NCBI RefSeq assembly: GCF_002104515.1
Contig: NZ_NBOE01000004.1
Location: forward strand, 62,001 to 126,000
DNA from: Colwellia polaris
GTDB lineage: Bacteria; Pseudomonadota; Gammaproteobacteria; Enterobacterales; Alteromonadaceae
Direction: 5' to 3'
DNA length: 64,000 bases
Part shown: positions 1-64,000 of the stretch, piece by piece
Position numbering within the stretch: the stretch's first letter is position 1
Layout: every line of letters begins with the position of its first letter
The notes under the pieces: model-generated
What the model saw: the letters and a program-made list of their open reading frames with translations, nothing else
Database searches by the model: none
What the model was told of the DNA's origin: nothing
Translations under genes and position numbers: made by a program

Positions 1-1125
1 GCAATTATTGCGGGTCAAAAGAGCTTCGCGAATGATCAAGTACTTAATTTAAAATTGACCATTGATGCCTTAACGGGGGCTTCTCCAAATGGCGCGGTTG
101 CACAGCAAACACCACAAACCTTTACGAGACCTTCAGGAAATGGGCAATATACGGTTAAGCCGGGGGATACTCCTTTAGATGACACATTTAAAGATACACG
201 AGTACAATTAACAGGGCAGTGGACCCAGCCTTTGTGGCAAAATTATACCGTTAGCGCGGGAGGAAATTTCTCAAAAGAGTATGATTATATGTCTGCTTCT
301 GTAAATGGCAATATTGCAAGAGACTTTAATAAAAAGAACACCACCCTTTCAATGGGGATAGCTTATGCGTATGACATTATAGAGCCAGAGGGAGGAATTC
401 CAAAGCCGTTTACTAGCATGGTCATTGGTGACTCTGATGATCCCAGTTTTGATGATGAATTTGATAATACGCGTAAAGGTGGTGATGATTCAAAATCAAC
501 AGTTGATCTATTGTTCGGCATTACGCAAGTCATCAACCGGCAAATGATTGTGCAATTCAACTATTCCTACTCCTCAGTCAGTGGCTACTTAACTGATCCA
601 TTCAAGGTGCTTAGCTTAGTTAATGAAAACGGAGAAGCTCAAGAATACTTGTATGAGCACAGACCTGATGAACGAACCAAGCATGCTTTTTTTGGCCAGA
701 GTAAGTATCACTTTGATAACGGGATATTAGATGCCAGTTATCGATTTATGACAGACGATTGGAAAATAGATTCTCATACTATTGATGTGAGGTATTTAAT
801 TCCATTTGAAAATGGTCACTTTATTGAGCCACATGTCCGGTTTTATACTCAAAGTGCAGCAGAGTTTTATCAACCTTTTTTAGAGCAAGCCAATGCGTTG
901 CCCGAATATGCGAGTGCTGATTATCGAATTGGTGAGTTAGACACTTATACAGTAGGCGTTAAATATGGCATGCCGATGGGTAGCGCTAATAATTTAGCTT
1001 TTAAACTTGAATACTATCACCAAACACCTAAAAGTAATGGAACAGAGGAGATTGGTGTATTAAAGGGAGTTGAGTTATATGAGGAAGTTGATGCTATAAT
1101 TGCTCAGGTAACTTATTCATTTTAA
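1..1125 (+). CDS. DUF3570 family outer-membrane protein (5' end outside window)
   Basis: The reading frame is open from base 1 (AIIAGQKSFANDQVL...), so the start lies to the left. Family knowledge: DUF3570 proteins are beta-barrel-like outer-membrane proteins usually encoded beside ApbE flavin transferases. Seen: the typical stretch LTIDALTGASPNGA near the start, many alternating aromatic/polar strands, and a C-terminal ITYSF-like end with a terminal Phe (AQVTYSF), the usual beta-barrel assembly signal. The next gene, apbE, follows within 10 bp, so the two are probably co-transcribed. The exact role is unknown; involvement in envelope redox or metal handling is inferred from the neighbours only. 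Confidence 0.85.
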   Translation, partial: AIIAGQKSFANDQVLNLKLTIDALTGASPNGAVAQQTPQTFTRPSGNGQYTVKPGDTPLDDTFKDTRVQLTGQWTQPLWQNYTVSAGGNFSKEYDYMSASVNGNIARDFNKKNTTLSMGIAYAYDIIEPEGGIPKPFTSMVIGDSDDPSFDDEFDNTRKGGDDSKSTVDLLFGITQVINRQMIVQFNYSYSSVSGYLTDPFKVLSLVNENGEAQEYLYEHRPDERTKHAFFGQSKYHFDNGILDASYRFMTDDWKIDSHTIDVRYLIPFENGHFIEPHVRFYTQSAAEFYQPFLEQANALPEYASADYRIGELDTYTVGVKYGMPMGSANNLAFKLEYYHQTPKSNGTEEIGVLKGVELYEEVDAIIAQVTYSF

Positions 1126-1134
1126 TTGTGTTTT

Positions 1135-2043
1135 ATGGCTAAAATTAACTCTGTCAAAAGAAACGTGAAATGCCAGTCTAGGGACGATGGCTTCACGCTG
1201 TCATTTTTTTCTATGGCTAGCTTGTGTGAAATATTAGTTGACACACAAGATGAAGCATTGGCAAAAAAGATGGGGATAATTGCCGCGAATGAGGCATGGA
1301 GAATAGAAGATAAGTATTCTCGTTATAATAAAAGTAGCCTATGTTCAAAGATGAACGAAAAGGCTGGTGAAATTGTAGCAATAGATAATGAAACTTATCA
1401 ATTATTTGCGTTTGCCAACCAATGTTATGAGATGAGTGAAGGTGCTTTTGATATAACATCAGGAATTTTAAGAAAAGCATGGCACTTTGATGGCAGTGAT
1501 AATATTCCGAGTAAAGAAATTGTTGAAGACCTACTTGAGTTTATTGGTTGGCACCAGGTTGATTATTCTCCTGAAACTTTTTATATGAAGCAAGGAATGG
1601 AAATTGATTTTGGTGGTTTTGGTAAAGAATACGCTGTTGACCGCGCTATTTTACTTTTAAGTAAAATAGCTAATGTACCATTTTTGGTTAATTATGGTGG
1701 TGACCTTGCTGCTTATGGCAAAAAAAAGGCTGACAAAGCGTGGCAAATAGGTATTGAACACCCGGCATTTACATCGAAAAAATCAACTATTGTGACAGTA
1801 AGGGACGGAGCGATTGCAACCAGTGGTGATGCTAATCGATTTTTATTGAAAGATGGTCAACGGTATAGCCATGTACTTGATGTTAAAACGGGCTGGCCAA
1901 TTAAAGATTCACCAGCCTCTATAACCGTAGCGGCACCTAAATGCATTCAAGCGGGATTTTTGGCTACATTAGCGTTATTACAGGGGAAAAATGCAGAAGC
2001 ACTTTTACAACAACAAGAAATTATGCATTGGGCCATACGATAA
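1135..2043 (+). CDS. apbE: FAD:protein FMN transferase (ApbE family)
   Basis: ApbE enzymes transfer FMN from FAD to a Thr of periplasmic or membrane target proteins. Seen: the ApbE body with DKYSRYNKSS, GAFDITSG, the glycine-rich substrate loop DFGGFGKEYAVD (about residues 160-172) and VNYGGDLAAYG, then AIATSGD and YSHVLDVKTGWP, all typical of the family. About 302 aa with the ATG at 1135; an in-frame TTG at 1126 is possible but directly abuts the upstream stop. No cleavable signal peptide is evident, so location is uncertain (many homologues are lipoproteins). No target with an obvious flavinylation motif is seen in the window. Confidence 0.9.
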   Translation: MAKINSVKRNVKCQSRDDGFTLSFFSMASLCEILVDTQDEALAKKMGIIAANEAWRIEDKYSRYNKSSLCSKMNEKAGEIVAIDNETYQLFAFANQCYEMSEGAFDITSGILRKAWHFDGSDNIPSKEIVEDLLEFIGWHQVDYSPETFYMKQGMEIDFGGFGKEYAVDRAILLLSKIANVPFLVNYGGDLAAYGKKKADKAWQIGIEHPAFTSKKSTIVTVRDGAIATSGDANRFLLKDGQRYSHVLDVKTGWPIKDSPASITVAAPKCIQAGFLATLALLQGKNAEALLQQQEIMHWAIR

Positions 2044-2082
2044 CTAAGCATAAAGCAGTAAAGAAATAGGGATGGTGTGAGT

Positions 2083-2742
2083 ATGAGGTTATTATTAGTT
2101 GAAGACGATATACACCTAGCAAACGGTTTACGTGAATCTTTAAGACACGAAGGTTGTAGTGCGGATGTAGTCTTTAACGGCTATGATGGTTTGACCGCTA
2201 TACAAAGCGGTGACTTCGATATAGTCATACTTGATTTAGGTTTACCTGATATCGATGGGCTGTCAGTGCTCAAAAAGGCTAAGCAAATCAATAAAGCTCT
2301 ACCTGTTCTTATTTTGACGGCAAGAGATGGCATTGAAAGCAAAGTACAGGGGTTAGATTTAGGTGCTGATGATTATTTAGCTAAGCCATTTAGTATAGAA
2401 GAATTACTCGCAAGAATAAGGGTTTTTGAACGAAGACTAGGCACACATTCTACCTCAGTTATTGAACATAAAGGCATATCACTAGATACTAAAGCACATA
2501 CTATTACAGTTAGAGGCGCTGAAACTAATTTTTCACGAAGGGAATATATGCTTGTTAAATCATTGGTAGAAAACTTAGGAAGAATTCAATCAAAAGAACA
2601 ATTAGAAAGTAAGCTCTATGAATGGGGTGAAGAAGTTGCCTCGAATACAATAGAAGTACACATCAGTAATATTCGAAAAAAATTGCCTAAAGAATTTATT
2701 AAAACCGTCAGGGGAGTTGGTTACGTAGTGAGTAAAGGTTAA
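2083..2742 (+). CDS. OmpR/PhoB-family response regulator
   Basis: This is a DNA-binding response regulator. Seen: a receiver domain (residues 1-115) with acidic pair E7-D8-D9, phospho-acceptor D51 in ILDLGLPD, the conserved Thr in LILTARD and Lys in YLAKPF. A C-terminal winged helix follows (EVHISNIRKKL...VRGVGYV). ATG 2083 is chosen because MRLLLVEDD is the normal family start; GTG 2077 is in frame and closer to the AGGG at 2068-2071. The histidine kinase ATG follows the stop codon with no gap, marking a TCS operon embedded in the ApbE/FTR1-like cluster. Signal and targets are unknown; control of this cluster is inferred. Confidence 0.9.
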   Translation: MRLLLVEDDIHLANGLRESLRHEGCSADVVFNGYDGLTAIQSGDFDIVILDLGLPDIDGLSVLKKAKQINKALPVLILTARDGIESKVQGLDLGADDYLAKPFSIEELLARIRVFERRLGTHSTSVIEHKGISLDTKAHTITVRGAETNFSRREYMLVKSLVENLGRIQSKEQLESKLYEWGEEVASNTIEVHISNIRKKLPKEFIKTVRGVGYVVSKG

Positions 2743-4053
2743 ATGAGTATACAGCGCTATTTACTGGTCGTGATATTGTCAGTGGTAACGTTGGCATCCT
2801 TTGCCGCAGCCTTACAAGGATACAAAGCTAGCCGACATAGTCTTTCAAGCATCTTTGATGAGGAAATGAAGTCGTTTGCTCTAGCATTAATGAACAGTCC
2901 CATCAAACGGGGTGGACAAAATACAACGTTACCTTCAACATTTGCCTATCAAATTTTCACTGATGATATATTGCTGTTAAAGAGCAATAATGCCCCTCAA
3001 CAAATCATAACTACTCAAAGAGAAGGCTTTATAGATAGCAGCTTCTTAAGCAAAAGGTGGCGTGTATTTGTTCTTGTTGAAAATGATACAAAAGTCATTG
3101 TTGCACAATTAGTAGATCAAAGAGTTGAATCAATTGAGCATGTGTTATTAGAGGCGATCCTGCCCATAGTGTATGTTATTCCAATTATCGGTTTATTGGT
3201 TTTCTTTGCGATTAACAGAAGCTTAAAGCCCCTTAATTTTTTATCTAAGCAGCTTAAACAAAAAAACGTTAACGACTTAACCCCTGTGGAAGTCAAAGAT
3301 AACTCTGCGGAACTAAAACCTATAGAGCAAACATTAAACCTTTTGCTAGAGAGATTAGAGCGTTCATTTGAACGAGAAAAAAGATTATCTGCTGACGCAG
3401 CTCATGAACTAAGAACTCCAATAAGCGTATTAAAAATAACAGCTCATAATATCTCCATTGCTTTTGAAGATAATAATATAACGCACCAACATATTCATGA
3501 GCTAAATAATAATACTGCTAGAATGGCACATGTGATTGAGCAAATTATTACATTAAATAGAACAACACCAGAAAACTTTGAACAGAGTAAATCTACCATT
3601 GATTTACGTAGTGTATTGCAACAGGTAATTTCAGACAATTATGAGAAAGTTGAGTTAGCGCATCAGTCTATTTCGTTAAAATCACACGCTATTCCATTCT
3701 ACGGTGACTCGTTTTCACTTGAGATATTGTTTGATAATTTAATTAAAAATGCCATCAAATACAGTGGTGAGAATACTCAAATAAGTATATCAACTTTACA
3801 GGGTGACGATACTGTCGAGGTAATTGTTGAAGATTCTGGCATTGGAATATCTCAAGATAACTTGGATAAGGTTTTTCAGCGTTTTTATAGGGTAAAACAG
3901 CATGTTGAAACAGGAAGTGGATTAGGTCTATCCATTGTTAAACATATTGTAGAATTGCATGGAGGGGTAATCGCCTTATCTAAATCTACGTTGGGCGGAC
4001 TTAAGGTATCAATAACACTTCCTTATAACGCAAAGGATGTAGATTGTGGTTAG
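2743..4053 (+). CDS. Sensor histidine kinase
   Basis: Inner-membrane sensor kinase partner of the preceding regulator. Seen: N-terminal TM segment (about residues 6-24), a short periplasmic sensor region, a second TM (about 135-158), a HAMP-like linker, the phospho-His box DAAHELRTPI (about residue 222), and an HATPase with N box (DNLIKNAIKY), G1 (EDSGIGIS) and G2 (GSGLGLSIVKH). The sensing region is only about 110 residues and has no recognisable metal-binding cluster. The end overlaps the cupredoxin gene by 8 bp, indicating translational coupling. Confidence 0.9.
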   Translation: MSIQRYLLVVILSVVTLASFAAALQGYKASRHSLSSIFDEEMKSFALALMNSPIKRGGQNTTLPSTFAYQIFTDDILLLKSNNAPQQIITTQREGFIDSSFLSKRWRVFVLVENDTKVIVAQLVDQRVESIEHVLLEAILPIVYVIPIIGLLVFFAINRSLKPLNFLSKQLKQKNVNDLTPVEVKDNSAELKPIEQTLNLLLERLERSFEREKRLSADAAHELRTPISVLKITAHNISIAFEDNNITHQHIHELNNNTARMAHVIEQIITLNRTTPENFEQSKSTIDLRSVLQQVISDNYEKVELAHQSISLKSHAIPFYGDSFSLEILFDNLIKNAIKYSGENTQISISTLQGDDTVEVIVEDSGIGISQDNLDKVFQRFYRVKQHVETGSGLGLSIVKHIVELHGGVIALSKSTLGGLKVSITLPYNAKDVDCG

Positions 4054-4399
4054 GCGTAATCACCTATTTTCACCTTTTTGGCTTGTGCTAATGCTTTTGC
4101 CTTTTAATTTGTGGGCAAAAACACAAGAGTTTACTTTAACCCTTGAAAATCATGTGTTCACTCCTTCAGAATTGAAAATACCCGCCAATGAAAAGGTTAA
4201 GTTAATTATTCATAACAAGGATGAAGTGGCTGAAGAATTTGATAGCTTTGATTTAAATAGGGAAAAAGTACTATTCCCAGGTAAAAAAACAAGGATATTT
4301 ATAGGGCCTCTTCCAGAAGGAAACTATGAGTACTTTGGTGAGTATAATCCCACTACTGCCAGAGGTGTTATCGTGGTGGAGGTGAATAATGCTGATTAA
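4046..4399 (+). CDS. Periplasmic cupredoxin-like protein lacking copper ligands
   Basis: Signal peptide (about residues 1-24, ending NLWAKT) followed by one cupredoxin-fold domain of about 90 residues. Proteins of this kind are commonly encoded next to FTR1-family permeases. Seen: NHVFTPSELKIPA, then EEFDSFDLNREKVLFPG, then a C-terminal strand GVIVVEV. The usual His/Cys/His/Met copper ligands are absent; the ligand region is acidic (EEFDSFD), as in the FTR1-associated type. Start is GTG 4046 inside the kinase 3' end. The 3' end overlaps the FTR1-like gene by 11 bp. A role in presenting iron or another metal to the permease is inference. Confidence 0.75.
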   Translation: MVRRNHLFSPFWLVLMLLPFNLWAKTQEFTLTLENHVFTPSELKIPANEKVKLIIHNKDEVAEEFDSFDLNREKVLFPGKKTRIFIGPLPEGNYEYFGEYNPTTARGVIVVEVNNAD

Positions 4400-5192
4400 T
4401 ACTGTTATATTATTCCTGAAAGATTTGCTGCCCATTTTTATTCTTTTGTGTTTACTTAAAGTCAATAACGCGAATGCCGTGATTTCGAAAAAAGTAATCT
4501 TTATCATCGTTTTGCTTAGTATCTTTGGTGTTATCGCTACATTTAAGCTTTTGCCATTAATAGGGGAAATGTGGGATGGCACCGGGATAGAGATCTTACA
4601 AACGATTGAAGTATTGCTTGTATATGTTTTATTAGTTTTTAGTTACTCAAATGTTGCTTTAAGCAAATATTCATCTGTGAAGCAGCTCTATTTTATTTCA
4701 TCAGCCATAGTTATTTTTGTTACGTTAAATACGAGTGTTTTTATCGTATTTTTAGATAGTTATATTACTAGTAGTGAATTTATAAAGCATATCATAGCAG
4801 GCTTAGCTATAGGGTTAGGTATATGTTTTAGTTTCAGCTTTTTAATGTATTTTTTATTAATCTGGCTAAATAAGAAGCAACGCTATTTAGTTATCTACAC
4901 ATTTTGGGCACTGTTTTTGACAGGGCAACTTAGCCAAATCATTAATCTATTGCAGCAAGTGGATATTATTCAAAGCAGCGCAGCGCTTTGGGATAGCTCA
5001 ACTTTAGTTGAGGATAGTTCGGAATATGGACACCTTCTTAAAACACTATTCGGATATGAAGCTAGACCATCTTCAGAATTTATTATGGTATATCTCGGTA
5101 GTTTACTTGTTCTTTATAGCTATTTTTTTATCCAACTTCGCTACAAAATTAGCGAGTCAAAACAGCCAGAAGGGAGAAATTATGAGCATTAG
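4389..5192 (+). CDS. FTR1-like membrane permease without REXXE motifs
   Basis: Polytopic inner-membrane protein of 267 aa with about seven hydrophobic segments. Family assignment rests on overall layout, on the C-terminal signature LFGYEARPS followed by a last TM (LGSLLVLYSYF), and on the cupredoxin gene just upstream. Real FTR1 permeases bind iron through two REXXE motifs in TM1 and TM4. Here the TM1 position reads KDLLP (residues 11-15) and the TM4-equivalent region reads TLNTS, so both motifs are lost. It may transport something else or be a structural partner. Overlaps the next gene by 11 bp. Confidence 0.65.
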   Translation: MLINTVILFLKDLLPIFILLCLLKVNNANAVISKKVIFIIVLLSIFGVIATFKLLPLIGEMWDGTGIEILQTIEVLLVYVLLVFSYSNVALSKYSSVKQLYFISSAIVIFVTLNTSVFIVFLDSYITSSEFIKHIIAGLAIGLGICFSFSFLMYFLLIWLNKKQRYLVIYTFWALFLTGQLSQIINLLQQVDIIQSSAALWDSSTLVEDSSEYGHLLKTLFGYEARPSSEFIMVYLGSLLVLYSYFFIQLRYKISESKQPEGRNYEH

Positions 5193-5877
5193 AGTGATAT
5201 TGATAATACTGCTAAGCTTTTCAAAGGTAGTACTGGCTGATGGAGTTGTTGTTGATAAAGTTTACCATCCTTATGTTTTACCGAATGAGAAAGAGTTTGA
5301 ATGGCGATTAATGTCAAGACAAACAGACAATAATACGATTCTTGGTCAAAGGATTGCCTACGGTCAGTCATTGAGTGAAACAGTAATGATAGAAGGGTAT
5401 CTAGTAGGAGAAAAAACTGAAGTTGAAGATTTTGGTCTTCAAGCCTACGAGGTGGAAATTCGTTGGATGCTAACTGAGCAAGGCGAGTTGTGGGCAGATT
5501 GGGGAATGCTCTTTGAAGTTGAAAAAATGCATAAAAGCAATGACTGGGAAGTAACGACAGGCGTTTTATTTGAAAAAGAGTTTGGCCGTACTAGCCTTAC
5601 TTTGAACTTATTCGGTATATATGAATGGGGAAAGAATCTTCAAGATGAAATTGAGATGGAGTTTAGGTTAAAGTATCGTTACCGATGGTTGCCACAGATT
5701 CAGCCTGCCATTGAAATTTATACTGGAGAAAATTATTTTGGTATCGGCCCAGCATTTATGGGAATTCAACGTTTTGATGGACAGAAACAGCTAAAATGGG
5801 AAGCTGGATTTATTACAGAGGTATCTAACTCAGGTAAAGACCACACCTTCAGGCTAGCATTAGAATATGAGTTTTAG
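5182..5877 (+). CDS. Exported envelope protein, probable outer-membrane beta-barrel
   Basis: The 231-aa product begins at ATG 5182, preceded by a good ribosome site (AAGGGAG at 5170-5176). A signal peptide spans about residues 1-18 (LSFSKVVLADG). The mature part has repeated amphipathic strands rich in W, Y and E (WADWGMLFEVE, FRLKYRYRWLP) and ends in LALEYEF with a terminal Phe, as expected for a small outer-membrane barrel. It is the last well-supported gene of the DUF3570-ApbE-TCS-cupredoxin-FTR1-like cluster, overlapping the permease gene. A longer in-frame reading from 5008 exists but overlaps the permease by 185 bp and is unlikely. I recognise no named family. Confidence 0.7.
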   Translation: MSIRVILIILLSFSKVVLADGVVVDKVYHPYVLPNEKEFEWRLMSRQTDNNTILGQRIAYGQSLSETVMIEGYLVGEKTEVEDFGLQAYEVEIRWMLTEQGELWADWGMLFEVEKMHKSNDWEVTTGVLFEKEFGRTSLTLNLFGIYEWGKNLQDEIEMEFRLKYRYRWLPQIQPAIEIYTGENYFGIGPAFMGIQRFDGQKQLKWEAGFITEVSNSGKDHTFRLALEYEF

Positions 5878-5910
5878 ATTTTTCTTATAAGTACCAAAGG
5901 AGAATGTTGA

Positions 5911-6129
5911 GTGCATTTTTCAGTTATTATGTTCGGGATCCTAATTGCTTTTCTGTCTTCAGTCGCCTTGATTCATAAAGCGGAAGGAAGTTCTGGTTTA
6001 AATATTAGAGCAAAGATGGCTAAGAATACGACATTATTTGAATTTACGATAATATATGGTTTGTTAATAGGCATATTAATAGATCTACTTATTGGTGATG
6101 CTCTTTACAACAAACTTTGGGGGCGATAG
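5911..6129 (+). CDS. Small two-TM membrane protein; 3' end created inside a repeat
   Basis: The 72-aa hydrophobic protein starts with GTG 5911 behind a strong ribosome site (AAAGGAG, 5896-5902). TM segments lie at about residues 3-22 and 46-64, with a short basic loop (RAKMAKN) between. No family is recognised. The last codons (W-G-R-stop) lie inside the 211-bp repeat beginning at 6118, so the original C-terminus may have been replaced when the repeat arrived. It follows the envelope protein by 33 bp on the same strand and could be the tail of that operon. Confidence 0.6.
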   Translation: MHFSVIMFGILIAFLSSVALIHKAEGSSGLNIRAKMAKNTTLFEFTIIYGLLIGILIDLLIGDALYNKLWGR

Positions 6130-6328
6130 CGCCTTAGATTTAATACTGTAATTTCATTTAAAACTTAAATCAGTCAAATGTCCGCTTTGGGGATTTGAGG
6201 TTTAACGCCATGTAAAATTTTAGGCATAATTTCAGTTTTGAATAGATGTAAATTTTTAAGTAAAAAAGGAAGCTTTAAGATCTCTGAACTGCCGTTAATA
6301 CTCAAAAGCTAATGTCGACTATTGGCTA
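6118..6328 (+). repeat. 211-bp direct repeat, copy 1
   Basis: Bases 6118-6328 are identical to 13391-13601 (offset 7273) by reading both copies through. It starts TGGGGGCGATAGCGCCTTAG and ends GTCGACTATTGGCTA. No open reading frame of note. It contains AATGTCCGCTTTGG (6178-6191), which recurs inverted at 6511-6524. Copy 1 lacks the left arm of the hairpin present at copy 2, and it supplies the stop codon of the preceding small gene. Confidence 0.95.
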
Positions 6329-6722
6329 TCACTTGACCTAAAGAATAATTAGCAGCTATCGTCAACAAAGATACGATTGCTGACATTAGCCTTGGCTTAT
6401 CTAGCGACATTTGAACCGATGAAAATCAACCCTGGGTTAGATAATAGAATTGTTCTAAATTTTATCAGTAATTTATAAAGTCAGAAATTATAATTTGATT
6501 AGAAAATACCAAAGCGGACATTAGATTACTAGGCATTGTAAGTATGAAAAAATAACTTTCTATCTCTCTTTGGGGCACAAAGCGCCTTAGGATCTTTAAC
6601 CCCATTTTGTTCCGCTCCGTGCGCAGAGCGGAAAGTAACTTAAAAAAATTATTGAGATTATGCCTCTAAGTACACATCTAATTTGGAATAGATTGAATAC
6701 CTACACATGTTTAATGTGTGGG
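6329..6722. repeat. Gene-free stretch with degenerate short repeats
   Basis: No credible gene. It holds several AATGTC/GACATT words in both orientations: GCTGACATTAGC (6383-6394) pairs imperfectly with GCTAATGTCGAC (6308-6319), and CCAAAGCGGACATT (6511-6524) is the inverse of a word in copy 1. AGCGCCTTAG near 6581-6590 repeats a word from the start of copy 1. A hairpin TCCGCTC/GAGCGGA lies at 6611-6632, and ACACAT/ATGTGT at 6703-6719 just after the DUF3240 stop. It resembles an accumulation of small non-autonomous repeats. Confidence 0.55.
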
Positions 6723-7034
6723 TTAAAAGTGCCCGCTGTCAATGGTGGGTAAAAACCAATATTTAAGTTTAGCGGGTTGGCACACCGGCATTAAGTGTGA
6801 AATCAATGCACTTTTTTCTGTCGCTTTTAATAAAACTTCAAACTGAATAAATTCACGGTAACCTTCAACCTGTTCAGTTATGCTAAAACAACTATGCTCT
6901 TTACTATAACCATTAATCACTTTTAAATTAAAGCCAGTCAATTTATCCATCGTCATTAATAAATCGACAATGTCGTCTTTGAGTTCTTTGGGCGAAATCA
7001 AAATGAAGAGTAATTCTTCGGTGGTGTAGGTCAT
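6723..7034 (-). CDS. DUF3240 family protein (efflux-associated)
   Basis: The 103-aa cytoplasmic protein has a PII-like alpha/beta pattern (LLFILISPKELKDDIVDLLM..., YREFIQFEVLLKA). Family knowledge: DUF3240 proteins are encoded beside CzcA/CusA-type pumps in proteobacteria, with no firmly known function; a regulatory or metal-sensing role is plausible. Its ATG overlaps the stop codon of the pump gene by 4 bp (ATGA), so it is the fourth gene of the efflux operon. It ends near a small inverted repeat (6703-6719) without a clear U-tail. Confidence 0.8.
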   Translation of the reverse strand: MTYTTEELLFILISPKELKDDIVDLLMTMDKLTGFNLKVINGYSKEHSCFSITEQVEGYREFIQFEVLLKATEKSALISHLMPVCQPAKLKYWFLPTIDSGHF

Positions 7035-10000
7035 TTTTTTCTCTCCATCAAGCTATAAAATATTGGTAATAAATAAAGGGTGGTGATGGTTGATGTGATC
7101 AAACCACCAATAACAACAATAGCTAATGGTTTTTGAATTTCAGCGCCAGGGCCAGTGGCAAAAGCTAAAGGCAGTAGACCAACCAAACCTGTTGATGCGG
7201 TCATTAATATTGGGCGTAAACGTCGATTGGCACCCTCGGTAATACGTTGGCTTAAATTACTGATAAGCATTCTTGTTTGTTCGAAATAACTGACCATTAC
7301 TACCCCATTGGCAACAGCAACGCCTAATAACGCAATGAAACCCACCGATGCTGGCACCGACAAGTATTCGCCACTTAGGTATAGAGCGATAATGCCGCCC
7401 ATCACCGCAAAAGGAATATTGGCGAGAATTAAGGCTGACTTTGCTAAAGAGTTAAAGGTGGTAAATAAAATAATAAAAATTAATATCAGCGACACAGGCA
7501 CAACAATCAGTAAGTTTTTGGTGGCTCGTTGCTGGCTTTCATATTCACCGCCAAAAACCAAGCTATAGCCATTGGGTAAATTAACTTGCTGATTTATTTT
7601 TACATTTAACTCATCAACAAAACCAACCACATCCCGGCCAATAACATTGGTGCTTATAGAAACAAAGCGCTTGCCTTTTTCACGTTCAATTAATAAAGGC
7701 CCTTCTTTAAAGGAAACATCGGCGATGCTTTCTAGTGTTACCAAAGTATTGTTGGGCATTAAAATTAGGCTGGCTTTTAAATCGGCTAGTGAGGTGATCG
7801 TGCTGGTTGGATGGCTAAAAACAATGGCGGTGGTTTTATTACCTGCTAATATTTTTGAAACGGTTAGTTCTTCCAACTGACTTTGTAAAAATTTTGATAA
7901 CGCTGAGGTGGTCATTCCCGATAATGCGGCAATTTCAGGGATCAAGCGAATGTTGACATATTTGCCACCTTCTATAATCGCGGCTTGTACGTCGGCGCTG
8001 CCTTGGGTTTTGCTCACGATATTTGCTATTTTGTCGGCTAGTTCTGCGAGAGTTGCTACATTATTGCCAAAAACTTTAATGGAAACATCACCTGTGCTAC
8101 CGGTAAGCATTTCTGAAACGCGCATTTGTATTGGCTGGGTAAAGCCGATATTAATGCCAGGAAAATTCACTAGTACTTTTCTGATCTCTGCGATTAGCTC
8201 TGCTTTTGTATCGAAACGCCACTGGCTTGCGGGTGTTAGCTCCATAAACACATCGGTTTCATTTAGCCCCATAGGATCAAGACCAAGTTCGTCGGAGCCT
8301 GTTCGAGCTACTATTTGTTTTATTTCAGGTATAGCTTCTAGCAGGGCTTGTTCAATTTGGTTATCAAGAGCCACGGATGATTGTAGTGAAATACTGGGTG
8401 ATTTCTCTAATTGCACAATAATGTCACCTTCATCAAGGAGTGGCATGAAGCTTTTTCCTAAGCCAGTAAATAACACTAAACTTACCGCTAATACCAGAGA
8501 AATGCTGATGATAAACTTTTTTGGTGCTACTAGGGTTTTACTTAACGAGTGTAAATAATGGCGTTGTAATACCTTAACCAGTTTAGGATCTTCAACCGCT
8601 TCATTTTTCAGTAACAGCGAGGCTAAAATAGGAATAATGGTCAGTGATAAAATAAGTGCGCTGATCATCGCAAAAACAATAGTTAGTGCTACAGGGGTAA
8701 AGAGTTTCCCTTCTAAACCCGTTAAGGTGAGTAACGGAGAAAAAACAATCAGCACGATAACCGTGCCAACAACAACAGGTGTCGCTACTTCTTTACAAGC
8801 GCGATAAATAACATGCAGGCGCGGTAAAGATTTGTTTTTTGCTAGTTGATTAACAATGTTTTCAACAATTACCACCGAAGCATCAACGAGCATTCCTATG
8901 GCTATAACTAAGCCACCTAAGCTCATTAAGTTGGCTGATAAGTTAAATTGCTTCATTAAAATAAAGGTCATTAATGCTGCAAGTGGTAATGATAAAGACA
9001 CGACAACGGATGAACGTAAGTCGCCGAAAAATATCGCTAGTAAAATAATAACTAAAATAACGGCTTGAGTTAAGGCGCTGGTAATTGTGCCAATGGCGGT
9101 ATCAATGAGGTTTGAACGGTCGTAAAAAACATTAATAACCGTGCCTTTAGGTAATGTCGGGGTAATTTGCGCTATTTTCTTTTTCACCTGACTAACCACT
9201 TCGGCTGTATTACTGTTTTTTAGCGCAATAATAAGTCCTTGTGTGGTTTCTTTGCCGTCTTTAGTTACTGCACCATAACGGGTTAAGTGGCCAATGCTAA
9301 TTTCAGCAATATCACTGAGGCGTATTACTTGCTCGTTGTTTGCCGGAGCACTAGATACTAATACCAAATTTTGTAATTCATCAATATTTTCTATACGGCC
9401 TTGGCTGCGAATAATAAGGGTGTCGTTGCCTTTAATTAAACGTCCGAGTCCGCTATTAATATTATTAAGTGTTAATGCATTTTCAATATCGTTAAAAGAA
9501 ATATGGAGCTGCTGCATTTTTAAAATGTCAGTGTTTATTTCATAGGTTTTAACAAAGCCGCCTAAAGCGTTAACATCAGCAACACCAGCTACTGTGCGCA
9601 GTAAAGGCCTTATTTGCCAGTCAAGTAATTCGCGGCGCTCGGTTAATGATAAGTTTGGGTTCTCTACTGAAAACATAAACATTTCACTTAAAGGTGTACT
9701 CATTGGAGCCATGCCGCCGCTGATATTATTCGGCAGTGCTGACCAAACATTCATCAGCCGCTCGTTAACTTGTTGTCTCGCCCAATAGATATCGGTGCCT
9801 TCTTTAAAGTCTAAGGTAATGTCGGTAATAGAATATTTTGTCGTTGACCGTAGCATTGCTTGCTTTGGAATACCGAGCAATTCTGTTTCAATAATACGGG
9901 TAACTTGCGACTCTATTTCTACCGAGGTCATCCCCGGCGCTTTTAAAACGATTTTTACTTGTGTTGGGGATATATCAGGAAAGGCATCAATTGGTATACT

Positions 10001-10096
10001 TAGCCAAGCGTTAGCACCAATAATAATGGTAATAACAGCGAGTATACTGACGAATAATCGTTGGGTTAACGAAAATTTAATGATGGAAGTTAGCAT
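7031..10096 (-). CDS. Heavy-metal efflux RND transporter, CzcA/CusA type
   Basis: Inner-membrane proton-driven pump of about 1021 aa, the usual family length. Seen: TM1 (about residues 13-32), large periplasmic loops, the TM4 signature AIGMLVDASVVIVEN (about 395-409) carrying the proton-relay acidic residue, and a closing TM bundle ending with FYSLMERKK. TM4 reads AIG rather than the DFG of classical CzcA, so the Zn/Co/Cd class is not certain and substrate cannot be assigned. The ATG at 10096 is preferred over TTG 10099 because GGAG lies 8 bases upstream. The adaptor gene stop is 3 bp upstream, indicating one operon. Confidence 0.93.
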   Translation of the reverse strand: MLTSIIKFSLTQRLFVSILAVITIIIGANAWLSIPIDAFPDISPTQVKIVLKAPGMTSVEIESQVTRIIETELLGIPKQAMLRSTTKYSITDITLDFKEGTDIYWARQQVNERLMNVWSALPNNISGGMAPMSTPLSEMFMFSVENPNLSLTERRELLDWQIRPLLRTVAGVADVNALGGFVKTYEINTDILKMQQLHISFNDIENALTLNNINSGLGRLIKGNDTLIIRSQGRIENIDELQNLVLVSSAPANNEQVIRLSDIAEISIGHLTRYGAVTKDGKETTQGLIIALKNSNTAEVVSQVKKKIAQITPTLPKGTVINVFYDRSNLIDTAIGTITSALTQAVILVIILLAIFFGDLRSSVVVSLSLPLAALMTFILMKQFNLSANLMSLGGLVIAIGMLVDASVVIVENIVNQLAKNKSLPRLHVIYRACKEVATPVVVGTVIVLIVFSPLLTLTGLEGKLFTPVALTIVFAMISALILSLTIIPILASLLLKNEAVEDPKLVKVLQRHYLHSLSKTLVAPKKFIISISLVLAVSLVLFTGLGKSFMPLLDEGDIIVQLEKSPSISLQSSVALDNQIEQALLEAIPEIKQIVARTGSDELGLDPMGLNETDVFMELTPASQWRFDTKAELIAEIRKVLVNFPGINIGFTQPIQMRVSEMLTGSTGDVSIKVFGNNVATLAELADKIANIVSKTQGSADVQAAIIEGGKYVNIRLIPEIAALSGMTTSALSKFLQSQLEELTVSKILAGNKTTAIVFSHPTSTITSLADLKASLILMPNNTLVTLESIADVSFKEGPLLIEREKGKRFVSISTNVIGRDVVGFVDELNVKINQQVNLPNGYSLVFGGEYESQQRATKNLLIVVPVSLILIFIILFTTFNSLAKSALILANIPFAVMGGIIALYLSGEYLSVPASVGFIALLGVAVANGVVMVSYFEQTRMLISNLSQRITEGANRRLRPILMTASTGLVGLLPLAFATGPGAEIQKPLAIVVIGGLITSTITTLYLLPIFYSLMERKK

Positions 10097-10099
10097 CAA

Positions 10100-11296
10100 T
10101 TATTCTCCTGAACCTAGTTCAAGTAAAATGCCTTGTACGGCACTTACTGATGAGATTAATACCGATTTTTCAGTAAGATTTACTTGGCTGGTAAATAAAT
10201 AGTTCCCCTCACTTGAACCCAACAATTCAACGGCCACTAACTCAAGTTGTTGCCCCTTTTTTATCGCAATATGATCACGATTATCTATTTCAAAAAGAGC
10301 ACTTTTATTAATACTAAAAGCCGCTTGTTGATAAATAGGGCTAACAACCAAATTTTCGCCAAGGGTAATGTTACAGGCATCTGTGATTGGGGCTGACCAA
10401 ACTGTGGTGCTAAAGTTATGAACCAGTGCATTTTGCGTACTCGTGGTGTCGATATCGATAACACAGTTATGATTAAGTACTTTTACTTTGCTTAATTGCT
10501 TTACTTTTTTTAATGGTGCAGATATTTTTAGGCGCATAGCATGGTGAGGAATTACATCAAAAAGTAGTTCGCCTTCTTGCTTTACATTGCTATTTGCGAA
10601 ATAGCGTAGGGTGCCTGTGATTGGTGAAATAATACTAACAATTTCATCATCACCTTTATTTGCGCTTTTACTCTTGCCTTTATTGCCGCCTTTATTGTTG
10701 AAAGGGCTAATCGATAAGAATTCTTTTAAATGGTTTAAATGGCCGAAATGTAATTTAGCGGCAAAGTAGCTATTACTGATTTCAGTCCAACGTGATTGTG
10801 ATAATGCCTTTTGCTGATATAAACCTAAGCTTGTTTGATAATGCTGTTTGGCATTGCTAAACAATGTTTTCGCTGCTTGATACTCTTCTAGAAAATGATG
10901 TACGTCATAACCACTTAAAATAGCAACCGCTTGACCTTTAGTAACCTTAGAGCCATTAGCGATAAGAAATTGGCTATGTTGTACCGAAAAAGGTAAGTAC
11001 ATGGAAAAATTTTCACCGGGCTTTGTTTGGCTACTTGCTAATAAGTTTTGCCCGTTAATATGGTCAACTGCCGTTATTTTTTCAAAGTCGAGCTGATAAC
11101 CGCCTAGCTGCGTCAGTAATAATGGGGCATTATCACTGCTAGTGGTGTGTTGAGTTTCTGCCTGCGCTACGGATAAAAATAAACTTGCTGATATTGCAGC
11201 AAGTAATGTGCAGGCTTTTACTCCACTTTTTATTGCATTAAACATATTTTTTGTAAGCTGAACTTGAGGCTGATGGTGGTTTGATAAAAAACTCAT
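10100..11296 (-). CDS. Efflux RND periplasmic adaptor subunit (CzcB/CusB type)
   Basis: Membrane-fusion protein of 398 aa linking pump and outer-membrane channel. Seen: a hydrophobic export segment near residues 30-46 (ISASLFLSVAQA), a lipoyl/barrel start (VTKGQAVAILSGYD), a coiled-coil region rich in Q/A (YQAAKTLFSNAKQHYQTSLGLYQQKA), then IISPITGTLR typical of HlyD-type adaptors. A Lys/Gly-rich insert (NNKGGNKGKSKSANKGDDE) sits mid-protein. ATG 11296 overlaps the TolC-type gene stop (ATGA) with AGGA behind it. An internal ATG at 11245 would give a more standard signal peptide but has no visible ribosome site. Confidence 0.85.
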   Translation of the reverse strand: MSFLSNHHQPQVQLTKNMFNAIKSGVKACTLLAAISASLFLSVAQAETQHTTSSDNAPLLLTQLGGYQLDFEKITAVDHINGQNLLASSQTKPGENFSMYLPFSVQHSQFLIANGSKVTKGQAVAILSGYDVHHFLEEYQAAKTLFSNAKQHYQTSLGLYQQKALSQSRWTEISNSYFAAKLHFGHLNHLKEFLSISPFNNKGGNKGKSKSANKGDDEIVSIISPITGTLRYFANSNVKQEGELLFDVIPHHAMRLKISAPLKKVKQLSKVKVLNHNCVIDIDTTSTQNALVHNFSTTVWSAPITDACNITLGENLVVSPIYQQAAFSINKSALFEIDNRDHIAIKKGQQLELVAVELLGSSEGNYLFTSQVNLTEKSVLISSVSAVQGILLELGSGE

Positions 11297-12549
11297 AATG
11301 AAATTCCTGCGGCTTGTCTTAACATAGCGGTATTTTTACGTAATAAAAGTTGGTTCAAGGTTAGTTGAGATTTGCTGGTAAAAGCATTAAGCATTCGTCT
11401 TATTGCTTGTTCTTGCTCAATTTGTCCGGCATCAATTAACAATTGAGTTTCTTTAATAATGGCTTTTGAAATTGTCTGACTTTGCGTAAGTAAAGACTGC
11501 TTTTTGTTGAGAATAATTTGCTGACTTTGTAAACGACGATATTTATTTTGCAGCGTTAACCAAAGCTCTTGTTTGGCTAATTGGTAATTATTACTGGCAC
11601 TTAACCATTCACTATTTACTGATTGGCTCTTAACGTCTAAAAAGGTCAACGGAATTTCTGCACTGACACCTATTTGCGTTTCATCAACGTCGTTATTACT
11701 GAGCTGTTTTGCACTTAACGATAACTGCCAAGATGCGGCATTATTACTGGCTAATTTAAGTTGTAGTTTTTGCTCAAGCCATTGTTGGTTTAGCTGTTTT
11801 ATTTGCGGATGCTTAATCAATAACTTATTTTCATTACCATAAGTATTTTCTTGCTCGTTCGTGGAGATATTTTTTTCATTAATATTATCGGGTAATGCGC
11901 TAAATCCGGTTAACTGTTGGTATTGATGTAATACCTGCTCAACGTATTCGCTTTGCTCTAATTGTGCAATTTCACTGGTAAGCTTTTCTTTTTTTATTAA
12001 TAGCAAAGGGTATTGATTCGTCGCTGATGATTTAAATAGTTGTTGATATTGTTGTTCTAAACGACTGAGAAAGGTTATTTTTTTCGTTAAATTTTCTACT
12101 TGGTACTGAGCGAGTTTTATTTGCCAAACTTGCTCTCTTATTACTCCTGAAAATAATAACTTTTGATTGGATTGCAAGAGCGTTTGGCTTGCTTGGCTTG
12201 ATGTTTTAAGTTGCTGATCAATTGTGCGTTGCAGTGATGACTTTATCGCTAAATTAACTTTTACTTCATTCTCATCAGTGCCACTGTTTAAGTCGCTACT
12301 TAAATGACTTATAGCTAACGTTGGTGAAGCGGCGAGCCATGAATAATATTTCTTATCAGCAGAAAACCTTTGGCTATGTGCTTTATTCGTTTTCTCAATA
12401 GTGGCATTTAACACATCACTTAGGGTGATAGACTGCGCATAAGAATGTTGAGCAACCATAGATAAAAAGACTATTGCCGTTGCTTTTTCAAGTGATTTAA
12501 AGCGAGTCTTTAAGGTGATGATATACAAGCTCAATCGATTACTAGCCAT
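11293..12549 (-). CDS. TolC-family outer-membrane efflux protein (CzcC/CusC type)
   Basis: First gene of the efflux operon. The 418-aa product has an export signal (about residues 20-38, ending YAQS), then long alpha-helical stretches rich in Q, K and A with two-fold internal similarity, as in TolC-type channels (QLTLNQLLLRKNTAMLRQAAGI at the C-terminus; LANNAASWQLSLSAKQL mid-protein). It is somewhat shorter than typical TolC and lacks a lipoprotein cysteine. Transcription probably starts in the 12550-12731 gap, divergent from the LuxR-type regulator. Confidence 0.85.
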   Translation of the reverse strand: MASNRLSLYIITLKTRFKSLEKATAIVFLSMVAQHSYAQSITLSDVLNATIEKTNKAHSQRFSADKKYYSWLAASPTLAISHLSSDLNSGTDENEVKVNLAIKSSLQRTIDQQLKTSSQASQTLLQSNQKLLFSGVIREQVWQIKLAQYQVENLTKKITFLSRLEQQYQQLFKSSATNQYPLLLIKKEKLTSEIAQLEQSEYVEQVLHQYQQLTGFSALPDNINEKNISTNEQENTYGNENKLLIKHPQIKQLNQQWLEQKLQLKLASNNAASWQLSLSAKQLSNNDVDETQIGVSAEIPLTFLDVKSQSVNSEWLSASNNYQLAKQELWLTLQNKYRRLQSQQIILNKKQSLLTQSQTISKAIIKETQLLIDAGQIEQEQAIRRMLNAFTSKSQLTLNQLLLRKNTAMLRQAAGISL

Positions 12550-12613
12550 TGTATTTTCTACTTATCAAATATGAATTTACGAGGCATAATAGAGACTTAT
12601 CAATGAATTACAT

Positions 12614-12652
12614 TAGACATGTGTTAAAAGTGCCTTATGGTACACATGTCTA
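12614..12652. promoter_or_regulatory. Perfect 11-bp inverted repeat in the divergent efflux/regulator gap
   Basis: TAGACATGTGT (12614-12624) and its exact reverse complement ACACATGTCTA (12642-12652) are separated by 17 bp. It lies between the efflux operon start (12549, minus) and the regulator start (12732, plus), where an operator is expected. Which protein binds is inference; the adjacent LuxR-type regulator is the first candidate. Confidence 0.55.
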
Positions 12653-12731
12653 TTGAATTTTTAATGAATTGTTTTTATTGGTTTTTTTCTGCTCTTTTGT
12701 GTTTGTTTTACTGGATAATTAATAGGTTTGT

Positions 12732-13229
12732 ATGAAAGATAAAATTATTGCTTTAGTGTTATTGATTATTATGGTGTTAAACTTTTTTGATGTCTTAACT
12801 GACATTTCTTTGGGGGTTCCCCAATGGCACATAATAGAAGAAAGTTTGATTGTCTTGATGTCGGGAGTAGCGGCAATATTTTTGATTTTTGATATACGAA
12901 AGCGGACTAAAAACGCATTGTTATTAAAAAATCAATTAAGCCTGAGTGCCTATGAGCTTAAAAATATTACTGAAGAAATGAGTTTAGCCCGCAAGCAATA
13001 CAGCCAAGTGATACATGACCAATTTGAGTTGTGGCAATTAACAAAAAGTGAACAAGAAGTAGCCATGCTACTGCTAAAAGGTTTGAGTTTTAAAGAAATA
13101 TGTGCCGTTCGCGAAACCAAAGAAAAAACTGCTCGTCAGCAAGCATCGACCATTTATAGCAAATCAGCCGTAGAGGGGCGACATGATTTTGCCGCTTGGT
13201 TTTTAGAGGATTTTATTGCGAGTTCGTAG
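12732..13229 (+). CDS. Membrane-anchored LuxR-type HTH regulator
   Basis: The 165-aa product has two N-terminal TM segments (about residues 5-22 and 37-57), a short coiled-coil-like linker (LKNQLSLSAYELKNITEEMSLARKQY), and a C-terminal LuxR-type helix-turn-helix (LTKSEQEVAMLLLKGLSFKEICAVRETKEKT... split here; about residues 103-150). It has no receiver or ligand-binding domain, so it probably responds to a membrane or periplasmic cue. It is transcribed divergently from the efflux operon, making it the likely local regulator. Direct control of the pump is inference. Confidence 0.75.
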   Translation: MKDKIIALVLLIIMVLNFFDVLTDISLGVPQWHIIEESLIVLMSGVAAIFLIFDIRKRTKNALLLKNQLSLSAYELKNITEEMSLARKQYSQVIHDQFELWQLTKSEQEVAMLLLKGLSFKEICAVRETKEKTARQQASTIYSKSAVEGRHDFAAWFLEDFIASS

Positions 13230-13379
13230 AATCTATTTTAATAAGTTTTATCTTTTAAAGTTTAAACTTACTTATAATTTGATGATAGAGTCTTTTCACA
13301 TTAAAACTAGAATGGCTTTATGGGTAGTAACTTATAATGCTCCTGTTAATTTTAAAGTGTGACAAAAACAGTTGCTGTT

Positions 13380-13410
13380 CTAAGGCGTCATGGGGGCGAT
13401 AGCGCCTTAG
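13380..13410. repeat. Hairpin at the left edge of repeat copy 2
   Basis: CTAAGGCG (13380-13387) and CGCCTTAG (13403-13410) form an 8-bp stem with a 15-base loop that straddles the start of repeat copy 2 at 13391. At copy 1 (6118) the left arm is absent. The hairpin therefore suggests the intact edge of the element is at copy 2. Confidence 0.6.
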
Positions 13411-13601
13411 ATTTAATACTGTAATTTCATTTAAAACTTAAATCAGTCAAATGTCCGCTTTGGGGATTTGAGGTTTAACGCCATGTAAAATTTTAGGCAT
13501 AATTTCAGTTTTGAATAGATGTAAATTTTTAAGTAAAAAAGGAAGCTTTAAGATCTCTGAACTGCCGTTAATACTCAAAAGCTAATGTCGACTATTGGCT
13601 A
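13391..13601 (+). repeat. 211-bp direct repeat, copy 2
   Basis: Identical to 6118-6328 over the full length. Copy 2 sits between the regulator gene and the Tn7-like genes. Together the two copies bracket the whole metal-efflux block (6329-13390) in the same orientation, so homologous recombination between them could delete or circularise about 7.3 kb. Confidence 0.95.
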
Positions 13602-13748
13602 AAAGCCGAAGTATTAATTGAGTCACTGAAGCTCCCGTTTAGTGCACAAAATTATCTCAATCTATTAGTGGCAAACCTAATGTTATTCAGTGTTCATCAC
13701 AAATGTCATTCGGTGGCAGTGTGGGATGATAATGACTGGCAGTTCTGA
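13602..13748 (+). pseudogene. C-terminal remnant of an unknown protein
   Basis: Directly after repeat copy 2, an open frame without a start reads KAEVLIESLKLPF... and ends ...VAVWDDNDWQF-stop at 13746-13748 (about 48 residues). The composition looks protein-like, and the frame begins where the repeat ends, suggesting a gene truncated by the repeat or by recombination. I do not recognise the family. Just downstream is a direct repeat CTGATGTAATTA (13745-13756 and 13767-13778). Confidence 0.35.
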
Positions 13749-13889
13749 TGTAATTAGGTGGGAAAACTGATGTAATTATCCAATCAATCCACTTGAAATC
13801 CATTAATTATTTGTTGATTAATCCCCGATTTGGGACGATGCAGGTTATTGATCCAGTTCAGCTTTACTACTAAATTTCACACTATACTA
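13749..13889. other. Gene-free segment beyond tnsC
   Basis: No gene, terminator or Tn7-type end repeat seen. It contains the second CTGATGTAATTA word and an AT-rich stretch up to the tnsC stop. In particular, no copy of the TGTCA-N4-ATGG end motif occurs here, so the other transposon end is not at this point. Confidence 0.5.
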
Positions 13890-14921
13890 TTAAAAAAACC
13901 TTCCAGTTAAAATATCCTCAGGATCTAAGGCATTCGGGGCATATTGAGAATGTTTAATTACTTCAGAAATATCAATATCTTTTAAACTTTGATTGAAAGG
14001 ATTATCTATAACAATGTCTTCGCTTTTCTCCTTGCCTTCTTTCTTTTTGTTCTGTCTTTGTGCTTCTTTTCCTAATAGTTCCAGCTTATCAAAAGCTAAA
14101 GCCAAGTGTTTTATTTCTAAGTTTTCATTAGATAAAAGAGCAATTTTTAAAGATTCTGATAGTAGATGTTTCAGCGATCTATTTTCTCCTCGACAAGCAG
14201 AAAATATAGCCGTCGCTGTCTGTTTATCTCCCAAAGTGGGAGGTTCCTCAAAAGGCATTTTATTAGCTAAGCCCATTATGTAACGAATAAAATAATTTTT
14301 ATCATTTTTTAAACTAAAGTAACTTAGCTTTCTTTTTCTTACTAATCGAGAAGACCACTGTGGTTCCTCAGCTATTAGCTCCGCCCATGGCATTCCAACT
14401 AATACGATTGGCACTTTAGCCTCTTCACTAATTAATTTTAATTCATTAGCTATATGTTGCCGCTCTTGTCGACTTTTGAATTCAATTAATTCTTGAAATT
14501 CATTAATAATGAGTAGCTCAACTTGGGCTTTTATCAAACTTTCTATTAATTTTTTAGTTAGATCAGTTTTATAGCCACGTTTCTTTCTTTGTTCACTCCC
14601 GAATAAATCCAAATCAGCTAATACTTGAATAAGAGTCGCTTCTAAACCTTTTCCCTTAGAGATGCGACTAATCAATATAGGTATCGTACTCCGACTATAA
14701 TTTTGATTAGCTAACACCCTCTTCCTATAGTGATTGATAATGTGGCTTTTCCCAACACCTGCATCCCCACTCAAAAGCATACATTGTTGATCCAGTTGAA
14801 ATAGACGGTTTTGCCTTAATTCATCAAAATCATTAAATATTGATTTTATTTGAGGGTGTTCAACAATACAGTCATTGAATTGGCGTAATTGCTCAATTTG
14901 TGTTTCAGTTAAGGTGTTCAC
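13890..14921 (-). CDS. tnsC: TnsC/TniB-type AAA+ transposition regulator
   Basis: ATPase that connects target selection to the TnsAB transposase. The 343-aa length fits the short TnsC of CRISPR-associated Tn7-like elements rather than the longer TnsC of Tn7. Seen: Walker A GDAGVGKS (residues 52-59), Walker B LLIINE (136-141; Asn where Asp is common), sensor-1 region VLVGMPW, and arginine-rich WSSRLVRKRKLSYF. Starts with GTG overlapping the tnsB stop by 4 bp. No tniQ/tnsD follows it; in type I-F3 elements tniQ travels with the cas genes at the far side of the cargo. Confidence 0.88.
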   Translation of the reverse strand: MNTLTETQIEQLRQFNDCIVEHPQIKSIFNDFDELRQNRLFQLDQQCMLLSGDAGVGKSHIINHYRKRVLANQNYSRSTIPILISRISKGKGLEATLIQVLADLDLFGSEQRKKRGYKTDLTKKLIESLIKAQVELLIINEFQELIEFKSRQERQHIANELKLISEEAKVPIVLVGMPWAELIAEEPQWSSRLVRKRKLSYFSLKNDKNYFIRYIMGLANKMPFEEPPTLGDKQTATAIFSACRGENRSLKHLLSESLKIALLSNENLEIKHLALAFDKLELLGKEAQRQNKKKEGKEKSEDIVIDNPFNQSLKDIDISEVIKHSQYAPNALDPEDILTGRFF

Positions 14922-16759
14922 TCGAAAGCCTCTAAATCATCATCCCAATTTTCTAAAATATCATTACTTATATTTTCTTGTTTTGTAGTTGATTTTTGTT
15001 CGGAAACTTTAATAGTTCCTGTGCCGGTATTGCTCACATCTGCTAATTGAGCTTGTTTTTTAACGGATGATATCTTTCTTTTATTTTTAGACGTAATAAA
15101 AAGTTCTTGTTCTTGTTTTACTCGTTCATGTATAGCCATTCTAGCGGTAGCTAATCCTAATACGTCTTTAGACCCTCGTATCATTTCCCGATTAATTTTT
15201 TTAATTGTTTTATGCTCATGAATACTTAGACCTTTTGTATAACCTGTAGGGTCTGTACAAGGCACTTCAATATAACTATTCAGCTCTTCTAAGTAGACAT
15301 AGATTTTTGAAATATCATCAGGATCCACTTTAATAATTTTTTTAATGGTTTCTTTAGTTTGCGGATAATGCTTTCTATATTCAGATAGGGCTGTTGAATC
15401 ATACATTAACTCTTCAAATTTAAAGCCATTTCTAGTTAATGTTCTTTCGTCAGAAATATTCATTAAAATAGAAAATTTTTCTTCTTCTTCCTGATTCATT
15501 TCAAGTGGCGGATAAACCTCAAAACCAGTTTGCCATTTTTTTATTGGGATACGAGTGTCACGCGAATCACTATCTTGGTGATATATATCAACAATCCAAC
15601 GATGAAACTCTTCTACAAAAGTTGAAAAACGCATAATCGCATCTTTCTCAGGTTTGTATTCTTCTTTTTCTAATATATTGGAAAAAGTTTTCCCTGGTAA
15701 CTCTGATATAAAGTATTGATTGATTACTCCAAAAAATCGTTCAACAAAAGGTTTTAACCATGGTTTACGTACAGGATTATATTGAATATTTATTCCTACT
15801 GATTGGCAAGCATGCTCCAAGCTTTTAGACCAAAATTCAGCACCGTTATCAACAACTAAGTTCTCAATCTTTCCATAACAGGGCCAATTGTTCTGTAACT
15901 CTATACCAATTGAATCTAATGACTTAGGCTTGATTGCATGAGAAATTGCTTTTGCTGCTGATACATAGGAAGGGCATTTATAACTTAAATGGAACCCCAT
16001 AATACAGCCACTAAATACATCAATAAGTAGTGTTAAATAAGGTCTGCCGATAGGGATCAGTAATTCATCATCGAGAAGGATTAAATCAAGTGGTGTATGA
16101 TCTATTTCTACTCGCTCTAATATCCGTGTGGGTGGGTTATGTGCGCCGCAATAAGCAAACCATTGAGCGGCTTTAAATATACCGTGCCTTGCAACAGCAA
16201 CTTTATATGGGGGTAATGATTTAATGCGTTTATTAAAAGCGACATAAGATATTGTTGGTATTTTATTTTCAAAAAGATGTTGATTTTCAATAATGATAAG
16301 ATCTTTATAATACTGATAAGCGGTAGATACTGTTGGCCGTTTAGCATTTAAGAATCGTTCTAATGCTTTATCAAAAAACACTTCATCTCCTGATATGCGT
16401 TTTTTTCTATTACCCATTTTATGGTGTTCAGAAATGAGTGAGGTAAGGTCTCCATTACTCTCATTATACTTTTTTCGCCAACGGACTATTGTTCGCCAAT
16501 TAGGACGTTTTTTATCATCATTATCAAAGAGTTTATCAAGAATTGGGTCAATATTCTTTTGAGTCCAACCTTCAGTTAGTTCCTTTGCTATATAACTAAT
16601 AATTTTATACTTATCTAATGTATTGTTTTTTAAAGCCTCTGGTAAAGTGTCCAAATCACGCTTAATTAAGTTCGCGTCTTCTAATCTTATATATTGGATG
16701 GGGGTCTTAGGCTTATTAGGTACTATCGATTCATCAAACTCATCATTAAAACCCGTCAT
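14918..16759 (-). CDS. tnsB: TnsB-type DDE transposase (Mu C-terminal domain)
   Basis: Catalyses 3' strand cleavage and joining at transposon ends. The 613-aa product has N-terminal DNA-binding helices (about residues 60-200, with the HTH-like IVRWRKKY), then an RNase H-fold core with D220 (VEIDHT), D304 (VVDNGAEF) and E340 (FVERFFG), giving the expected D-D-35-E spacing, and a C-terminal Mu-type beta-barrel. The tail (about residues 570-613) is polar and acidic, as expected for a TnsC-interacting tail. Overlaps tnsA by 14 bp. Unfused to TnsA, as in Tn7 and type I-F3. Confidence 0.92.
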   Translation of the reverse strand: MTGFNDEFDESIVPNKPKTPIQYIRLEDANLIKRDLDTLPEALKNNTLDKYKIISYIAKELTEGWTQKNIDPILDKLFDNDDKKRPNWRTIVRWRKKYNESNGDLTSLISEHHKMGNRKKRISGDEVFFDKALERFLNAKRPTVSTAYQYYKDLIIIENQHLFENKIPTISYVAFNKRIKSLPPYKVAVARHGIFKAAQWFAYCGAHNPPTRILERVEIDHTPLDLILLDDELLIPIGRPYLTLLIDVFSGCIMGFHLSYKCPSYVSAAKAISHAIKPKSLDSIGIELQNNWPCYGKIENLVVDNGAEFWSKSLEHACQSVGINIQYNPVRKPWLKPFVERFFGVINQYFISELPGKTFSNILEKEEYKPEKDAIMRFSTFVEEFHRWIVDIYHQDSDSRDTRIPIKKWQTGFEVYPPLEMNQEEEEKFSILMNISDERTLTRNGFKFEELMYDSTALSEYRKHYPQTKETIKKIIKVDPDDISKIYVYLEELNSYIEVPCTDPTGYTKGLSIHEHKTIKKINREMIRGSKDVLGLATARMAIHERVKQEQELFITSKNKRKISSVKKQAQLADVSNTGTGTIKVSEQKSTTKQENISNDILENWDDDLEAFE

Positions 16760-17384
16760 AGGCAGCCCATAAGGTTGGATTATTTGTTAAATCATCATGA
16801 CTTAAGTCCGCTTTTACAAAACCTTTATGTATCAATGCATATAAGAAAGAGCGGGCTTCACCAATTGATAACCCAAGCTGAGAGCTAACATCATTAAATT
16901 TGATAACATCTGATTTTTTAATAAGATTAAGCAATTCCTTTTGAACTGCATTAACACCATAAATCCCTGAATATCTATGAAGTAATTTTAGGTTGTTTAA
17001 AATCGGGTTAACACAAATTTGTTTGTCTGTTATAAGGATTAATTCACGGCCTAATATTAAAGATGCTTGTTTTTTAGCCTTGAATTTTTCCCTAAATAAG
17101 GGAGATGATATTTTGCTAAATGGCTTATATTCGTGATATTTCTCATTACCATTTTTATAGATGATTAGCGTATCAGGGGTGTATGGTAAATTTTTCCCAT
17201 TGAACTCATATTTGAATCCTTTTGGTTGGCTGCCATAACTTTCAATTTCATCATTGTATTCATGATGGAAACAAGCATTAAACTCTAATGTACTCTCACA
17301 CATAATAACATTATTAATTTTTGCGCTAGCAAATTTGAAAACATTTTTATTAGGTGAAGGCTTTCTTAAATTTCGAATATACAT
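16746..17384 (-). CDS. tnsA: TnsA-type endonuclease (5' strand cleavage)
   Basis: Restriction-like nuclease that cuts the 5' ends so that transposition is cut-and-paste. The 212-aa product has the N-terminal catalytic domain with E34 (CESTLE), D71 (YTPD) and E85-x-K87 (HEYKP), matching the E/D/QxK arrangement of TnsA. The C-terminal winged helix (about 145-205, FNDVSSQLGLSIGEARSFLYAL) binds TnsC. ATG 17384. It is the first gene of the tnsABC operon, and its promoter must lie within the transposon end repeats (17385-17595), allowing autoregulation by TnsB. Confidence 0.9.
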   Translation of the reverse strand: MYIRNLRKPSPNKNVFKFASAKINNVIMCESTLEFNACFHHEYNDEIESYGSQPKGFKYEFNGKNLPYTPDTLIIYKNGNEKYHEYKPFSKISSPLFREKFKAKKQASLILGRELILITDKQICVNPILNNLKLLHRYSGIYGVNAVQKELLNLIKKSDVIKFNDVSSQLGLSIGEARSFLYALIHKGFVKADLSHDDLTNNPTLWAAYDGF

Positions 17385-17445
17385 ACAATAAACCGAGTGT
17401 TTTTATTGCTATTGAGTATAAACTAAACAAAAGATTTAAACAATT

Positions 17446-17595
17446 TGTCATTCTATGCTTTATTTATATTTTAAGTTGCTTATTTTAAAGGAATTTAATT
17501 TTGTAATTAAATTACAAAATTAAGTTTTATGTCAAAGTATGGTTTAAATTTGTCATTCTATGGTTGCATTATGTCAAAGTATGGTTTCAGCGACA
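17446..17595. repeat. Tn7-like transposon end with four TnsB-type binding sites
   Basis: Four 15-bp sites of form TGTCA-N4-ATG(G/C)TT start at 17446, 17530, 17551 and 17572. The last three are spaced exactly 21 bp apart, and the first is 84 bp (4 x 21) from the second. The element closes with CGACA at 17591-17595; on the opposite strand this reads TGTCG. Reversed, the sites read AACCATA-N3-TGACA, close to the end repeats I recall for type I-F3 (Tn6677-like) elements. The next five bases, CAAGG, would be the target duplication. Confidence 0.85.
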
Positions 17596-17622
17596 CAAGG
17601 AGCACTTTTAATCAATTTATTT

Positions 17623-18414
17623 TCAGTTATTCTTAGGAATAGCTAAGTTAACATAAACATCGAAACGGTTTTTCTTCATGTTAATGCTAGTAGACGGTGT
17701 TTTACCAGCAAGCGGCGGCGCATAACTTGGGCGTTTAACTACTACGCGATACTTTGCTAAGGCAATCGCTGGCGCGAGTAAATTGTCGGCATCAAGATCT
17801 TCACCCACTAATGACTGAAACACACGCATTTCTTTTTTCACGGCCGCTGACTTTTCTCGATGCGGATACATAGGATCGAGATAAATTACATCGGGTGGTT
17901 CGGCTAAGGTCATGTTTTCAATCGATGAAGAGTTAATTAAGCGCATGCGATTAGTAATATCATTAATTTCAGTACTTAATTTTGCGCGCTCTAAGCCGTC
18001 TTCAAGCAAGGCGGCTACAATCGGCATACGCTCCATCATGGTAACGTTGCAGCCTAAGGTGGCTAATACAAAAGCATCTCGCCCTAAACCTGCGGTAGCA
18101 TCAAGTACATTTGGTGTAAAACCATGTTTTAAGCCTACGGCTTTGGCAATATCTTGACCGCGGCCACCACCAAATTTACGACGATGCGCGGTAGCACCAT
18201 CAACAAAATCAACGCAAATTGCGCCCAATTTAGGTTCATCAAGTTTGCTAAGTTCTAAGCGTTGTAAATTAACTTGTAAGGCAAATAATAGTTCTGGATG
18301 ATTTTTTATGGCAGCAATATCGCCGATATAATCTAACTGCCATTTTTTGGCAATTTTTTTGGCTTTATCAACATCAATGGCATCAACATAAGCAACAGCA
18401 ATTTTATTCAACAT
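17623..18414 (-). CDS. rsmJ: 16S rRNA (guanine1516-N2)-methyltransferase RsmJ
   Basis: SAM-dependent enzyme that methylates G1516 of 16S rRNA. The 263-aa product is near the usual 250-aa length. Seen: [15 protein letters not shown], the SAM motif [16 protein letters not shown] (about residues 98-113), the acidic/PPD region [16 protein letters not shown] (catalytic motif, about 175-190) and a conserved C-terminus KKNRFDVYV. Its start overlaps the upstream glycosylase stop by 11 bp. The gene appears intact despite the transposon end 27 bp after its stop codon, as expected for an attachment-site gene that insertion does not disrupt. Confidence 0.95.
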
Positions 18415-19117
18415 TTGCGGCTTCTTCTAAATGAATATGATTATCGCCTGTAGCATAAGCAACCAAACGGCTGATTTGGCCTAATGATAAATCACACTGT
18501 TGCTGCCAAGTATTAAAGCTTGCTTGAATGGCATTTAAGCTTGATTTTGTTTGAATACCGCCAGTAATTATATCGTGTGCTCGAAAATAGGCTTCAATGT
18601 CTCGGCTCAGTAAAAATGTATCTTTGCCTAAAGCTCTTAAAGCATAAGGACCTGTGTTGCCACCAAGGCGTTGACCATGCTTTTTCAAATAAGCCCATAA
18701 ACCGATAATATTGTCGCTTGGCCATTTTGCAATAAACTCAGCAAAGCTATGTCCTTGTTGCTGCTCTTCAAAAATCATTTGCGCGTTGGCTTTAATGGTT
18801 TTTACTTTATTAAAGTTTCGAATAATTTTGGGATCTGCCGCTTTTCGCTCCATCATTTCTTCTGGCATCATCAACACTTTTTCGATATTGAAATTAAAAA
18901 AGCTTTCTTCAAAGTTTAGCCATTTGTTTTCAACAACGCGCCAAACAAAGCCTGACTGAAAAACCTTTTTACTGAACTCAGATAAAAAGCGATCGTCAGG
19001 TATTGCAGTTAATAAGTGGTCTTGTTTACCAGGGCCCAGCAAAATATTAAGCTTGGCTGCGCCACCTTTGCGGGCGGCGGCGCGTTGATAAATATCGTCA
19101 ATTGTTTCTAATGCCAT
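18404..19117 (-). CDS. DNA-3-methyladenine glycosylase I family protein
   Basis: Probably a base-excision repair glycosylase removing 3-methyladenine. The 237-aa product shows the Tag-family pattern: [23 protein letters not shown] near the N-terminus, [39 protein letters not shown], and an internal helix-hairpin region with [23 protein letters not shown]. It is longer than E. coli Tag (187 aa), and the terminal Cys/His zinc cluster of Tag is not evident. It lies between prlC (5-bp gap) and rsmJ (overlap), suggesting one housekeeping operon. Family assignment is good; exact substrate is not proven. Confidence 0.75.
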
Positions 19118-19122
19118 GGAAT

Positions 19123-21165
19123 TTAACCTGTGATGCCGCTATGACGTAATAATGCGTCAATTTGAGGCTCGCGACCACGAAAGGCTTTAAATAATTCGCT
19201 TGGTTCTTTTGAACCGCCCATTTCTAACACATTGGTTAAAAAGTCGTGACCAACTTTTTGGTTGAAAATGCCTTCTTCTTCAAAACGAGAAAATGCATCT
19301 GCCGATAATACTTCAGCCCATTTATAGCTGTAGTAGCCTGCTGCATAACCACCACCAAAAATATGGCCAAAGCTATGCTGAAAACGGTTGAATTCAGGTG
19401 CCTTGATAATTGCGTAATCTTCACGTACTTGATTTAACACTTGCTGAATTTCATCACCTTTTTCTGGTGAGTATTGCGCATGCATTTTAAAGTCGAATAA
19501 ACTGAACTCTAATTGACGAAGCATCTGCATGGCAGATTGAAAATTTTTCGCTGCTAGCATTTTGTCGAGCATATCTTGAGGTAAAGGCTCATTGGTTTGG
19601 TAATGGCCAGAAATAAAGGCTAATGCCTCTGGTTGCCAACACCAGTTTTCTAAAAATTGGCTAGGTAATTCAACAGCATCCCATGGCACACCGTTGATGC
19701 CTGAAACTCCTGCGGCATTAATTTGCGTTAACATATGGTGAATGCCATGACCAAATTCGTGGAATAAGGTGACGACTTCGTCATGTGTAAATAACGCAGG
19801 TTTGTCGCCAACTGGACCATTGAAGTTACACGTTAAGTAGGCAACCGGGTATTGAATATTGCCGTTCGCTAATTCACGACGGCCAACGCAATCATCCATC
19901 CAAGCACCGCCACGCTTTTTCGAACGAGCGTATAAGTCGAAATAGAAACTACCGCGCAGCTGTTGTTTGTTGTCTAAAACATCAAAAAACTTAACGTCTT
20001 TGTGCCAAGTATCTACGTCTTTTCGTTCGCTAATTTGTAAGCCAAACAAGCGATGCACAACTTCAAATAAGCCGGCTACCACTTTACTTTCTGGGAAATA
20101 TGGGCGCAGTTCTTCGTCAGAAATAGCGTAGCGATCTTGTTTCAATTTCTCGCTGTAATAAGGTAAATCCCAAGCTTGTAAATTACTTTGACCAAAAGTT
20201 TTTTCTGCAAAGGCTGTAACTTCTACAAAATCTTGTTCGCCTTGAGCTTTTGATTTAATCGCTAAATCTTCTAAAAATCCTAGTACTTCGTTAGTGTTTT
20301 GCGCCATTTTAGTGGCTAACGATTTATCGGCAAAGCTGTCAAAGCCTAACAAAGTAGAGAGCTCGTGACGTAATGAGAGTAATTCTGCCATAATTGGGCT
20401 GTTGTCAAATTCGCCGCCATTTGGCCCTATTTCTGATGCGCGTGTGACAAAGGCGCGATACATTTGTTCGCGTAATGCTTTATTTTCACAGTAAGTCATT
20501 ACCGGTAAGTAACTTGGAATGTCTAGGGTAAATAACCAACCTGACTTTTCTTGTGATTCGGCTAAGGCTTTTGCGGCTTCTTTTGCGCTTTGAGGTAAAC
20601 CAGTAAGTTCTTTCTCGTTAGTAATATTAACGCTAAAGGCTTGTGTAGCATCAAGAATATTATTACCAAAGGTCGAGCTAAGTTCAGATAAACGCGTTGA
20701 AATTTCACCGTAGCGCTTTTTGTCTTGTTCATTTAGCGCAATACCTGAAAGTTTAAAATCGCGTAAAGCGTTGTTGATTACTTTTTGCTGAGCGGTGTTC
20801 AGCTCTTTAAACGCTGCACTTTCACTTAATTGCTGATAAGCTGAAAATAAGCCCGCATGTTGCCCAACAAAAGTGCCGTATTCAGATAAAAGTGGCAAGC
20901 ATGACTCGTAAGCCTCGCGATGGTCATCGCTACTTACCACTGAGTTCATGTGTGAAATAGGTGACCATAATTTACTTAATACGTCGTCAACTTCATCAAT
21001 AGGTGCAACCAAATTATCCCAAGTAAATTGCGTATTATTAACCAAAACTTCGCTAATAATTTTTTTACAATTAGCAATAGACTCTTCAATCGCAGGTTTA
21101 ATATGTTCAGGCTTAATTTTAGAGAATTGTGGTAATGGTGTGGCTTGTAATAATGGATTGGTCAT
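19123..21165 (-). CDS. prlC: Oligopeptidase A (M3 metallopeptidase)
   Basis: Cytosolic zinc oligopeptidase degrading signal peptides and short peptides. 680 aa from ATG 21163-21165 (MTNPLLQATPLPQFSKI matches the family N-terminus); a GTG three codons upstream is less likely. Zinc motif HEFGH in LFHEFGHGIHHML (about residue 466), with the downstream metal Glu in VELPSQFLENWCW. Gene order prlC-...-rsmJ matches enterobacteria, where prlC precedes rsmJ (yhiQ). Confidence 0.96.
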   Translation of the reverse strand: MTNPLLQATPLPQFSKIKPEHIKPAIEESIANCKKIISEVLVNNTQFTWDNLVAPIDEVDDVLSKLWSPISHMNSVVSSDDHREAYESCLPLLSEYGTFVGQHAGLFSAYQQLSESAAFKELNTAQQKVINNALRDFKLSGIALNEQDKKRYGEISTRLSELSSTFGNNILDATQAFSVNITNEKELTGLPQSAKEAAKALAESQEKSGWLFTLDIPSYLPVMTYCENKALREQMYRAFVTRASEIGPNGGEFDNSPIMAELLSLRHELSTLLGFDSFADKSLATKMAQNTNEVLGFLEDLAIKSKAQGEQDFVEVTAFAEKTFGQSNLQAWDLPYYSEKLKQDRYAISDEELRPYFPESKVVAGLFEVVHRLFGLQISERKDVDTWHKDVKFFDVLDNKQQLRGSFYFDLYARSKKRGGAWMDDCVGRRELANGNIQYPVAYLTCNFNGPVGDKPALFTHDEVVTLFHEFGHGIHHMLTQINAAGVSGINGVPWDAVELPSQFLENWCWQPEALAFISGHYQTNEPLPQDMLDKMLAAKNFQSAMQMLRQLEFSLFDFKMHAQYSPEKGDEIQQVLNQVREDYAIIKAPEFNRFQHSFGHIFGGGYAAGYYSYKWAEVLSADAFSRFEEEGIFNQKVGHDFLTNVLEMGGSKEPSELFKAFRGREPQIDALLRHSGITG

Positions 21166-21397
21166 ATTGAGCACTATTTTTGTTAGACATTGCTAGTAAA
21201 GATAAGGGCAGAATAGATTAATTCAAGGTTTAGTTGTTGAAGCGTATAAATATCTGGCCCTATAAAATAGTCAATAACAACGTGTTACTATTACTCGTAA
21301 TGTAAGAAAGTTTCTGTGAAACAATGCCATACTTAATTTTTATGTCAGTGCCATTAATTATTTTATCTTTTATTATCGAGAATTGAGTTTTGAAAAT

Positions 21398-24300
21398 ATG
21401 TTAAAAATCAATCAGTTTTTGTTTGTAATAACGGTTTTTATTGCTGTTTGCTTTTGTGGCTTCTCTGGTTCAGCTACGGCAAAAATGAATAATGTAATGC
21501 TTGAGAGAGTTACGGTAGAAGATGGCTTAGCTCAGGCCAGTGCACAAGCGATAGCACAAGATAAACAAGGGTATATTTGGTTTGGTACAGAAAATGGTAT
21601 TAACATTTATGATGGCTATAAAATCAGCACCTTAATGGGCCCTGACAATGATTTTAATAAATTTAGTGTTAACAATATTTATGTGGCAAGCGATGGTTTA
21701 GTTTGGATTTCTTTATCGGGTAAAGGCTTATATAGCTATAACCCTTTAACAGAAGAATATCAGTTAATTTTTAGTATTGGCTTTAATAAAAATGATTTAG
21801 AAATTTGGCGTATTATTGAGGATAAAAAAAACCACAGCTTTTGGTTTTTAACCGAGAATACCGCTATTAATTACGATGCAAAATCTGGCGTAGTTATAAA
21901 GACACTTGATTTTACACCGTATCTATCGGGTGCTGATATATTATACGGTTTAGCAATTTTAAACGAACGATTAATGTTTTTTAGCCGATCAGGGACTTTC
22001 GTATATAACGTCGAAGCTGAACAGATTATTCAATTACCTTCGGTTTTGCATAGCCCAACGGCGGGCAGTAATTTTAATGAATTAGAGTCTTCAAAATCTT
22101 ATAGTGCTGCATTTTTGAACGGTCATTATTACTTGGGTTCAAACGATGGCGTTTTTAGTTTTTCTGAGCAAGAACTAACAGCATTTCTGCAGGCTAAAAG
22201 TGAATACCTACCCTACAAAATAGCGATTGAAAATACCTCTGTTTGGCAATTGTTAGCCACAGAAAATATTATTTATGTGGCAACAACCCAAGGGGTTTAT
22301 CGCATTGATACTGCTACAGATAAGAATGAATTTTTGTTTAAGTTTAGTGAACATTTCAAGGCAGTTGCAGACCCGAGTGTTATTAGTTTATTGGTGGATA
22401 GTAATGGCTTGTTATGGATGGGCTCTAATAGTTCTGGTGCGTATCGTTGGGATCCTAAGACTGAAATAGTAACCACTTATAATTATGATTATTCTAATCA
22501 AAATAGTTTATCTCATGGCAATGTTACTGCCATAGTCACCACACAAAAAAATAGATTGTGGGTAGGAACCAATAATGGCCTTAATCTTATCAATTTAGTC
22601 ACCGACAATACTCAACGTTATCTGTTGAATAACAACAATAAAACAACATTTACGCAAAGTAACATTTATGAAATGGAAAAAGATTACCTGGGGCGACTTT
22701 GGCTATCAACGGCTTCTGGTATTGTTATTTTCGATGTTGATAAAAAAAGCATAATAACGCCTAATTTTCCTGAAAAAACACAGAAAATATTAACGAAAGC
22801 TAACGACTGGCTAAGCATTGAAAGTATCGACAACTATATTTGGTTAACCTCTAACCAAGGTATTCAAAAGATTCATGCACTAACAGGTGAAGTAAGCACA
22901 CTTGATGATTTACCTGATTATTTTGATAACAATTATGTTCGGCATATTATGCCTTCATTCTCTGATGACCCTAACAATGTGCTTATTTCTGGTACAGATA
23001 CGTTATGGGAATATAATCAATCAACTAAAAAGTTAACGCCAGTTTACCGTCCTCAAGGCGTATCAAGAGATGGTTTTAGTTATATCGATAATTGGAGTCG
23101 TGATAGCAAAGGTCTTATTTGGTTTTCATATTTGCAGGTTGGGCTAATAGCTATCGACCCGAATACCTTTGAAGTTAAGCATTTCTTTGATGAGCACAAT
23201 AGCATTCTAGATGTAAACCTTTATGGTATTCAAATTGATCGCGAAGACAATGTTTGGGTGTCGAGCCACAGCGGCATATATCGAATACGTTCGACTGATC
23301 AGCATATAAGACGTTTTAATAAGTTTGATGGTTTAGCAAGTTCAGAGTTCAATGCTGGGGCTTTTTTGACATTAGCTGATGGGCGGTTTGTCTATGGTGG
23401 TATTTCAGGTGTCAGCATTTTCGACCCGATAAAGCTTAATAACAAAAATAAAGACGATTTGAATACCGTTAGTATTGTGAACGTTGATGCATTATCGCGC
23501 ACACTTAACACCTCAAGCCGACTTTTTAATGATGAAAAAATACACTTAAATTATAATGACTTTGGTATTCGTATAGATTTTAGTGACTTCACTTTTGGAA
23601 AAAATGAGAATCCAATATTTAAATATGGCTTTGTCGGAGGTGTTTCGTTTCCTCAAAGCCAACAAAATTATGTTGTATTTCCTTATCTAGATGCAGGTCA
23701 GTACACTTTTCAAGTGCAAGTAAAATCAACAGTAACGGGACAATATTCAAAACCTGCGCTTCTTCGTATTCATGTTAATTATGCACCTTGGCTTTCGCCG
23801 GTTGCTTATACTTTGTATGCCGCTGTTATCATTGTTGTTATCTCAATCTGGGTTAGATTTCGACAATTAAGGCGCAGAAAATTACATGTAATGGCTAATT
23901 ATGATCACCTAACAAGTTTGCCTAATAGAGCGCTACTGTTAAATCGACTGAGGCAAGCTATAGCCTCTTCGCGCAGAAGTCGAACGCCAATCGCTTTATT
24001 CTTTATAGATCTCGACCGCTTTAAGCAAGTTAATGATTCTTTAGGGCATGAGTTTGGTGATTTGTTATTAAAAGAGGTCTCTACACTTTTTACCACGTCT
24101 TTGCGATCCGAAGATACATTAGCTCGCATTGGTGGCGATGAGTTTGTCGTTCTACTTGAACGCTTTAATAGCGTTAATGATCTTGCGCATATAGCACAGA
24201 AAATTATCGATATAGTGCAGAAACCATTTACCTTACATAATAATCTTGTCAGTGTCGGCGCAAGTATTGGTATTTCGCTATATCCAAATGATGCAGAAGA

Positions 24301-25165
24301 CTCAGAGCAATTGTTTAGAAATGCTGATGTGGCTATGTACCACGCCAAGCAATTAGGTCGTAACAATTTTCAATTCTTTACCGAGCAAATGAATAAAGAA
24401 GCAAAAGCACGACTAACAGACGAAGCCAATTTGAAAATAGGGTTAAACGAACAAGAGTTTTTTAACGTTTATCAGCCAATCATTAATACGCAGGATAATA
24501 ATACAGCCGTTGGCGCTGAACTTTTAATGCGATGGCACCACAACGATGAGGTTATATCACCAGTAGAGTTTATTGCACTTGCAGAAGAGTTAGGTATGCT
24601 TATACCTATGACAGAACAAGCCATGGAAAGAGGTTTCATACAATTACAGTGCTGGCGTAAATACCGACCTAATTTTTATCTTTCGGTAAATTTTTCAGTT
24701 AAACACTTTAACCATAGCAATCTTGTTTCATCTATTCGTGGTTTGTTAGATAAATTTAATTTGCCTGCCAGCGCATTGAAAATAGAAATTACCGAAAGTG
24801 CTTTTATTGTTGAGCCTGAACAAGCCATAAAAACGATGAAAGAGCTAGTGAACATGGGCGTGTTACTTTCGCTTGACGATTTTGGTACCGGTTTTTCATC
24901 TTTATCTTATTTGAAGCGGTTACCGTTGAGTGTTATTAAAATAGATCAAAGCTTCGTCCATGGTATCGGTTTAGATAAAAAAGACGAAGCCATTATTGAG
25001 GCGACACTAGTTTTGGCAAAAAGCCTTGGTATTAAATGTGTGGCAGAAGGTGTTGAAACACAAGAACAGTTAAATTATTTAGTGAATAAACAATGTTTCT
25101 ACATTCAGGGCTATTTGTTTTCTAAACCGCTGATAGCGGATGACTTTATCGAGCACTTAAAATAA
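21398..25165 (+). CDS. Periplasmic-propeller GGDEF-EAL cyclic-di-GMP protein
   Basis: Transmembrane signalling protein of 1255 aa. Seen in order: signal/TM (residues 5-28), about fourteen beta-propeller repeats of the two-component-regulator propeller type (IAQDKQGYIWFGTENGIN, LLVDSNGLLWMGSN...), a Y_Y_Y-type Ig domain (about 730-800), one TM (about 805-825), a GGDEF domain with intact RIGGDEF and inhibitory-site region, and an EAL domain with AELLMRW, EITES, DDFGTG and AEGVE. The EAL signature reads ELL, a tolerated variant. Both synthesis and breakdown of c-di-GMP are possible. ATG 21398 is preferred over TTG 21383. Confidence 0.92.
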   Translation: MLKINQFLFVITVFIAVCFCGFSGSATAKMNNVMLERVTVEDGLAQASAQAIAQDKQGYIWFGTENGINIYDGYKISTLMGPDNDFNKFSVNNIYVASDGLVWISLSGKGLYSYNPLTEEYQLIFSIGFNKNDLEIWRIIEDKKNHSFWFLTENTAINYDAKSGVVIKTLDFTPYLSGADILYGLAILNERLMFFSRSGTFVYNVEAEQIIQLPSVLHSPTAGSNFNELESSKSYSAAFLNGHYYLGSNDGVFSFSEQELTAFLQAKSEYLPYKIAIENTSVWQLLATENIIYVATTQGVYRIDTATDKNEFLFKFSEHFKAVADPSVISLLVDSNGLLWMGSNSSGAYRWDPKTEIVTTYNYDYSNQNSLSHGNVTAIVTTQKNRLWVGTNNGLNLINLVTDNTQRYLLNNNNKTTFTQSNIYEMEKDYLGRLWLSTASGIVIFDVDKKSIITPNFPEKTQKILTKANDWLSIESIDNYIWLTSNQGIQKIHALTGEVSTLDDLPDYFDNNYVRHIMPSFSDDPNNVLISGTDTLWEYNQSTKKLTPVYRPQGVSRDGFSYIDNWSRDSKGLIWFSYLQVGLIAIDPNTFEVKHFFDEHNSILDVNLYGIQIDREDNVWVSSHSGIYRIRSTDQHIRRFNKFDGLASSEFNAGAFLTLADGRFVYGGISGVSIFDPIKLNNKNKDDLNTVSIVNVDALSRTLNTSSRLFNDEKIHLNYNDFGIRIDFSDFTFGKNENPIFKYGFVGGVSFPQSQQNYVVFPYLDAGQYTFQVQVKSTVTGQYSKPALLRIHVNYAPWLSPVAYTLYAAVIIVVISIWVRFRQLRRRKLHVMANYDHLTSLPNRALLLNRLRQAIASSRRSRTPIALFFIDLDRFKQVNDSLGHEFGDLLLKEVSTLFTTSLRSEDTLARIGGDEFVVLLERFNSVNDLAHIAQKIIDIVQKPFTLHNNLVSVGASIGISLYPNDAEDSEQLFRNADVAMYHAKQLGRNNFQFFTEQMNKEAKARLTDEANLKIGLNEQEFFNVYQPIINTQDNNTAVGAELLMRWHHNDEVISPVEFIALAEELGMLIPMTEQAMERGFIQLQCWRKYRPNFYLSVNFSVKHFNHSNLVSSIRGLLDKFNLPASALKIEITESAFIVEPEQAIKTMKELVNMGVLLSLDDFGTGFSSLSYLKRLPLSVIKIDQSFVHGIGLDKKDEAIIEATLVLAKSLGIKCVAEGVETQEQLNYLVNKQCFYIQGYLFSKPLIADDFIEHLK

Positions 25166-25316
25166 AAGTGCTGATGAAATTTAAAACATCAGATTAAGGT
25201 CTGATATTACTTATAAGTATTGCTGTAATAAGTTATTGGTTTTCTGTATTTAATATCCACCAGAACTTAAATTAGTATAAACGCAATTAATACATTGACA
25301 AAAATAAGGTAAAACT

Positions 25317-26669
25317 ATGACGCAACATTTTGACTACATTTCAATTGGCGCTGGCAGTGGCGGTATTGCTTCGGCAAACAGAGCTGCTCGTTTAGGTAAA
25401 AAAGCTGCCGTTATCGAAGCAAAACACATTGGTGGCACTTGTGTAAATGTAGGTTGTGTACCGAAAAAGGCTATGTGGTATGCCGGTCAAATTGCTGATG
25501 CATTGCATTACGCTAATGACTACGGCTTTAAAGCGCCCCTGCAAAGCTTTAACTGGGCTAAGCTAGTTGAAAACAGAGAAGCTTATATTGAACGCATTCA
25601 TGCTGCTTACGCACGTGGTTTTGCGAGTAATGATGTTACCGTTATTAATGGCTTTGCAAAGTTTGTTGACAAAAATACCGTTGAAGTTGATGGCACTTTA
25701 TATACGGCCGACCATATTACTATTGCCACAGGCGGGCGCCCAAGTCGTCCAAATATTGAAGGGGCAGAATATGGCATAGATTCAGACGGTTTCTTTGCAT
25801 TAACCGAGCAACCTGAAAAAGTAGCAGTTGTTGGCGCTGGTTATATTGCGGTAGAGCTTGCGGGTGTTTTGCATGCACTTGGTAGCGAGTCTCATTTATT
25901 AGTGCGTAAAGAAAAGCCGCTTCGTGGTTTTGACGACATGCTAAGCGACACCTTAGTCGAGCAAATGGCTAAACATGGTCCTACATTACACACCATGAGC
26001 GTGCCTACACGTGTTGAAAAACATAACGATGGTAAATTAACTATTCATTTAGAAAATGGCAAAAGTATTGGGCCAGTAGACAGCTTGATTTGGGCCATTG
26101 GTCGTGAACCTGCAACCGATAATATTAATATCGAAGCAACAGGTATCAAGCTTAATGAACGCGGTTTTATTCCAACAGACAAATTTCAAAATACCGACGT
26201 TGATGGTATTTATGCAGTAGGCGACAATACGGGCCGAGCACAATTAACGCCTGTAGCCGTAGCCGCGGGCCGTCGTTTGTGTGAGCGTTTATTTAACAAT
26301 AAACCGAACGAGCATTTAGATTATTCTAATATTGCTACCGTGGTATTTAGCCACCCAGTTATTGGTACTGTTGGCTTATCCGAAGCTGAAGCTATTGCTG
26401 AGCATGGTGAAGATCAAGTTAAAGTATATAACTCTCAATTTACTGCGCTGTATCAAGCTATAACCGAAGACTATCGCGACCCAACACGCATGAAATTGGT
26501 CTGTGTGGGTAAAGAAGAAAAAATAGTGGGTATTCATAGTATAGGTTTTGGCAGCGATGAATTATTACAAGGTTTTGCTGTTGCTATGAAAATGGGCGCA
26601 ACCAAAGCTGATTTCGATAACACAGTCGCTATTCACCCAACGTCTGCGGAAGAATTTGTCACTATGTAA
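25317..26669 (+). CDS. gor: Glutathione-disulfide reductase
   Basis: NADPH-dependent flavoenzyme reducing GSSG in the cytosol. The 450-aa length is standard. Seen: FAD motif [15 protein letters not shown], redox-active disulfide [13 protein letters not shown] (about residues 38-50), NADPH motif [22 protein letters not shown] second site [21 protein letters not shown] and the C-terminal catalytic His-Glu in [12 protein letters not shown] clear terminator follows. It stands alone between the GGDEF-EAL gene and the convergent copper sensor kinase. Confidence 0.97.
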
Positions 26670-26723
26670 GTTTAATTATCGACACTATTTGACGAGATAA
26701 TTTTAAAAGATAAAACCTGTTAG

Positions 26724-26780
26724 AAAACCACCGGTTAACTTTTATTCGACATAAGAATAGAAGCTAAAGGTGGTTTTTTT
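26724..26780 (+). terminator. Rho-independent terminator after gor
   Basis: The outer stem AAAACCACC (26724-26732) pairs with GGTGGTTTT (26769 onward), and an inner stem CTTTTATTC/GAATAGAAG lies around GACATAA. A T-run ends the structure at 26780. Located between convergent genes, so it may work in both directions (an A-rich left flank is present). Confidence 0.75.
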
Positions 26781-26793
26781 ATGCTCGTTACTT

Positions 26794-28197
26794 CTAAACT
26801 CTGTTTGGTGGTGCATTAAATAAAACCTTAAAGGTGGTTTTATCATCATCTGAAGTAACCGTTACTTCGCCACTATTTGCTTCTACCATCGCTTTAACAA
26901 TGGCAAGGCCTAAGCCAGCACCTTCACTGTGGCGTTGTCTGGATTTATCAGGACGATAAAATCGGTCAAATAAATAAGGCAAATGTTCTGCGGGTATTTT
27001 ATCCCCTAGATTACTGATCGAAATAGCGACTTGCCCTTGCACTGTTACTTCAGTTTTGACTACTATCGACAACCCCTTTGCAGTATATCGAATGGCGTTT
27101 GATAACAAGTTAGAGAGTAATTGGCGAAAATGTAGTTTGTCACAATAAAAACTTACATCATCACCTTGGCGAACAAAGGTAATGTTTGCTTCTTCGGCGA
27201 GGGCATCAAAGTATTCAAATAAAGCTTCAATTTCTGTTTGGCTATTTAATATTTGTTGTTTTGGCTTAATTAAGCCATTTTGAGTTTTAGCTAACCAAAG
27301 CATATCTCGCACCATGTTTGTTAACCTATCAAGTTCTTCTAAATTCGAAAATAGCAGTTCTTGATATTCTTCTGACGCTCTAGGCTTTGACAACCCAACT
27401 TGGGTTTGTGTAATTATATTGGTTAAGGGGGTTCTTAATTCATGGGCAATATCGGTAGAGAAATTAGATAAGCGTAAAAACTCACTTTGCAGCCTATCTA
27501 ACATCAAGTTAAATGATTGCACCATATTTAATAGCTCAATAGGGACGTTTGTTTCGTCTAACCTGATTTCAAAATTGTTCGTTTGAATATTTCGCATTTT
27601 CTTGCTCAGACCGCGCAACGGGTTTAATCCTTGGTGAACAGCAAACCAGCCAGCTAGTAGCACTAAAACAGCAGCGCCAATCATAATCGCCCCTAAACTT
27701 TGCCTAAATTGAGTTAAAAAATGAGTATGAAAACTCATATCAATAGCAATAGTTGCTTTGTATGTTGCTTTAGGCGTTTGGTAAGTCGTTGCTAATACAC
27801 GGTATGAGAATTTTCCAACATCTTGATGTGTTATGTTTTCAATATCAAAATCACCTTCAATAGCAGGTGCAGTGGTAAAGTGTTGAAAATTTAATGCAGC
27901 GTTAGCATAGATAAAATTACCTTTTTGGTCGCTAACTTGATAATAAACGCCATGATGACCTGAAACCGCCTGCGATAACTCTTCTGTAAGCGTTTCGTTA
28001 CTGTCGGTATTTTTAGAAAGAGCCTCATTAATTGAAGAAGATATAACTTTGAGTTCATTAATATCCTGCTGAATAAAATGATGTCTTATCGAGGTATCTA
28101 TTAGTATGCCGAGAAAGGTTAAACTAAATATTGTGCTTACAGCGACAAATAAAACCACTCTAAAAGTCAGAGATAGAGGTCTTTTGTTAACTTTCAT
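26794..28197 (-). CDS. Heavy-metal (copper) sensor histidine kinase, CusS-like
   Basis: Inner-membrane kinase of 467 aa. Seen: TM1 (about residues 10-32), a periplasmic domain of about 135 residues, TM2 (about 168-190), HAMP ([16 protein letters not shown]), the HisKA box [12 protein letters not shown] (about 249-260) and an ATPase with [18 protein letters not shown] (a weak G1) and [10 protein letters not shown]. Placement beside copABCD with a CusR-like regulator supports copper or silver sensing at the periplasm. Its start overlaps the regulator stop by 11 bp. Confidence 0.88.
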
Positions 28198-28873
28198 TCA
28201 CTTGAACCTCCAACTTATAACCCATGCCTCTTACCGTATGAATGAGTTTAATGTTGAAACCTTCGTCAACTTTGCCACGTAATCGGCGAATGGCAACATC
28301 AATAACATTAGTATCGCTGTCAAAGTTCATATCCCATACTTGAGATGCAATTAAGGAGCGTGGTAAAACTTCACCTTCGCGACGCACCATTAATTCGAGC
28401 AGGCTAAACTCTTTATTACTTAATAGTATATTTTTACCGGCTCGCTTTACTTTATGCTTTAAAATATCGACTTCTAAATCAGCAATTTGTAGCGTGTTTT
28501 CAATTTTCGGTGTTCCGCCACGGCGAATAAGTGTTCTGACACGGGCTAATACTTCTGAAAATGCAAAGGGCTTAATAAGGTAATCATCTGCTCCAAGTTC
28601 GAGGCCTTTTACTCTGTCATCAACGCTATCGCGAGCCGATAAAAACAGCACTGGGGTTTGATTACTTGCTTCTCTAAGTGATTGTAAGATCCGCCAACCT
28701 GAAACGTCAGGCAGCATTACGTCTAATATTATGACGTCAAATACTTCAGTCATCGCCAAATGATGACCGTCTAAACCATTACGTACTAAAGACACCTGAA
28801 ACCCGGCTTCCGTCAGGCCTTGTTTCAAATAGTCACCTGTTTTTTGTTCGTCTTCTACAACAAGTAATCGCAT
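28187..28873 (-). CDS. CusR/CopR-like copper response regulator
   Basis: OmpR-family regulator of 228 aa. Receiver with D8/E9, phospho-acceptor D51 (ILDVMLPD) and K in LIKPFAF; winged-helix domain with [16 protein letters not shown] and VRGMGYKLE, closely matching the CusR/PcoR/CopR group. It is divergent from copA. Tandem GTCATGTT repeats in the shared gap are its likely binding sites, controlling copABCD and perhaps its own operon. Confidence 0.9.
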
Positions 28874-28929
28874 GAAGTTTTCCTAAATCATCTATATTTA
28901 TACATTATGGCGTAACTGTGTAAACAGCA

Positions 28930-28996
28930 ACATGACATTAAGATTACAACTTTGTCATGTTTGAGTCATGTTATTGACAGGTATCAGCTTTATACT
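28930..28996 (+). promoter_or_regulatory. Copper-responsive promoter with OmpR-type direct repeats
   Basis: GTCATGTT occurs twice, 11 bp apart (28954-28961 and 28965-28972), the periodicity expected for an OmpR-family dimer. An inverted half ACATGACA (28930-28937) pairs with TGTCATGT (28953-28960). A -10-like TATACT is at 28991-28996; no well-placed consensus -35 is seen, fitting an activated promoter. The copA ATG is at 29029, with AGAGGAG upstream. Confidence 0.6.
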
Positions 28997-29028
28997 GCAC
29001 TTATATTCCGAATAAGAGGAGTCCGTTA

Positions 29029-30882
29029 ATGGGCGACATTAATAAAATACAGTCATCTTCCATGCCTCGCCGCAGATTTGTCCAAGGACTTGTCGCGGGA
29101 GGAGTGCTAGCTGCGTTTCCAAGTATTATTCATGCAGCTTCATCGTTATTTACAGATACAATCACCGGAAATGCACCAGAGCTTAGCGGTAAAATTATTG
29201 AGTTGGTTATCGACGAATCTCCAGTAAATTTTACCGGTGTTGTTCGTATGGCAACGACCATTAATGGTTCAATACCTGCTCCGACTTTACGATTGCGAGA
29301 AGGTGATGATGTTACCATTAAAGTAACAAACAAGTTATCAGTGCCTAGCTCTATTCATTGGCACGGTATCATTTTGCCATATCAAATGGATGGTGTACCC
29401 GGCATTAGTTTTAAAGGCATTATGCCTGGCGAAACTTTTGTTTATAAGTTTAAACTACAGCAAAGTGGTACATATTGGTATCACTCCCACAGTGGCTTCC
29501 AAGAAATGACAGGTATGTACGGCGCTCTTATTATTGAACCAAGAGAAACCGACATTATTAGTTCAGATAACGAACATGTTATTCAATTATCAGATTGGAC
29601 AGATGATGATCCAATGGCATTGTTCCGAAAATTAAAAGTACAGAGTGATGTATTTAATTTCAGCCAGCCTACGGTACCTGAGTTTTTTGATGATGTGTCA
29701 AATAGCGGTGTCGCCAATGCCTTGCAGCGTAGAAAAATGTGGCATGAAATGCGAATGAACCCAACAGATCTTGCCGATTTGTCAGCATCAACTATGACCT
29801 TTCTAATGAATGGCAGCACGCCCATGGCTAACTGGAGAGGCTTATTTAAAACGGGCGAAAAACTCAGGCTAAGATTTATTAACGGTTCGAGTAATAGTTT
29901 TTTTGATGTAAGAATACCGGAATTAAAATTAACGGTCGTACAGGCGGACGGACAAAATGTAGAACCAGTAACCGTTGACGAATTTCGCTTTGGGCCAGGT
30001 GAAACATACGATGTAATTGTTGAACCTAAAAACGATGCTTATACTATTTTTGCTCAAAGTATGGACAGATCTGGTTATGCAAAAGGCACACTGTCAATTG
30101 CCGAGGGCATTGATGCGCCAACACCAATATTAGATCCAGTTGAATGGTTAACGATGACTGACATGATGGGCAACATGGGTAATATGGGGCATGGCAACGA
30201 TAAAGGCGCTATGACAGGTATGGACCATGGTGCTATGGCTAACATGAAGCAGTCAGGCATGGGCCAAGGTTCAATGAAAATGGACCATAGTCAACATGGC
30301 GCAATGGCAATGGACCATAGTAAGCATAATATGCATGATAACCCGCTTAGCGTTGCGAGTTCGAAAGTTCGTCATGCCAAAACAGAATATGGTGCATCAG
30401 TTGACATGCGTGTTGACATGCCCAGAACAAATTTAGACGACCCAGGCATTGGCTTGCGTAAAAATGGTCGCCGTGTACTCACATTGGCTGATCTACATTC
30501 TTTGGATGGAATTGCTAATCATCAAGAGCCAGAAGCGGAAATTGAACTGCATTTAACCGGTAATATGGAACGCTACAGTTGGTCTTTTGACGGCCTAGAG
30601 TTTGGTAAAAGTACACCAGTACATATGCAGCACAATAAACGTATTCGGGTGATTTTACAAAACGATACCATGATGACGCATCCTATGCATTTACATGGTA
30701 TGTGGAGTGATTTAGAGAATGATCAGGGTGATGTTCAAGTCCGTCGTCATACTATCCCAGTGCAACCAGCACAGCGGATCAGCTTTTTAACTACACCACA
30801 TGATGTGGGGCGTTGGGCATGGCATTGTCATTTACTATTTCATATGGATGCAGGTATGTTTAGAGAGGTGGTTGTATCATGA
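29029..30882 (+). CDS. copA: Copper resistance multicopper oxidase CopA/PcoA
   Basis: Periplasmic multicopper oxidase thought to oxidise Cu(I). The 617-aa product has a Tat signal (PRRRFVQGL, about residues 14-22). Copper sites: HWHG and HSHSG in the N-terminal cupredoxin; HPMHLHG and HCHLLFHMDAGMF in the C-terminal one. A Met/His-rich insert (about residues 382-440, MGNMGHGN, GMDHGAM, KMDHSQH) matches the copper-binding insert of CopA/PcoA. First gene of copABCD, overlapping copB by 4 bp. Confidence 0.96.
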   Translation: MGDINKIQSSSMPRRRFVQGLVAGGVLAAFPSIIHAASSLFTDTITGNAPELSGKIIELVIDESPVNFTGVVRMATTINGSIPAPTLRLREGDDVTIKVTNKLSVPSSIHWHGIILPYQMDGVPGISFKGIMPGETFVYKFKLQQSGTYWYHSHSGFQEMTGMYGALIIEPRETDIISSDNEHVIQLSDWTDDDPMALFRKLKVQSDVFNFSQPTVPEFFDDVSNSGVANALQRRKMWHEMRMNPTDLADLSASTMTFLMNGSTPMANWRGLFKTGEKLRLRFINGSSNSFFDVRIPELKLTVVQADGQNVEPVTVDEFRFGPGETYDVIVEPKNDAYTIFAQSMDRSGYAKGTLSIAEGIDAPTPILDPVEWLTMTDMMGNMGNMGHGNDKGAMTGMDHGAMANMKQSGMGQGSMKMDHSQHGAMAMDHSKHNMHDNPLSVASSKVRHAKTEYGASVDMRVDMPRTNLDDPGIGLRKNGRRVLTLADLHSLDGIANHQEPEAEIELHLTGNMERYSWSFDGLEFGKSTPVHMQHNKRIRVILQNDTMMTHPMHLHGMWSDLENDQGDVQVRRHTIPVQPAQRISFLTTPHDVGRWAWHCHLLFHMDAGMFREVVVS

Positions 30883-31751
30883 GAAATTTAACATCGTTTA
30901 AACCTTTTATCAGCGCGCTGCTGTTTTACTTACCTTTAGTAAGCGTGCAAACATTTGCCCAAAATGAAATGTCAGGTATGGCTAGTGCTGATGGTGAAAA
31001 GCCGCAACCACAAAGTGGTGACGCGCCTAAAGATGCTAGAGATCCACATGCATACTCGGCTGGCACAACGTTAACTAAAGGCCCTTATGCTTTAGGTGAA
31101 GAGCATAGGCTAACACTGGCTGATGAACATAGCTTTTATACACTCTTAGGCAACAGGCTTGAATATAATGAGCAAGCTAATGCTGGCGTATTCGATTTTC
31201 AAGCTTGGTATGGCACCACATTTGATCGATTAGTGATTAAAACAGAAGGTGATATTTCAGAGGGTAAGTTGGAAGAAAATCAAACCGATATATTATGGGG
31301 ACATGCCCTGACTGGATATTGGGATACGCAATTAGGTATTCGCGTTGACTACTATAAAGAAGGCAAAAACCGTCAATGGCTAGCATTTGGTGTGCAAGGC
31401 CTAGCACCTTACTGGTTTGAAATTGATATGACCGCTTACTTAGGCGAGGGCGGTAATACAGCATTAACCTTTGAAGCAGAATACGAATTACTACTGACAC
31501 AAAAATTGATTGTACAACCGCGTGCCGAGCTGACCCTGTATGGTAAAAGTGATGTTGAAAATGGTTTAGGCAGTGGTTTATCAAGTAGTGCTATTGGTTT
31601 TCGAGTGCGTTATGAATTCACCCGTCAATTTGCACCTTATGTCGGTGTTGAATGGACAAACAAGTTTGGCACTACAGCAGACTATGCAGAACAAAACGGG
31701 CAAAGTAGCAGCGAAACAGAATTTGTTGCTGGCGTAAAATTTTGGTTTTAA
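30879..31751 (+). CDS. copB: Copper resistance outer-membrane protein CopB
   Basis: Outer-membrane beta-barrel of 290 aa. Signal peptide about residues 1-28 (VQTFAQ); a short Met-containing, polar linker (MSGMASADGEKPQPQSGD); then the CopB barrel with LLGNRLEYNE, WYGTTFDRLVIKTEGD and RYEFTRQFAPYVGVEW, ending in KFWF with terminal Phe. The Met-rich linker is much shorter than in Pseudomonas CopB. ATGA overlap with copA indicates coupled translation. Confidence 0.95.
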   Translation: MRNLTSFKPFISALLFYLPLVSVQTFAQNEMSGMASADGEKPQPQSGDAPKDARDPHAYSAGTTLTKGPYALGEEHRLTLADEHSFYTLLGNRLEYNEQANAGVFDFQAWYGTTFDRLVIKTEGDISEGKLEENQTDILWGHALTGYWDTQLGIRVDYYKEGKNRQWLAFGVQGLAPYWFEIDMTAYLGEGGNTALTFEAEYELLLTQKLIVQPRAELTLYGKSDVENGLGSGLSSSAIGFRVRYEFTRQFAPYVGVEWTNKFGTTADYAEQNGQSSSETEFVAGVKFWF

Positions 31752-31774
31752 TTTTTTAATAAATAGAGGTAGTA

Positions 31775-32188
31775 ATGAAATTATTTAATACAGTAGCGAC
31801 ATTTTTAAGCCTAGCATTAGCATTAGCATTTACAGCATCGGCACATGTGTCAATGACACAGTCATCACCTGAGAATGAGGCTATGTTGATGCAAAGTCCT
31901 GAAGAGCTTGTCTTGACCTTTAGTGGTGAGGTTAGATTAGCTAAAGTTTTACTTACAGATTCAGGTAATAAAACAGTAGATTTTAACTTTAAGCCAAGTG
32001 CACAGGCGAGTAAGCAGTTTAATTACAAATTACCGACTTTAAGTGAAGGCCAGTACACGGCTAAGTGGGTAGTTTTAGGTGGTGATGGTCATAAAATGAC
32101 AGGTACATTTACCTTTATGATTGGTGGGCATGGTATGCATCAAGAAATGAAACAAGCGATGCCTGCTTCGCACAGCCATAATCACTAG
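31775..32188 (+). CDS. copC: Periplasmic copper-binding protein CopC
   Basis: Small periplasmic copper chaperone of 137 aa. A signal peptide (about 1-23) ends before the mature N-terminus HVSMTQSSPENE, so the first mature residue is the conserved Cu(II)-binding His. The Ig-like domain follows (LVLTFSGEVRLAKV, YTAKWVVLGGDGHKMTGTFTF), with the copper His in DGHKM. A His-rich tail (HGMHQEM..., SHSHNH) is added. Confidence 0.95.
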   Translation: MKLFNTVATFLSLALALAFTASAHVSMTQSSPENEAMLMQSPEELVLTFSGEVRLAKVLLTDSGNKTVDFNFKPSAQASKQFNYKLPTLSEGQYTAKWVVLGGDGHKMTGTFTFMIGGHGMHQEMKQAMPASHSHNH

Positions 32189-32199
32189 GACGATAAGCA

Positions 32200-33102
32200 A
32201 TGGAATTAAGTTACTGGTCAGTATTATTACTTTTATTAAAGTTAGTAGTTTATGTTGCTAGTGCAGCGTTGGCCGGTACCTTAGTTTTACGTTTACTTAA
32301 TCGCAACAATAAAGCTAGCGCCAATAACGTTGCGACTTTTAATAACTATATAAAACGTGGGGCTTTGGTTTGTTTAAGCTTAGCGTTAATTGCTTCTATA
32401 CTACAGGTGCCAATTGAGGCAGGGGCAATGGCTGAATCAGGTTTCTCTGGCATGACTGATGCCTTTATGTTGGAAATAGCTTGGAAGTCAGTTATTGGCG
32501 AACAAGCTTTGGTAAGAATGCCTGCTTTTTTACTCGCTATAGTTGCGGTGAGTACTTGGGGGAAATATAGTCCCTTATTTAATACGCTCAATATTTTGGT
32601 AACAGTTGTAGTGCTGATAGTCATTACCTATAGTTTTACTTTTACTGGTCACAGTGCTGAAAAAAATCTCTGGATAAAAGCGTTATTAGTACTTCATGTT
32701 TTGGCCATTACTTGTTGGGTAGGTTCATTATTACCACTTTATAAAAGTTGCCAGTTACTAGCACTTACTGAAGTAAAGCGGTTAATGCATCAATTTGGTC
32801 AGCTTGCGATTATGATTATCGTACTACTTTTAGCATCAGGCATTACCCTGATTTTACAATACTTAGATACAGTGGCAGATTTGTTCACCTCGAGTTATGG
32901 GCAATTAATATTACTCAAATTATTATTGGTCAGTGCAATGCTTATGTTGGGGGCGTGGCATAAATTATCGCTAGTACCCCAGATCACCGAAGAACATCAT
33001 GTACTCACATTAAAGCGCTCTATTTCAATTGAGATGTTTATCGCACTTACCGTATTAATCATTACGAGTATATTTACTACGCTAGTTGGGCCACCTATTT
33101 AG
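32200..33102 (+). CDS. copD: Copper homeostasis membrane protein CopD
   Basis: Inner-membrane protein of 300 aa with about eight TM helices, proposed to move copper into the cytoplasm together with CopC. Seen: FTGHSAEKN, HVLAITCWVGSLLPL and LLKLLLVSAMLMLGAWHKLSLVP, the usual CopD signatures with membrane His residues. It lies 11 bp after copC and ends the operon before a strong terminator. Confidence 0.93.
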   Translation: MELSYWSVLLLLLKLVVYVASAALAGTLVLRLLNRNNKASANNVATFNNYIKRGALVCLSLALIASILQVPIEAGAMAESGFSGMTDAFMLEIAWKSVIGEQALVRMPAFLLAIVAVSTWGKYSPLFNTLNILVTVVVLIVITYSFTFTGHSAEKNLWIKALLVLHVLAITCWVGSLLPLYKSCQLLALTEVKRLMHQFGQLAIMIIVLLLASGITLILQYLDTVADLFTSSYGQLILLKLLLVSAMLMLGAWHKLSLVPQITEEHHVLTLKRSISIEMFIALTVLIITSIFTTLVGPPI

Positions 33103-33129
33103 AAAATAAGCCCATAAAGCACATAACCT

Positions 33130-33177
33130 AAGTCACTTTATGCTACTTAACACGTAAGTCTAAAGTGACTTTTTTTA
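33130..33177 (+). terminator. Terminator of the copABCD operon
   Basis: AAGTCACTTTA (33130-33140) pairs perfectly with TAAAGTGACTT (33161-33171), loop 20 bases, followed by a T-run to 33177. It lies 28 bp after the copD stop codon. Confidence 0.85.
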
Positions 33178-33746
33178 TTTGCTGAGCTTACATGCCTTAC
33201 ATTTAGTTATTAACGCTCATTGGCGTTACTCACATTCATGTATAACGGTTGCTTTTTTTTATTCACCTCGGATTAATTAGCAAATAAAAATTATATTTTT
33301 ATCAAAAATAAATTCATCGAATTAAGCTAGCCCTTGCCAAATATAGCTTATGTTTTTTTGTTATTTCTAGGTGTCATAAAAGGGTAAAAATAGTTTAATA
33401 ATTGTCTGGTAATGGTGCTGTTTTCTGGTAATCTCTTAGCTCGCTAATTTTTATTGTTCGTTAATTGAACAAGTAAATCTAAGCTTGGACATTTATTTAT
33501 CCACATAATATAAAAATAATAAAAAATATGTGAAAAGGATTTCTGACTTACCTTTTTCCTTATATAACAATTAATTAAAATACACTTGCCGTAAAGTTCG
33601 CCAGATCTTTAGGGGGTTTTCCTGTGCTTTTCAACATACTTATCCACAATTTCGGTTATTTTTGTGACTAAATATAATGAAGTGCTAGAGAGAATTTGCC
33701 GATTATGGCATGCTTACCCCATCTTTCTTCTAGTTATAAAATTATC
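33178..33746. promoter_or_regulatory. Long AT-rich polA upstream region with two DnaA boxes
   Basis: No gene in this stretch of about 570 bp. Two exact consensus DnaA boxes TTATCCACA lie at 33497-33505 and 33640-33648, both on the plus strand, 143 bp apart. The flanks are very AT-rich (for example 33506-33530). A weak -10-like TATAAT sits near 33672. Replication-linked control of polA is possible; an origin is less likely because dnaA, mnmG and mioC are not near. Confidence 0.55.
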
Positions 33747-36491
33747 ATGCCAACTTCTGACCAATCACCGCTTATTTTAGTCGATGGTTCATCTTATTTA
33801 TTTCGCGCATATCACGTGCCATATTTGCAAGCATTATCAACTTCTGAAGGTCAACCTACAGGCGCTATTACTGGCGTCTTGAATATGATCAGAAGTTTGA
33901 AAAAAGATTACCCTAATGGCAATATTATTGCGATATTTGACGCGAAGGGTAAAACATTTCGCAATGACATGTATCCAGATTACAAAGCTAATCGCCCGCC
34001 AATGCCAGACGACCTTCGTACACAAATTGCGCCAATTCATGACATTATTACCGCTATGGGTTTGCCACTATTAGTCGTCGATGGCGTTGAAGCAGACGAT
34101 GTTATTGGCACTTTATCTCATCAAGCTACTGCTTTAGGTATTGAAACGGTAATTTCTACCGGTGATAAAGATATGGCGCAGTTAGTAAATCCCCATGTGC
34201 GTTTAATCAATACCATGACCAATGTTGAAATGGATGAAGCAGGCGTAATTGAAAAGTTTGGCGTGCGCCCAGATCAAATAATTGACTACCTTGCCTTAAT
34301 GGGAGACAAAGTTGACAACATTCCAGGCGTTGAAAAATGCGGCCCTAAAACAGCGGTAAAATGGTTAACGGCTCACCCAAGTTTGCAAGAAGTTATGGAT
34401 CATGCTGATGAAGTTAAAGGCAAAGTCGGCGAAAACTTACGCACAGCGTTAGAATTTTTACCGTTATCTTATGAACTTGCCACCATTAAGCTTGATGTAG
34501 TACTAGAGCAAAACGTTGCTGAACTTAAGCCAAAAACACCAGACACAGAAACATTAAGAACATTATATAAAAAGTACGAACTTAAACGCTTATTAGCTGA
34601 CTTAGATGCAGGCGATAGTAAAGGTGCTGCGCAAAGTACTCAACAAAGCGCGGAAGTTGCAGAAATTCCAGCAGCCGTTGATAGCGAATACGAGATTATT
34701 CTAGACCAAGCTAGTTTTACACTTTGGCTTGAAAAGCTAAACAAAGCTGAGCTTTTTGCTTTTGATACTGAAACCACTAGCGTTGATTATATGAAAGCTG
34801 AGTTAGTCGGTTTATCTTTTTGTATAGAAGTGGGGAAGGCTGCTTATGTTCCTTTAGCGCATGACTATATTGATGCACCTGAGCATTTATCATTAACGTG
34901 GGTGCTTGAGCAGCTTAAGCCATTATTAGAAAGTAATACTGTCTTTAAAGTCGGGCAAAACTTAAAATATGATGCCAATGTATTATCGCATTACAATATT
35001 GAAATGCAGGGCATTAAATTTGACACCATGCTTGAGTCTTATTGTTTTAATAGTGTGGCAACGCGCCACAACATGGATGCGTTAGCAGAAAAATATTTAG
35101 ACTATAAAACAGTACATTTTGAAGAAATAGCAGGCAAGGGCGCCAAACAACTTACTTTTAATCAAATTGATATTGAAAAGGCTGGACATTATGCCGCTGA
35201 AGATGCCGATATTACTATGCGTTTGCACGAAGCTATTTACCCACAATTAGCCAAGATCACTTCGCAGCTCTCGGTATTTACTGATATTGAAATGCCACTA
35301 TTACCGGTGCTTGCTCGCATGGAGCAGCATGGTGTGTTGATAGACCGTGATATGCTCGCAGAACAAAGCCAGTCGATAGGTGCACGTTTAGCCGAGCTAG
35401 AAATTGAAGCACATAATTTAGCAGGTAAAAGCTTTAACTTAAGTTCTCCTAAGCAATTACAAGTAATTTTATTTGACGAACTTAAAATTCCGGTTATTAA
35501 GAAAACACCTAAAGGCGCGCCTTCGACGGCAGAAGAAGTGCTGCAAGAATTAGCTTTAGATTACCCATTACCGAAAGTTATTTTAGAGAACCGTGGTTTA
35601 AGTAAGTTAAAGTCTACTTATACGGATAAACTACCGCTATTGGTTAGCAATAAAACTAATCGGGTACATACCTCTTATCATCAGGCCGTTACAGCTACGG
35701 GTAGACTTTCTTCTACTGATCCAAACTTGCAAAATATTCCTATTCGTAGTGAAGAAGGACGAAAAATTCGCTTAGCCTTTATTGCGCCACCTGAGCATAA
35801 AATTGTCGCTATCGATTACTCGCAAATTGAATTGCGTATTATGGCGCATTTATCTGACGATCCCGGCTTAGTAAAAGCCTTTTCTGAAGGTAAAGATGTA
35901 CATAAAGCAACAGCAGCAGAAATTTTTGCCGTACCGCTAGACGAAGTTACCAGCGATCAACGTCGCAGCGCTAAAGCGGTTAACTTTGGTTTAATTTATG
36001 GCATGTCAGCCTTTGGCTTAGCAAAACAGTTAAACGTACCTCGCCATACCGCGCAAGCTTATATGGATAAGTACTTTGAACGTTACCCTAATGTATCGCA
36101 ATACATGGAAGATACCCGTCAAAAAGCGACAGAAACGGGTTATGTTGAAACCTTATTTGGTCGCCGACTTTATTTACCCGATATTAATGCTAAAAATGGT
36201 ATGCGCAAAAAAGCGGCTGAGCGTGCTGCTATAAATGCGCCAATGCAAGGTACAGCCGCCGATATTATTAAAAAGGCTATGCTAGATGTTGATGCTTGGA
36301 TTCAAGAGCAAAACGACCCTAGAATTAAAATGACCATGCAAGTGCACGATGAATTAATTTTTGAAATTCATCAAGATATTGTTGAAGCAACCACGGCTAC
36401 ATTGGTAGAGGTAATGAATAATGCTATCACCATGAGTGTACCGCTAATTGCTGAAGCTGGTATTGGTGATAACTGGGAGCAAGCACATTAA
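33747..36491 (+). CDS. polA: DNA polymerase I
   Basis: Repair and Okazaki-fragment processing polymerase of 914 aa. Seen: 5' nuclease domain (residues 1-290; LILVDGSSYLFRAYH, GVEADDVIG, LMGDKVDNIPGV); proofreading domain with FDTETTS (catalytic D and E present); polymerase domain with motif A DYSQIELR, motif B RRSAKAVNFGLIYG and motif C QVHDELIFE. The start is ATG 33747 (MPTSDQSPLILVDGSSYL); an in-frame start at 33696 gives an unlikely extension. Confidence 0.98.
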   Translation: MPTSDQSPLILVDGSSYLFRAYHVPYLQALSTSEGQPTGAITGVLNMIRSLKKDYPNGNIIAIFDAKGKTFRNDMYPDYKANRPPMPDDLRTQIAPIHDIITAMGLPLLVVDGVEADDVIGTLSHQATALGIETVISTGDKDMAQLVNPHVRLINTMTNVEMDEAGVIEKFGVRPDQIIDYLALMGDKVDNIPGVEKCGPKTAVKWLTAHPSLQEVMDHADEVKGKVGENLRTALEFLPLSYELATIKLDVVLEQNVAELKPKTPDTETLRTLYKKYELKRLLADLDAGDSKGAAQSTQQSAEVAEIPAAVDSEYEIILDQASFTLWLEKLNKAELFAFDTETTSVDYMKAELVGLSFCIEVGKAAYVPLAHDYIDAPEHLSLTWVLEQLKPLLESNTVFKVGQNLKYDANVLSHYNIEMQGIKFDTMLESYCFNSVATRHNMDALAEKYLDYKTVHFEEIAGKGAKQLTFNQIDIEKAGHYAAEDADITMRLHEAIYPQLAKITSQLSVFTDIEMPLLPVLARMEQHGVLIDRDMLAEQSQSIGARLAELEIEAHNLAGKSFNLSSPKQLQVILFDELKIPVIKKTPKGAPSTAEEVLQELALDYPLPKVILENRGLSKLKSTYTDKLPLLVSNKTNRVHTSYHQAVTATGRLSSTDPNLQNIPIRSEEGRKIRLAFIAPPEHKIVAIDYSQIELRIMAHLSDDPGLVKAFSEGKDVHKATAAEIFAVPLDEVTSDQRRSAKAVNFGLIYGMSAFGLAKQLNVPRHTAQAYMDKYFERYPNVSQYMEDTRQKATETGYVETLFGRRLYLPDINAKNGMRKKAAERAAINAPMQGTAADIIKKAMLDVDAWIQEQNDPRIKMTMQVHDELIFEIHQDIVEATTATLVEVMNNAITMSVPLIAEAGIGDNWEQAH

Positions 36492-36607
36492 TGCCAGTAT
36501 TAATGTGCCTTATTGTTATAATGTTTATGCTGTTGTGAAATTATTTCACTAGCTAAACGTTCTTATTAAATAACACTTAATGATCCCTTCAACGAGTGTT
36601 ACTTTAT

Positions 36608-36634
36608 AGGCCTCTACGCAGAGGCCTTTTTTTT
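36608..36634 (+). terminator. Rho-independent terminator downstream of polA
   Basis: AGGCCTCT (36608-36615) and AGAGGCCT (36620-36627) with loop ACGC, then eight T. It is 117 bp past the polA stop, with no gene between. The space between the stop and this hairpin shows no promoter-like pair of boxes. Confidence 0.9.
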
Positions 36635-36890
36635 AGTTTTATTCCTTCATTTTATTTATCCTGAACTCTGGATGATCAGTGCTTGATACTCAAGAGAGTC
36701 AAAAGCTTAGATAGTAAAGTCAATGCTTAGCTGGGTGAACATCACGAATAGACACCATCAATGCTTCTTTCTATGCCATTTCCAAAGCAAAACGTTTATC
36801 AATAGCGTGCTATTTATCGACTTTTGAACACAGATAATGGGTTCAAAGGTAATTAAATAACTAAAAATGTAAAAAAATTACAAAATGAGC

Positions 36891-36920
36891 TTTACATACT
36901 TAGAGCTGTTACTCTATAAT
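36891..36920 (+). promoter_or_regulatory. Sigma70-type promoter of sRNA copy 1
   Basis: -35 TTTACA (36891-36896), 18-bp spacer, -10 TATAAT (36915-36920). The spacer holds the inverted repeat TAGAG...CTCTA around CTGTTA. The same arrangement, with the same 18-bp spacer, is found on the minus strand at 50726-50755. Confidence 0.8.
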
Positions 36921-36926
36921 TACCTT

Positions 36927-37018
36927 GTTTCCAAATTTAACACTTGTTGTGAAAGTTTGAATTTAAGCTTCCCCATATAGCTTTTGAGTCGATAACTTAG
37001 TTGTCGACTCTTTTTTTT
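36927..37018 (+). ncRNA. Candidate small RNA, copy 1 of a two-member family
   Basis: A free-standing transcript of about 92 nt is predicted from a consensus-like promoter to a strong terminator: GAGTCGATAAC (36986-36996) pairs with GTTGTCGACTC (37000-37010), followed by eight T. No open reading frame of useful length. An internal hairpin AAGCT/AGCTT presents loop TCCCCATAT (36966-36984). The paralogue at 50631-50719 shares the promoter, 5' GTT, TGTTGT and AGCTTCCCC, while the terminator stems differ. Enterobacteria carry Spot 42 RNA (spf) after polA, but I see no Spot 42 sequence match here. C-rich loops in other sRNAs often pair with Shine-Dalgarno sites; function here is unknown. Confidence 0.75.
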
Positions 37019-37149
37019 GCTTGAAATATGAGTAAGTAAATTATGAACCGAAAATATACTTAGCACAGATAAAATTTAAAGTTGTAATATAATTACACAA
37101 AAACTTAAGTGGGTGCTGGTAAGTAACGAAAGACTGAGGAAAGTTTACT

Positions 37150-38610
37150 TTATTTGTTTTTGTATGAAAGCATGGTTAAGCACAAGTTAAGGTGCTCGAC
37201 TAGTGCAGAACAAAGATCAAAATCTGTACTAGAAATCTCTTTATCATGTTGAAAAACTTGTGCGGTAATTACACCTATCGGTGTTTGCGCCACTTTAATT
37301 GGGCAAATTATTACTGAGCCTTTAACCATAAACTCGGCAATTTCACCGGTAATGAATTGATACCATTTAGCTTCTTGGCGATCTTTTACTAAAATGGCTT
37401 GGCCATTATCCATAGCGTAGCTAAAAACATTATTAGTTCGTACAAGAGAAAACTTGGTATTTATGTCTGATTGTTTTCCGGTTATATCGTATGTAAAACG
37501 TGATTTAATCGCCTTTTTATCATCAACAACTAAAAATAAACTGCAATGTTCGAAAGCAAATATTGTTGACATAGCTTGCAAGGTTAATTGTATAAACTCT
37601 GTTAAGTCGGTCGACGATTTAAGTAAGGTATTGAGCTTACTATAAGTACTAAGCAAATTAATTTCTTTCTCAGGATTAGGCTTTAAAACTTGGTACTTAT
37701 TACCTTGGAAGTCACCTTCTTTTGGCAAAGGTTTAATATGCTTGGTTAAAGCCGAAGCACCGTACGATGCTAGTAGTTTGTTAGCCCTTTCACGTAAATG
37801 CTCAATTTTCAGGACTAACTGTCGAACATTTAAGCCAGTTAACTTCGCTATATCTGTTAACAGTTGCTGAAACTCTTCTGCGCTACAGCTTGGATTTGCA
37901 ATTGTGTTACTGAGCTTATCCGCAAAATAAATTATTTGAATTTCAATCGTTCGACTTTTAGGTTTATCTAAAGCTTTTAATAATAAATCGCTTAAGCCCC
38001 ATGTTTTAACAAGTTCAGTACTAAGCTGTGAAAAATCGCAGCCAATTTCATTAATGCATTTTTGACGAAAGCTTTCTGTGGCCATATCGTTATGCGAGAT
38101 CAATTCTTCGGCAGACTCTCCACCTACAATCCAAAAGGCAGTTTCGCCTATTCGATAGAGCATTGCTGCTAAATAGAGTTCTTCCTGAGTATCTTCTGCA
38201 TATTGTGGTGCCATCATTTTGGCTAATAGCCCGGCATAAAAGGAGCTCGCCATTGATTGTGTTAATTGATGGTAAATTTTAGGGTTAAGTTCTTTATTTG
38301 ATAACAGTCCTTCAACTAATTTAGAGGTAAGGCAAATGTTTTTTACTGACCTAATCCCCAATATCACTGCAGCACGAGAAACAGTATTTACCTTATTAAC
38401 ACTAAAGTGTTGCACACTATTAGCCACTTTAAGCAGACAAGAAGAAAGCGCTTGATCATGCAAAATTGCCTGACTTAATTTAGGTAAAGACGATTTATCA
38501 TCATTATTAAATTTGTCCAGCATTTTAGCTGTAGAGGTGATAGCAGGCAGTTCACTTTTAGCGATAATATCAACCCAATGTTCAGCTGAAGTCTGCGGCA
38601 GGTCTTTCAT
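37150..38610 (-). CDS. HDOD domain protein with C-terminal GAF-like domain
   Basis: Cytosolic signalling protein of 486 aa. The N-terminal HDOD domain (about residues 10-210; LPKLSQAILHDQALSSCLLKVANS, VSRAAVILGIRSVKNICLTS) is an HD-related fold without the catalytic HD pair. The C-terminal half (about 315-480; LLKSSTDLTEFIQLTLQAMS, FSYAMDNGQAILVKD) is GAF-like. HDOD proteins often act in stress, motility or c-di-GMP networks; the specific role is unknown. GGAG precedes the ATG. Single-gene unit. Confidence 0.8.
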   Translation of the reverse strand: MKDLPQTSAEHWVDIIAKSELPAITSTAKMLDKFNNDDKSSLPKLSQAILHDQALSSCLLKVANSVQHFSVNKVNTVSRAAVILGIRSVKNICLTSKLVEGLLSNKELNPKIYHQLTQSMASSFYAGLLAKMMAPQYAEDTQEELYLAAMLYRIGETAFWIVGGESAEELISHNDMATESFRQKCINEIGCDFSQLSTELVKTWGLSDLLLKALDKPKSRTIEIQIIYFADKLSNTIANPSCSAEEFQQLLTDIAKLTGLNVRQLVLKIEHLRERANKLLASYGASALTKHIKPLPKEGDFQGNKYQVLKPNPEKEINLLSTYSKLNTLLKSSTDLTEFIQLTLQAMSTIFAFEHCSLFLVVDDKKAIKSRFTYDITGKQSDINTKFSLVRTNNVFSYAMDNGQAILVKDRQEAKWYQFITGEIAEFMVKGSVIICPIKVAQTPIGVITAQVFQHDKEISSTDFDLCSALVEHLNLCLTMLSYKNK

Positions 38611-38886
38611 CTCATTGCTCCAAGTGTTGTTAAGCTCTATTTAGGCTTTTTGATCGAGCGTAACATATTTTCTAATAAAGTAACTGAATATCGATTAAAC
38701 AGTGGTTTCTAGCGCGCCATCAGTCGCTTACCTATTAGTTCAAAAATATAGGGTTTATCGGTAAACAGCGTTACTAAATTTTACAATATTTTTAGCAAAA
38801 TATAACAAACAAGCTATTGTGCTTGTTGTCTATTTAGTTAGTATTGAGATAACTCAATATAATAGTTGTACCTAAAGGTGAATATT

Positions 38887-41736
38887 TTGAATAAATGGAT
38901 GCTACCCTTGTTATGTCTGTGTTTAACGGCATGTGAAAACACTAAACAAGCAGCGACTAAAGAGCCAGCAATAACAGTACCTGGCATAACCTTTGTTGAG
39001 CGTGTAGACAGTAAAGCTGGAAAAACAGTAATTCCCTATCAGAAATATGTATTAGATAACGGTTTAACACTGATACTTCATCAAGATAACTCTGACCCAC
39101 TCGTTCACGTTGATATGACTTACCATGTTGGCTCGGCTCGCGAAGATATTGGCAAGTCTGGCTTTGCACATTTTTTTGAGCATATGATGTTTCAAGGCTC
39201 AGAAAATGTTGCAGACGACGAGCATTTTAAAATAGTGACTGAAGCTGGTGGTACCATGAACGGTACAACCAACAGTGACCGAACAAATTACTTTCAAACA
39301 GTACCCGCTAACCAACTTGAAAAAATGTTATGGCTTGAAGCTGACCGCATGGGTTTTTTAGTTGATGCAGTCACCCAAGAAAAATTTGAAATACAGCGTG
39401 AAACCGTCAAGAACGAACGCGGTCAAAATTACGAAAATCGTCCTTATGGATTATTACGCGAACGTGTAGCGGAAGCTATGTATCCTGTTGGTCATCCATA
39501 TTCATGGCAAACTATTGGTTATATCGACGATTTAAATCGTGTAAATGTTAATGATTTAAAAGCCTTTTTCTTACGTTGGTATGGCCCTAACAACGCGACT
39601 TTAACCTTAGGTGGCGACTTAAATGTCGCTGAAACCTTAGCTATGGTGAACAAATACTTTGGTAGCATTCCTCGTGGTCCTGAAGTTAACATGCCTGAAA
39701 AACCGCAATTTACTATAGACGCAGATCGTTATATTTCTATGGAAGATAATGTGCACTTGCCTTTAGTGTATATGTCTTATCCAACGGTAAGTGTTAGGCA
39801 TAAAGATGAAGCGGCATTAGATTTGTTGTCGAGCATTTTAGGTGGTGGAAAAACGTCATTATTGTATAAAAACTTAGTGAAAAATCAGCTAGCGGTGCAA
39901 GCCTCAGTAAGTCACCCATGTGCTGAGCTCGCTTGTACTTTTAACCTGCTAGCCTTACCTCACCCGGCTTCTGGTAAAACCTTAGCAGATATGGAAAAAG
40001 TGATTCGTGATACTCTAGTCGAATTTGAAGCACGTGGTGTTGAAGATGACGATTTAATTAAAGCTAAAGCTGAAATGGAAGCAGGTTTTGTGTTTGGTTT
40101 GCAAAGTGTTGCCGGTAAAGTAAGTCAGTTAGCGGCGAATGAAACTTTCAAAGGCAACCCAAATTATATTGAACAAGACATCGCTCGCTATGCCAACGTA
40201 ACTAAAGCTGATGTTATGCGTGTTTATAAAAAATATCTTAAAAATAAACATGGCGTGATCATGAGTATAGTGCCAAAAGGGCAGTTGGCATTTGTTGCCG
40301 CTCCTGATAATTTCGTTGCACCTAAACGAGTGCTTCCAACACTTGAAAGCGCTACCGCCCAAAATTTACAAGTCCGTAAAGCAAAAGATGACTTTGATCG
40401 CAGTGTAACTCCAGTTGCTGGCGCAAATAAAGCCGTTGAAGTTCCTCAAATGTGGCGAGAAACTTTTGCTAACGGCATTAAAATACTCGCAACGCAAAGT
40501 ACTGAAACACCAACAACGTCAATGTTGATAAAAATTCCTGCAGGTCATTACTTTGAGCATAAAGAAAAGGCAGGCACAGCATCATTGTTAGCGGCCATGT
40601 TAAATGAATCTACTACGCAGCGAAGCGCAGAAGACATGAGTAAAGCGCTGCAAAAGCTTGGTGCCTCGGTTAACATTTCAGCAGGCACGCAATATTTATC
40701 GATTAATATAAACGCCTTAACTAAGCACATTGATGCCACACTTGCGTTAGTGTATGAAAAGCTTACGCAACCTGCGTTCTTGCCAAATGAATTTGATCGT
40801 AATAAAAACAACGCGATTCAAGGCGCAATTAATGGCAAAAAAGATGCAGGCTATTTAGCGGCAAATGCTTATCGCCAATTACTACATGCAGACAACATTG
40901 CGGCAACGTCTAGTAATGGTTCAGAGGCGTCATTAACGAATATTGCACTAGCCGATGTTAAAGCACTTTATCAACAACAAGTTAAAGCTAAAGGCAGTGA
41001 AATAATACTGGTATCAGATTTAGAGAAAACAGCGGTATTAAAGTCTTTAAGTTTATTTAATGCTTTAACAGGTGCAGCAAAACCCTTGTTATTAGACTTA
41101 CCTGAATCTAATGCTAAACGTGGAGTTATTTACTTAGTTAATAAAGATAACGCAGCACAATCGGTAATTCGCATAGGTAAGCGCTCACTTACGCAAGACA
41201 TCACAGGCGAGTACTATCGTGCTTATTTAATGAATTTCCCGCTAGGTGGTGCTTTCAATAGCCGTATTAACTTAAATTTACGAGAAGATAAGGGCTATAC
41301 CTACGGTGCAAGTTCGTATTTCTATGGTAATAAATTTTCCGGCACATTTACCGCCAGTGCAGAAGTACGTGCAGACGTTACCGATAAATCGATTGTTGAG
41401 TTTGTTAAAGAAATTAAACGTTACGCAGAGCAAGGTATAAGTGATGAAGAGCTAGCCTTTATGCGCAATGCCATTAACCAAAAAGATGCCTTAAAGTATG
41501 AAACTCCGGGTCGTAAGTTAAGCTTTTTAGCACAAATTTTGGAGCACGACTTAAGTGCAGACTTTGTTAAAGAGCGCAATAATATAGTCGCCAATATTAG
41601 CAAGGCAGAGATTAATTCCTTAGCGAAAAAACACTTAAACTTAAGTGAGATGTTAATGGTAGTGGTTGGCGATGCTAACACCTTAAGGCCTCAGCTAGAA
41701 GCGCTAGGTTATCAAGTGATTAGTTACGAAATCTAG
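38887..41736 (+). CDS. M16 family zinc peptidase, lipoprotein
   Basis: Large periplasmic peptidase of about 949 aa with two M16 repeats. The start TTG 38887 gives a lipoprotein signal (MNKWMLPLLCLCLTAC) behind AAGGTG; upstream in-frame TTG 38866 and GTG 38878 are weaker. First repeat: inverted zinc motif HFFEH (FAHFFEHMMFQGSENV) and the downstream Glu region TVKNERGQNYENRP. Second repeat (about residue 530 on) lacks the zinc motif, as usual for the inactive half, and contains NLREDKGYTYGASS. Resembles the two-domain periplasmic pitrilysin-like peptidases of Alteromonadales. Confidence 0.9.
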   Translation: MNKWMLPLLCLCLTACENTKQAATKEPAITVPGITFVERVDSKAGKTVIPYQKYVLDNGLTLILHQDNSDPLVHVDMTYHVGSAREDIGKSGFAHFFEHMMFQGSENVADDEHFKIVTEAGGTMNGTTNSDRTNYFQTVPANQLEKMLWLEADRMGFLVDAVTQEKFEIQRETVKNERGQNYENRPYGLLRERVAEAMYPVGHPYSWQTIGYIDDLNRVNVNDLKAFFLRWYGPNNATLTLGGDLNVAETLAMVNKYFGSIPRGPEVNMPEKPQFTIDADRYISMEDNVHLPLVYMSYPTVSVRHKDEAALDLLSSILGGGKTSLLYKNLVKNQLAVQASVSHPCAELACTFNLLALPHPASGKTLADMEKVIRDTLVEFEARGVEDDDLIKAKAEMEAGFVFGLQSVAGKVSQLAANETFKGNPNYIEQDIARYANVTKADVMRVYKKYLKNKHGVIMSIVPKGQLAFVAAPDNFVAPKRVLPTLESATAQNLQVRKAKDDFDRSVTPVAGANKAVEVPQMWRETFANGIKILATQSTETPTTSMLIKIPAGHYFEHKEKAGTASLLAAMLNESTTQRSAEDMSKALQKLGASVNISAGTQYLSININALTKHIDATLALVYEKLTQPAFLPNEFDRNKNNAIQGAINGKKDAGYLAANAYRQLLHADNIAATSSNGSEASLTNIALADVKALYQQQVKAKGSEIILVSDLEKTAVLKSLSLFNALTGAAKPLLLDLPESNAKRGVIYLVNKDNAAQSVIRIGKRSLTQDITGEYYRAYLMNFPLGGAFNSRINLNLREDKGYTYGASSYFYGNKFSGTFTASAEVRADVTDKSIVEFVKEIKRYAEQGISDEELAFMRNAINQKDALKYETPGRKLSFLAQILEHDLSADFVKERNNIVANISKAEINSLAKKHLNLSEMLMVVVGDANTLRPQLEALGYQVISYEI

Positions 41737-41812
41737 CTTAACTGATTTGACTTAACTTAACTAACTTTAGCTCTAACTCTATGAATATATGGCAGTTAAA
41801 GCTGTTGTAAAT

Positions 41813-41840
41813 AAAGGCTACCATTTGGTGGCCTTTTTTA
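41813..41840 (+). terminator. Terminator after the M16 peptidase gene
   Basis: AAAGGCTACCA (41813-41823) pairs with TGGTGGCCTTT (41826-41836) with one T-G wobble and a TT loop, followed by T residues. It lies between the peptidase gene and the convergent transporter gene. Confidence 0.8.
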
Positions 41841-41976
41841 TCGATGAAGAAAGTGCTTTCGCCACGCTATTTATCATTAAAACATATACGTTATTTTGAA
41901 TGATGCTTGCCTGATTAATATGGTCGAAACAAGCTGAACATTCGTAGCTCATCAAATGTTGGCGCTATTTCATAAG

Positions 41977-42855
41977 TTACAGCGCATTATGTTCGTTATT
42001 TGAAGGTTTAGCTTTTATTTGATTAAGTAATAAGGCAGCGAAAATAATCCCAGCGCCAATACTTAACCTGAGTATGTCAGCCTCTGTATTCCATATCAGC
42101 ACGTTAACAACAATGCCTGCTGGAATAAGTAAATTATTCATTGCTGCTAATGTTCCGACATTGACAAGCGTTGCACCTTTATTCCAGCCAAAATAGCCTA
42201 AACCGGAAGCAACGATACCTAAGTATATTAGCACCCCCCACTGAGTTGGCGTGCTGGGTAATTTATCGCTATTGCCAAATAACACATAACAAACAGAAGC
42301 GACAATGAATGCACCAATAAAAAACCAGCCGAATACGGTTTTGTGGTCGAGTTTACTGTCGATCATTAAGTGCTTGTAGGTTACTTGCCCTGTGGCAAAG
42401 CACATGTTGGCGGCTTGCACGAGTAACAAACCTACCAAGAAGTTGCTGTTAATGCTTTCGTAGCGAATAGCTAACGCACCACATACCGCAATAATAGCGA
42501 TAAGAAAAAACCGAGGATTAAAATGCTTTTCAAGGGCATCATTAAGCAGGGTAATATAAATAGGGGTCATCACGGTAAATAATAAGACTTCGGGCACCGA
42601 CAAATATAAAAAGGAGTGGTAGTAAAAGCTATACATTACGCCAAGCTGAACTGCGCCAATAAGCATCAGTTTTAAAGCTAAGGCCTTGGGTGTTTTTTTT
42701 AATTTTAAAAACGGTAAAAAGACTAAAGTTGCCAGCGCAATGCGCATTAAAACGCTAAACCAGGCATCAACTTGGCCTGCTAAATAAACGCCAATTAAAC
42801 TGAATGAAAATGCCCACAATAGGGTCACTGCAAGTAAATAGCCCATAAATATCAT
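41977..42855 (-). CDS. EamA/DMT superfamily transporter
   Basis: Inner-membrane protein of 292 aa with ten predicted TM helices in two EamA repeats (first about residues 1-135, second about 145-285). Seen: YLLAVTLLWAFSFSLIGVYL at the start, RIALATLVFLPFLKLK, and the second-repeat ending LLIPAGIVVNVLIWNTE...GAGIIFAALLLN. DMT members export amino acids, amines or other metabolites; the substrate cannot be read from sequence. A second ATG at 42846 is an equally possible start. Confidence 0.88.
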   Translation of the reverse strand: MIFMGYLLAVTLLWAFSFSLIGVYLAGQVDAWFSVLMRIALATLVFLPFLKLKKTPKALALKLMLIGAVQLGVMYSFYYHSFLYLSVPEVLLFTVMTPIYITLLNDALEKHFNPRFFLIAIIAVCGALAIRYESINSNFLVGLLLVQAANMCFATGQVTYKHLMIDSKLDHKTVFGWFFIGAFIVASVCYVLFGNSDKLPSTPTQWGVLIYLGIVASGLGYFGWNKGATLVNVGTLAAMNNLLIPAGIVVNVLIWNTEADILRLSIGAGIIFAALLLNQIKAKPSNNEHNAL

Positions 42856-43035
42856 CGTTAAATCATTAATGGCGACAGTTTATCTCTTATAAAAAATAAA
42901 GTCTCTTTGTTGGGCTTTGAAAAGCATAACTATCCCAGCAGCATTATTACTAACAGGTGCCTGAATTCATTTATTGATTTATCATTTAATTATCGTATTC
43001 TGAATGAATATTTTTACTTATTTGGTGAAATTGTT

Positions 43036-43206
43036 TTGAAAAAAATAGCACAAGGCCTTTTATTGTTGGGCGTAATTTTTAGTTTGTCGGGCTGTATTGC
43101 GGCAACGGTTATTTCTACCGCGGTTGATGTGACTACGACCGTAGTGGGTGGCGCTGTTGATGTTGTGGATACGGTTACGCCAGATATTATTGATGACGAA
43201 GAGTAA
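43036..43206 (+). CDS. Small lipoprotein
   Basis: The 56-aa product starts at TTG 43036. The signal peptide with lipobox LSLSGC (about residues 15-20) is clear; the mature part is only about 36 residues, valine/threonine-rich (TAVDVTTTVVGGAVDVVDTV) and ends in acidic DDEE. The longer in-frame reading from 42907 lacks a sensible N-terminus. The TTG choice rests on the MKKIAQGLLLLG-type signal start and GGTGA upstream. No named family recognised. Confidence 0.65.
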   Translation: MKKIAQGLLLLGVIFSLSGCIAATVISTAVDVTTTVVGGAVDVVDTVTPDIIDDEE

Positions 43207-43270
43207 CCAATTGGCGAGCCTAGCAATAAGCAAACTACATTTGCCTACTGCTGGTTAAATTAAAAGCGAC

Positions 43271-43300
43271 AGCGTTGTCAGTTTTTACACCGACAACGCT
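43271..43300. terminator. Hairpin between convergent genes
   Basis: AGCGTTGTC (43271-43279) and GACAACGCT (43292-43300) form a 9-bp stem. No T-run follows on either strand, so intrinsic termination is uncertain, although the site between two convergent genes suits a bidirectional stop. Confidence 0.45.
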
Positions 43301-43336
43301 GACTAATAACGCAAACATTTGATATAACGTTATTGT

Positions 43337-44860
43337 TTATGGCTTACTTTGATATTTCGCAGGGGTAGTTTTATTCGGTAATGTTGCTTTTAAAAACTCA
43401 CGAATATCTTGATTCGAAGCTTCTAAATCTTGGTAGCGCAAATACATCATGTGGCCACTTTTATAACCTTTAAAAGACAGTCTGTCTTTCATTTTTCCGC
43501 TTGGATCAAGCTGCGACAAGGTATATTTAGCATCGAAATAATTAGTCGCACCATCGTAGTAACCTGATTGAATCATAACGTTTAAATACGGGTTTTGCGC
43601 CATGGCTAAACGTAGGTTTTTACCTGTGTTGTTGTTGCTTCTATCCCATGGATGAACGTTGCCAAACATATTATATTTAACATCGGTTTTATAATTAAGC
43701 TCTTCACGTAAATAGTAGTTTATAGCCGGTGTAAAGCTGTGTAACCATGAGGTAAGCTCTGCGTTATAGTCTGGTCTGCTACCGGTAACTTTTTCATCAA
43801 TGCCTAAATAGCGTGAGTCTAAACGACCCACGGTTTGTTCGCGTTCACGCAGTATTTCTTTCCAAAAGTAAGAGGCTTCAATATCTAAATTATTGCGTAA
43901 TACTTCTTGTAACGACAAGCCAGAATATCGGGCAACTTGTTTAGCTATGCGCAGTTTTTCATCGGCGGCAATAAAGCCACCTTTAGCAAGGGCTGGTAGA
44001 TATTGCTCGACAGTGAACTTTTCAATTTCAGGTAATATTTCTAATAAGTCTTTATTTTGTAAGTCACTGGCTAACGCTTTGTGATACCAAGCTGTTGCTG
44101 CAAAGTAAGGTAAGCGATTTGCTGATTTTACTGGTCCTTCACGTTTTATACCTATATCGGTAGGAGAGACTAAAATAACGCCGTTTAAATACATCCACTG
44201 GCGAGATTGTAGCTCTAATGCTAAACCCGAAACACGGGTGGTTCCGTAGCTTTCACCAATAAGGTATTTAGGAGACTGCCAACGATTATTGCGAGTTACA
44301 AAGGTATTTACCCAATCAGCTAAGTATTTAACGTCGGCATTTACCCCAAAGAACATTTCTTTTTGTTCTGCCTTTGACGGCATTTTGCCTTCTTTATTAG
44401 GTAAAACTCGTGAATAACCGGTATTAACTGGGTTAACAAAAACGATATCCGCGGTATCTAAAATTGAAAATTCATTAGCTTTTACACCGTAAGGCTGTAA
44501 TGGAAAACCTTCACTATCAACATTTAGCACTTTAGGGCCAGTGTAAGCTACATGCATCCACACAGAAGCTGAACCAGGACCGCCATTAAAAGATATAAGT
44601 AAAGGACGCGCCGCTCTATTTTTTACTTTCGAACGTTGGTAATAGGTATAAAAAAGGCTCGCAATTGGGTTGCCTTCTTCGTCCCAAACAGGCTGTGTAC
44701 CAGTAGTTGCGGTGTAGTCAAACGATTTACCTTTAACTTTTGTGCTATGGCTAGTGGTTTTGCTTTCATCAATAGCAATTTTGCGCTCAAACTCTGCATT
44801 TGCTAGCGGCGATAGCAACATGAGTAACGCCGATAAGGTTATAAAATGTCGATATGTCAT
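43337..44860 (-). CDS. S10 family serine carboxypeptidase-like protein
   Basis: Exported peptidase of about 507 aa. Signal peptide (about 1-22, LLSPLANA). Alpha/beta-hydrolase motifs of S10: oxyanion loop SFNGGPGSASVW (about residues 88-99), nucleophile in GESYGTTR, acid in VMIQSGYYDGATNY and the catalytic His in YKSGHMMYL. Such proteins are common in marine gammaproteobacteria and probably trim peptides in the periplasm. ATG 44860 is chosen over the preceding GTG 44863. Single gene. Confidence 0.92.
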   Translation of the reverse strand: MTYRHFITLSALLMLLSPLANAEFERKIAIDESKTTSHSTKVKGKSFDYTATTGTQPVWDEEGNPIASLFYTYYQRSKVKNRAARPLLISFNGGPGSASVWMHVAYTGPKVLNVDSEGFPLQPYGVKANEFSILDTADIVFVNPVNTGYSRVLPNKEGKMPSKAEQKEMFFGVNADVKYLADWVNTFVTRNNRWQSPKYLIGESYGTTRVSGLALELQSRQWMYLNGVILVSPTDIGIKREGPVKSANRLPYFAATAWYHKALASDLQNKDLLEILPEIEKFTVEQYLPALAKGGFIAADEKLRIAKQVARYSGLSLQEVLRNNLDIEASYFWKEILREREQTVGRLDSRYLGIDEKVTGSRPDYNAELTSWLHSFTPAINYYLREELNYKTDVKYNMFGNVHPWDRSNNNTGKNLRLAMAQNPYLNVMIQSGYYDGATNYFDAKYTLSQLDPSGKMKDRLSFKGYKSGHMMYLRYQDLEASNQDIREFLKATLPNKTTPAKYQSKP

Positions 44861-44986
44861 CACAATGTTCCCTAGGTTAAATTTACTTTATCTTGAGACT
44901 ACGACAGCAAAATTAAAAAATCATATTTAAAAGTTAGAACGAGTAATTATAGCGATTAATAACCGTATACCTGTTTAGCAGCGCAC

Positions 44987-45012
44987 AAGCTTCGTTTTAT
45001 AAAGCGAAGCTT
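44987..45012 (-). terminator. Possible hairpin at the end of the HutD-like gene
   Basis: AAGCTTCG (44987-44994) and CGAAGCTT (45005-45012) form an 8-bp stem overlapping the stop codon of the minus-strand gene. There is no U-tail on the minus strand, so it may be a stability hairpin and not a true terminator. Confidence 0.35.
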
Positions 45013-45592
45013 AAATCGCACAACGCCTAAGATAAACAATAATCAAATGTTCGCCCGTTATCGCAACATTATCTGCCGTTAAGTCGGTTATTTTTACTAA
45101 ATGTTGGCTAGGTACAAGGGTAACTTCTTGCGTGCTTTTTGTCGTGAGAGTTGTGTCGCTAAATAAACTGTAGACAAAGCATAAGTCGCTTTTTTCTAAT
45201 ATATGGTTGGTAGTATTTTTATGACAGCTAACCTTACTATGAAACGCTGAAGTTCGGGCAATAACGTTAAAGTCGGTTATTTCATTAGTATGTAGATTAC
45301 CAATGGTTTTATTGCCGCCGTCAAAGGTGGCAACATCAAGTAAGTTTTTTAAACGGTCAATTTTGTTATCGTTGTGCTGCAGGTTAATGCCATCACCTTC
45401 AATTAAAATTAAGTTGCGCGTGTAACCAGTAAAGTTAGAAAAAACGCCATCTTCAACCACACTTGCCATACTTAAGCGCCAGTCGAAATTTTCTAAAGTA
45501 CCGCCAGGGTTTATCGCCATTTCAACTGTTTCGCCTTTGCCGTTTTTCCAAGGTACGGTTTTAAATTGAGTAGGGTGAATAATTTCGATCAT
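45011..45592 (-). CDS. HutD/Ves family protein
   Basis: The 193-aa cupin-fold protein starts with MIEIIHPTQFKTVPWKNGKGETVEMAINPGG (split; residues 1-31), the hallmark of HutD/Ves. FDWRLSMASVVEDGVFSNFTGYTRNLILIEG follows. HutD is linked to histidine utilisation in pseudomonads and Ves to cold-responsive growth in E. coli; no hut genes are nearby. The start at 45592 is chosen because it matches the family N-terminus and has GGA about 8 bases upstream; ATG 45601 and a start at 45661 are in frame. Confidence 0.85.
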   Translation of the reverse strand: MIEIIHPTQFKTVPWKNGKGETVEMAINPGGTLENFDWRLSMASVVEDGVFSNFTGYTRNLILIEGDGINLQHNDNKIDRLKNLLDVATFDGGNKTIGNLHTNEITDFNVIARTSAFHSKVSCHKNTTNHILEKSDLCFVYSLFSDTTLTTKSTQEVTLVPSQHLVKITDLTADNVAITGEHLIIVYLRRCAI

Positions 45593-45837
45593 ATGAGGCA
45601 TTCCGAATAAAAAACGAATATAAAATGAATAAAGCAATGTGCTGATCATAACGCGAAACAAGGTTGAATACTTACAACAAGCTATATTTTACCGGTGAAT
45701 TTTTACAGAAAACATAACTTGTTACGTATTGTAAAAGTTTATAACAATAATTTAATTGCTTAACAAATTTTGCATTGATAGCATGCGCACTTTCTTAGTT
45801 TGATTTCATTTTTCTAGAAGAATAAAAGGATATTATT

Positions 45838-46332
45838 ATGTTTAAAAAATCACTTATTGCGCTTTCTTTACTGGCATTACCTTTAACTGCCTCTGCTAAC
45901 TGGTCGGCGGGCGGCGGTTATGCAAACTTGTCTGATGAAGATCTTTCGTTAGGTGTTATCTATGGTTCAATTGCTTACGAATTTGCTCAAGAGGGCAGTA
46001 AATTTTCATTTATGCCAGAATTGCGCTTAGGTACGGGTATTTCTGACGATAACATGGACGGCGTTAAGCTTGAAGTAGAAAGGTTCACCGCTCTTTCTGT
46101 TCGTGGACAGTATAACTTCGATAATGGTTTCTACGCTTATGCCATGCCTTCATATGCAAACTTAGATGTTAAAGCTAGCTATCGTGGTGCATCTTATAGT
46201 GATGACGAATGGGAGCTAGGCTTTGGTGCTGGTGTTGGTAAGAAATTAAACGACAAAACCAGTGTTGAAGCTTCATTTGAAAATTACGATGGACTTGACG
46301 TATTTACTGTTGGTTTTAAATACTCATTTTAA
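45838..46332 (+). CDS. Small outer-membrane beta-barrel protein
   Basis: The 164-aa product has a signal peptide (about 1-20, LTASA) and an eight-strand-like barrel (GGGYANLSDEDLSLGVIYGSIAYEF; WELGFGAGVGKKLNDKTSVEASF), ending FTVGFKYSF with terminal Phe. It resembles the OmpA-like/OmpW-size porin-family barrels; no specific function is recognisable. Preceded by AAAGGAT and followed by a strong terminator, so it is a single-gene unit. Confidence 0.8.
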   Translation: MFKKSLIALSLLALPLTASANWSAGGGYANLSDEDLSLGVIYGSIAYEFAQEGSKFSFMPELRLGTGISDDNMDGVKLEVERFTALSVRGQYNFDNGFYAYAMPSYANLDVKASYRGASYSDDEWELGFGAGVGKKLNDKTSVEASFENYDGLDVFTVGFKYSF

Positions 46333-46372
46333 GCGGCTAATTTAAGGGTTAACTTTTAAATTATTACGAACA

Positions 46373-46397
46373 GGGAAGCCATTGAGCTTCCCTTTTT
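46373..46397 (+). terminator. Terminator after the small barrel gene
   Basis: GGGAAGC (46373-46379) and GCTTCCC (46386-46392), loop CATTGA, then five T. Confidence 0.85.
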
Positions 46398-46501
46398 ATT
46401 GAGAAAATAAAATCACACTTTTATTTAAAAGCTAGATCAAAAAAGCAGTGATAACCACTACTTTTTAAACATTATCCTACAGGCGTTTAACCCGTACAAT
46501 A

Positions 46502-47122
46502 TTACTTTAAAGATGACATATATTGCGATAATGCTGTGATTTCTTCATCAGTTAAATTAGCCGCAACACCTTGCATCATACCGTTAAGGTCATTATTACG
46601 TGAACCGTTACGAAATTTTTCTAACTGAATTTTTAAGTATTCAGCATTTTGGCTTGCAAGGGCAGGGAAACCAGCACTTGGCATACCTTTACCATTAATA
46701 CCATGACAAGCAACACATGCAGTAACTTCCATTTCAGCGTTGCCACCTAAATAAAGTTTTTTGCCTAAAGCATCTGCGTTACCCGTACCTGCTGTTATTT
46801 CTTGGCTAGCATAAAATGCAGCAACATCGGCCATGTCTTGTTCGCTAAGTGCCATTGCCATGCCACCCATTACAGGGTCAACACGACCAGATTTACCACC
46901 TGATGTCATACCTTGCTTAAATTCAACGAGTTGTTTTACTAAGTAACTAGCGCTTTGACCCGCTAATTTAGGGTACATAGGTACAAGGCTATTTCCGTCA
47001 GCACCATGACAAGCAGCACACATTGCTGATTTGTTTTTACCTGCTTCTGCATTACCTTCTGCCGCATTGGCGGTAGCAATTGCACTTAATCCTAATAAAA
47101 TAGTAATGATAAATTTTTTCAT
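46502..47122 (-). CDS. Diheme cytochrome c4-type protein
   Basis: Periplasmic electron carrier of 206 aa. Signal peptide (about 1-20, ATANA). Two heme sites CAACH (about residue 35) and CVACH (about 137), each followed by a G-ADG or G-ING turn. Axial Met candidates lie in the VDPVMGGMAMALSE and NDLNGMMQGVAA regions. Two similar domains of about 90 residues give the c4 architecture, which donates electrons to terminal oxidases. A four-heme relative lies just upstream on the same strand. engB neighbours this cytochrome pair, as in other gammaproteobacteria. Confidence 0.92.
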   Translation of the reverse strand: MKKFIITILLGLSAIATANAAEGNAEAGKNKSAMCAACHGADGNSLVPMYPKLAGQSASYLVKQLVEFKQGMTSGGKSGRVDPVMGGMAMALSEQDMADVAAFYASQEITAGTGNADALGKKLYLGGNAEMEVTACVACHGINGKGMPSAGFPALASQNAEYLKIQLEKFRNGSRNNDLNGMMQGVAANLTDEEITALSQYMSSLK

Positions 47123-47274
47123 TGGTTTACTCTCTACTTGTCGTAAACACGATCATGGGTTTACTGCTAAAATTTGTTAACGTATTGCTTCTGCATTCTA
47201 CACGAATTTAATGATTGTGAAATAATGCGGAGAAAAAAATCAATCAAATCTTTGATAACGTCCAGTTTAAAAAC

Positions 47275-47303
47275 AAAAAAACCGCAATGAATGCGGTTTT
47301 TTT
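47275..47303 (-). terminator. Terminator between the two cytochrome genes
   Basis: AAAAAACCGCA (47275-47285) and TGCGGTTTTTT (from 47292) around ATGAA. It ends the four-heme gene on the minus strand, and A/T runs on both sides make it bidirectional in form. The diheme gene downstream must therefore have its own promoter. Confidence 0.85.
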
Positions 47304-47321
47304 AATAACGTTAAAACTAGC

Positions 47322-48548
47322 TTACTTCATTGAAGCCATGTACTTAGCAAGCTCATCCATATCACTTTCTGATAGTTTAGAAGCAACGCTTTGCATCATG
47401 GTGTTGTAATCGTTATTACGCTCACCTTTTTTGAAGCTCATTAATTGCGCTTTTAAGTATGTTTCATTCTGGCCAGCAATTGTAGGGAAACCAGCTTTAT
47501 TCATACCTTTACCATTTACGCCGTGACAAGCAACACAAGCTGTAATTTTGCGTTTTACGTTACCACCAAAGTAAAGTTTTTTACCGATTTCAGAGCCGGC
47601 TAACTCAGCCGTTGCTACTTTTTGTGCAGCATAATAGCTAGCAATTTCTAGCATATCTTGTTCGCTTAGCGCTGCAGCCATTGGGGCCATTACTGCGTTT
47701 TCACGTGTTCCAGCTTTAAATTCTTGTAACTGTTTTATTAAATAATCAGCGCTTTGACCTGCAAGTTTAGGGTACATAGCAACAGAGCTATTACCGTCTG
47801 CGCCATGACAAGCAGCACAAGTAGCAGACTTAGCTTTACCGGCAATAACTTCAGCAGTTATTGGCGCTGCAGGCATTACTCTACGTGAAACTACGTTGGC
47901 AACTGCTGCAGGGTCAGCAAAATAAGCGGCCATATCAGCTATGTCATCTTTGGTCATGTTGCCAGCAAATTGATTCATTGCGTAGTTATCACGACTTTTG
48001 TTTTTAAAGTTCATTAACTGTTTAGCAATATACTCTGGGTGCTGATTAGCTAAATTTGGGTAAATCAGTACTTCACTATGACCTTCAGTTCCGTGACAAC
48101 CAATACATGACGCAATATTGCGAGAAGGGTCGCCAAGTTCATATAAACTTTTACCTGCAGCTGGGTCTGGTACATAAGCTACTGGTGCAGCACTACCTGT
48201 AGCGCTTGCATTATCAGCGCCTGAACCTTGGCTGGCACCGTCACGAGGTAAAGCTGAAAAATATGCAGCAACGTCAGCCATATCTTGCTCAGATAAAGGC
48301 GCTGCCATTGGGCTCATAAGTGGGTCTTTGCGATCGCCTGATTTAAAAGCCTTTAATTGTTTAACAATATAATCAGCATGTTGGCCTGCTAAGTTGGGGA
48401 ATGTATCGCTTGCGCCAATCCCGTTAGAACCATGACACGCAGCACAAGTAGCTGCTTTAGTTTTGCCTGCATCTGCATCGCCCGATGCGGCTACAGCAAA
48501 ATTAATACTTAGAAGTGTTAAAATTAAAGAAGTTAAAATATGTTTCAT
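47322..48548 (-). CDS. Tetraheme c-type cytochrome, duplicated c4 architecture
   Basis: The 408-aa exported protein has four heme sites: CAACH (about residue 35), CIGCH, CAACH and CVACH. A signal peptide ends near AVAAS. Each heme domain resembles c4 half-domains (MSPMAAPLSEQDMADVAAYF; MAPMAAALSEQDMLEIASYY), and the second half closely matches the neighbouring diheme protein, so it looks like a c4-c4 fusion by tandem duplication. A Ser/Gly/Ala-rich linker (about 105-130) separates the first two domains. Typical c4 has two hemes and about 200 aa, so this length is unusual. Confidence 0.88.
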   Translation of the reverse strand: MKHILTSLILTLLSINFAVAASGDADAGKTKAATCAACHGSNGIGASDTFPNLAGQHADYIVKQLKAFKSGDRKDPLMSPMAAPLSEQDMADVAAYFSALPRDGASQGSGADNASATGSAAPVAYVPDPAAGKSLYELGDPSRNIASCIGCHGTEGHSEVLIYPNLANQHPEYIAKQLMNFKNKSRDNYAMNQFAGNMTKDDIADMAAYFADPAAVANVVSRRVMPAAPITAEVIAGKAKSATCAACHGADGNSSVAMYPKLAGQSADYLIKQLQEFKAGTRENAVMAPMAAALSEQDMLEIASYYAAQKVATAELAGSEIGKKLYFGGNVKRKITACVACHGVNGKGMNKAGFPTIAGQNETYLKAQLMSFKKGERNNDYNTMMQSVASKLSESDMDELAKYMASMK

Positions 48549-48743
48549 AACTAAACTCTCAACATGCTTTGGTGTTTTTTATTGAATGCAATCAATAAGC
48601 CGGAAAATCGGCAACATCATACACTATTAAAGCACCTTAGAGATATTTTTAGCTAATTTTTTTAGCAAAAACTGAATACAATTGCATCTTTAATGCGAAA
48701 AAACGATATAATGCCGTTTTTACTTACATAGTTGGATCTAAAC

Positions 48744-49400
48744 TTGTCATCTACAGCCATTCATCTTAGCAAAGCGACCTTTACACTTAGCGCACCCGAT
48801 ATCCGTCGTTTACCCGCAGATAGTGGTATTGAAGTTGCATTTGCAGGTCGCTCTAACGCAGGTAAATCAAGTGCGTTAAATACATTAACTAATCAAAGAA
48901 GCTTAGCGCGTACCAGTAAAACACCAGGTCGTACGCAGCTAATTAATATTTTTGAAATTGCAGAAAATAAGCGTTTAGTCGATTTACCCGGCTACGGATT
49001 TGCTAAAGTGCCTATGGAAATGAAGAAAAAATGGCAAAAAGCTTTAGGTGAATATTTAGAAAAGCGTGAATGTTTAAAGGGATTGGTTATTTTAATGGAT
49101 ATACGCCATCCGTTAAAAGATCTTGATATGGACCTTATTCAATGGGCTGCAGACGGTGATTTACCGGTATTAGCTTTATTAACAAAAAGCGATAAACTTT
49201 CTCAAGGTAAAGTAAGTGCACAAGTACTTGCCGTTAAAAAAGAACTCGCAAAACTCAATGCTGACATTAAAGTGCAGGCGTTTTCATCATTAAAGCGCAG
49301 CGGTTCAGAGCAAGCTGATAAAGTGATTTGTGAATGGTTTCAAGATGAGAATATGCAAGAGCTGAACGAATTAAGCGAAGGCCCTTATTCAGAAGAGTAA
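48744..49400 (+). CDS. engB: Ribosome biogenesis GTPase EngB/YsxC (YihA)
   Basis: Essential GTPase for 50S assembly. 218 aa from TTG 48744 ([17 protein letters not shown]); TTG 48732 is an alternative. GGA lies 7 bases upstream of the chosen start. G1 GRSNAGKSS (about 32-40), G2 region TPGRTQ, G3 DLPGYG, G4 TKSD and G5-like SSLK are all present. Divergent from the cytochrome pair, a common arrangement in gammaproteobacteria. Confidence 0.95.
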
Positions 49401-49424
49401 TTAGCTAAAATCAAAGATATAAAA

Positions 49425-49455
49425 AAACGCCTCGAAGATTCGAGGCGTTTTTGTT
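49425..49455 (+). terminator. Terminator after engB
   Basis: AAACGCCTCGAA (49425-49436) and TTCGAGGCGTTT (49439-49450) pair perfectly with a GA loop; T-rich on the right and A-rich on the left, so usable from both engB and the convergent msr operon. Confidence 0.9.
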
Positions 49456-49505
49456 TTAGGTGCTTTATTAAGCATCAAATTTAAATTTTAAGCTTAAGGT
49501 TAAGA

Positions 49506-50003
49506 TTACTGCTCAGGTAGTACCCAATCAGCTCTTGGAAAATGACAAGTGTACCCGTTAGGCATGCGCTGTAAATAATCTTGATGCTCAGCTTCGGCTT
49601 GCCAAAATTCACCAACAGGCTCAAGTTCTGTAACCACTTTACCAGGCCATAAACCTGAAGCATTTACATCACCAATCGTTTTTTCAGCAACCATTTTTTG
49701 CTCTGCGCTAGTGTAATAAATAGCCGAACGATACTCGCTACCTAGATCGTTGCCTTGTCGGTTAACTGTTGTAGGATCATGTATTTGAAAGAATAATTCT
49801 AAAATTTTACGATAACCGATCACCGTATTATCAAAATAAACTTCAATAGCTTCAGCATGGTTACCATGATTTCGATAAGTGGCATTTTCAACATCGCCAC
49901 CCGTATAACCTGCACTGGTTTCTGTAATGCCAGGCAACCTACGAATTAAATCTTGCATACCCCAAAAACAACCACCCGCTAAAACCGCTCGTTCAATGGT
50001 CAT
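49506..50003 (-). CDS. msrA: Peptide-methionine (S)-S-oxide reductase MsrA
   Basis: Repairs methionine-S-sulfoxide in proteins. 165 aa. Catalytic motif GGCFWGM at residues 10-16, then [28 protein letters not shown] (split across the conserved core), [16 protein letters not shown] and YRSAIYY. The C-terminal resolving cysteine is probably in TCHFPRADW. Downstream of msrB by 3 bp in one operon. Confidence 0.96.
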
Positions 50004-50006
50004 ATT

Positions 50007-50450
50007 TTATCCCTCTACCTGTTCTAAGTAAGCTTCGTAACCTTCAGCGACCATATTATCGCGATGAATAAATTTTAAAGAAGCTGAGTTTATACAATAC
50101 CGCAACCCCCCTTTTTCAGCAGGGCCATCGGTAAAAACGTGCCCCAAATGACTATCGCCATGTGTAGAGCGAACTTCTGTACGCACCATGCCATGTGTGG
50201 CATCAGTAAGTTCATTTATATGAGTGCTTTCAATAGGTTTACTAAAGCTTGGCCAGCCACAGCCAGCGTCAAACTTATCAGCTGATGCAAATAAAGGTTC
50301 GCCTGAAACAATATCAACATAAATACCGGGTGCAGTATTTTCTAATAGTTCACCAGTCCAAGGACGTTCAGTTCCGCTTTCTTGCGTAACCCGATATTGC
50401 TCAGAGGTAAGCGCAGCAATAGCATTATTTGATTTCGTATATTTTGGCAT
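50007..50450 (-). CDS. msrB: Peptide-methionine (R)-S-oxide reductase MsrB
   Basis: Reduces methionine-R-sulfoxide. 147 aa. Seen: [50 protein letters not shown] and catalytic Cys in [11 protein letters not shown]. The two CXXC zinc pairs of many MsrB are absent, so it is the zinc-free type. AGGA precedes the ATG. First gene of the msrB-msrA operon. Confidence 0.96.
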
Positions 50451-50630
50451 AAGAGATCCTAAGTAACTCGGTAACGATAAATGGTTTATGGCTCAGTAGC
50501 TTCAGAAATATTATCTTGATAAGCAACTTGAAACAATAGACCGATGAAACAGTAAATAGTGTGCAAACATTCATGTATTTAGTTTAAGCAGAGTACTTTG
50601 ATAGCAAGAGAATCATCAAATTTTAGACAT

Positions 50631-50719
50631 AAAAAAACCGATGTCAAAAGGTAACATCGGTATAGAAGCTTGGGGAAGCTAGAATTTAAAAATTAATACA
50701 ACAGGTCTCAAAAGAGAAC
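50631..50719 (-). ncRNA. Candidate small RNA, copy 2 of the family
   Basis: A minus-strand transcript of about 89 nt is predicted. Its terminator is ACCGATGT/ACATCGGT (50654-50661 with 50637-50644), then seven U. The 5' end forms a TCTC-TTTT-GAGA hairpin. The core hairpin AGCTT-CCCC-AAGCT (about 50667-50680) displays CCCC in a perfect loop. It shares with copy 1 the promoter, 5' GTT, TGTTGT and AGCTTCCCC. There is no minus-strand reading frame upstream to which this terminator could belong, which argues for an independent RNA gene. Confidence 0.75.
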
Positions 50720-50725
50720 AAAGTA

Positions 50726-50755
50726 ATTATAGAGTAACCACTCTATAAAAGTAAA
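50726..50755 (-). promoter_or_regulatory. Promoter of sRNA copy 2 with internal palindrome
   Basis: On the minus strand: -35 TTTACT (50755-50750), 18-bp spacer, -10 TATAAT (50731-50726). The spacer and start of the -10 box contain ATAGAGT-GGTT-ACTCTAT, a perfect 7-bp inverted repeat, in the position used by repressors or MerR-type activators. Copy 1 keeps TAGAG...CTCTA in the same place. Confidence 0.75.
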
Positions 50756-50810
50756 GCCTTTACTCTAAAAATATTTTGATATTTTTAAATTTGTTGGTTT
50801 GGTTATGTCG

Positions 50811-50850
50811 TGCGTCATAAATCATGAGAAATGCGTCACGCCATGAGAAA
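50811..50850. repeat. Imperfect tandem repeat upstream of the sRNA and pilin genes
   Basis: TGCGTCATAAATCATGAGAAA (split: 50811-50831, 21 bp) is followed directly by TGCGTCACGCCATGAGAAA (50832-50850, 19 bp). It lies in the 600-bp gene-free gap (50451-51049) that also holds sRNA copy 2. It may be a regulator site; nothing else was recognised in the gap. Confidence 0.5.
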
Positions 50851-51049
50851 ATTTAGCATATGGATTAAGTTTTATTTCGCTTCTTAATTCGAGACTAGTT
50901 TCAAGCATGATAATTAGAATCATGAGTTGAAAATAAATTCGAAGCCAGCTTTAGTAAGCTACTTTATGTTGATTGAAACTGTTAATTGCCATTGAGTAGT
51001 AATCAATATAGAGTCTAATAGTAGGATATAAATCAAAGGGAAAGGTTGT

Positions 51050-51886
51050 ATGAGCTGGGGGCTATTTCATTTTAAATGTAGATATTTTATTCAAAAAACT
51101 AATGAGGAATTAACATTACAGCAAGCTAATAAAGCTTTTGAAGGGGCTGATTTACATTTGATGTATTCAGAAAAGGATTTAACAGGTATACAAAAAGAGC
51201 TTTTCGACAAAATATTCCAACTTTCCAGTATCACTGAGATTAAAAGGGCGCTTAACGTCTTTTCATCGATCAACTTAGCAGAAAGCCTCACTTCATCAAA
51301 AACACTTAAAGTTATTAGCAATAAACTGTCTTATCTAGAGGTAATAACTGCAGTATTCATCATGTTTATTACGATTTATAAACTATACGTATATCCTGTT
51401 TTTTCAGACATTATTCAGCAATATCCTGCGCTAGGTAATAGCTCTTTCGATTTCGTTTCGTCAATGTGGCTATTGGGTCTAGCGGTGGCTTTTCTGACAT
51501 TTATGTTTACTTTTTCATATCGTAAATACATAAAAAATATCGATGTTCTGATCATTAACAAACCGAGTAGAGCTATGAAGTTTTTCACCTCAAAAAATGT
51601 TATGGCTGAAATCTTGATGCTAAATAAAATTATTACTACGCCGTTAGATATAAATAGAGGCGATGAATCTTTTCGTAAAAAGATGATTGCCATTGTGGAG
51701 GCAGGGCTAGATGAATCTGTAGAGCTTACCTCACTATTTGGTTATCACTCAGAAAGATTAGAGTTAGCTATATGGCAGCACTTTAAACGGATGTTTGGCG
51801 TTATTTATACACTAGTAATTCTAGGTATTGCTTTCAACATCATGCAAATTTATGAACCATTATTTAAACTTGGAGAAATTGTATAA
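51050..51886 (+). CDS. GspF/PilC-like inner-membrane protein (single domain)
   Basis: The 278-aa protein has about three TM segments (about residues 95-118, 133-152, 248-268). The C-terminus [17 protein letters not shown] resembles the closing helix and tail of GspF/PilC platform proteins, and the next gene is a type IV pilin, so a pilus/secretion platform role is inferred. GspF is about 400 aa with two repeated domains; this protein would hold only about one. No pilus ATPase, prepilin peptidase or secretin gene is nearby. The stop codon overlaps the pilin ATG (TAATG). Confidence 0.5.
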
Positions 51887-52362
51887 TGAAGAATGTGAAG
51901 GGATTTACTTTAATTGAATTGATGATTGTGGTTTCCATTATTGGAATTTTAGCAGCAGTTGCATTACCGCAATATCAAACCTATACAATAAAAGCGCATG
52001 TTACTGAAGCGTATACATTTGCGGGCAATTTAAGACAGCCTATTACAGAATATTACGGTGAGCATTTAAGTTTTCCAGCCAATAATAAACAAGCCGGACT
52101 ACCTTCTCCCGATAAGCTGATTTCCAACAAAATTACAGGTGTAACTGTAGTTAATGGTGCTTTTCATATTGAACTCGGAAACAAGGTGCCAAAGCCTTTG
52201 CAGGGAAAAATTCTAACGTTTAGGCCTGCGGTGGTTGAAGGCAGCCCAATGAGTCCTATTTCTTGGTTATGTGGATATGCTAAGCCAGTGAAAGGGATGA
52301 CAGCCATTGGTGAAAACAAAACAAGCCTTGATTTACAGATGCTTGTGGGTGAATGCATCTAG
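51886..52362 (+). CDS. Type IV pilin-like protein
   Basis: The 158-aa prepilin has a short leader and processing site [16 protein letters not shown] (Gly-6/Phe-7, Glu at +5), then the hydrophobic assembly helix. The globular part carries two cysteines, one near residue 129 (SWLCGYA) and one at the second-last position (GECI), a likely C-terminal disulfide loop as in PilA-type pilins. It is translationally coupled to the GspF-like gene. The remaining pilus machinery must be elsewhere; whether this is a major pilin cannot be told. Confidence 0.85.
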
Positions 52363-52380
52363 GTTAGTGACTAATGTCAA

Positions 52381-52410
52381 TATTAAGTAGGGTCATATTA
52401 AGTAGGGTCA
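52381..52410. repeat. Perfect 15-bp tandem duplication
   Basis: TATTAAGTAGGGTCA occurs twice head to tail (52381-52395, 52396-52410), followed by GGTACACTTTATTA. Similar GGGTCAGGTACAC words occur in repetitive intergenic DNA of marine gammaproteobacteria as far as I recall. Confidence 0.6.
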
Positions 52411-52910
52411 GGTACACTTTATTAATTATCAGGCAACCAAGAATAATCTCAACGCTCACAATAAGCTTATTCCAGCCTCTCTAACAACGAGTTATTTTGG
52501 TTAAAACTGTTTTTAATGTATTAATGATATAATAAAAGCTAATGTCGGTTATTCGATAACGGTTGACCTAAAGAATGACCGATTGCTAGCGTTTCAATAC
52601 GCAAAAAGTTCAAGTTTACAAGTTCATGCACCTTGATTATTGGATAACTCCATAATAAAAGTAGTCCAACGTTCGACATGACTTTAATGACTTTAATGGC
52701 TTATATCAATTATCCAATATCGCATAAGTGCTATTTTTGCCAATATGCTCACGGCAAAGGAATTACAGCATTGCCAAATCAGTTAAATGACTCAACAGAA
52801 TTTTTGAGCACTCTGTTCAATGTTATTTGGCTACATCCCTTTTACAAAAACGATTACAGTCGAGCTAAATAGAAAATGCAGCGTGTAGACTTGAGTCGTA
52901 ACCTCAATAA
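52411..52910. repeat. Gene-free stretch with a divergent copy of the 211-bp repeat edge
   Basis: Bases 52534-52595 align without gaps to 6304-6365, sharing AAAAGCTAATGTCG and TTGACCTAAAGAAT. This is the right edge of repeat copy 1 plus its flank, so the repeat family extends beyond 211 bp. The 64-codon open frame at 52678-52872 has no ribosome site or protein-like features. Nothing else was recognised. Confidence 0.5.
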
Positions 52911-53423
52911 TTAGTGGTCTTTTTTCCGAGCTGCCGATATCCAGTCAGTTAGCGCGAAGAATAAGCCAGAGAGTACAAATGTGAAGTGAATTCCTACCTT
53001 CCAAGCAAGTTGCTCACCAGTATATAAGTTGCTTACTAAGAAAGCTTTTAGGAGCTCAACTGCAGAGATGGCTACAATGGCACCAATTAATTTTAGCTTG
53101 AGATCCGCAAATCCAACTCGTCCCATCCAAGCTGGCCGATCTTCGTGATCGCTAACCGAAATTTTCGAGACAAAATTTTCATAACCGCTGAAGATAATAA
53201 TTAGTAGTAAACAAGCTACTAGTGAGGTGTCTACTAGCGTGAGAATAGAAATAATTGCATCATGTTCATTTGAGCTCCAAATCATCATAACAAGTGATGA
53301 AAGCTCTTTCATGAACTTCACAAGTAATGTAATTATCGCGACGATCAGACCGAGAAAAAAAGGTGCTAGTAGCCAACGACTAGAAAAAATAAGTGCTTCT
53401 AAATTTTTTTCAAACCAATTCAT
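52911..53423 (-). CDS. UPF0114/YqhA family inner-membrane protein
   Basis: The 170-aa protein has three to four TM helices. Family signature: NLEALIFSSRWLLAPFFLGL (residues 6-25), DTSLVACLLLIIIFSGYENFVS and GFADLKLKLIGAIVAISAVELLKAFL (split). The YqhA family is conserved, of unknown function, with ion-channel-like suggestions only. Single gene. Confidence 0.9.
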   Translation of the reverse strand: MNWFEKNLEALIFSSRWLLAPFFLGLIVAIITLLVKFMKELSSLVMMIWSSNEHDAIISILTLVDTSLVACLLLIIIFSGYENFVSKISVSDHEDRPAWMGRVGFADLKLKLIGAIVAISAVELLKAFLVSNLYTGEQLAWKVGIHFTFVLSGLFFALTDWISAARKKDH

Positions 53424-53542
53424 AAAGTTTCATCAAATAAATAAAATTAAGTGTAATTTTGAATAATACTTCTTTAATTAACAAGGGTAAACAAAGTCTC
53501 AGCGTATAAAAACTTTAAAATGATACTGATTCAAAATAAGGC

Positions 53543-54418
53543 TTATAAAGACTTTATATAAAAATCAAAAGAACTATATTGTCTGCGAGAGCTGGAGATA
53601 TGTTTCCCGTTTTCATCTATCGCATGTACTTCAAATGTATAATAAAAGCCCGATGCTAATTTTTCACTTAAACCATTTAATTTTAGTGACGTGGATGTTG
53701 TTTTTGCTCTATTTGACCATTCAAAAAAGGTGTCACTAGTGGTGTAATCAGTAGGACCTTCTTTTCGATAAACTTGAATTAAATAGTGTGCTGCACCAGG
53801 GTAAGCTTCCCAACCAATTACCACCTCTTGATCAATGCTTACCTCACTTTTCGGGTTTAGCTTTATAACGGGTTTAACAAATGACAAACTCAAACCAACG
53901 CCATCTTTACCGTTACTTACTTTGAAAATATCACTTGAATGAATATTTCTTGGTGCATCAATTAAACCAGATAAATATTTGTTTGCCGTTTGAAAATCAA
54001 TTTCATACCCATTTATTTGATATTCACCAGCAGGTACATTAACTTCATATCTCCCAGTATTATCGGTCGTTGCCCACTGACTCATCACCTCTCCATTCAA
54101 GCCTAATCTAAGCTCAATACCTTTAACTGGCTCACCTTCAGCATAGATAGTACCAATAATTTTTCCTACCCCCGGCGAGAGGGTTTTATTTTTATCGCTA
54201 GGAAAATCACCTGAAAATACAGCAGAGGAGCCTAAGAAACCTAACCTTGGTTTAGAAACACTACTGACCTCGGTAGATATTTCTTCGCCCTCTGTGTATG
54301 GAGTTCGAGCGTTAATCGAATCAATAAAGAAAAACTGAAAATAAACAACTAATATAACAATAAAAGAGAGCGCAAAGCCTGCACCAAAAACCACGCCATT
54401 TATAAATTTTTTGAACAC
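53543..54418 (-). CDS. Membrane-anchored protein with a carboxypeptidase-regulatory-like domain
   Basis: The 291-aa protein starts with GTG. One N-terminal TM (about residues 8-32), then a probably periplasmic part: a beta-sandwich of the carboxypeptidase-regulatory type (about 85-140; GKIIGTIYAEGEPVKGIELRLGLNGE, VNVPAGEYQINGYE), then a fibronectin-like domain (about 185-285; VVIGWEAYPGAAHYLIQVY). No catalytic motif. The ankyrin gene upstream on the same strand is 30 bp away and may be co-transcribed. Function unknown. Confidence 0.6.
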   Translation of the reverse strand: MFKKFINGVVFGAGFALSFIVILVVYFQFFFIDSINARTPYTEGEEISTEVSSVSKPRLGFLGSSAVFSGDFPSDKNKTLSPGVGKIIGTIYAEGEPVKGIELRLGLNGEVMSQWATTDNTGRYEVNVPAGEYQINGYEIDFQTANKYLSGLIDAPRNIHSSDIFKVSNGKDGVGLSLSFVKPVIKLNPKSEVSIDQEVVIGWEAYPGAAHYLIQVYRKEGPTDYTTSDTFFEWSNRAKTTSTSLKLNGLSEKLASGFYYTFEVHAIDENGKHISSSRRQYSSFDFYIKSL

Positions 54419-54448
54419 AACTATCTCGCTTATAATTTAATTCACATA

Positions 54449-55423
54449 CTAACGTTGAGTAACAATTTCTTGGATTAATTTTTTAGCATACTCTATGGAA
54501 TATCCATTTTCATACTCTAAATAATCAAGTAGTGATTTTGCACACTCATTTCCTTCGCAATATGCCTCTAATTTTGCTCCGTGCTTTAACAAAAAAGCGG
54601 CATTGTCATGTTTTTTCATCAACATAGAAAACATGATAGGTGTATATCTAGTGCTACAAATATGCGTGGTTGATACTTTTTTATCAATTAAATATGACAA
54701 TAGCTCTTTGGATTTAGTAGAAGCTAAATGAACGATATTACAATCTACACTGGTCTTAGCTGCGAGTAAGTTTTTGTCTCGTTCAATCAATGTTTTTACA
54801 ATATTCAACTTATCCCAAGAGATAGCATCAAACAGCTTTATTTTATCAGACTTATCTGACGCTAAAATATCAGGTGAAAAGTCTATAACTTTATCAACAT
54901 TTGCCGATTGTATGGTTAAGTAGTCACCTACAAGTGAGTAGTTTGGAATGAACAATGGTGAAGAAAACTCACTTACATTTTCCAATGGTCTACCATCTAA
55001 AGAGAATGAGATCCCGCTGCAAGGATCTACTAGCACATTGTCATCATAATCTGCCCTTATAGCACAACCACGAATAGGACTTACAGCCAGTAGAACGATG
55101 ACTGGGTATTGATTAATCAGCTCATGCTTTTGATATGCATCTTTGGTTGAGTGGTAAAGCATAGTGGCTTTTTCATTCCCACTCGTTTTGGCGTAGCTTT
55201 GGAATGCACTATCTATATCTTGTGGTGTTATCTGAGTATTATTCTTTTTGATGAGCTGTAATTGTTCTTTTGTCGGCTTTAATACCATTGTTGGCATTCC
55301 TTGCCATTCAAAAACGACATGTTTTCCTTCGGGAAGGTTGGCGATATTTATGTTGATTTCATCGTTATCAACAGCATAACTAGAGAAGCTAAATATAAGT
55401 AAAAGTAAGAATGAAATTTTCAT
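54449..55423 (-). CDS. Exported ankyrin-repeat protein
   Basis: The 324-aa protein has a signal peptide (about 1-17, SFSSYA). A first, unassigned domain holds Cys pair CAIRADYDDNVLVDPC (about 135-150). C-terminal ankyrin repeats span about 190-300 (LFDAISWDKLNIVKTLIERDKNLLAA; TPIMFSMLMKKHDNAAFLLKHGAKLEA). Ankyrin repeats mediate protein binding; the partner is unknown. Probably in one operon with the following carboxypeptidase-like-domain gene. Confidence 0.65.
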   Translation of the reverse strand: MKISFLLLLIFSFSSYAVDNDEININIANLPEGKHVVFEWQGMPTMVLKPTKEQLQLIKKNNTQITPQDIDSAFQSYAKTSGNEKATMLYHSTKDAYQKHELINQYPVIVLLAVSPIRGCAIRADYDDNVLVDPCSGISFSLDGRPLENVSEFSSPLFIPNYSLVGDYLTIQSANVDKVIDFSPDILASDKSDKIKLFDAISWDKLNIVKTLIERDKNLLAAKTSVDCNIVHLASTKSKELLSYLIDKKVSTTHICSTRYTPIMFSMLMKKHDNAAFLLKHGAKLEAYCEGNECAKSLLDYLEYENGYSIEYAKKLIQEIVTQR

Positions 55424-55538
55424 AAATCTATTTAAATTTTATAGTATAAACAACTTATTGTAGGTTACTTTATATATGCTTGCTAAGAAATTTAACATAT
55501 AGTCATTATCACTTACTATTACATTTTCACTAATTAAA

Positions 55539-55748
55539 ATGGACTTTATAAAGAAATTTAAAATAGGGTTTTTAATAGCAACTACCATTATTGCTGGCAC
55601 TTATCACTTGTATAGTGATGATGAGTTGAACCCTGAGGCTAGTAAATGGATTGAATATTATTCAATACCAACGGCTCTAAACGAAAATGCTTTTATTGGA
55701 TTAATTGCTTTATCGCCTTCTAACGATATATCTACTTCCCAGCTATAG
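55539..55748 (+). pseudogene. Short hypothetical ORF, probably a decayed N-terminal fragment
   Basis: The 69-codon frame has a TM start (about residues 10-25) then LYSDDELNPEASKWIEYYS and NENAFIGLIALS, which read like the N-terminus of a longer exported protein. After the stop at 55746, another frame continues with protein-like sequence (IDIYETKLGKFKRHSFKIKP) to a stop near 55850, consistent with a frameshift. No good ribosome site. Family not recognised. Confidence 0.35.
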
Positions 55749-55902
55749 ACATATACGAAACTAAATTAGGTAAGTTTAAAAGACACTCATTTAAAATAAA
55801 ACCTAACTGCATTTCATCGGTATTTAAATATTTCGCCAGCTGTGGCTTTTAAAAAAAACACTTTTAAGCATGTAGATGCTAAATTTATCAAAAAATAAAC
55901 AT

Positions 55903-55934
55903 AAAAAAACATCAATCACTACAATTGATGTTTT
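55903..55934 (-). terminator. Terminator of the PEP-CTERM gene
   Basis: AAAACATCAAT (55906-55916) and ATTGATGTTTT (55924-55934) with loop CACTACA; the A-run on the left gives a U-tail on the minus strand. It lies about 30 bp after the PEP-CTERM gene stop. Confidence 0.8.
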
Positions 55935-55964
55935 CTAATACCGAGAAGCTAAATTTATTTTAGA

Positions 55965-56627
55965 CTATTTTTTAAATCGGCGAGATGCTAAACCCATAAG
56001 ACCTAATGCAAAAATTGCAAGTGTAGAAGGTTCTGGTACAGCAGCCACCAAAGTAGTAGCACCTAATGGGTCGTTGAAATGGGTAAAAACTCTAGATGAG
56101 TCTGCAACTGAAAACTCTAATGATGCTTCGCCACCATTCTCAAAAAAGTACAACTCAACAGAATGACTGCCAACACCGAGTAATTTAGAACCTTCGAAAC
56201 GAGTTTCTGGATGTTCGTTCGGATCATTAATAACAAGTTCACCATCTATAAATACAAATACACCATCATCATTAAAAGTTTGAAAGAAATAAGTGTCTGC
56301 GGTATTTGTGAAAAACTCGCCAGTAATGCGAGCGAAAAAGGTGTTATTAAGTGGATGAGAATTACCTAGATTTGCGCCGTTTGCCGAAGGCCATGGGCTG
56401 CTGCCAGGAATTGCTCCAGCGAATCCTGCAGGATCATCCGTAAAGTCAATAACTTCCGAAAGTGCAGACGAGCTAGCATTGTTAGTATTGGCGTAATTTA
56501 TTAATAGATTTACGTCTGCTGACCAATAGTCGTCATATTGTTCAACGAGTAACAAGCCTGCATTTGCCGCGTTACACATGGTTATAAATAAACCAGTAAT
56601 AACTATTTTAAATAATTTAAATCTCAT
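55965..56627 (-). CDS. PEP-CTERM sorted exported protein with a PA14-like domain
   Basis: The 220-aa protein has a signal peptide (about 1-23), a beta-rich domain with PA14-type features (YFFQTFNDDGVFVFIDGELVIND, SVELYFFENGG), and a C-terminal sorting tag: VPEPSTLAIFALGLMGLASR followed by RFKK (TM plus basic tail). Such proteins are processed by exosortase, which is not in this window. A role in extracellular matrix or carbohydrate binding is inference. Confidence 0.85.
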   Translation of the reverse strand: MRFKLFKIVITGLFITMCNAANAGLLLVEQYDDYWSADVNLLINYANTNNASSSALSEVIDFTDDPAGFAGAIPGSSPWPSANGANLGNSHPLNNTFFARITGEFFTNTADTYFFQTFNDDGVFVFIDGELVINDPNEHPETRFEGSKLLGVGSHSVELYFFENGGEASLEFSVADSSRVFTHFNDPLGATTLVAAVPEPSTLAIFALGLMGLASRRFKK

Positions 56628-56840
56628 GTTAATCCCTCTTTTAGTTTTAATCCGTGAATGTTAGTAGATAATTGTAATTATTGTGTATTTAAACAATTGT
56701 TAAGCAAGCATAAAATAAGCCAAATGAAAAATATTCTTTTTTTTCATTCGGTTATACTTTGAGGTAAGATCAGTTAAAAGCGTTATGTAAAATATCCTGA
56801 CATACATAAGCTCTTAAATACTAAACCTTTTCATAGCGGA

Positions 56841-58565
56841 TCATTGCGTTAAGAAAAAACTTCTCAACAAAGCGCCAGCTTTCTCTTTTGGTAATAAGTT
56901 AATTTCTTTGTTTAGCATAATGCCAACAGCGCATAGCTTTTCTGGCTCGTTTTTATAATCTGTTGGCGTGCCTAGTACATCACCATAAGAGGCATCAAAA
57001 GCGATCATTTTATTGATTACTTGGGTAATTAGTTCGTTTTGTTCTGTTGGATCAACTATATAATTATCGACTGATAGAGATTGAATAAGTGAGTTTAAAG
57101 CCAGGGTTTCTTTTTCATTAATTGTTGCCGGTACTATACGAGTAATATCATCAGCAATGCTAATATCGAATACCTCAGGGTAAGTATAGAAGGCACATTT
57201 GGCGGGATATTTTTCTTGTAAAAACTCCATTTGAGCAATTTGTGAATCCATATATTCTATTACTGCATTATCGCCACCTAACTGCATATAGTGATTTATT
57301 CTTTCAACATAAAGGTAATTATTAATAGTGGTTTGAATGGTATTTAAAGGCGTGCCATCTTGAATAAACGCGACCATTTTTTCGCGTACTGCGGCATAAC
57401 CTTCTTTATCGAATACATTCATGCTTTTATAGATTTCGTGTTTTTGTAACTCTTGATCAATTGTTGTTGGGTTTTGCCAGTCGGTAACGCCACTCATCGC
57501 ATAGTCTTGCGAGTCGACAATTTTATCTATTACGCGAGCTTTAATTAATTCTTCTTCAGTTGGAGCCCACATGTCATCGGCACTTACCTTAGATACTTTT
57601 TGAACAAACCAAGGGGCAACATTGGCTTGTTCAAGTTGCGTAAGTAACTCGTTGTTTAATTCTTTTAGTTCGCTACCAGATACGCCACCAAACGAGGCGC
57701 TATGAAAACCTAATTTAGCCCCTTCACCGAGTAGTTTTTCTTTTCCGGCTAGAAAAACAATAGGGCAGGCTGATAAGCACTGAATTTTAGTAAAAGTGAC
57801 CAAATTTTTATTTTTGACGATAGTTGCGAGCTTATTTGCTTCAACTAAACGGCCACCAATACTGTTTAAATGAATAATTTGTACCTGCGGATTATCAGAT
57901 AATACCTGTGATAATTGCGCTGCAGTACCAAACTCGAATCCGCCTTGCAGTTCTATTTCTGTGCCATTATTCATCAATCGAATGGTTACGGGGGGAAGTT
58001 CTGATTGGCCAACGGCAAGTTTACTGCTTGCTAGCATAAAAGGGATGCCAGTTTGATACATGTCGAAGCAGTAGCGAGTTACGCCAATAAACACCATTAT
58101 TTTAGCTATCATTGCCCAGCCCTGAGTGCCGCCTCTTGCAGGGTGTTTATCAGCCGAACGATATAGCCCAACGAGTTGCCAAATAGAGATGCCTGTTATA
58201 ATTATGTAGAAAACGATAATCGCCAAGCCTCTTAATTCAGAAGAGGCATTACTATCCGCTAAAAGTTGAAACAGTGGTGGGGTTATATATAAAAGGATCA
58301 GGCCAATGGCAAATACATTTATCCAATAGCTATTTTCTAGTGATAATAAGCCGCGCCAATGCAAGGCAAACCAATTGCCTTTAGGGGTAACGTAGTTTTC
58401 ACCTGTGTTATTAGTTGCTTCATTACTTTCAATATCAACTAATCGAGAGGCGATTTCTTTTTTAATCTTTTCAGCTATTTCAGGGTAGGCACTTTGGTCG
58501 AGTTGCTTATAGCTTTCTTGCAGTTCTTCGAGCGTGTATTCTTGATAATTTGGCACTGTATTCAC
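56841..58565 (-). CDS. Membrane protein with ClpP/crotonase-fold serine-protease-like domain
   Basis: The 574-aa protein starts with GTG behind AAGGAA. An N-terminal cytoplasmic segment (about 1-70) is followed by TM segments (about 82-102, 112-135, 150-172), then a ClpP-like domain (about 195-350): IIHLNSIGGRLVEAN, nucleophile-type CLSACPIVFLAG (Ser about 267) and LGFHSASFGG (His). A helical C-terminal region (about 370-574) has no recognised family. Many proteobacteria encode such TM-anchored ClpP-like proteins with unknown substrates. The next gene upstream on this strand is the short one at 58642. Confidence 0.7.
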   Translation of the reverse strand: MNTVPNYQEYTLEELQESYKQLDQSAYPEIAEKIKKEIASRLVDIESNEATNNTGENYVTPKGNWFALHWRGLLSLENSYWINVFAIGLILLYITPPLFQLLADSNASSELRGLAIIVFYIIITGISIWQLVGLYRSADKHPARGGTQGWAMIAKIMVFIGVTRYCFDMYQTGIPFMLASSKLAVGQSELPPVTIRLMNNGTEIELQGGFEFGTAAQLSQVLSDNPQVQIIHLNSIGGRLVEANKLATIVKNKNLVTFTKIQCLSACPIVFLAGKEKLLGEGAKLGFHSASFGGVSGSELKELNNELLTQLEQANVAPWFVQKVSKVSADDMWAPTEEELIKARVIDKIVDSQDYAMSGVTDWQNPTTIDQELQKHEIYKSMNVFDKEGYAAVREKMVAFIQDGTPLNTIQTTINNYLYVERINHYMQLGGDNAVIEYMDSQIAQMEFLQEKYPAKCAFYTYPEVFDISIADDITRIVPATINEKETLALNSLIQSLSVDNYIVDPTEQNELITQVINKMIAFDASYGDVLGTPTDYKNEPEKLCAVGIMLNKEINLLPKEKAGALLRSFFLTQ

Positions 58566-58641
58566 GTATAATTCCTTTTATAATAATTTTTGTTAGTGAT
58601 TAATGCGTTTTGGTCGTTTGAGAAAATAGCTGCAATGTTAA

Positions 58642-58860
58642 TTACACGCCATCTTCAATCATCTTCTTAATAATATGCGCTTTAACAAAGTGATCTAATT
58701 GATGTGTTTGTATCCACCAGGTTGCGGCTTCCATTAGTAATTCAGGCGTATCATTTTTATTGGCGAAAAAGGCATAAAATGAAAGCCCTACTTCATTGCC
58801 TTTACTGGCTATTTTTTTATCGCAGACAGTCATTATTTTTTCTCTTAATGCTTTTCTCAT
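58642..58860 (-). CDS. Small conserved hypothetical protein (possibly DUF6500)
   Basis: The 72-aa soluble protein, MRKALREKIMTVCDKKIASKG..., has the conserved-looking core VGLSFYAFFANKNDTPELLMEA and WWIQTHQLDHF. From memory this resembles a small DUF (DUF6500); I cannot confirm the name. It has no TM or signal. It lies 76 bp upstream of the ClpP-like gene on the same strand. The plus-strand overlapping frame at 58704-58901 is a shadow. Confidence 0.6.
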   Translation of the reverse strand: MRKALREKIMTVCDKKIASKGNEVGLSFYAFFANKNDTPELLMEAATWWIQTHQLDHFVKAHIIKKMIEDGV

Positions 58861-59089
58861 TTTTCACTTTACTTACAAAAGACTTATATTGTAATAATTA
58901 ATATCACATAAACTTGAAGTTTTAGACATTATTAACTTATTGGAATTCTATATCGTTCTTGTGCAGCGTAATGGTGCAGGCTAGCTAAGAAAGTGTAACC
59001 ATTATCGCTAGTACTTATCTCAAATAGTCGTTAACATGGTTTTAAAATAAAAATATTCAAATCAATAATAAATAATTTGAAGTAAATTT

Positions 59090-62000
59090 ATGTATAAACT
59101 TTTCAAGTGTATTACATTCCTCATATTGCTTTTTCTAGCTTTCTTCACGAAAGCCGCTGATGTTGAAAGATGGCATTGGCACGATAAAATATTTAAAAAC
59201 TATTCTGTAGCCCAAGGCCAGCCTCATGGCGCTATTAATACTATTTGCGAAGATAAACTCGGCTTTGTGTGGTTGGTAACTACGCATGGCTTAGTTCGCT
59301 TTGACGGTACAAACTTCGAAAATGTACCTACTACAGTTAACGATGAAAACTTCAGTATTAGCGGGATGGTGGCTGACCCTAACGGCATAATGTGGATGTC
59401 GACCAGTATAGGTTTAATGCGTTTTGACCCTTACACTAGAAATTTTAAATCGATCAAACTATTCGCAAACCAGCTTCCGGCTGTAGGTAAAATCTCCATA
59501 GAAACAAAAGATAATACCTCGTTTATTTGGATAGCGTCCGAAATAGGCGTGTTTAAATTTAATACGATGGACCAAACCAGTGAGTTGTATTTTGAAAAGC
59601 TATATTTAGCAAATCCAAACTTAAGAATTTTCAGTATATTAAACGCTAAAAACCATACCGTTTGGATTGGCACTAGCCAAGGGCTTTATTATAAACAAGT
59701 AGATGAAGCTACATTCTCGTCGTTCGATTTAACCGCCTTTTTACCAAACAGTTTACGTATTTCAGCACTTTTACAAACAAGTGATGAAAGCATTTTTGTT
59801 GCTACTCCCCAGAATGGACTTTTAAAAATAGATTCAACATTAGTGGTAACTCAGGCGTTTGCTACTAAAGAGTGGTTATATGCACTTGCCGAGATATCTC
59901 CTGGCGTTATTTGGTTAGGCAGTTTTGGGGGCGGGGTTGTTGAACTAGATTTAGCAAAAAATAGTAGCCAAAGAATGCGCCATAATAGATTAATTGATAC
60001 CAGCTTAGCGAATGATGAAATTTGGCAAATATACCCCGCGAGAAATGGCTTAATATGGCTTGCTACTAATAAAGGCTTAAGTTCGTATAACCCGAAAAAA
60101 CGCGCGCTTAAAACAATATACGGTGATGTAGGCCATGTTAATGGTTTATCAGATATGAATGTAAATTCAGTCGTAGAAGATAACACAGGTAACATTTGGC
60201 TTGGTCTTAGAGAAAAGGGTGTTGATGTTATTAATGCTCAAACGGGGCTTCTAACAAATATTGGTGTTGATGCTGAAAATCCTAATAATGCTTTACCTGG
60301 TGGTGCGGTTGAAGTTTTGTCGGTAAAAACTTCAAATAACAATTTTATTGGCAGTAATTGGGGGATTTACCAATATTGGCAGTCAAAGTTACAAAAGTTA
60401 GATACTGGAGAGCGAAATAATAGCATTTATACCGGCGCCTTATATTTTAACGATAGTTATTTATGGGCTGGCGGAACAGATGGCCTGTGGCGCTTTAGGG
60501 TAGATAAAAATCAACTAACACAATCAAAAAAAATTAATACCTCGACAAATAAATTAACCGATCAGCGTATTTCTGTTATTGGTGAAGGGCGTAATAACGA
60601 AATATTAGTTGGCACTTGGCGAGGTATTAATTGGCTTGATGAAACAGGTAAAGTTATTTACCAACTGCCACAAGCAGAGCAATCAAACATAAGGTTTGAT
60701 CATTTTATTTCGTCATTTTTTTATGATCAACATGACCGATTATGGATTGGCACCGAAGGTGATGGTATTTTTGTATCACAAGACAAAGATCACCCCGTGA
60801 ACTTTATACAAATAGATATAAAACAAGGCCTTTCAAGTAATGTTGTTCGTGCAATGCAATCGGATAAATATGGCCGAGTATGGGTTAGCAGTGTTGCAGG
60901 CATAGACGTAATTGATATTGATAACTTTGCGGTAACGCCTTTATCTGCTCATGATGGCAAACTGTTTGCGCCTTATTACGGTCAAGCGGCCATTGAAACT
61001 TCAGCATCTGAGATAGTTTTTGGCGGTAGTGGTGGAATAACCATTATCGAACCAAGCCTTTGGCAGCCAGACAATAGTTTTGCACCTTTAGTGATTATAC
61101 ATAGTGTTGTTGGGGGGCAAACCTACAGCGGCGCACTTTTAACACAAGATAATGCATCACCTTTAATAGTACCAGCCGAAAACAACAAAATTACCATTGA
61201 ATTCACCTCGCTTGATTTCATTAATAGCCAATTAATAAATTATCGCTATCGTTTACTTGGATTAAGTTCACAGTGGATAATGACAGATGCAGAGCACAAA
61301 ATAGCTGCCTATACCACGTTACCTCCTGGTAATTACCAACTTGAAATACAAAACACTAATCATTTGGGCCATTGGAACGAACAGTCAAAAATATTGCATT
61401 TTGAGGTGTTAGCATTTTGGTATCAAACCCTGATCGCTAAGATCTTACTGGGTGTAGTTATATTAGTTTTAATAGGCTTGTTTATTCGTCTACGGACATC
61501 AAGTTTACATAAACGAAAAGTATTTCTTGAAGAGCAAGTGAAGCGACGTACTTTAGTACTTGAACAAACTACTAAAGCATTAGAAATAAAAACACAGGCG
61601 CTTGAGCAAGTCAGCGTAACAGATCCACTAACAGGCATTAATAATCGCCGATTTTTAGATCGTAATATGCCTGCGGAAATAGCTTTAACGCATCGAAAAT
61701 ATCATAACTTACCGGCTGAGAAACTCGCGCTTGAAGGAGCTGATTTAATCTTTTTCTTAATTGATATTGATTACTTTAAAAAAGTTAATGATCAATATGG
61801 GCATCAAGCTGGCGATGCTGTACTGATTGAATTTACCCAGCGCTTGAAAAAAATAGCGCGTGAAAGTGATTACTTAATTCGTTGGGGCGGAGAGGAGTTT
61901 TTGTTTGTGGTAAGAGAAACATCACGAGACTTAGCGACAAAGCTAGCCGCGCGTATTTGTCAGCAAATTAAACAAAAACCTTTTATTATTAACCAAAATA

Positions 62001-62293
62001 TTGAAATTTCATTATCGTGCTCAGTAGGTTTTGTACCATTTCCTTTTTGTGGCCATAATCCAGAAGAAGTTTCTTGGTTAGACTGCATTGATATTGCCGA
62101 TAAAGCACTTTATACCGCAAAAAATGCCGGCAGAGACACTTGGGTAGGTACAACATTAAAACAGCCATTATCGGCAAAAAGCACTGCAATTGATGTATTA
62201 AATTTGCCGTTGAGTATTATTGATTTAGAAAGTAATTTATCGCAATCACAAGTTAATGATACGTGGGAGAAAATACATAAATCTAATGGTTAA
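59090..62293 (+). CDS. Periplasmic-propeller diguanylate cyclase
   Basis: The 1067-aa membrane protein has a signal peptide (about 1-22), beta-propeller repeats of the two-component-regulator type (about 40-640; TICEDKLGFVWLVTTHGLVRFDG, EDNTGNIWLGLREKG), a Y_Y_Y-type domain (about 690-770), one TM (about 778-800), a coiled coil (KVFLEEQVKRRTLVLEQ...), and a GGDEF domain with intact signature RWGGEEF (GGEEF variant). No EAL domain. It should make c-di-GMP in response to a periplasmic ligand. It is the second such protein in the window, after 21398-25165, which also carries EAL. Confidence 0.92.
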   Translation: MYKLFKCITFLILLFLAFFTKAADVERWHWHDKIFKNYSVAQGQPHGAINTICEDKLGFVWLVTTHGLVRFDGTNFENVPTTVNDENFSISGMVADPNGIMWMSTSIGLMRFDPYTRNFKSIKLFANQLPAVGKISIETKDNTSFIWIASEIGVFKFNTMDQTSELYFEKLYLANPNLRIFSILNAKNHTVWIGTSQGLYYKQVDEATFSSFDLTAFLPNSLRISALLQTSDESIFVATPQNGLLKIDSTLVVTQAFATKEWLYALAEISPGVIWLGSFGGGVVELDLAKNSSQRMRHNRLIDTSLANDEIWQIYPARNGLIWLATNKGLSSYNPKKRALKTIYGDVGHVNGLSDMNVNSVVEDNTGNIWLGLREKGVDVINAQTGLLTNIGVDAENPNNALPGGAVEVLSVKTSNNNFIGSNWGIYQYWQSKLQKLDTGERNNSIYTGALYFNDSYLWAGGTDGLWRFRVDKNQLTQSKKINTSTNKLTDQRISVIGEGRNNEILVGTWRGINWLDETGKVIYQLPQAEQSNIRFDHFISSFFYDQHDRLWIGTEGDGIFVSQDKDHPVNFIQIDIKQGLSSNVVRAMQSDKYGRVWVSSVAGIDVIDIDNFAVTPLSAHDGKLFAPYYGQAAIETSASEIVFGGSGGITIIEPSLWQPDNSFAPLVIIHSVVGGQTYSGALLTQDNASPLIVPAENNKITIEFTSLDFINSQLINYRYRLLGLSSQWIMTDAEHKIAAYTTLPPGNYQLEIQNTNHLGHWNEQSKILHFEVLAFWYQTLIAKILLGVVILVLIGLFIRLRTSSLHKRKVFLEEQVKRRTLVLEQTTKALEIKTQALEQVSVTDPLTGINNRRFLDRNMPAEIALTHRKYHNLPAEKLALEGADLIFFLIDIDYFKKVNDQYGHQAGDAVLIEFTQRLKKIARESDYLIRWGGEEFLFVVRETSRDLATKLAARICQQIKQKPFIINQNIEISLSCSVGFVPFPFCGHNPEEVSWLDCIDIADKALYTAKNAGRDTWVGTTLKQPLSAKSTAIDVLNLPLSIIDLESNLSQSQVNDTWEKIHKSNG

Positions 62294-62311
62294 TTGTTCG
62301 GCAATAATAAG

Positions 62312-63097
62312 TTAATCAGCGTTATTTTTGCTTTCAATTTTGCTTGCATTCTCTGTTGCTATTTTTGCTTCATTCTGCGACTTAGACTTAGTTTTCACTA
62401 TAGGGAGATATTTATAGCCACTGAACATGGCAGAAACTAGTGCGCTTTTTTCTCGTCTTTCAGCAATAATAACCCCTAAAATATGCAAAGGAATAAGCAA
62501 TAAAAAACAGTAAAAAGCATATACATGCGCAGTAATAAAAGGTTTTCTTACATCTCGCATGGCTTGAAAAGATTCGGCATCTACATTCTCTTTCGAGTAA
62601 GGCTTTATTGCGGCTAAATTATCTTTATCAATGGCAATGCTTTCAGCGAAATAATGCCCAAAAGGTGGGTAGTAAATATCTGTACCGGCAATAACAAGAC
62701 CTGAAATCATTTGTATTGTCATCACTGAAAGTAGTGCGAATACCATTAATTTACCGGCTGGGTTATGTCCTTTGTAAGTGAGATTTTTACCGTGCTTGAA
62801 CGTAGCAAGTTCAGTTTTGAAGCCGCGATTGAAGGGCAGGGTTTTATGCCAGCGCTCGTAGCTTTTTCCAATGAACCCAATAACTAAACGAAAGATTAAA
62901 TTACATCCAAAAACGTAACCTACAATTACATGCACTGTTTTTAACAACACTTTTCCATCGCCAGTGATACCAAAATTTTTGCTAAAAAAAATCATGGTAC
63001 CTAACGCAATGAGTAAACTAATAGCAACGACATTAATCCAGTGAAAAAGTCTAATATTTCTACTCCAAACGAACACTTGCTCTCTTGCTACACTCAT
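62312..63097 (-). CDS. Cytochrome b561/hydrogenase b-type membrane protein
   Basis: The 261-aa inner-membrane protein has about four to five TM helices and histidines placed for b-heme ligation: RLFHWINVVAISLLIALG (about residues 15-32), LKTVHVIVGYVFG and AHVYAFYCFLLLIPLHILGV. Domain type: cytochrome b561 family as found in Ni/Fe-hydrogenase b subunits and cytochrome b partners of c-type cytochromes. The C-terminal tail (about 230-261) is Lys/Glu/Asn/Ala-rich. ATG 63097 is chosen because CTGGAG lies just upstream; TTG 63115 is in frame. Electron partner unknown. Confidence 0.85.
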   Translation of the reverse strand: MSVAREQVFVWSRNIRLFHWINVVAISLLIALGTMIFFSKNFGITGDGKVLLKTVHVIVGYVFGCNLIFRLVIGFIGKSYERWHKTLPFNRGFKTELATFKHGKNLTYKGHNPAGKLMVFALLSVMTIQMISGLVIAGTDIYYPPFGHYFAESIAIDKDNLAAIKPYSKENVDAESFQAMRDVRKPFITAHVYAFYCFLLLIPLHILGVIIAERREKSALVSAMFSGYKYLPIVKTKSKSQNEAKIATENASKIESKNNAD

Positions 63098-63357
63098 TTT
63101 AACTCCAGTATTCAATAGACATATTGTGGTTATATTATAGCGCTGCTAAACGTTAAATTGTAATTTAGCAGGGCGGCAAAGTGACTAATATTTGTGTTAA
63201 CTTGTTCTATGTCAGTAAAACTGTGGTATTTTTAAAAATAGAAAATGTGAAAGTTAATGCGTGCTTTATGTTCGCGTATCTACAATAGATATTCACATTC
63301 CAATATATATCGAATTATCTTACACTCTAACTATCTGACATTACTTAAAATTTTACT

Positions 63358-64000
63358 ATGGCTGCTGATCGCTTTATTCCTTATAGAAAACAAGATATTG
63401 TTGAAATGTGTGTGCGTGAGCTTAAGCTTGATGACTCATTATCATTTCGACAATTTTGTGACCTGCTGTCGAACTCATTGCATGTTGAATATCATAAAAC
63501 CTTAGAGTCGTTAAAAAACGATTACGCACCCTTTGATCCTAATGCCGATACTAAACAGCTAGAACCTTATACCACAGAGCAAAAAGCGCAATGTCAGGCG
63601 AACTTTGCCAATAATTTTGCCGATGTTCTTAACGCGGCTAATTTTGAAAAAATTACCGAACAAGACCTACAAGATGCGTTAACAGAAGAGTCACTATTTA
63701 AGGTGAGGCTGGAAGTTGAATTTGACGACTTTGAACAAGTGGTTTTCTACCGTCGAGGCGAGTCACAAGTAACTGAAACCATAACTTCATTATTTGGCTT
63801 ACGAAAACAAACGCTTAACTTTACTAACTACGATCGCGTAGCAATATTTATTACCTTTAAAGACCAAGCGCATTTCGATACGAAGAAAAAAACCTTAATG
63901 GGTTTTGAGCCAGGTTCAACCATAGTTAAGCTTTTTCAAAATGTGCCTAAAGCGGATTTAGAAATGTTATTTCCAAACAGCGAGGTGCGTATGCGACCCA
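63358..64000 (+). CDS. DUF3754/TMEM143-like protein (3' end outside window)
   Basis: A frame without stops runs from ATG 63358 to the window edge (214 codons), reading MAADRFIPYRKQDIVEMCV... It continues with SFRQFCDLLSNSLHVEYHKTL, FKVRLEVEFDDFEQVVFYRRGE and NYDRVAIFITFKDQ, the pattern of the DUF3754/TMEM143 family, which has C-terminal TM helices not yet reached. Function is unknown. The short overlapping frame at 63257-63505 is a shadow of this gene. Confidence 0.85.
   Translation, partial: MAADRFIPYRKQDIVEMCVRELKLDDSLSFRQFCDLLSNSLHVEYHKTLESLKNDYAPFDPNADTKQLEPYTTEQKAQCQANFANNFADVLNAANFEKITEQDLQDALTEESLFKVRLEVEFDDFEQVVFYRRGESQVTETITSLFGLRKQTLNFTNYDRVAIFITFKDQAHFDTKKKTLMGFEPGSTIVKLFQNVPKADLEMLFPNSEVRMRP

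Follow-up and report, generated by a model that had tools for sequence, protein, structure and literature searches.

Analysis of the window, the whole 64-kb stretch of DNA considered here, showed the presence of two small RNA genes, A, located after polA, and B, located beside engB (Table 1). The original prediction described two paralogous small RNA genes of about 90 nt, each running from a TTTAC(A/T)-N18-TATAAT promoter to a terminator and sharing a TGTTGT block and a core, with differing terminators. All of these features were found in the sequences: the RNAs are 92 and 89 nt long, have the TGTTGT block and AGCTTCCCC in common, and match each other at 74% over 86 nt, promoter included (E=2.8e-7). 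Judged by their sequences, A and B are conserved RNA genes of ~90 nt with sigma70-type promoters and terminators.

Table 1. Features of the two small RNA genes and their surroundings in the window.
Feature	Position	Strand	Basis and remarks
polA (DNA polymerase I), flanks the Spot 42 locus on one side	33696..36491	+	Pfam PF00476, 542 bits
engB/yihA-type GTPase, flanks the Spot 42 locus on the other side	48732..49400	+	Pfam PF01926; name engB from size and synteny
Small RNA A (polA-linked copy)	36927..37018	+	~92 nt
Small RNA B (engB/msrBA-linked copy)	50631..50719	-	~89 nt
A promoter, sigma70-type: TTTACA (36891-36896), 18 nt, TATAAT (36915-36920)	36891..36920	+	sequence; conserved in alignment
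B promoter: TTTACT (50755-50750), 18 nt, TATAAT (50731-50726)	50726..50755	-	sequence
A palindrome TAGAG-N6-CTCTA, overlaps spacer and -10	36901..36916	.	sequence
B palindrome TAGAG-N6-CTCTA	50730-50745	.	sequence
A HexR-type box TGTAAAAAAATTACA, 15-bp palindrome, starts at -59 of A	36868..36882	.	sequence, conserved position
Second HexR-type box TGTAATATAATTACA, perfect match	37083..37097	.	156 nt after A start, past terminator
B operator TTAGAGTAAAGGCTTTA, overlaps -35	50752..50768	.	at most 2 mismatches in 28/32 B copies
A 5' hairpin (GUU...AAC)	36927..36941	+	3/4 family pairs changed on both sides
A linker CUUGUUGUG, contains conserved UGUUGU, candidate seed	36943..36951	+	alignment
B linker CCUGUUGUAUUAAU, candidate seed	50692..50705	-	alignment
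A hairpin 2, C-rich loop AAGCUUCCCCAUAUAGCUU	36965..36983	+	from folding
B hairpin 2, CCCC loop AGCUUCCCCAAGCU	50667..50680	-	from folding
A terminator, intrinsic	36986..37018	+	from folding; ends in T8
B terminator, intrinsic	50631..50661	-	from folding and family covariation

The folding z-scores are -5.3 for A and -5.0 for B, with no equally stable sequence among 200 shuffles of each. In the family structure 98.2% of cells are paired, and changes on both sides were found in 12 of 17 pairs, a value reached by none of 500 shuffles. All nine pairs of the terminator covary across the family; both-sided covariation is absent from hairpin 2 in the family alignment, and at the position of the 5' hairpin the minimum free energy structure of A alone favours a different fold. 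The loop of hairpin 2 is CCCC in all 32 B copies and is represented by CCUC (25 of 29) or CCCC (4 of 29) in the polA-linked copies. Within the genus, the mean pairwise identity of the RNA body is 0.76 for A (n=14) and 0.88 for B (n=17), that of the 90-nt promoter region of either RNA is 0.67, and that of the flanks is 0.24-0.33. The body plan, consisting of a 5' hairpin, a UGUUGU linker, a C-rich loop and a terminator, suggests sibling base-pairing sRNAs; the U-tailed terminator, a feature looked at for the Hfq-dependent sRNA type, is present.

As anticipated, no plausible protein is encoded: start-to-stop ORFs of at least 10 codons occur in 13 of 29 A copies and 9 of 32 B copies. With no ORF conserved, a small protein was rejected. 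The Rfam search proposed with the prediction gave no match in the 64-kb window at gathering thresholds and weak matches only at permissive ones. When the covariance model of the A/B family, R1, also proposed at that stage, was scanned over the GTDB family (246 genomes), it matched in 76 genomes belonging to 18 of 52 genera, with two copies in 59 genomes. The core pattern was found in 55 contig stretches; 3 of these are named Alteromonadaceae bacterium, and the others are named after Colwelliaceae genera (Colwellia, Thalassotalea, Thalassomonas, Litorilituus, Cognaticolwellia) or as Colwelliaceae bacterium. One match lies outside the family (G355, L286; 46.1 bits, E=2.6e-4); it does not keep the UGUUGU core, seems by eye to cover the 3' end of a coding sequence together with its terminator, and was taken as chance.

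Among sRNAs of carbon metabolism, Spot 42 is a textbook case; it is repressed by cAMP-CRP and found at one locus across a wide range of gammaproteobacteria. The remark in the original prediction that Spot 42 follows polA proved to be the key one, since A and B occupy a split Spot 42 locus. In eight loci of one genus (g76) the order is polA>RNA>/<engB, as at the Spot 42 locus and in the same orientation; in other genera, that of the window included, the locus is split, A following polA and B lying next to engB. Spot 42 itself was not detected in the Colwelliaceae lineage by searches with RF00021 and with the 5' block. RF00021 gave no match in the genome of the window at E<=1, in agreement with the lack of a Spot 42 match noted earlier, and the Spot 42 5' block GUAGGGUACAG (GTAGGGTACAG) was found in none of 70 Colwelliaceae loci. 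At E<0.001 RF00021 matched in 47 genomes, and the overlap with the 76 R1-positive genomes consists of one (G146), where the match is weak and lies elsewhere; approximately half of the genomes of the family contain neither an R1 match nor a Spot 42 match at E<0.001. A and B differ from Spot 42 in having no sequence match to it, no Spot 42 5' block and a different core.

The promoters of A and B are similar only from about -35 to +1, and the exact palindrome TAGAG-N6-CTCTATAAT is present in the whole genome only at these two genes. The promoter conservation originally predicted thus holds for this core but not upstream of it, where A has a HexR box and B a different operator. The 15-bp palindrome of A has the form TGTAATNNNATTACA in common with the sites of the HexR regulon, and hexR is present in the genome (519.5 bits against a cut-off of 296). 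The HexR motif is given as TGTAATTAAATTACA in the accessible part of PMC11906056. With at most 2 mismatches, the box was found at 28 of 30 polA-linked copies (shuffled mean 0.70), 23 of the boxes being at -56 to -60 and 5 at -69 to -81, and at only 3 of 32 B copies (shuffled mean 0.64, maximum 3). In related genera, Spot 42 carries the box in 43 of 48 cases, in 42 of them at -56 to -60; thus the box of A is mostly at the start distance of Spot 42. Boxes of this type in the genome of the window also precede zwf/hexR, gapA, gltB and malQ. Genome-wide the motif is not enriched (with at most 1 mismatch, 29 sites per strand versus 45 in the reversed control), so the case for the boxes rests on position and conservation. 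Among ten HexR-like sites inspected, one falls within a coding sequence; a HexR-like box at 17502, considered as an edd promoter box, was dropped, the genes there being tnsABC-like.

Control of Spot 42 by HexR is predicted for related genera and may extend more widely, since Spot 42 loci of other families contain a HexR-like element at about the same place in 9 of 30 cases with at most 2 mismatches and in 24 of 30 with at most 3. Such control was not found in a literature search, and the accessible portions of the HexR literature name neither Spot 42 nor any other sRNA as a regulon member. The position and distribution of the boxes at A are observed; binding of HexR to them is predicted, as is the direction of regulation. 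The box behind A, present with at most 1 mismatch in 13 of 14 copies in the genus of the window (shuffled mean 0.02), suggests DNA looping there; the exception, L023, also lacks the upstream box. HexR could repress A, rather than activate it, through a loop between the two boxes that flank A ~200-230 bp apart in these 13 copies. We lean slightly against repression: in Vibrio parahaemolyticus, a box lying upstream of the promoter is interpreted as an activating one (PMC11906056, accessible part), and outside the genus the downstream box (<=1 mismatch) was found in only 2 of 15 copies.

Related genera retain Spot 42 at the locus, and many of them contain a second RNA, which lies between Spot 42 and engB and is referred to here as the neighbour RNA. 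Model R2 matches the neighbour RNAs, with a best hit of 34.1 bits (E=0.0017); because of these weak matches 3' of Spot 42, the idea that an unrelated RNA had simply replaced Spot 42 was dropped. Model R3, made from 16 neighbour RNAs, all from outside the Colwelliaceae lineage, was run on 77 Colwelliaceae loci and gave 73 rows with E<=1 (best 4.4e-5), although most rows are at E 0.01-1 and the E-values of the model are rough. Of the 85 copies known in Colwelliaceae it recovers 72 at E<=1 and 20 at E<=0.01; the 13 missed at E<=1 include A of the window, and B of the window was found only at E=0.025. The neighbour RNA and the A/B family are alike in element order and place. With at most 2 mismatches, the operator TTAGAGTAAANACTTTA precedes every one of the 29 neighbour RNAs, as well as 28 of 32 B copies and, among single-locus copies, 11 of 12; it precedes none of the 30 A copies and none of the 48 Spot 42 genes.

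On this sequence evidence, A and B have a homologue in the Spot 42-engB interval of other genera in the GTDB family; one further family probably has it there too. The lineage-specific family of the original prediction accordingly holds for the form seen in A and B and not for the homologue. A family restricted to Colwelliaceae, unrelated to the neighbour RNA and arisen in this locus by chance, would agree with the lack of an Rfam match, with the confinement of R1 and R2 matches to one GTDB family apart from the presumed chance match, and with their names, all Colwelliaceae or Alteromonadaceae bacterium; such an origin appears unlikely given the detection of neighbour RNAs by R2 and of Colwelliaceae copies by R3, and the operator, element order and place as in the neighbour RNA.

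It seems fairly probable that A and B descend from the neighbour RNA and that a duplicate took the HexR-marked slot of Spot 42 in Colwelliaceae. A and B would be siblings derived from the small RNA between Spot 42 and engB of related genera; Spot 42 would have been lost in the Colwelliaceae lineage and the neighbour RNA duplicated there, and other genes would now part polA-A from B-engB. B would retain the operator of the neighbour RNA and respond to a second regulator, while A, because its HexR box is mostly at the same start distance as that of Spot 42, may have inherited the carbon-sensing slot. Through HexR input at its promoter, A would be coupled to Entner-Doudoroff/glycolytic flux. Whether Spot 42 is under HexR control across Alteromonadales-type bacteria, its body having been exchanged in Colwelliaceae for a duplicate of the neighbour sRNA with the HexR input kept, is a broader proposal that we regard as evenly balanced. 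A whole lineage seems to be without Spot 42, with another RNA in place under seemingly the same sugar-responsive switch. If so, an unrelated RNA answers the same carbon signal from the Spot 42 locus, a natural experiment in regulatory replacement in which the input is retained and the effector RNA exchanged.

That A and B are Spot 42 itself, duplicated and diverged past recognition, is already disfavoured and looks improbable. The identical polA/engB locus and orientation, the usual distance of the HexR box and the nearly mutually exclusive distribution of the two families across genomes would all fit it, but the 5' block is missing from the 70 loci, A and B have bodies matching that of the neighbour RNA, an RNA found alongside Spot 42 in other genera, and the operator of B is that of the neighbour RNA and not that of Spot 42. 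The reading of B as a cis-acting leader or attenuator of msrBA is based on the window, where B and msrB share a strand and msrB begins ~180 nt past the end of B. It was rejected by synteny as very improbable, since the gap varies from ~170 to 890 nt across loci of the genus, engB-linked loci of other genera showed no msrBA match, and B ends in a terminator of its own and has its paralogue behind polA.

ErsA of Pseudomonas aeruginosa is presumably located in the same genomic context as A and B. It is termed a functional orthologue of Spot 42 and is sigma22-dependent, according to the accessible part of PMC8395346, whereas A and B have sigma70-type promoters (TTTACA/TTTACT-N18-TATAAT). VSsrna24 of Vibrionaceae, a glucose-repressed second small RNA in the polA-engB interval (PMC3295665, accessible part), shares with the neighbour RNA its place beside Spot 42; set against A and B by description, it is shorter (~60 nt), and six f21 loci, taken for Vibrionaceae, yielded no R3 row at E<=10. 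By description, A and B are also like the neisserial sibling sRNAs NgncR_162/163 (NmsRA/B), which are 78% identical, have three stem-loops and target the ribosome-binding sites of metabolic mRNAs by base pairing (PMC9973317, accessible part); their genes are adjacent in Neisseria, whereas A and B lie apart.

A and B are both probably trans-acting by base pairing: the C-rich hairpin loop would pair with a G-rich Shine-Dalgarno sequence, assisted by the UGUUGU linker, and translation would be blocked. The expected target pattern TGGGGAAGN{1,11}ATG was not enriched in 17 genomes (125 occurrences versus 149 for the reversed pattern). Among 30 loci with the pattern that were inspected, four have an open ORF of at least 60 codons at the ATG, and two of these ORFs resemble TonB-dependent receptors (L327 and, by eye, L331). 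Pfam confirms the one of these that belongs to the genome of the window (C1:237352), treated here as a candidate target and a lead only. At its Shine-Dalgarno site it shows 10 bp with the A loop, and at -42 it shows 9 bp (one wobble) with the A linker, the two blocks not being collinear; in RNAduplex, A beats 200 of 200 shuffles, and B is ordinary (51 of 200 as good). No close homologue of this receptor was found among the rows listed for 16 relatives, where the best has 54% identity over 98 residues in a broken frame and the others at most 36%. GGGGAA or GAGGAAA was found near the start in 5 of 30 receptor loci, and similar-looking receptors in G002, G011, G014 and G015 carry TTGGGGAA near the start.

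The promoter boxes, 18-nt spacers and RNA coordinates of the paralogous small RNA genes A (linked to polA) and B (linked to engB and msrBA), re-read in the sequence, agree with the original prediction for both genes. Both RNAs fold far better than shuffles (z -5.3 for A and -5.0 for B), and conservation in the genus of the window is limited to promoter and RNA: mean pairwise identity is 0.67 for the promoter and 0.76 for the RNA among 14 copies of A, 0.67 and 0.88 among 17 copies of B, and 0.24–0.33 in the flanks. Together, fold and restricted conservation indicate that A and B, as predicted RNA genes, exceed chance. No Rfam family reached its threshold in the window; in 15 loci of relatives only rRNA, tRNA and a cobalamin riboswitch were above threshold.

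Coordinates of the two RNA genes and of other features noted in the window
Feature	Position	Strand	Elements
A, RNA	36927-37018	+	promoter TTTACA, 18 nt, TATAAT
B, RNA	50719-50631	-	promoter TTTACT, 18 nt, TATAAT
Tn7-like genes	13890-17384	-	tnsA/tnsB/tnsC-type
HexR-like palindrome	17502-17516		
Copper/heavy-metal resistance cluster	26797-30882		

Secondary structure was analyzed in 100 distinct copies with 17 pairs. In this alignment, which was fitted to the model and is hence biased towards structure, standard pairs made up 98.2% of the cells, versus 87.5% in shuffles, and both-sided changes were found in 12 of the 17 pairs. Covariation was present in three of four pairs of the 5' hairpin and in all nine pairs of the terminator; it is neutral on hairpin 2, because its AGCU/AGCU stem is nearly invariant. 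All 32 B copies have CCCC as the loop of hairpin 2; A copies contain CCUC (25/29) or CCCC (4/29, including A of the window).

A DNA search revealed A-like sequences in 19 and B-like sequences in 21 of 60 genomes, the genome of C. polaris (G000) included. R1, the covariance model of the A/B family, matched 76 of the 246 GTDB-family genomes, in 18 of 52 genera; 16 positive genomes contain one copy, 59 two and one three. The R1-positive genera are referred to here as the Colwelliaceae lineage. A scan of contigs with the core pattern, which cannot detect most of the B copies in the genus of the window, found 55 stretches, titled Colwellia, Thalassotalea, Thalassomonas, Litorilituus, Cognaticolwellia (five genera that the NCBI taxonomy places in Colwelliaceae), Colwelliaceae bacterium and, in three cases, Alteromonadaceae bacterium. 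Across the order, the model R2 was positive in 9 of 295 genomes, eight of them inside the GTDB family; the ninth, G355, looks like a chance match. In locus L033 (G017:C32:148041) a third, strongly diverged copy follows polA, with a HexR box and without the C-rich loop.

Synteny was read with the proteins of the window as queries. In eight loci of the genus g76, and in L052 of another genus, the RNA follows polA in the same direction and faces engB on the opposite strand; it is present as a single copy in L052 and in five of the g76 loci, and as two tandem copies in L117, L118 and L120. A further g76 locus, L119, contains three copies, but window genes were not matched there. The arrangement in other genera is split: A comes after polA and B sits next to the 3' side of engB, the two being separated by other genes. 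msrBA was seen beside B in loci of the window's genus alone, at a gap of about 170 to 890 nt. We infer the history of the locus from this present-day arrangement. The order polA–RNA–engB is that of Spot 42 (PMC3295665), from which A and B differ by sequence while occupying the same slot.

A search with RF00021 (Spot 42) in 242 genomes of the family gave matches in 128 genomes at E ≤ 1, with one exceeding the gathering score, and in 47 at E < 0.001. Only one of these 47, G146, is among the 76 R1-positive genomes, with 30.8 bits at a different place. All 30 strong Spot 42 loci fetched contain the 5' block and polA upstream, and 27 contain engB downstream; two loci end early, and L172 has no engB within 1.5 kb. 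Of 20 weaker places fetched, 18 are Spot 42 at polA, L208 and L221 being the exceptions. The Spot 42 5' block was absent from all 70 Colwelliaceae loci. Therefore, related genera possess Spot 42, and in the lineage carrying A and B it was not detected. Roughly half of the family genomes gave neither an R1 nor a Spot 42 hit at the thresholds used, the 18 weak Spot 42 places apart.

In other genera, R2 run with permissive E-values matched places downstream of Spot 42; the best match had 34.1 bits (E = 0.0017). There, a second small RNA, the neighbour RNA, with the core TGTTGA...AGCTTCTCCCC (or AGCCTCTCCCC), lies within 800 nt past the Spot 42 start in 24 of the 48 family loci that contain the Spot 42 5' block, and the same pattern follows Spot 42 in all five loci of family f6; the core mostly has a hairpin before it, and another hairpin and a terminator after it. 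The model R3, built from 16 neighbour RNAs with zero Colwelliaceae sequences, was run on 77 Colwelliaceae loci totalling 496 kb, a set without L012 and the short loci L065–L094. Of 73 rows at E ≤ 1, 72 fell on the 85 known copies, and 20 rows were at E ≤ 0.01 (best 4.4e-5); in the window R3 found B at E = 0.025, A being among the 13 missed copies. In 68 loci used for comparison (232 kb), 12 rows reached E ≤ 10, five of which were f6 neighbours (E 0.09–1.5), the best other row having E = 0.097; what places f6 in the neighbour RNA family is accordingly its position, operator and core rather than the score.

Two operator types are found upstream of these conserved genes. Within 90 nt and at ≤2 mismatches, the HexR motif TGTAATNNNATTACA was present in 28 of 30 A copies and 43 of 48 Spot 42 genes of the family, in 3 of 32 B copies, in none of 12 single-locus copies, and in 7 of 29 neighbour RNAs, at a different place (-18 or -68); shuffled means were 0.3–1.0. 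The operator of the neighbour RNA, OP (TTAGAGTAAANACTTTA), was found by the same scan in 28/32 B copies, 29/29 neighbour RNAs and 11/12 single-locus copies, and in none of the 30 A copies or 48 Spot 42 genes (shuffled means ≤0.02). Of the 28 A copies with a HexR box, 23 have its start at -56 to -60, as do 42 of the 43 Spot 42 promoters with the box; the remaining five A copies have it at -69 to -81. Copies lacking a match to polA, engB or msr do not enter these counts. A later check of 16 of them showed eight A-like copies with a HexR box (≤2 mismatches), five B-like copies with OP (≤3 mismatches), and the three L119 copies, with mixed operators. In L119 (G175:C2) the tandem copies are nearly identical; two lack the TAGAG palindrome at -10 and carry a HexR-like box at -58 (1-2 mismatches), and the third has a perfect OP.

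Among the 14 A copies examined in the window's genus, 13 are followed by a second HexR box, 137 to 169 nt from the A start (≤1 mismatch, against a shuffled mean of 0.02); L023 (G003:C31) is the sole copy without either flanking box. Outside this genus, a second box was found for 2 of 15 A copies. In other families of the order (L293–L322), a TGAAAAAAAATTACA-like element lies upstream of Spot 42 at about -58 to -60, matching the HexR palindrome in 9 of 30 loci at ≤2 mismatches and in 24 at ≤3; a HexR input to Spot 42 is possible beyond this GTDB family. After Spot 42 in L303 and L304 (family f10), a different RNA body comes after the operator TTAGAGTAATTACTTTA, which is therefore older or wider than the RNA family.

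The genome contains hexR (NF008451, 519.5 bits, cut-off 296). Known HexR targets include zwf, pgl, edd, eda, glk, pykA and glutamate synthesis (PMC5343134), and the published motif is TGTAATTAAATTACA (PMC11906056). Of the 29 genomic motif sites at ≤1 mismatch, 10 were inspected. One separates zwf from hexR, one lies 35 nt ahead of gapA, one precedes gltB and two precede malQ; two more are those at A, one falls within a coding sequence (C5:130542), one is upstream of tnsA, and the last is C23:29369. The names zwf, edd, glk, pykA, gapA, gltB and malQ were assigned by NCBIfam, eda and pgl by Pfam. Genome-wide the motif is not over-represented (29 per strand versus 45 in the reversed control), which counts against HexR. 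The palindrome upstream of tnsA is perfect and perhaps due to chance; the Tn7-like genes there have weak NCBIfam matches. The copper/heavy-metal resistance cluster includes a two-component system and a CopA-type multicopper oxidase.

By place, the nearest described RNA to A and B is VSsrna24 (PMC3295665), named again in PMC13250501; ErsA is set apart from them by promoter type (PMC8395346). In some genera (L196, L198, L202, L209 and L212–L214), a sigmaE-like promoter (GAACTT-type, then TCTGA-type, by eye) seems to lie after Spot 42, ahead of another short RNA with TTTCTCTC in the polA–engB interval; this RNA is perhaps ErsA- or VSsrna24-like. Neither A/B nor HexR control of Spot 42 was reported in the titles and abstract openings searched, most subscription journals lying outside this scope, and the available parts of PMC5471319 and PMC11882849 contain nothing on this locus.

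HexR would act on A. A HexR site upstream of the promoter goes with activation (PMC11906056), the sign suggested by the upstream box of A, while the flanking boxes suggest a loop. As the sibling sRNAs NgncR_162/163 pair with ribosome-binding sites (PMC9973317), A and B may, by analogy, base-pair via their C-rich loop and UGUUGU linker. A general effect found no support in the target scan. A candidate lead is the gene for a TonB-dependent receptor (Pfam; G000:C1:237352, L327/L356), the leader of which could pair with both conserved single-stranded blocks of A over 10 bp at the Shine-Dalgarno site and 9 bp at -42.
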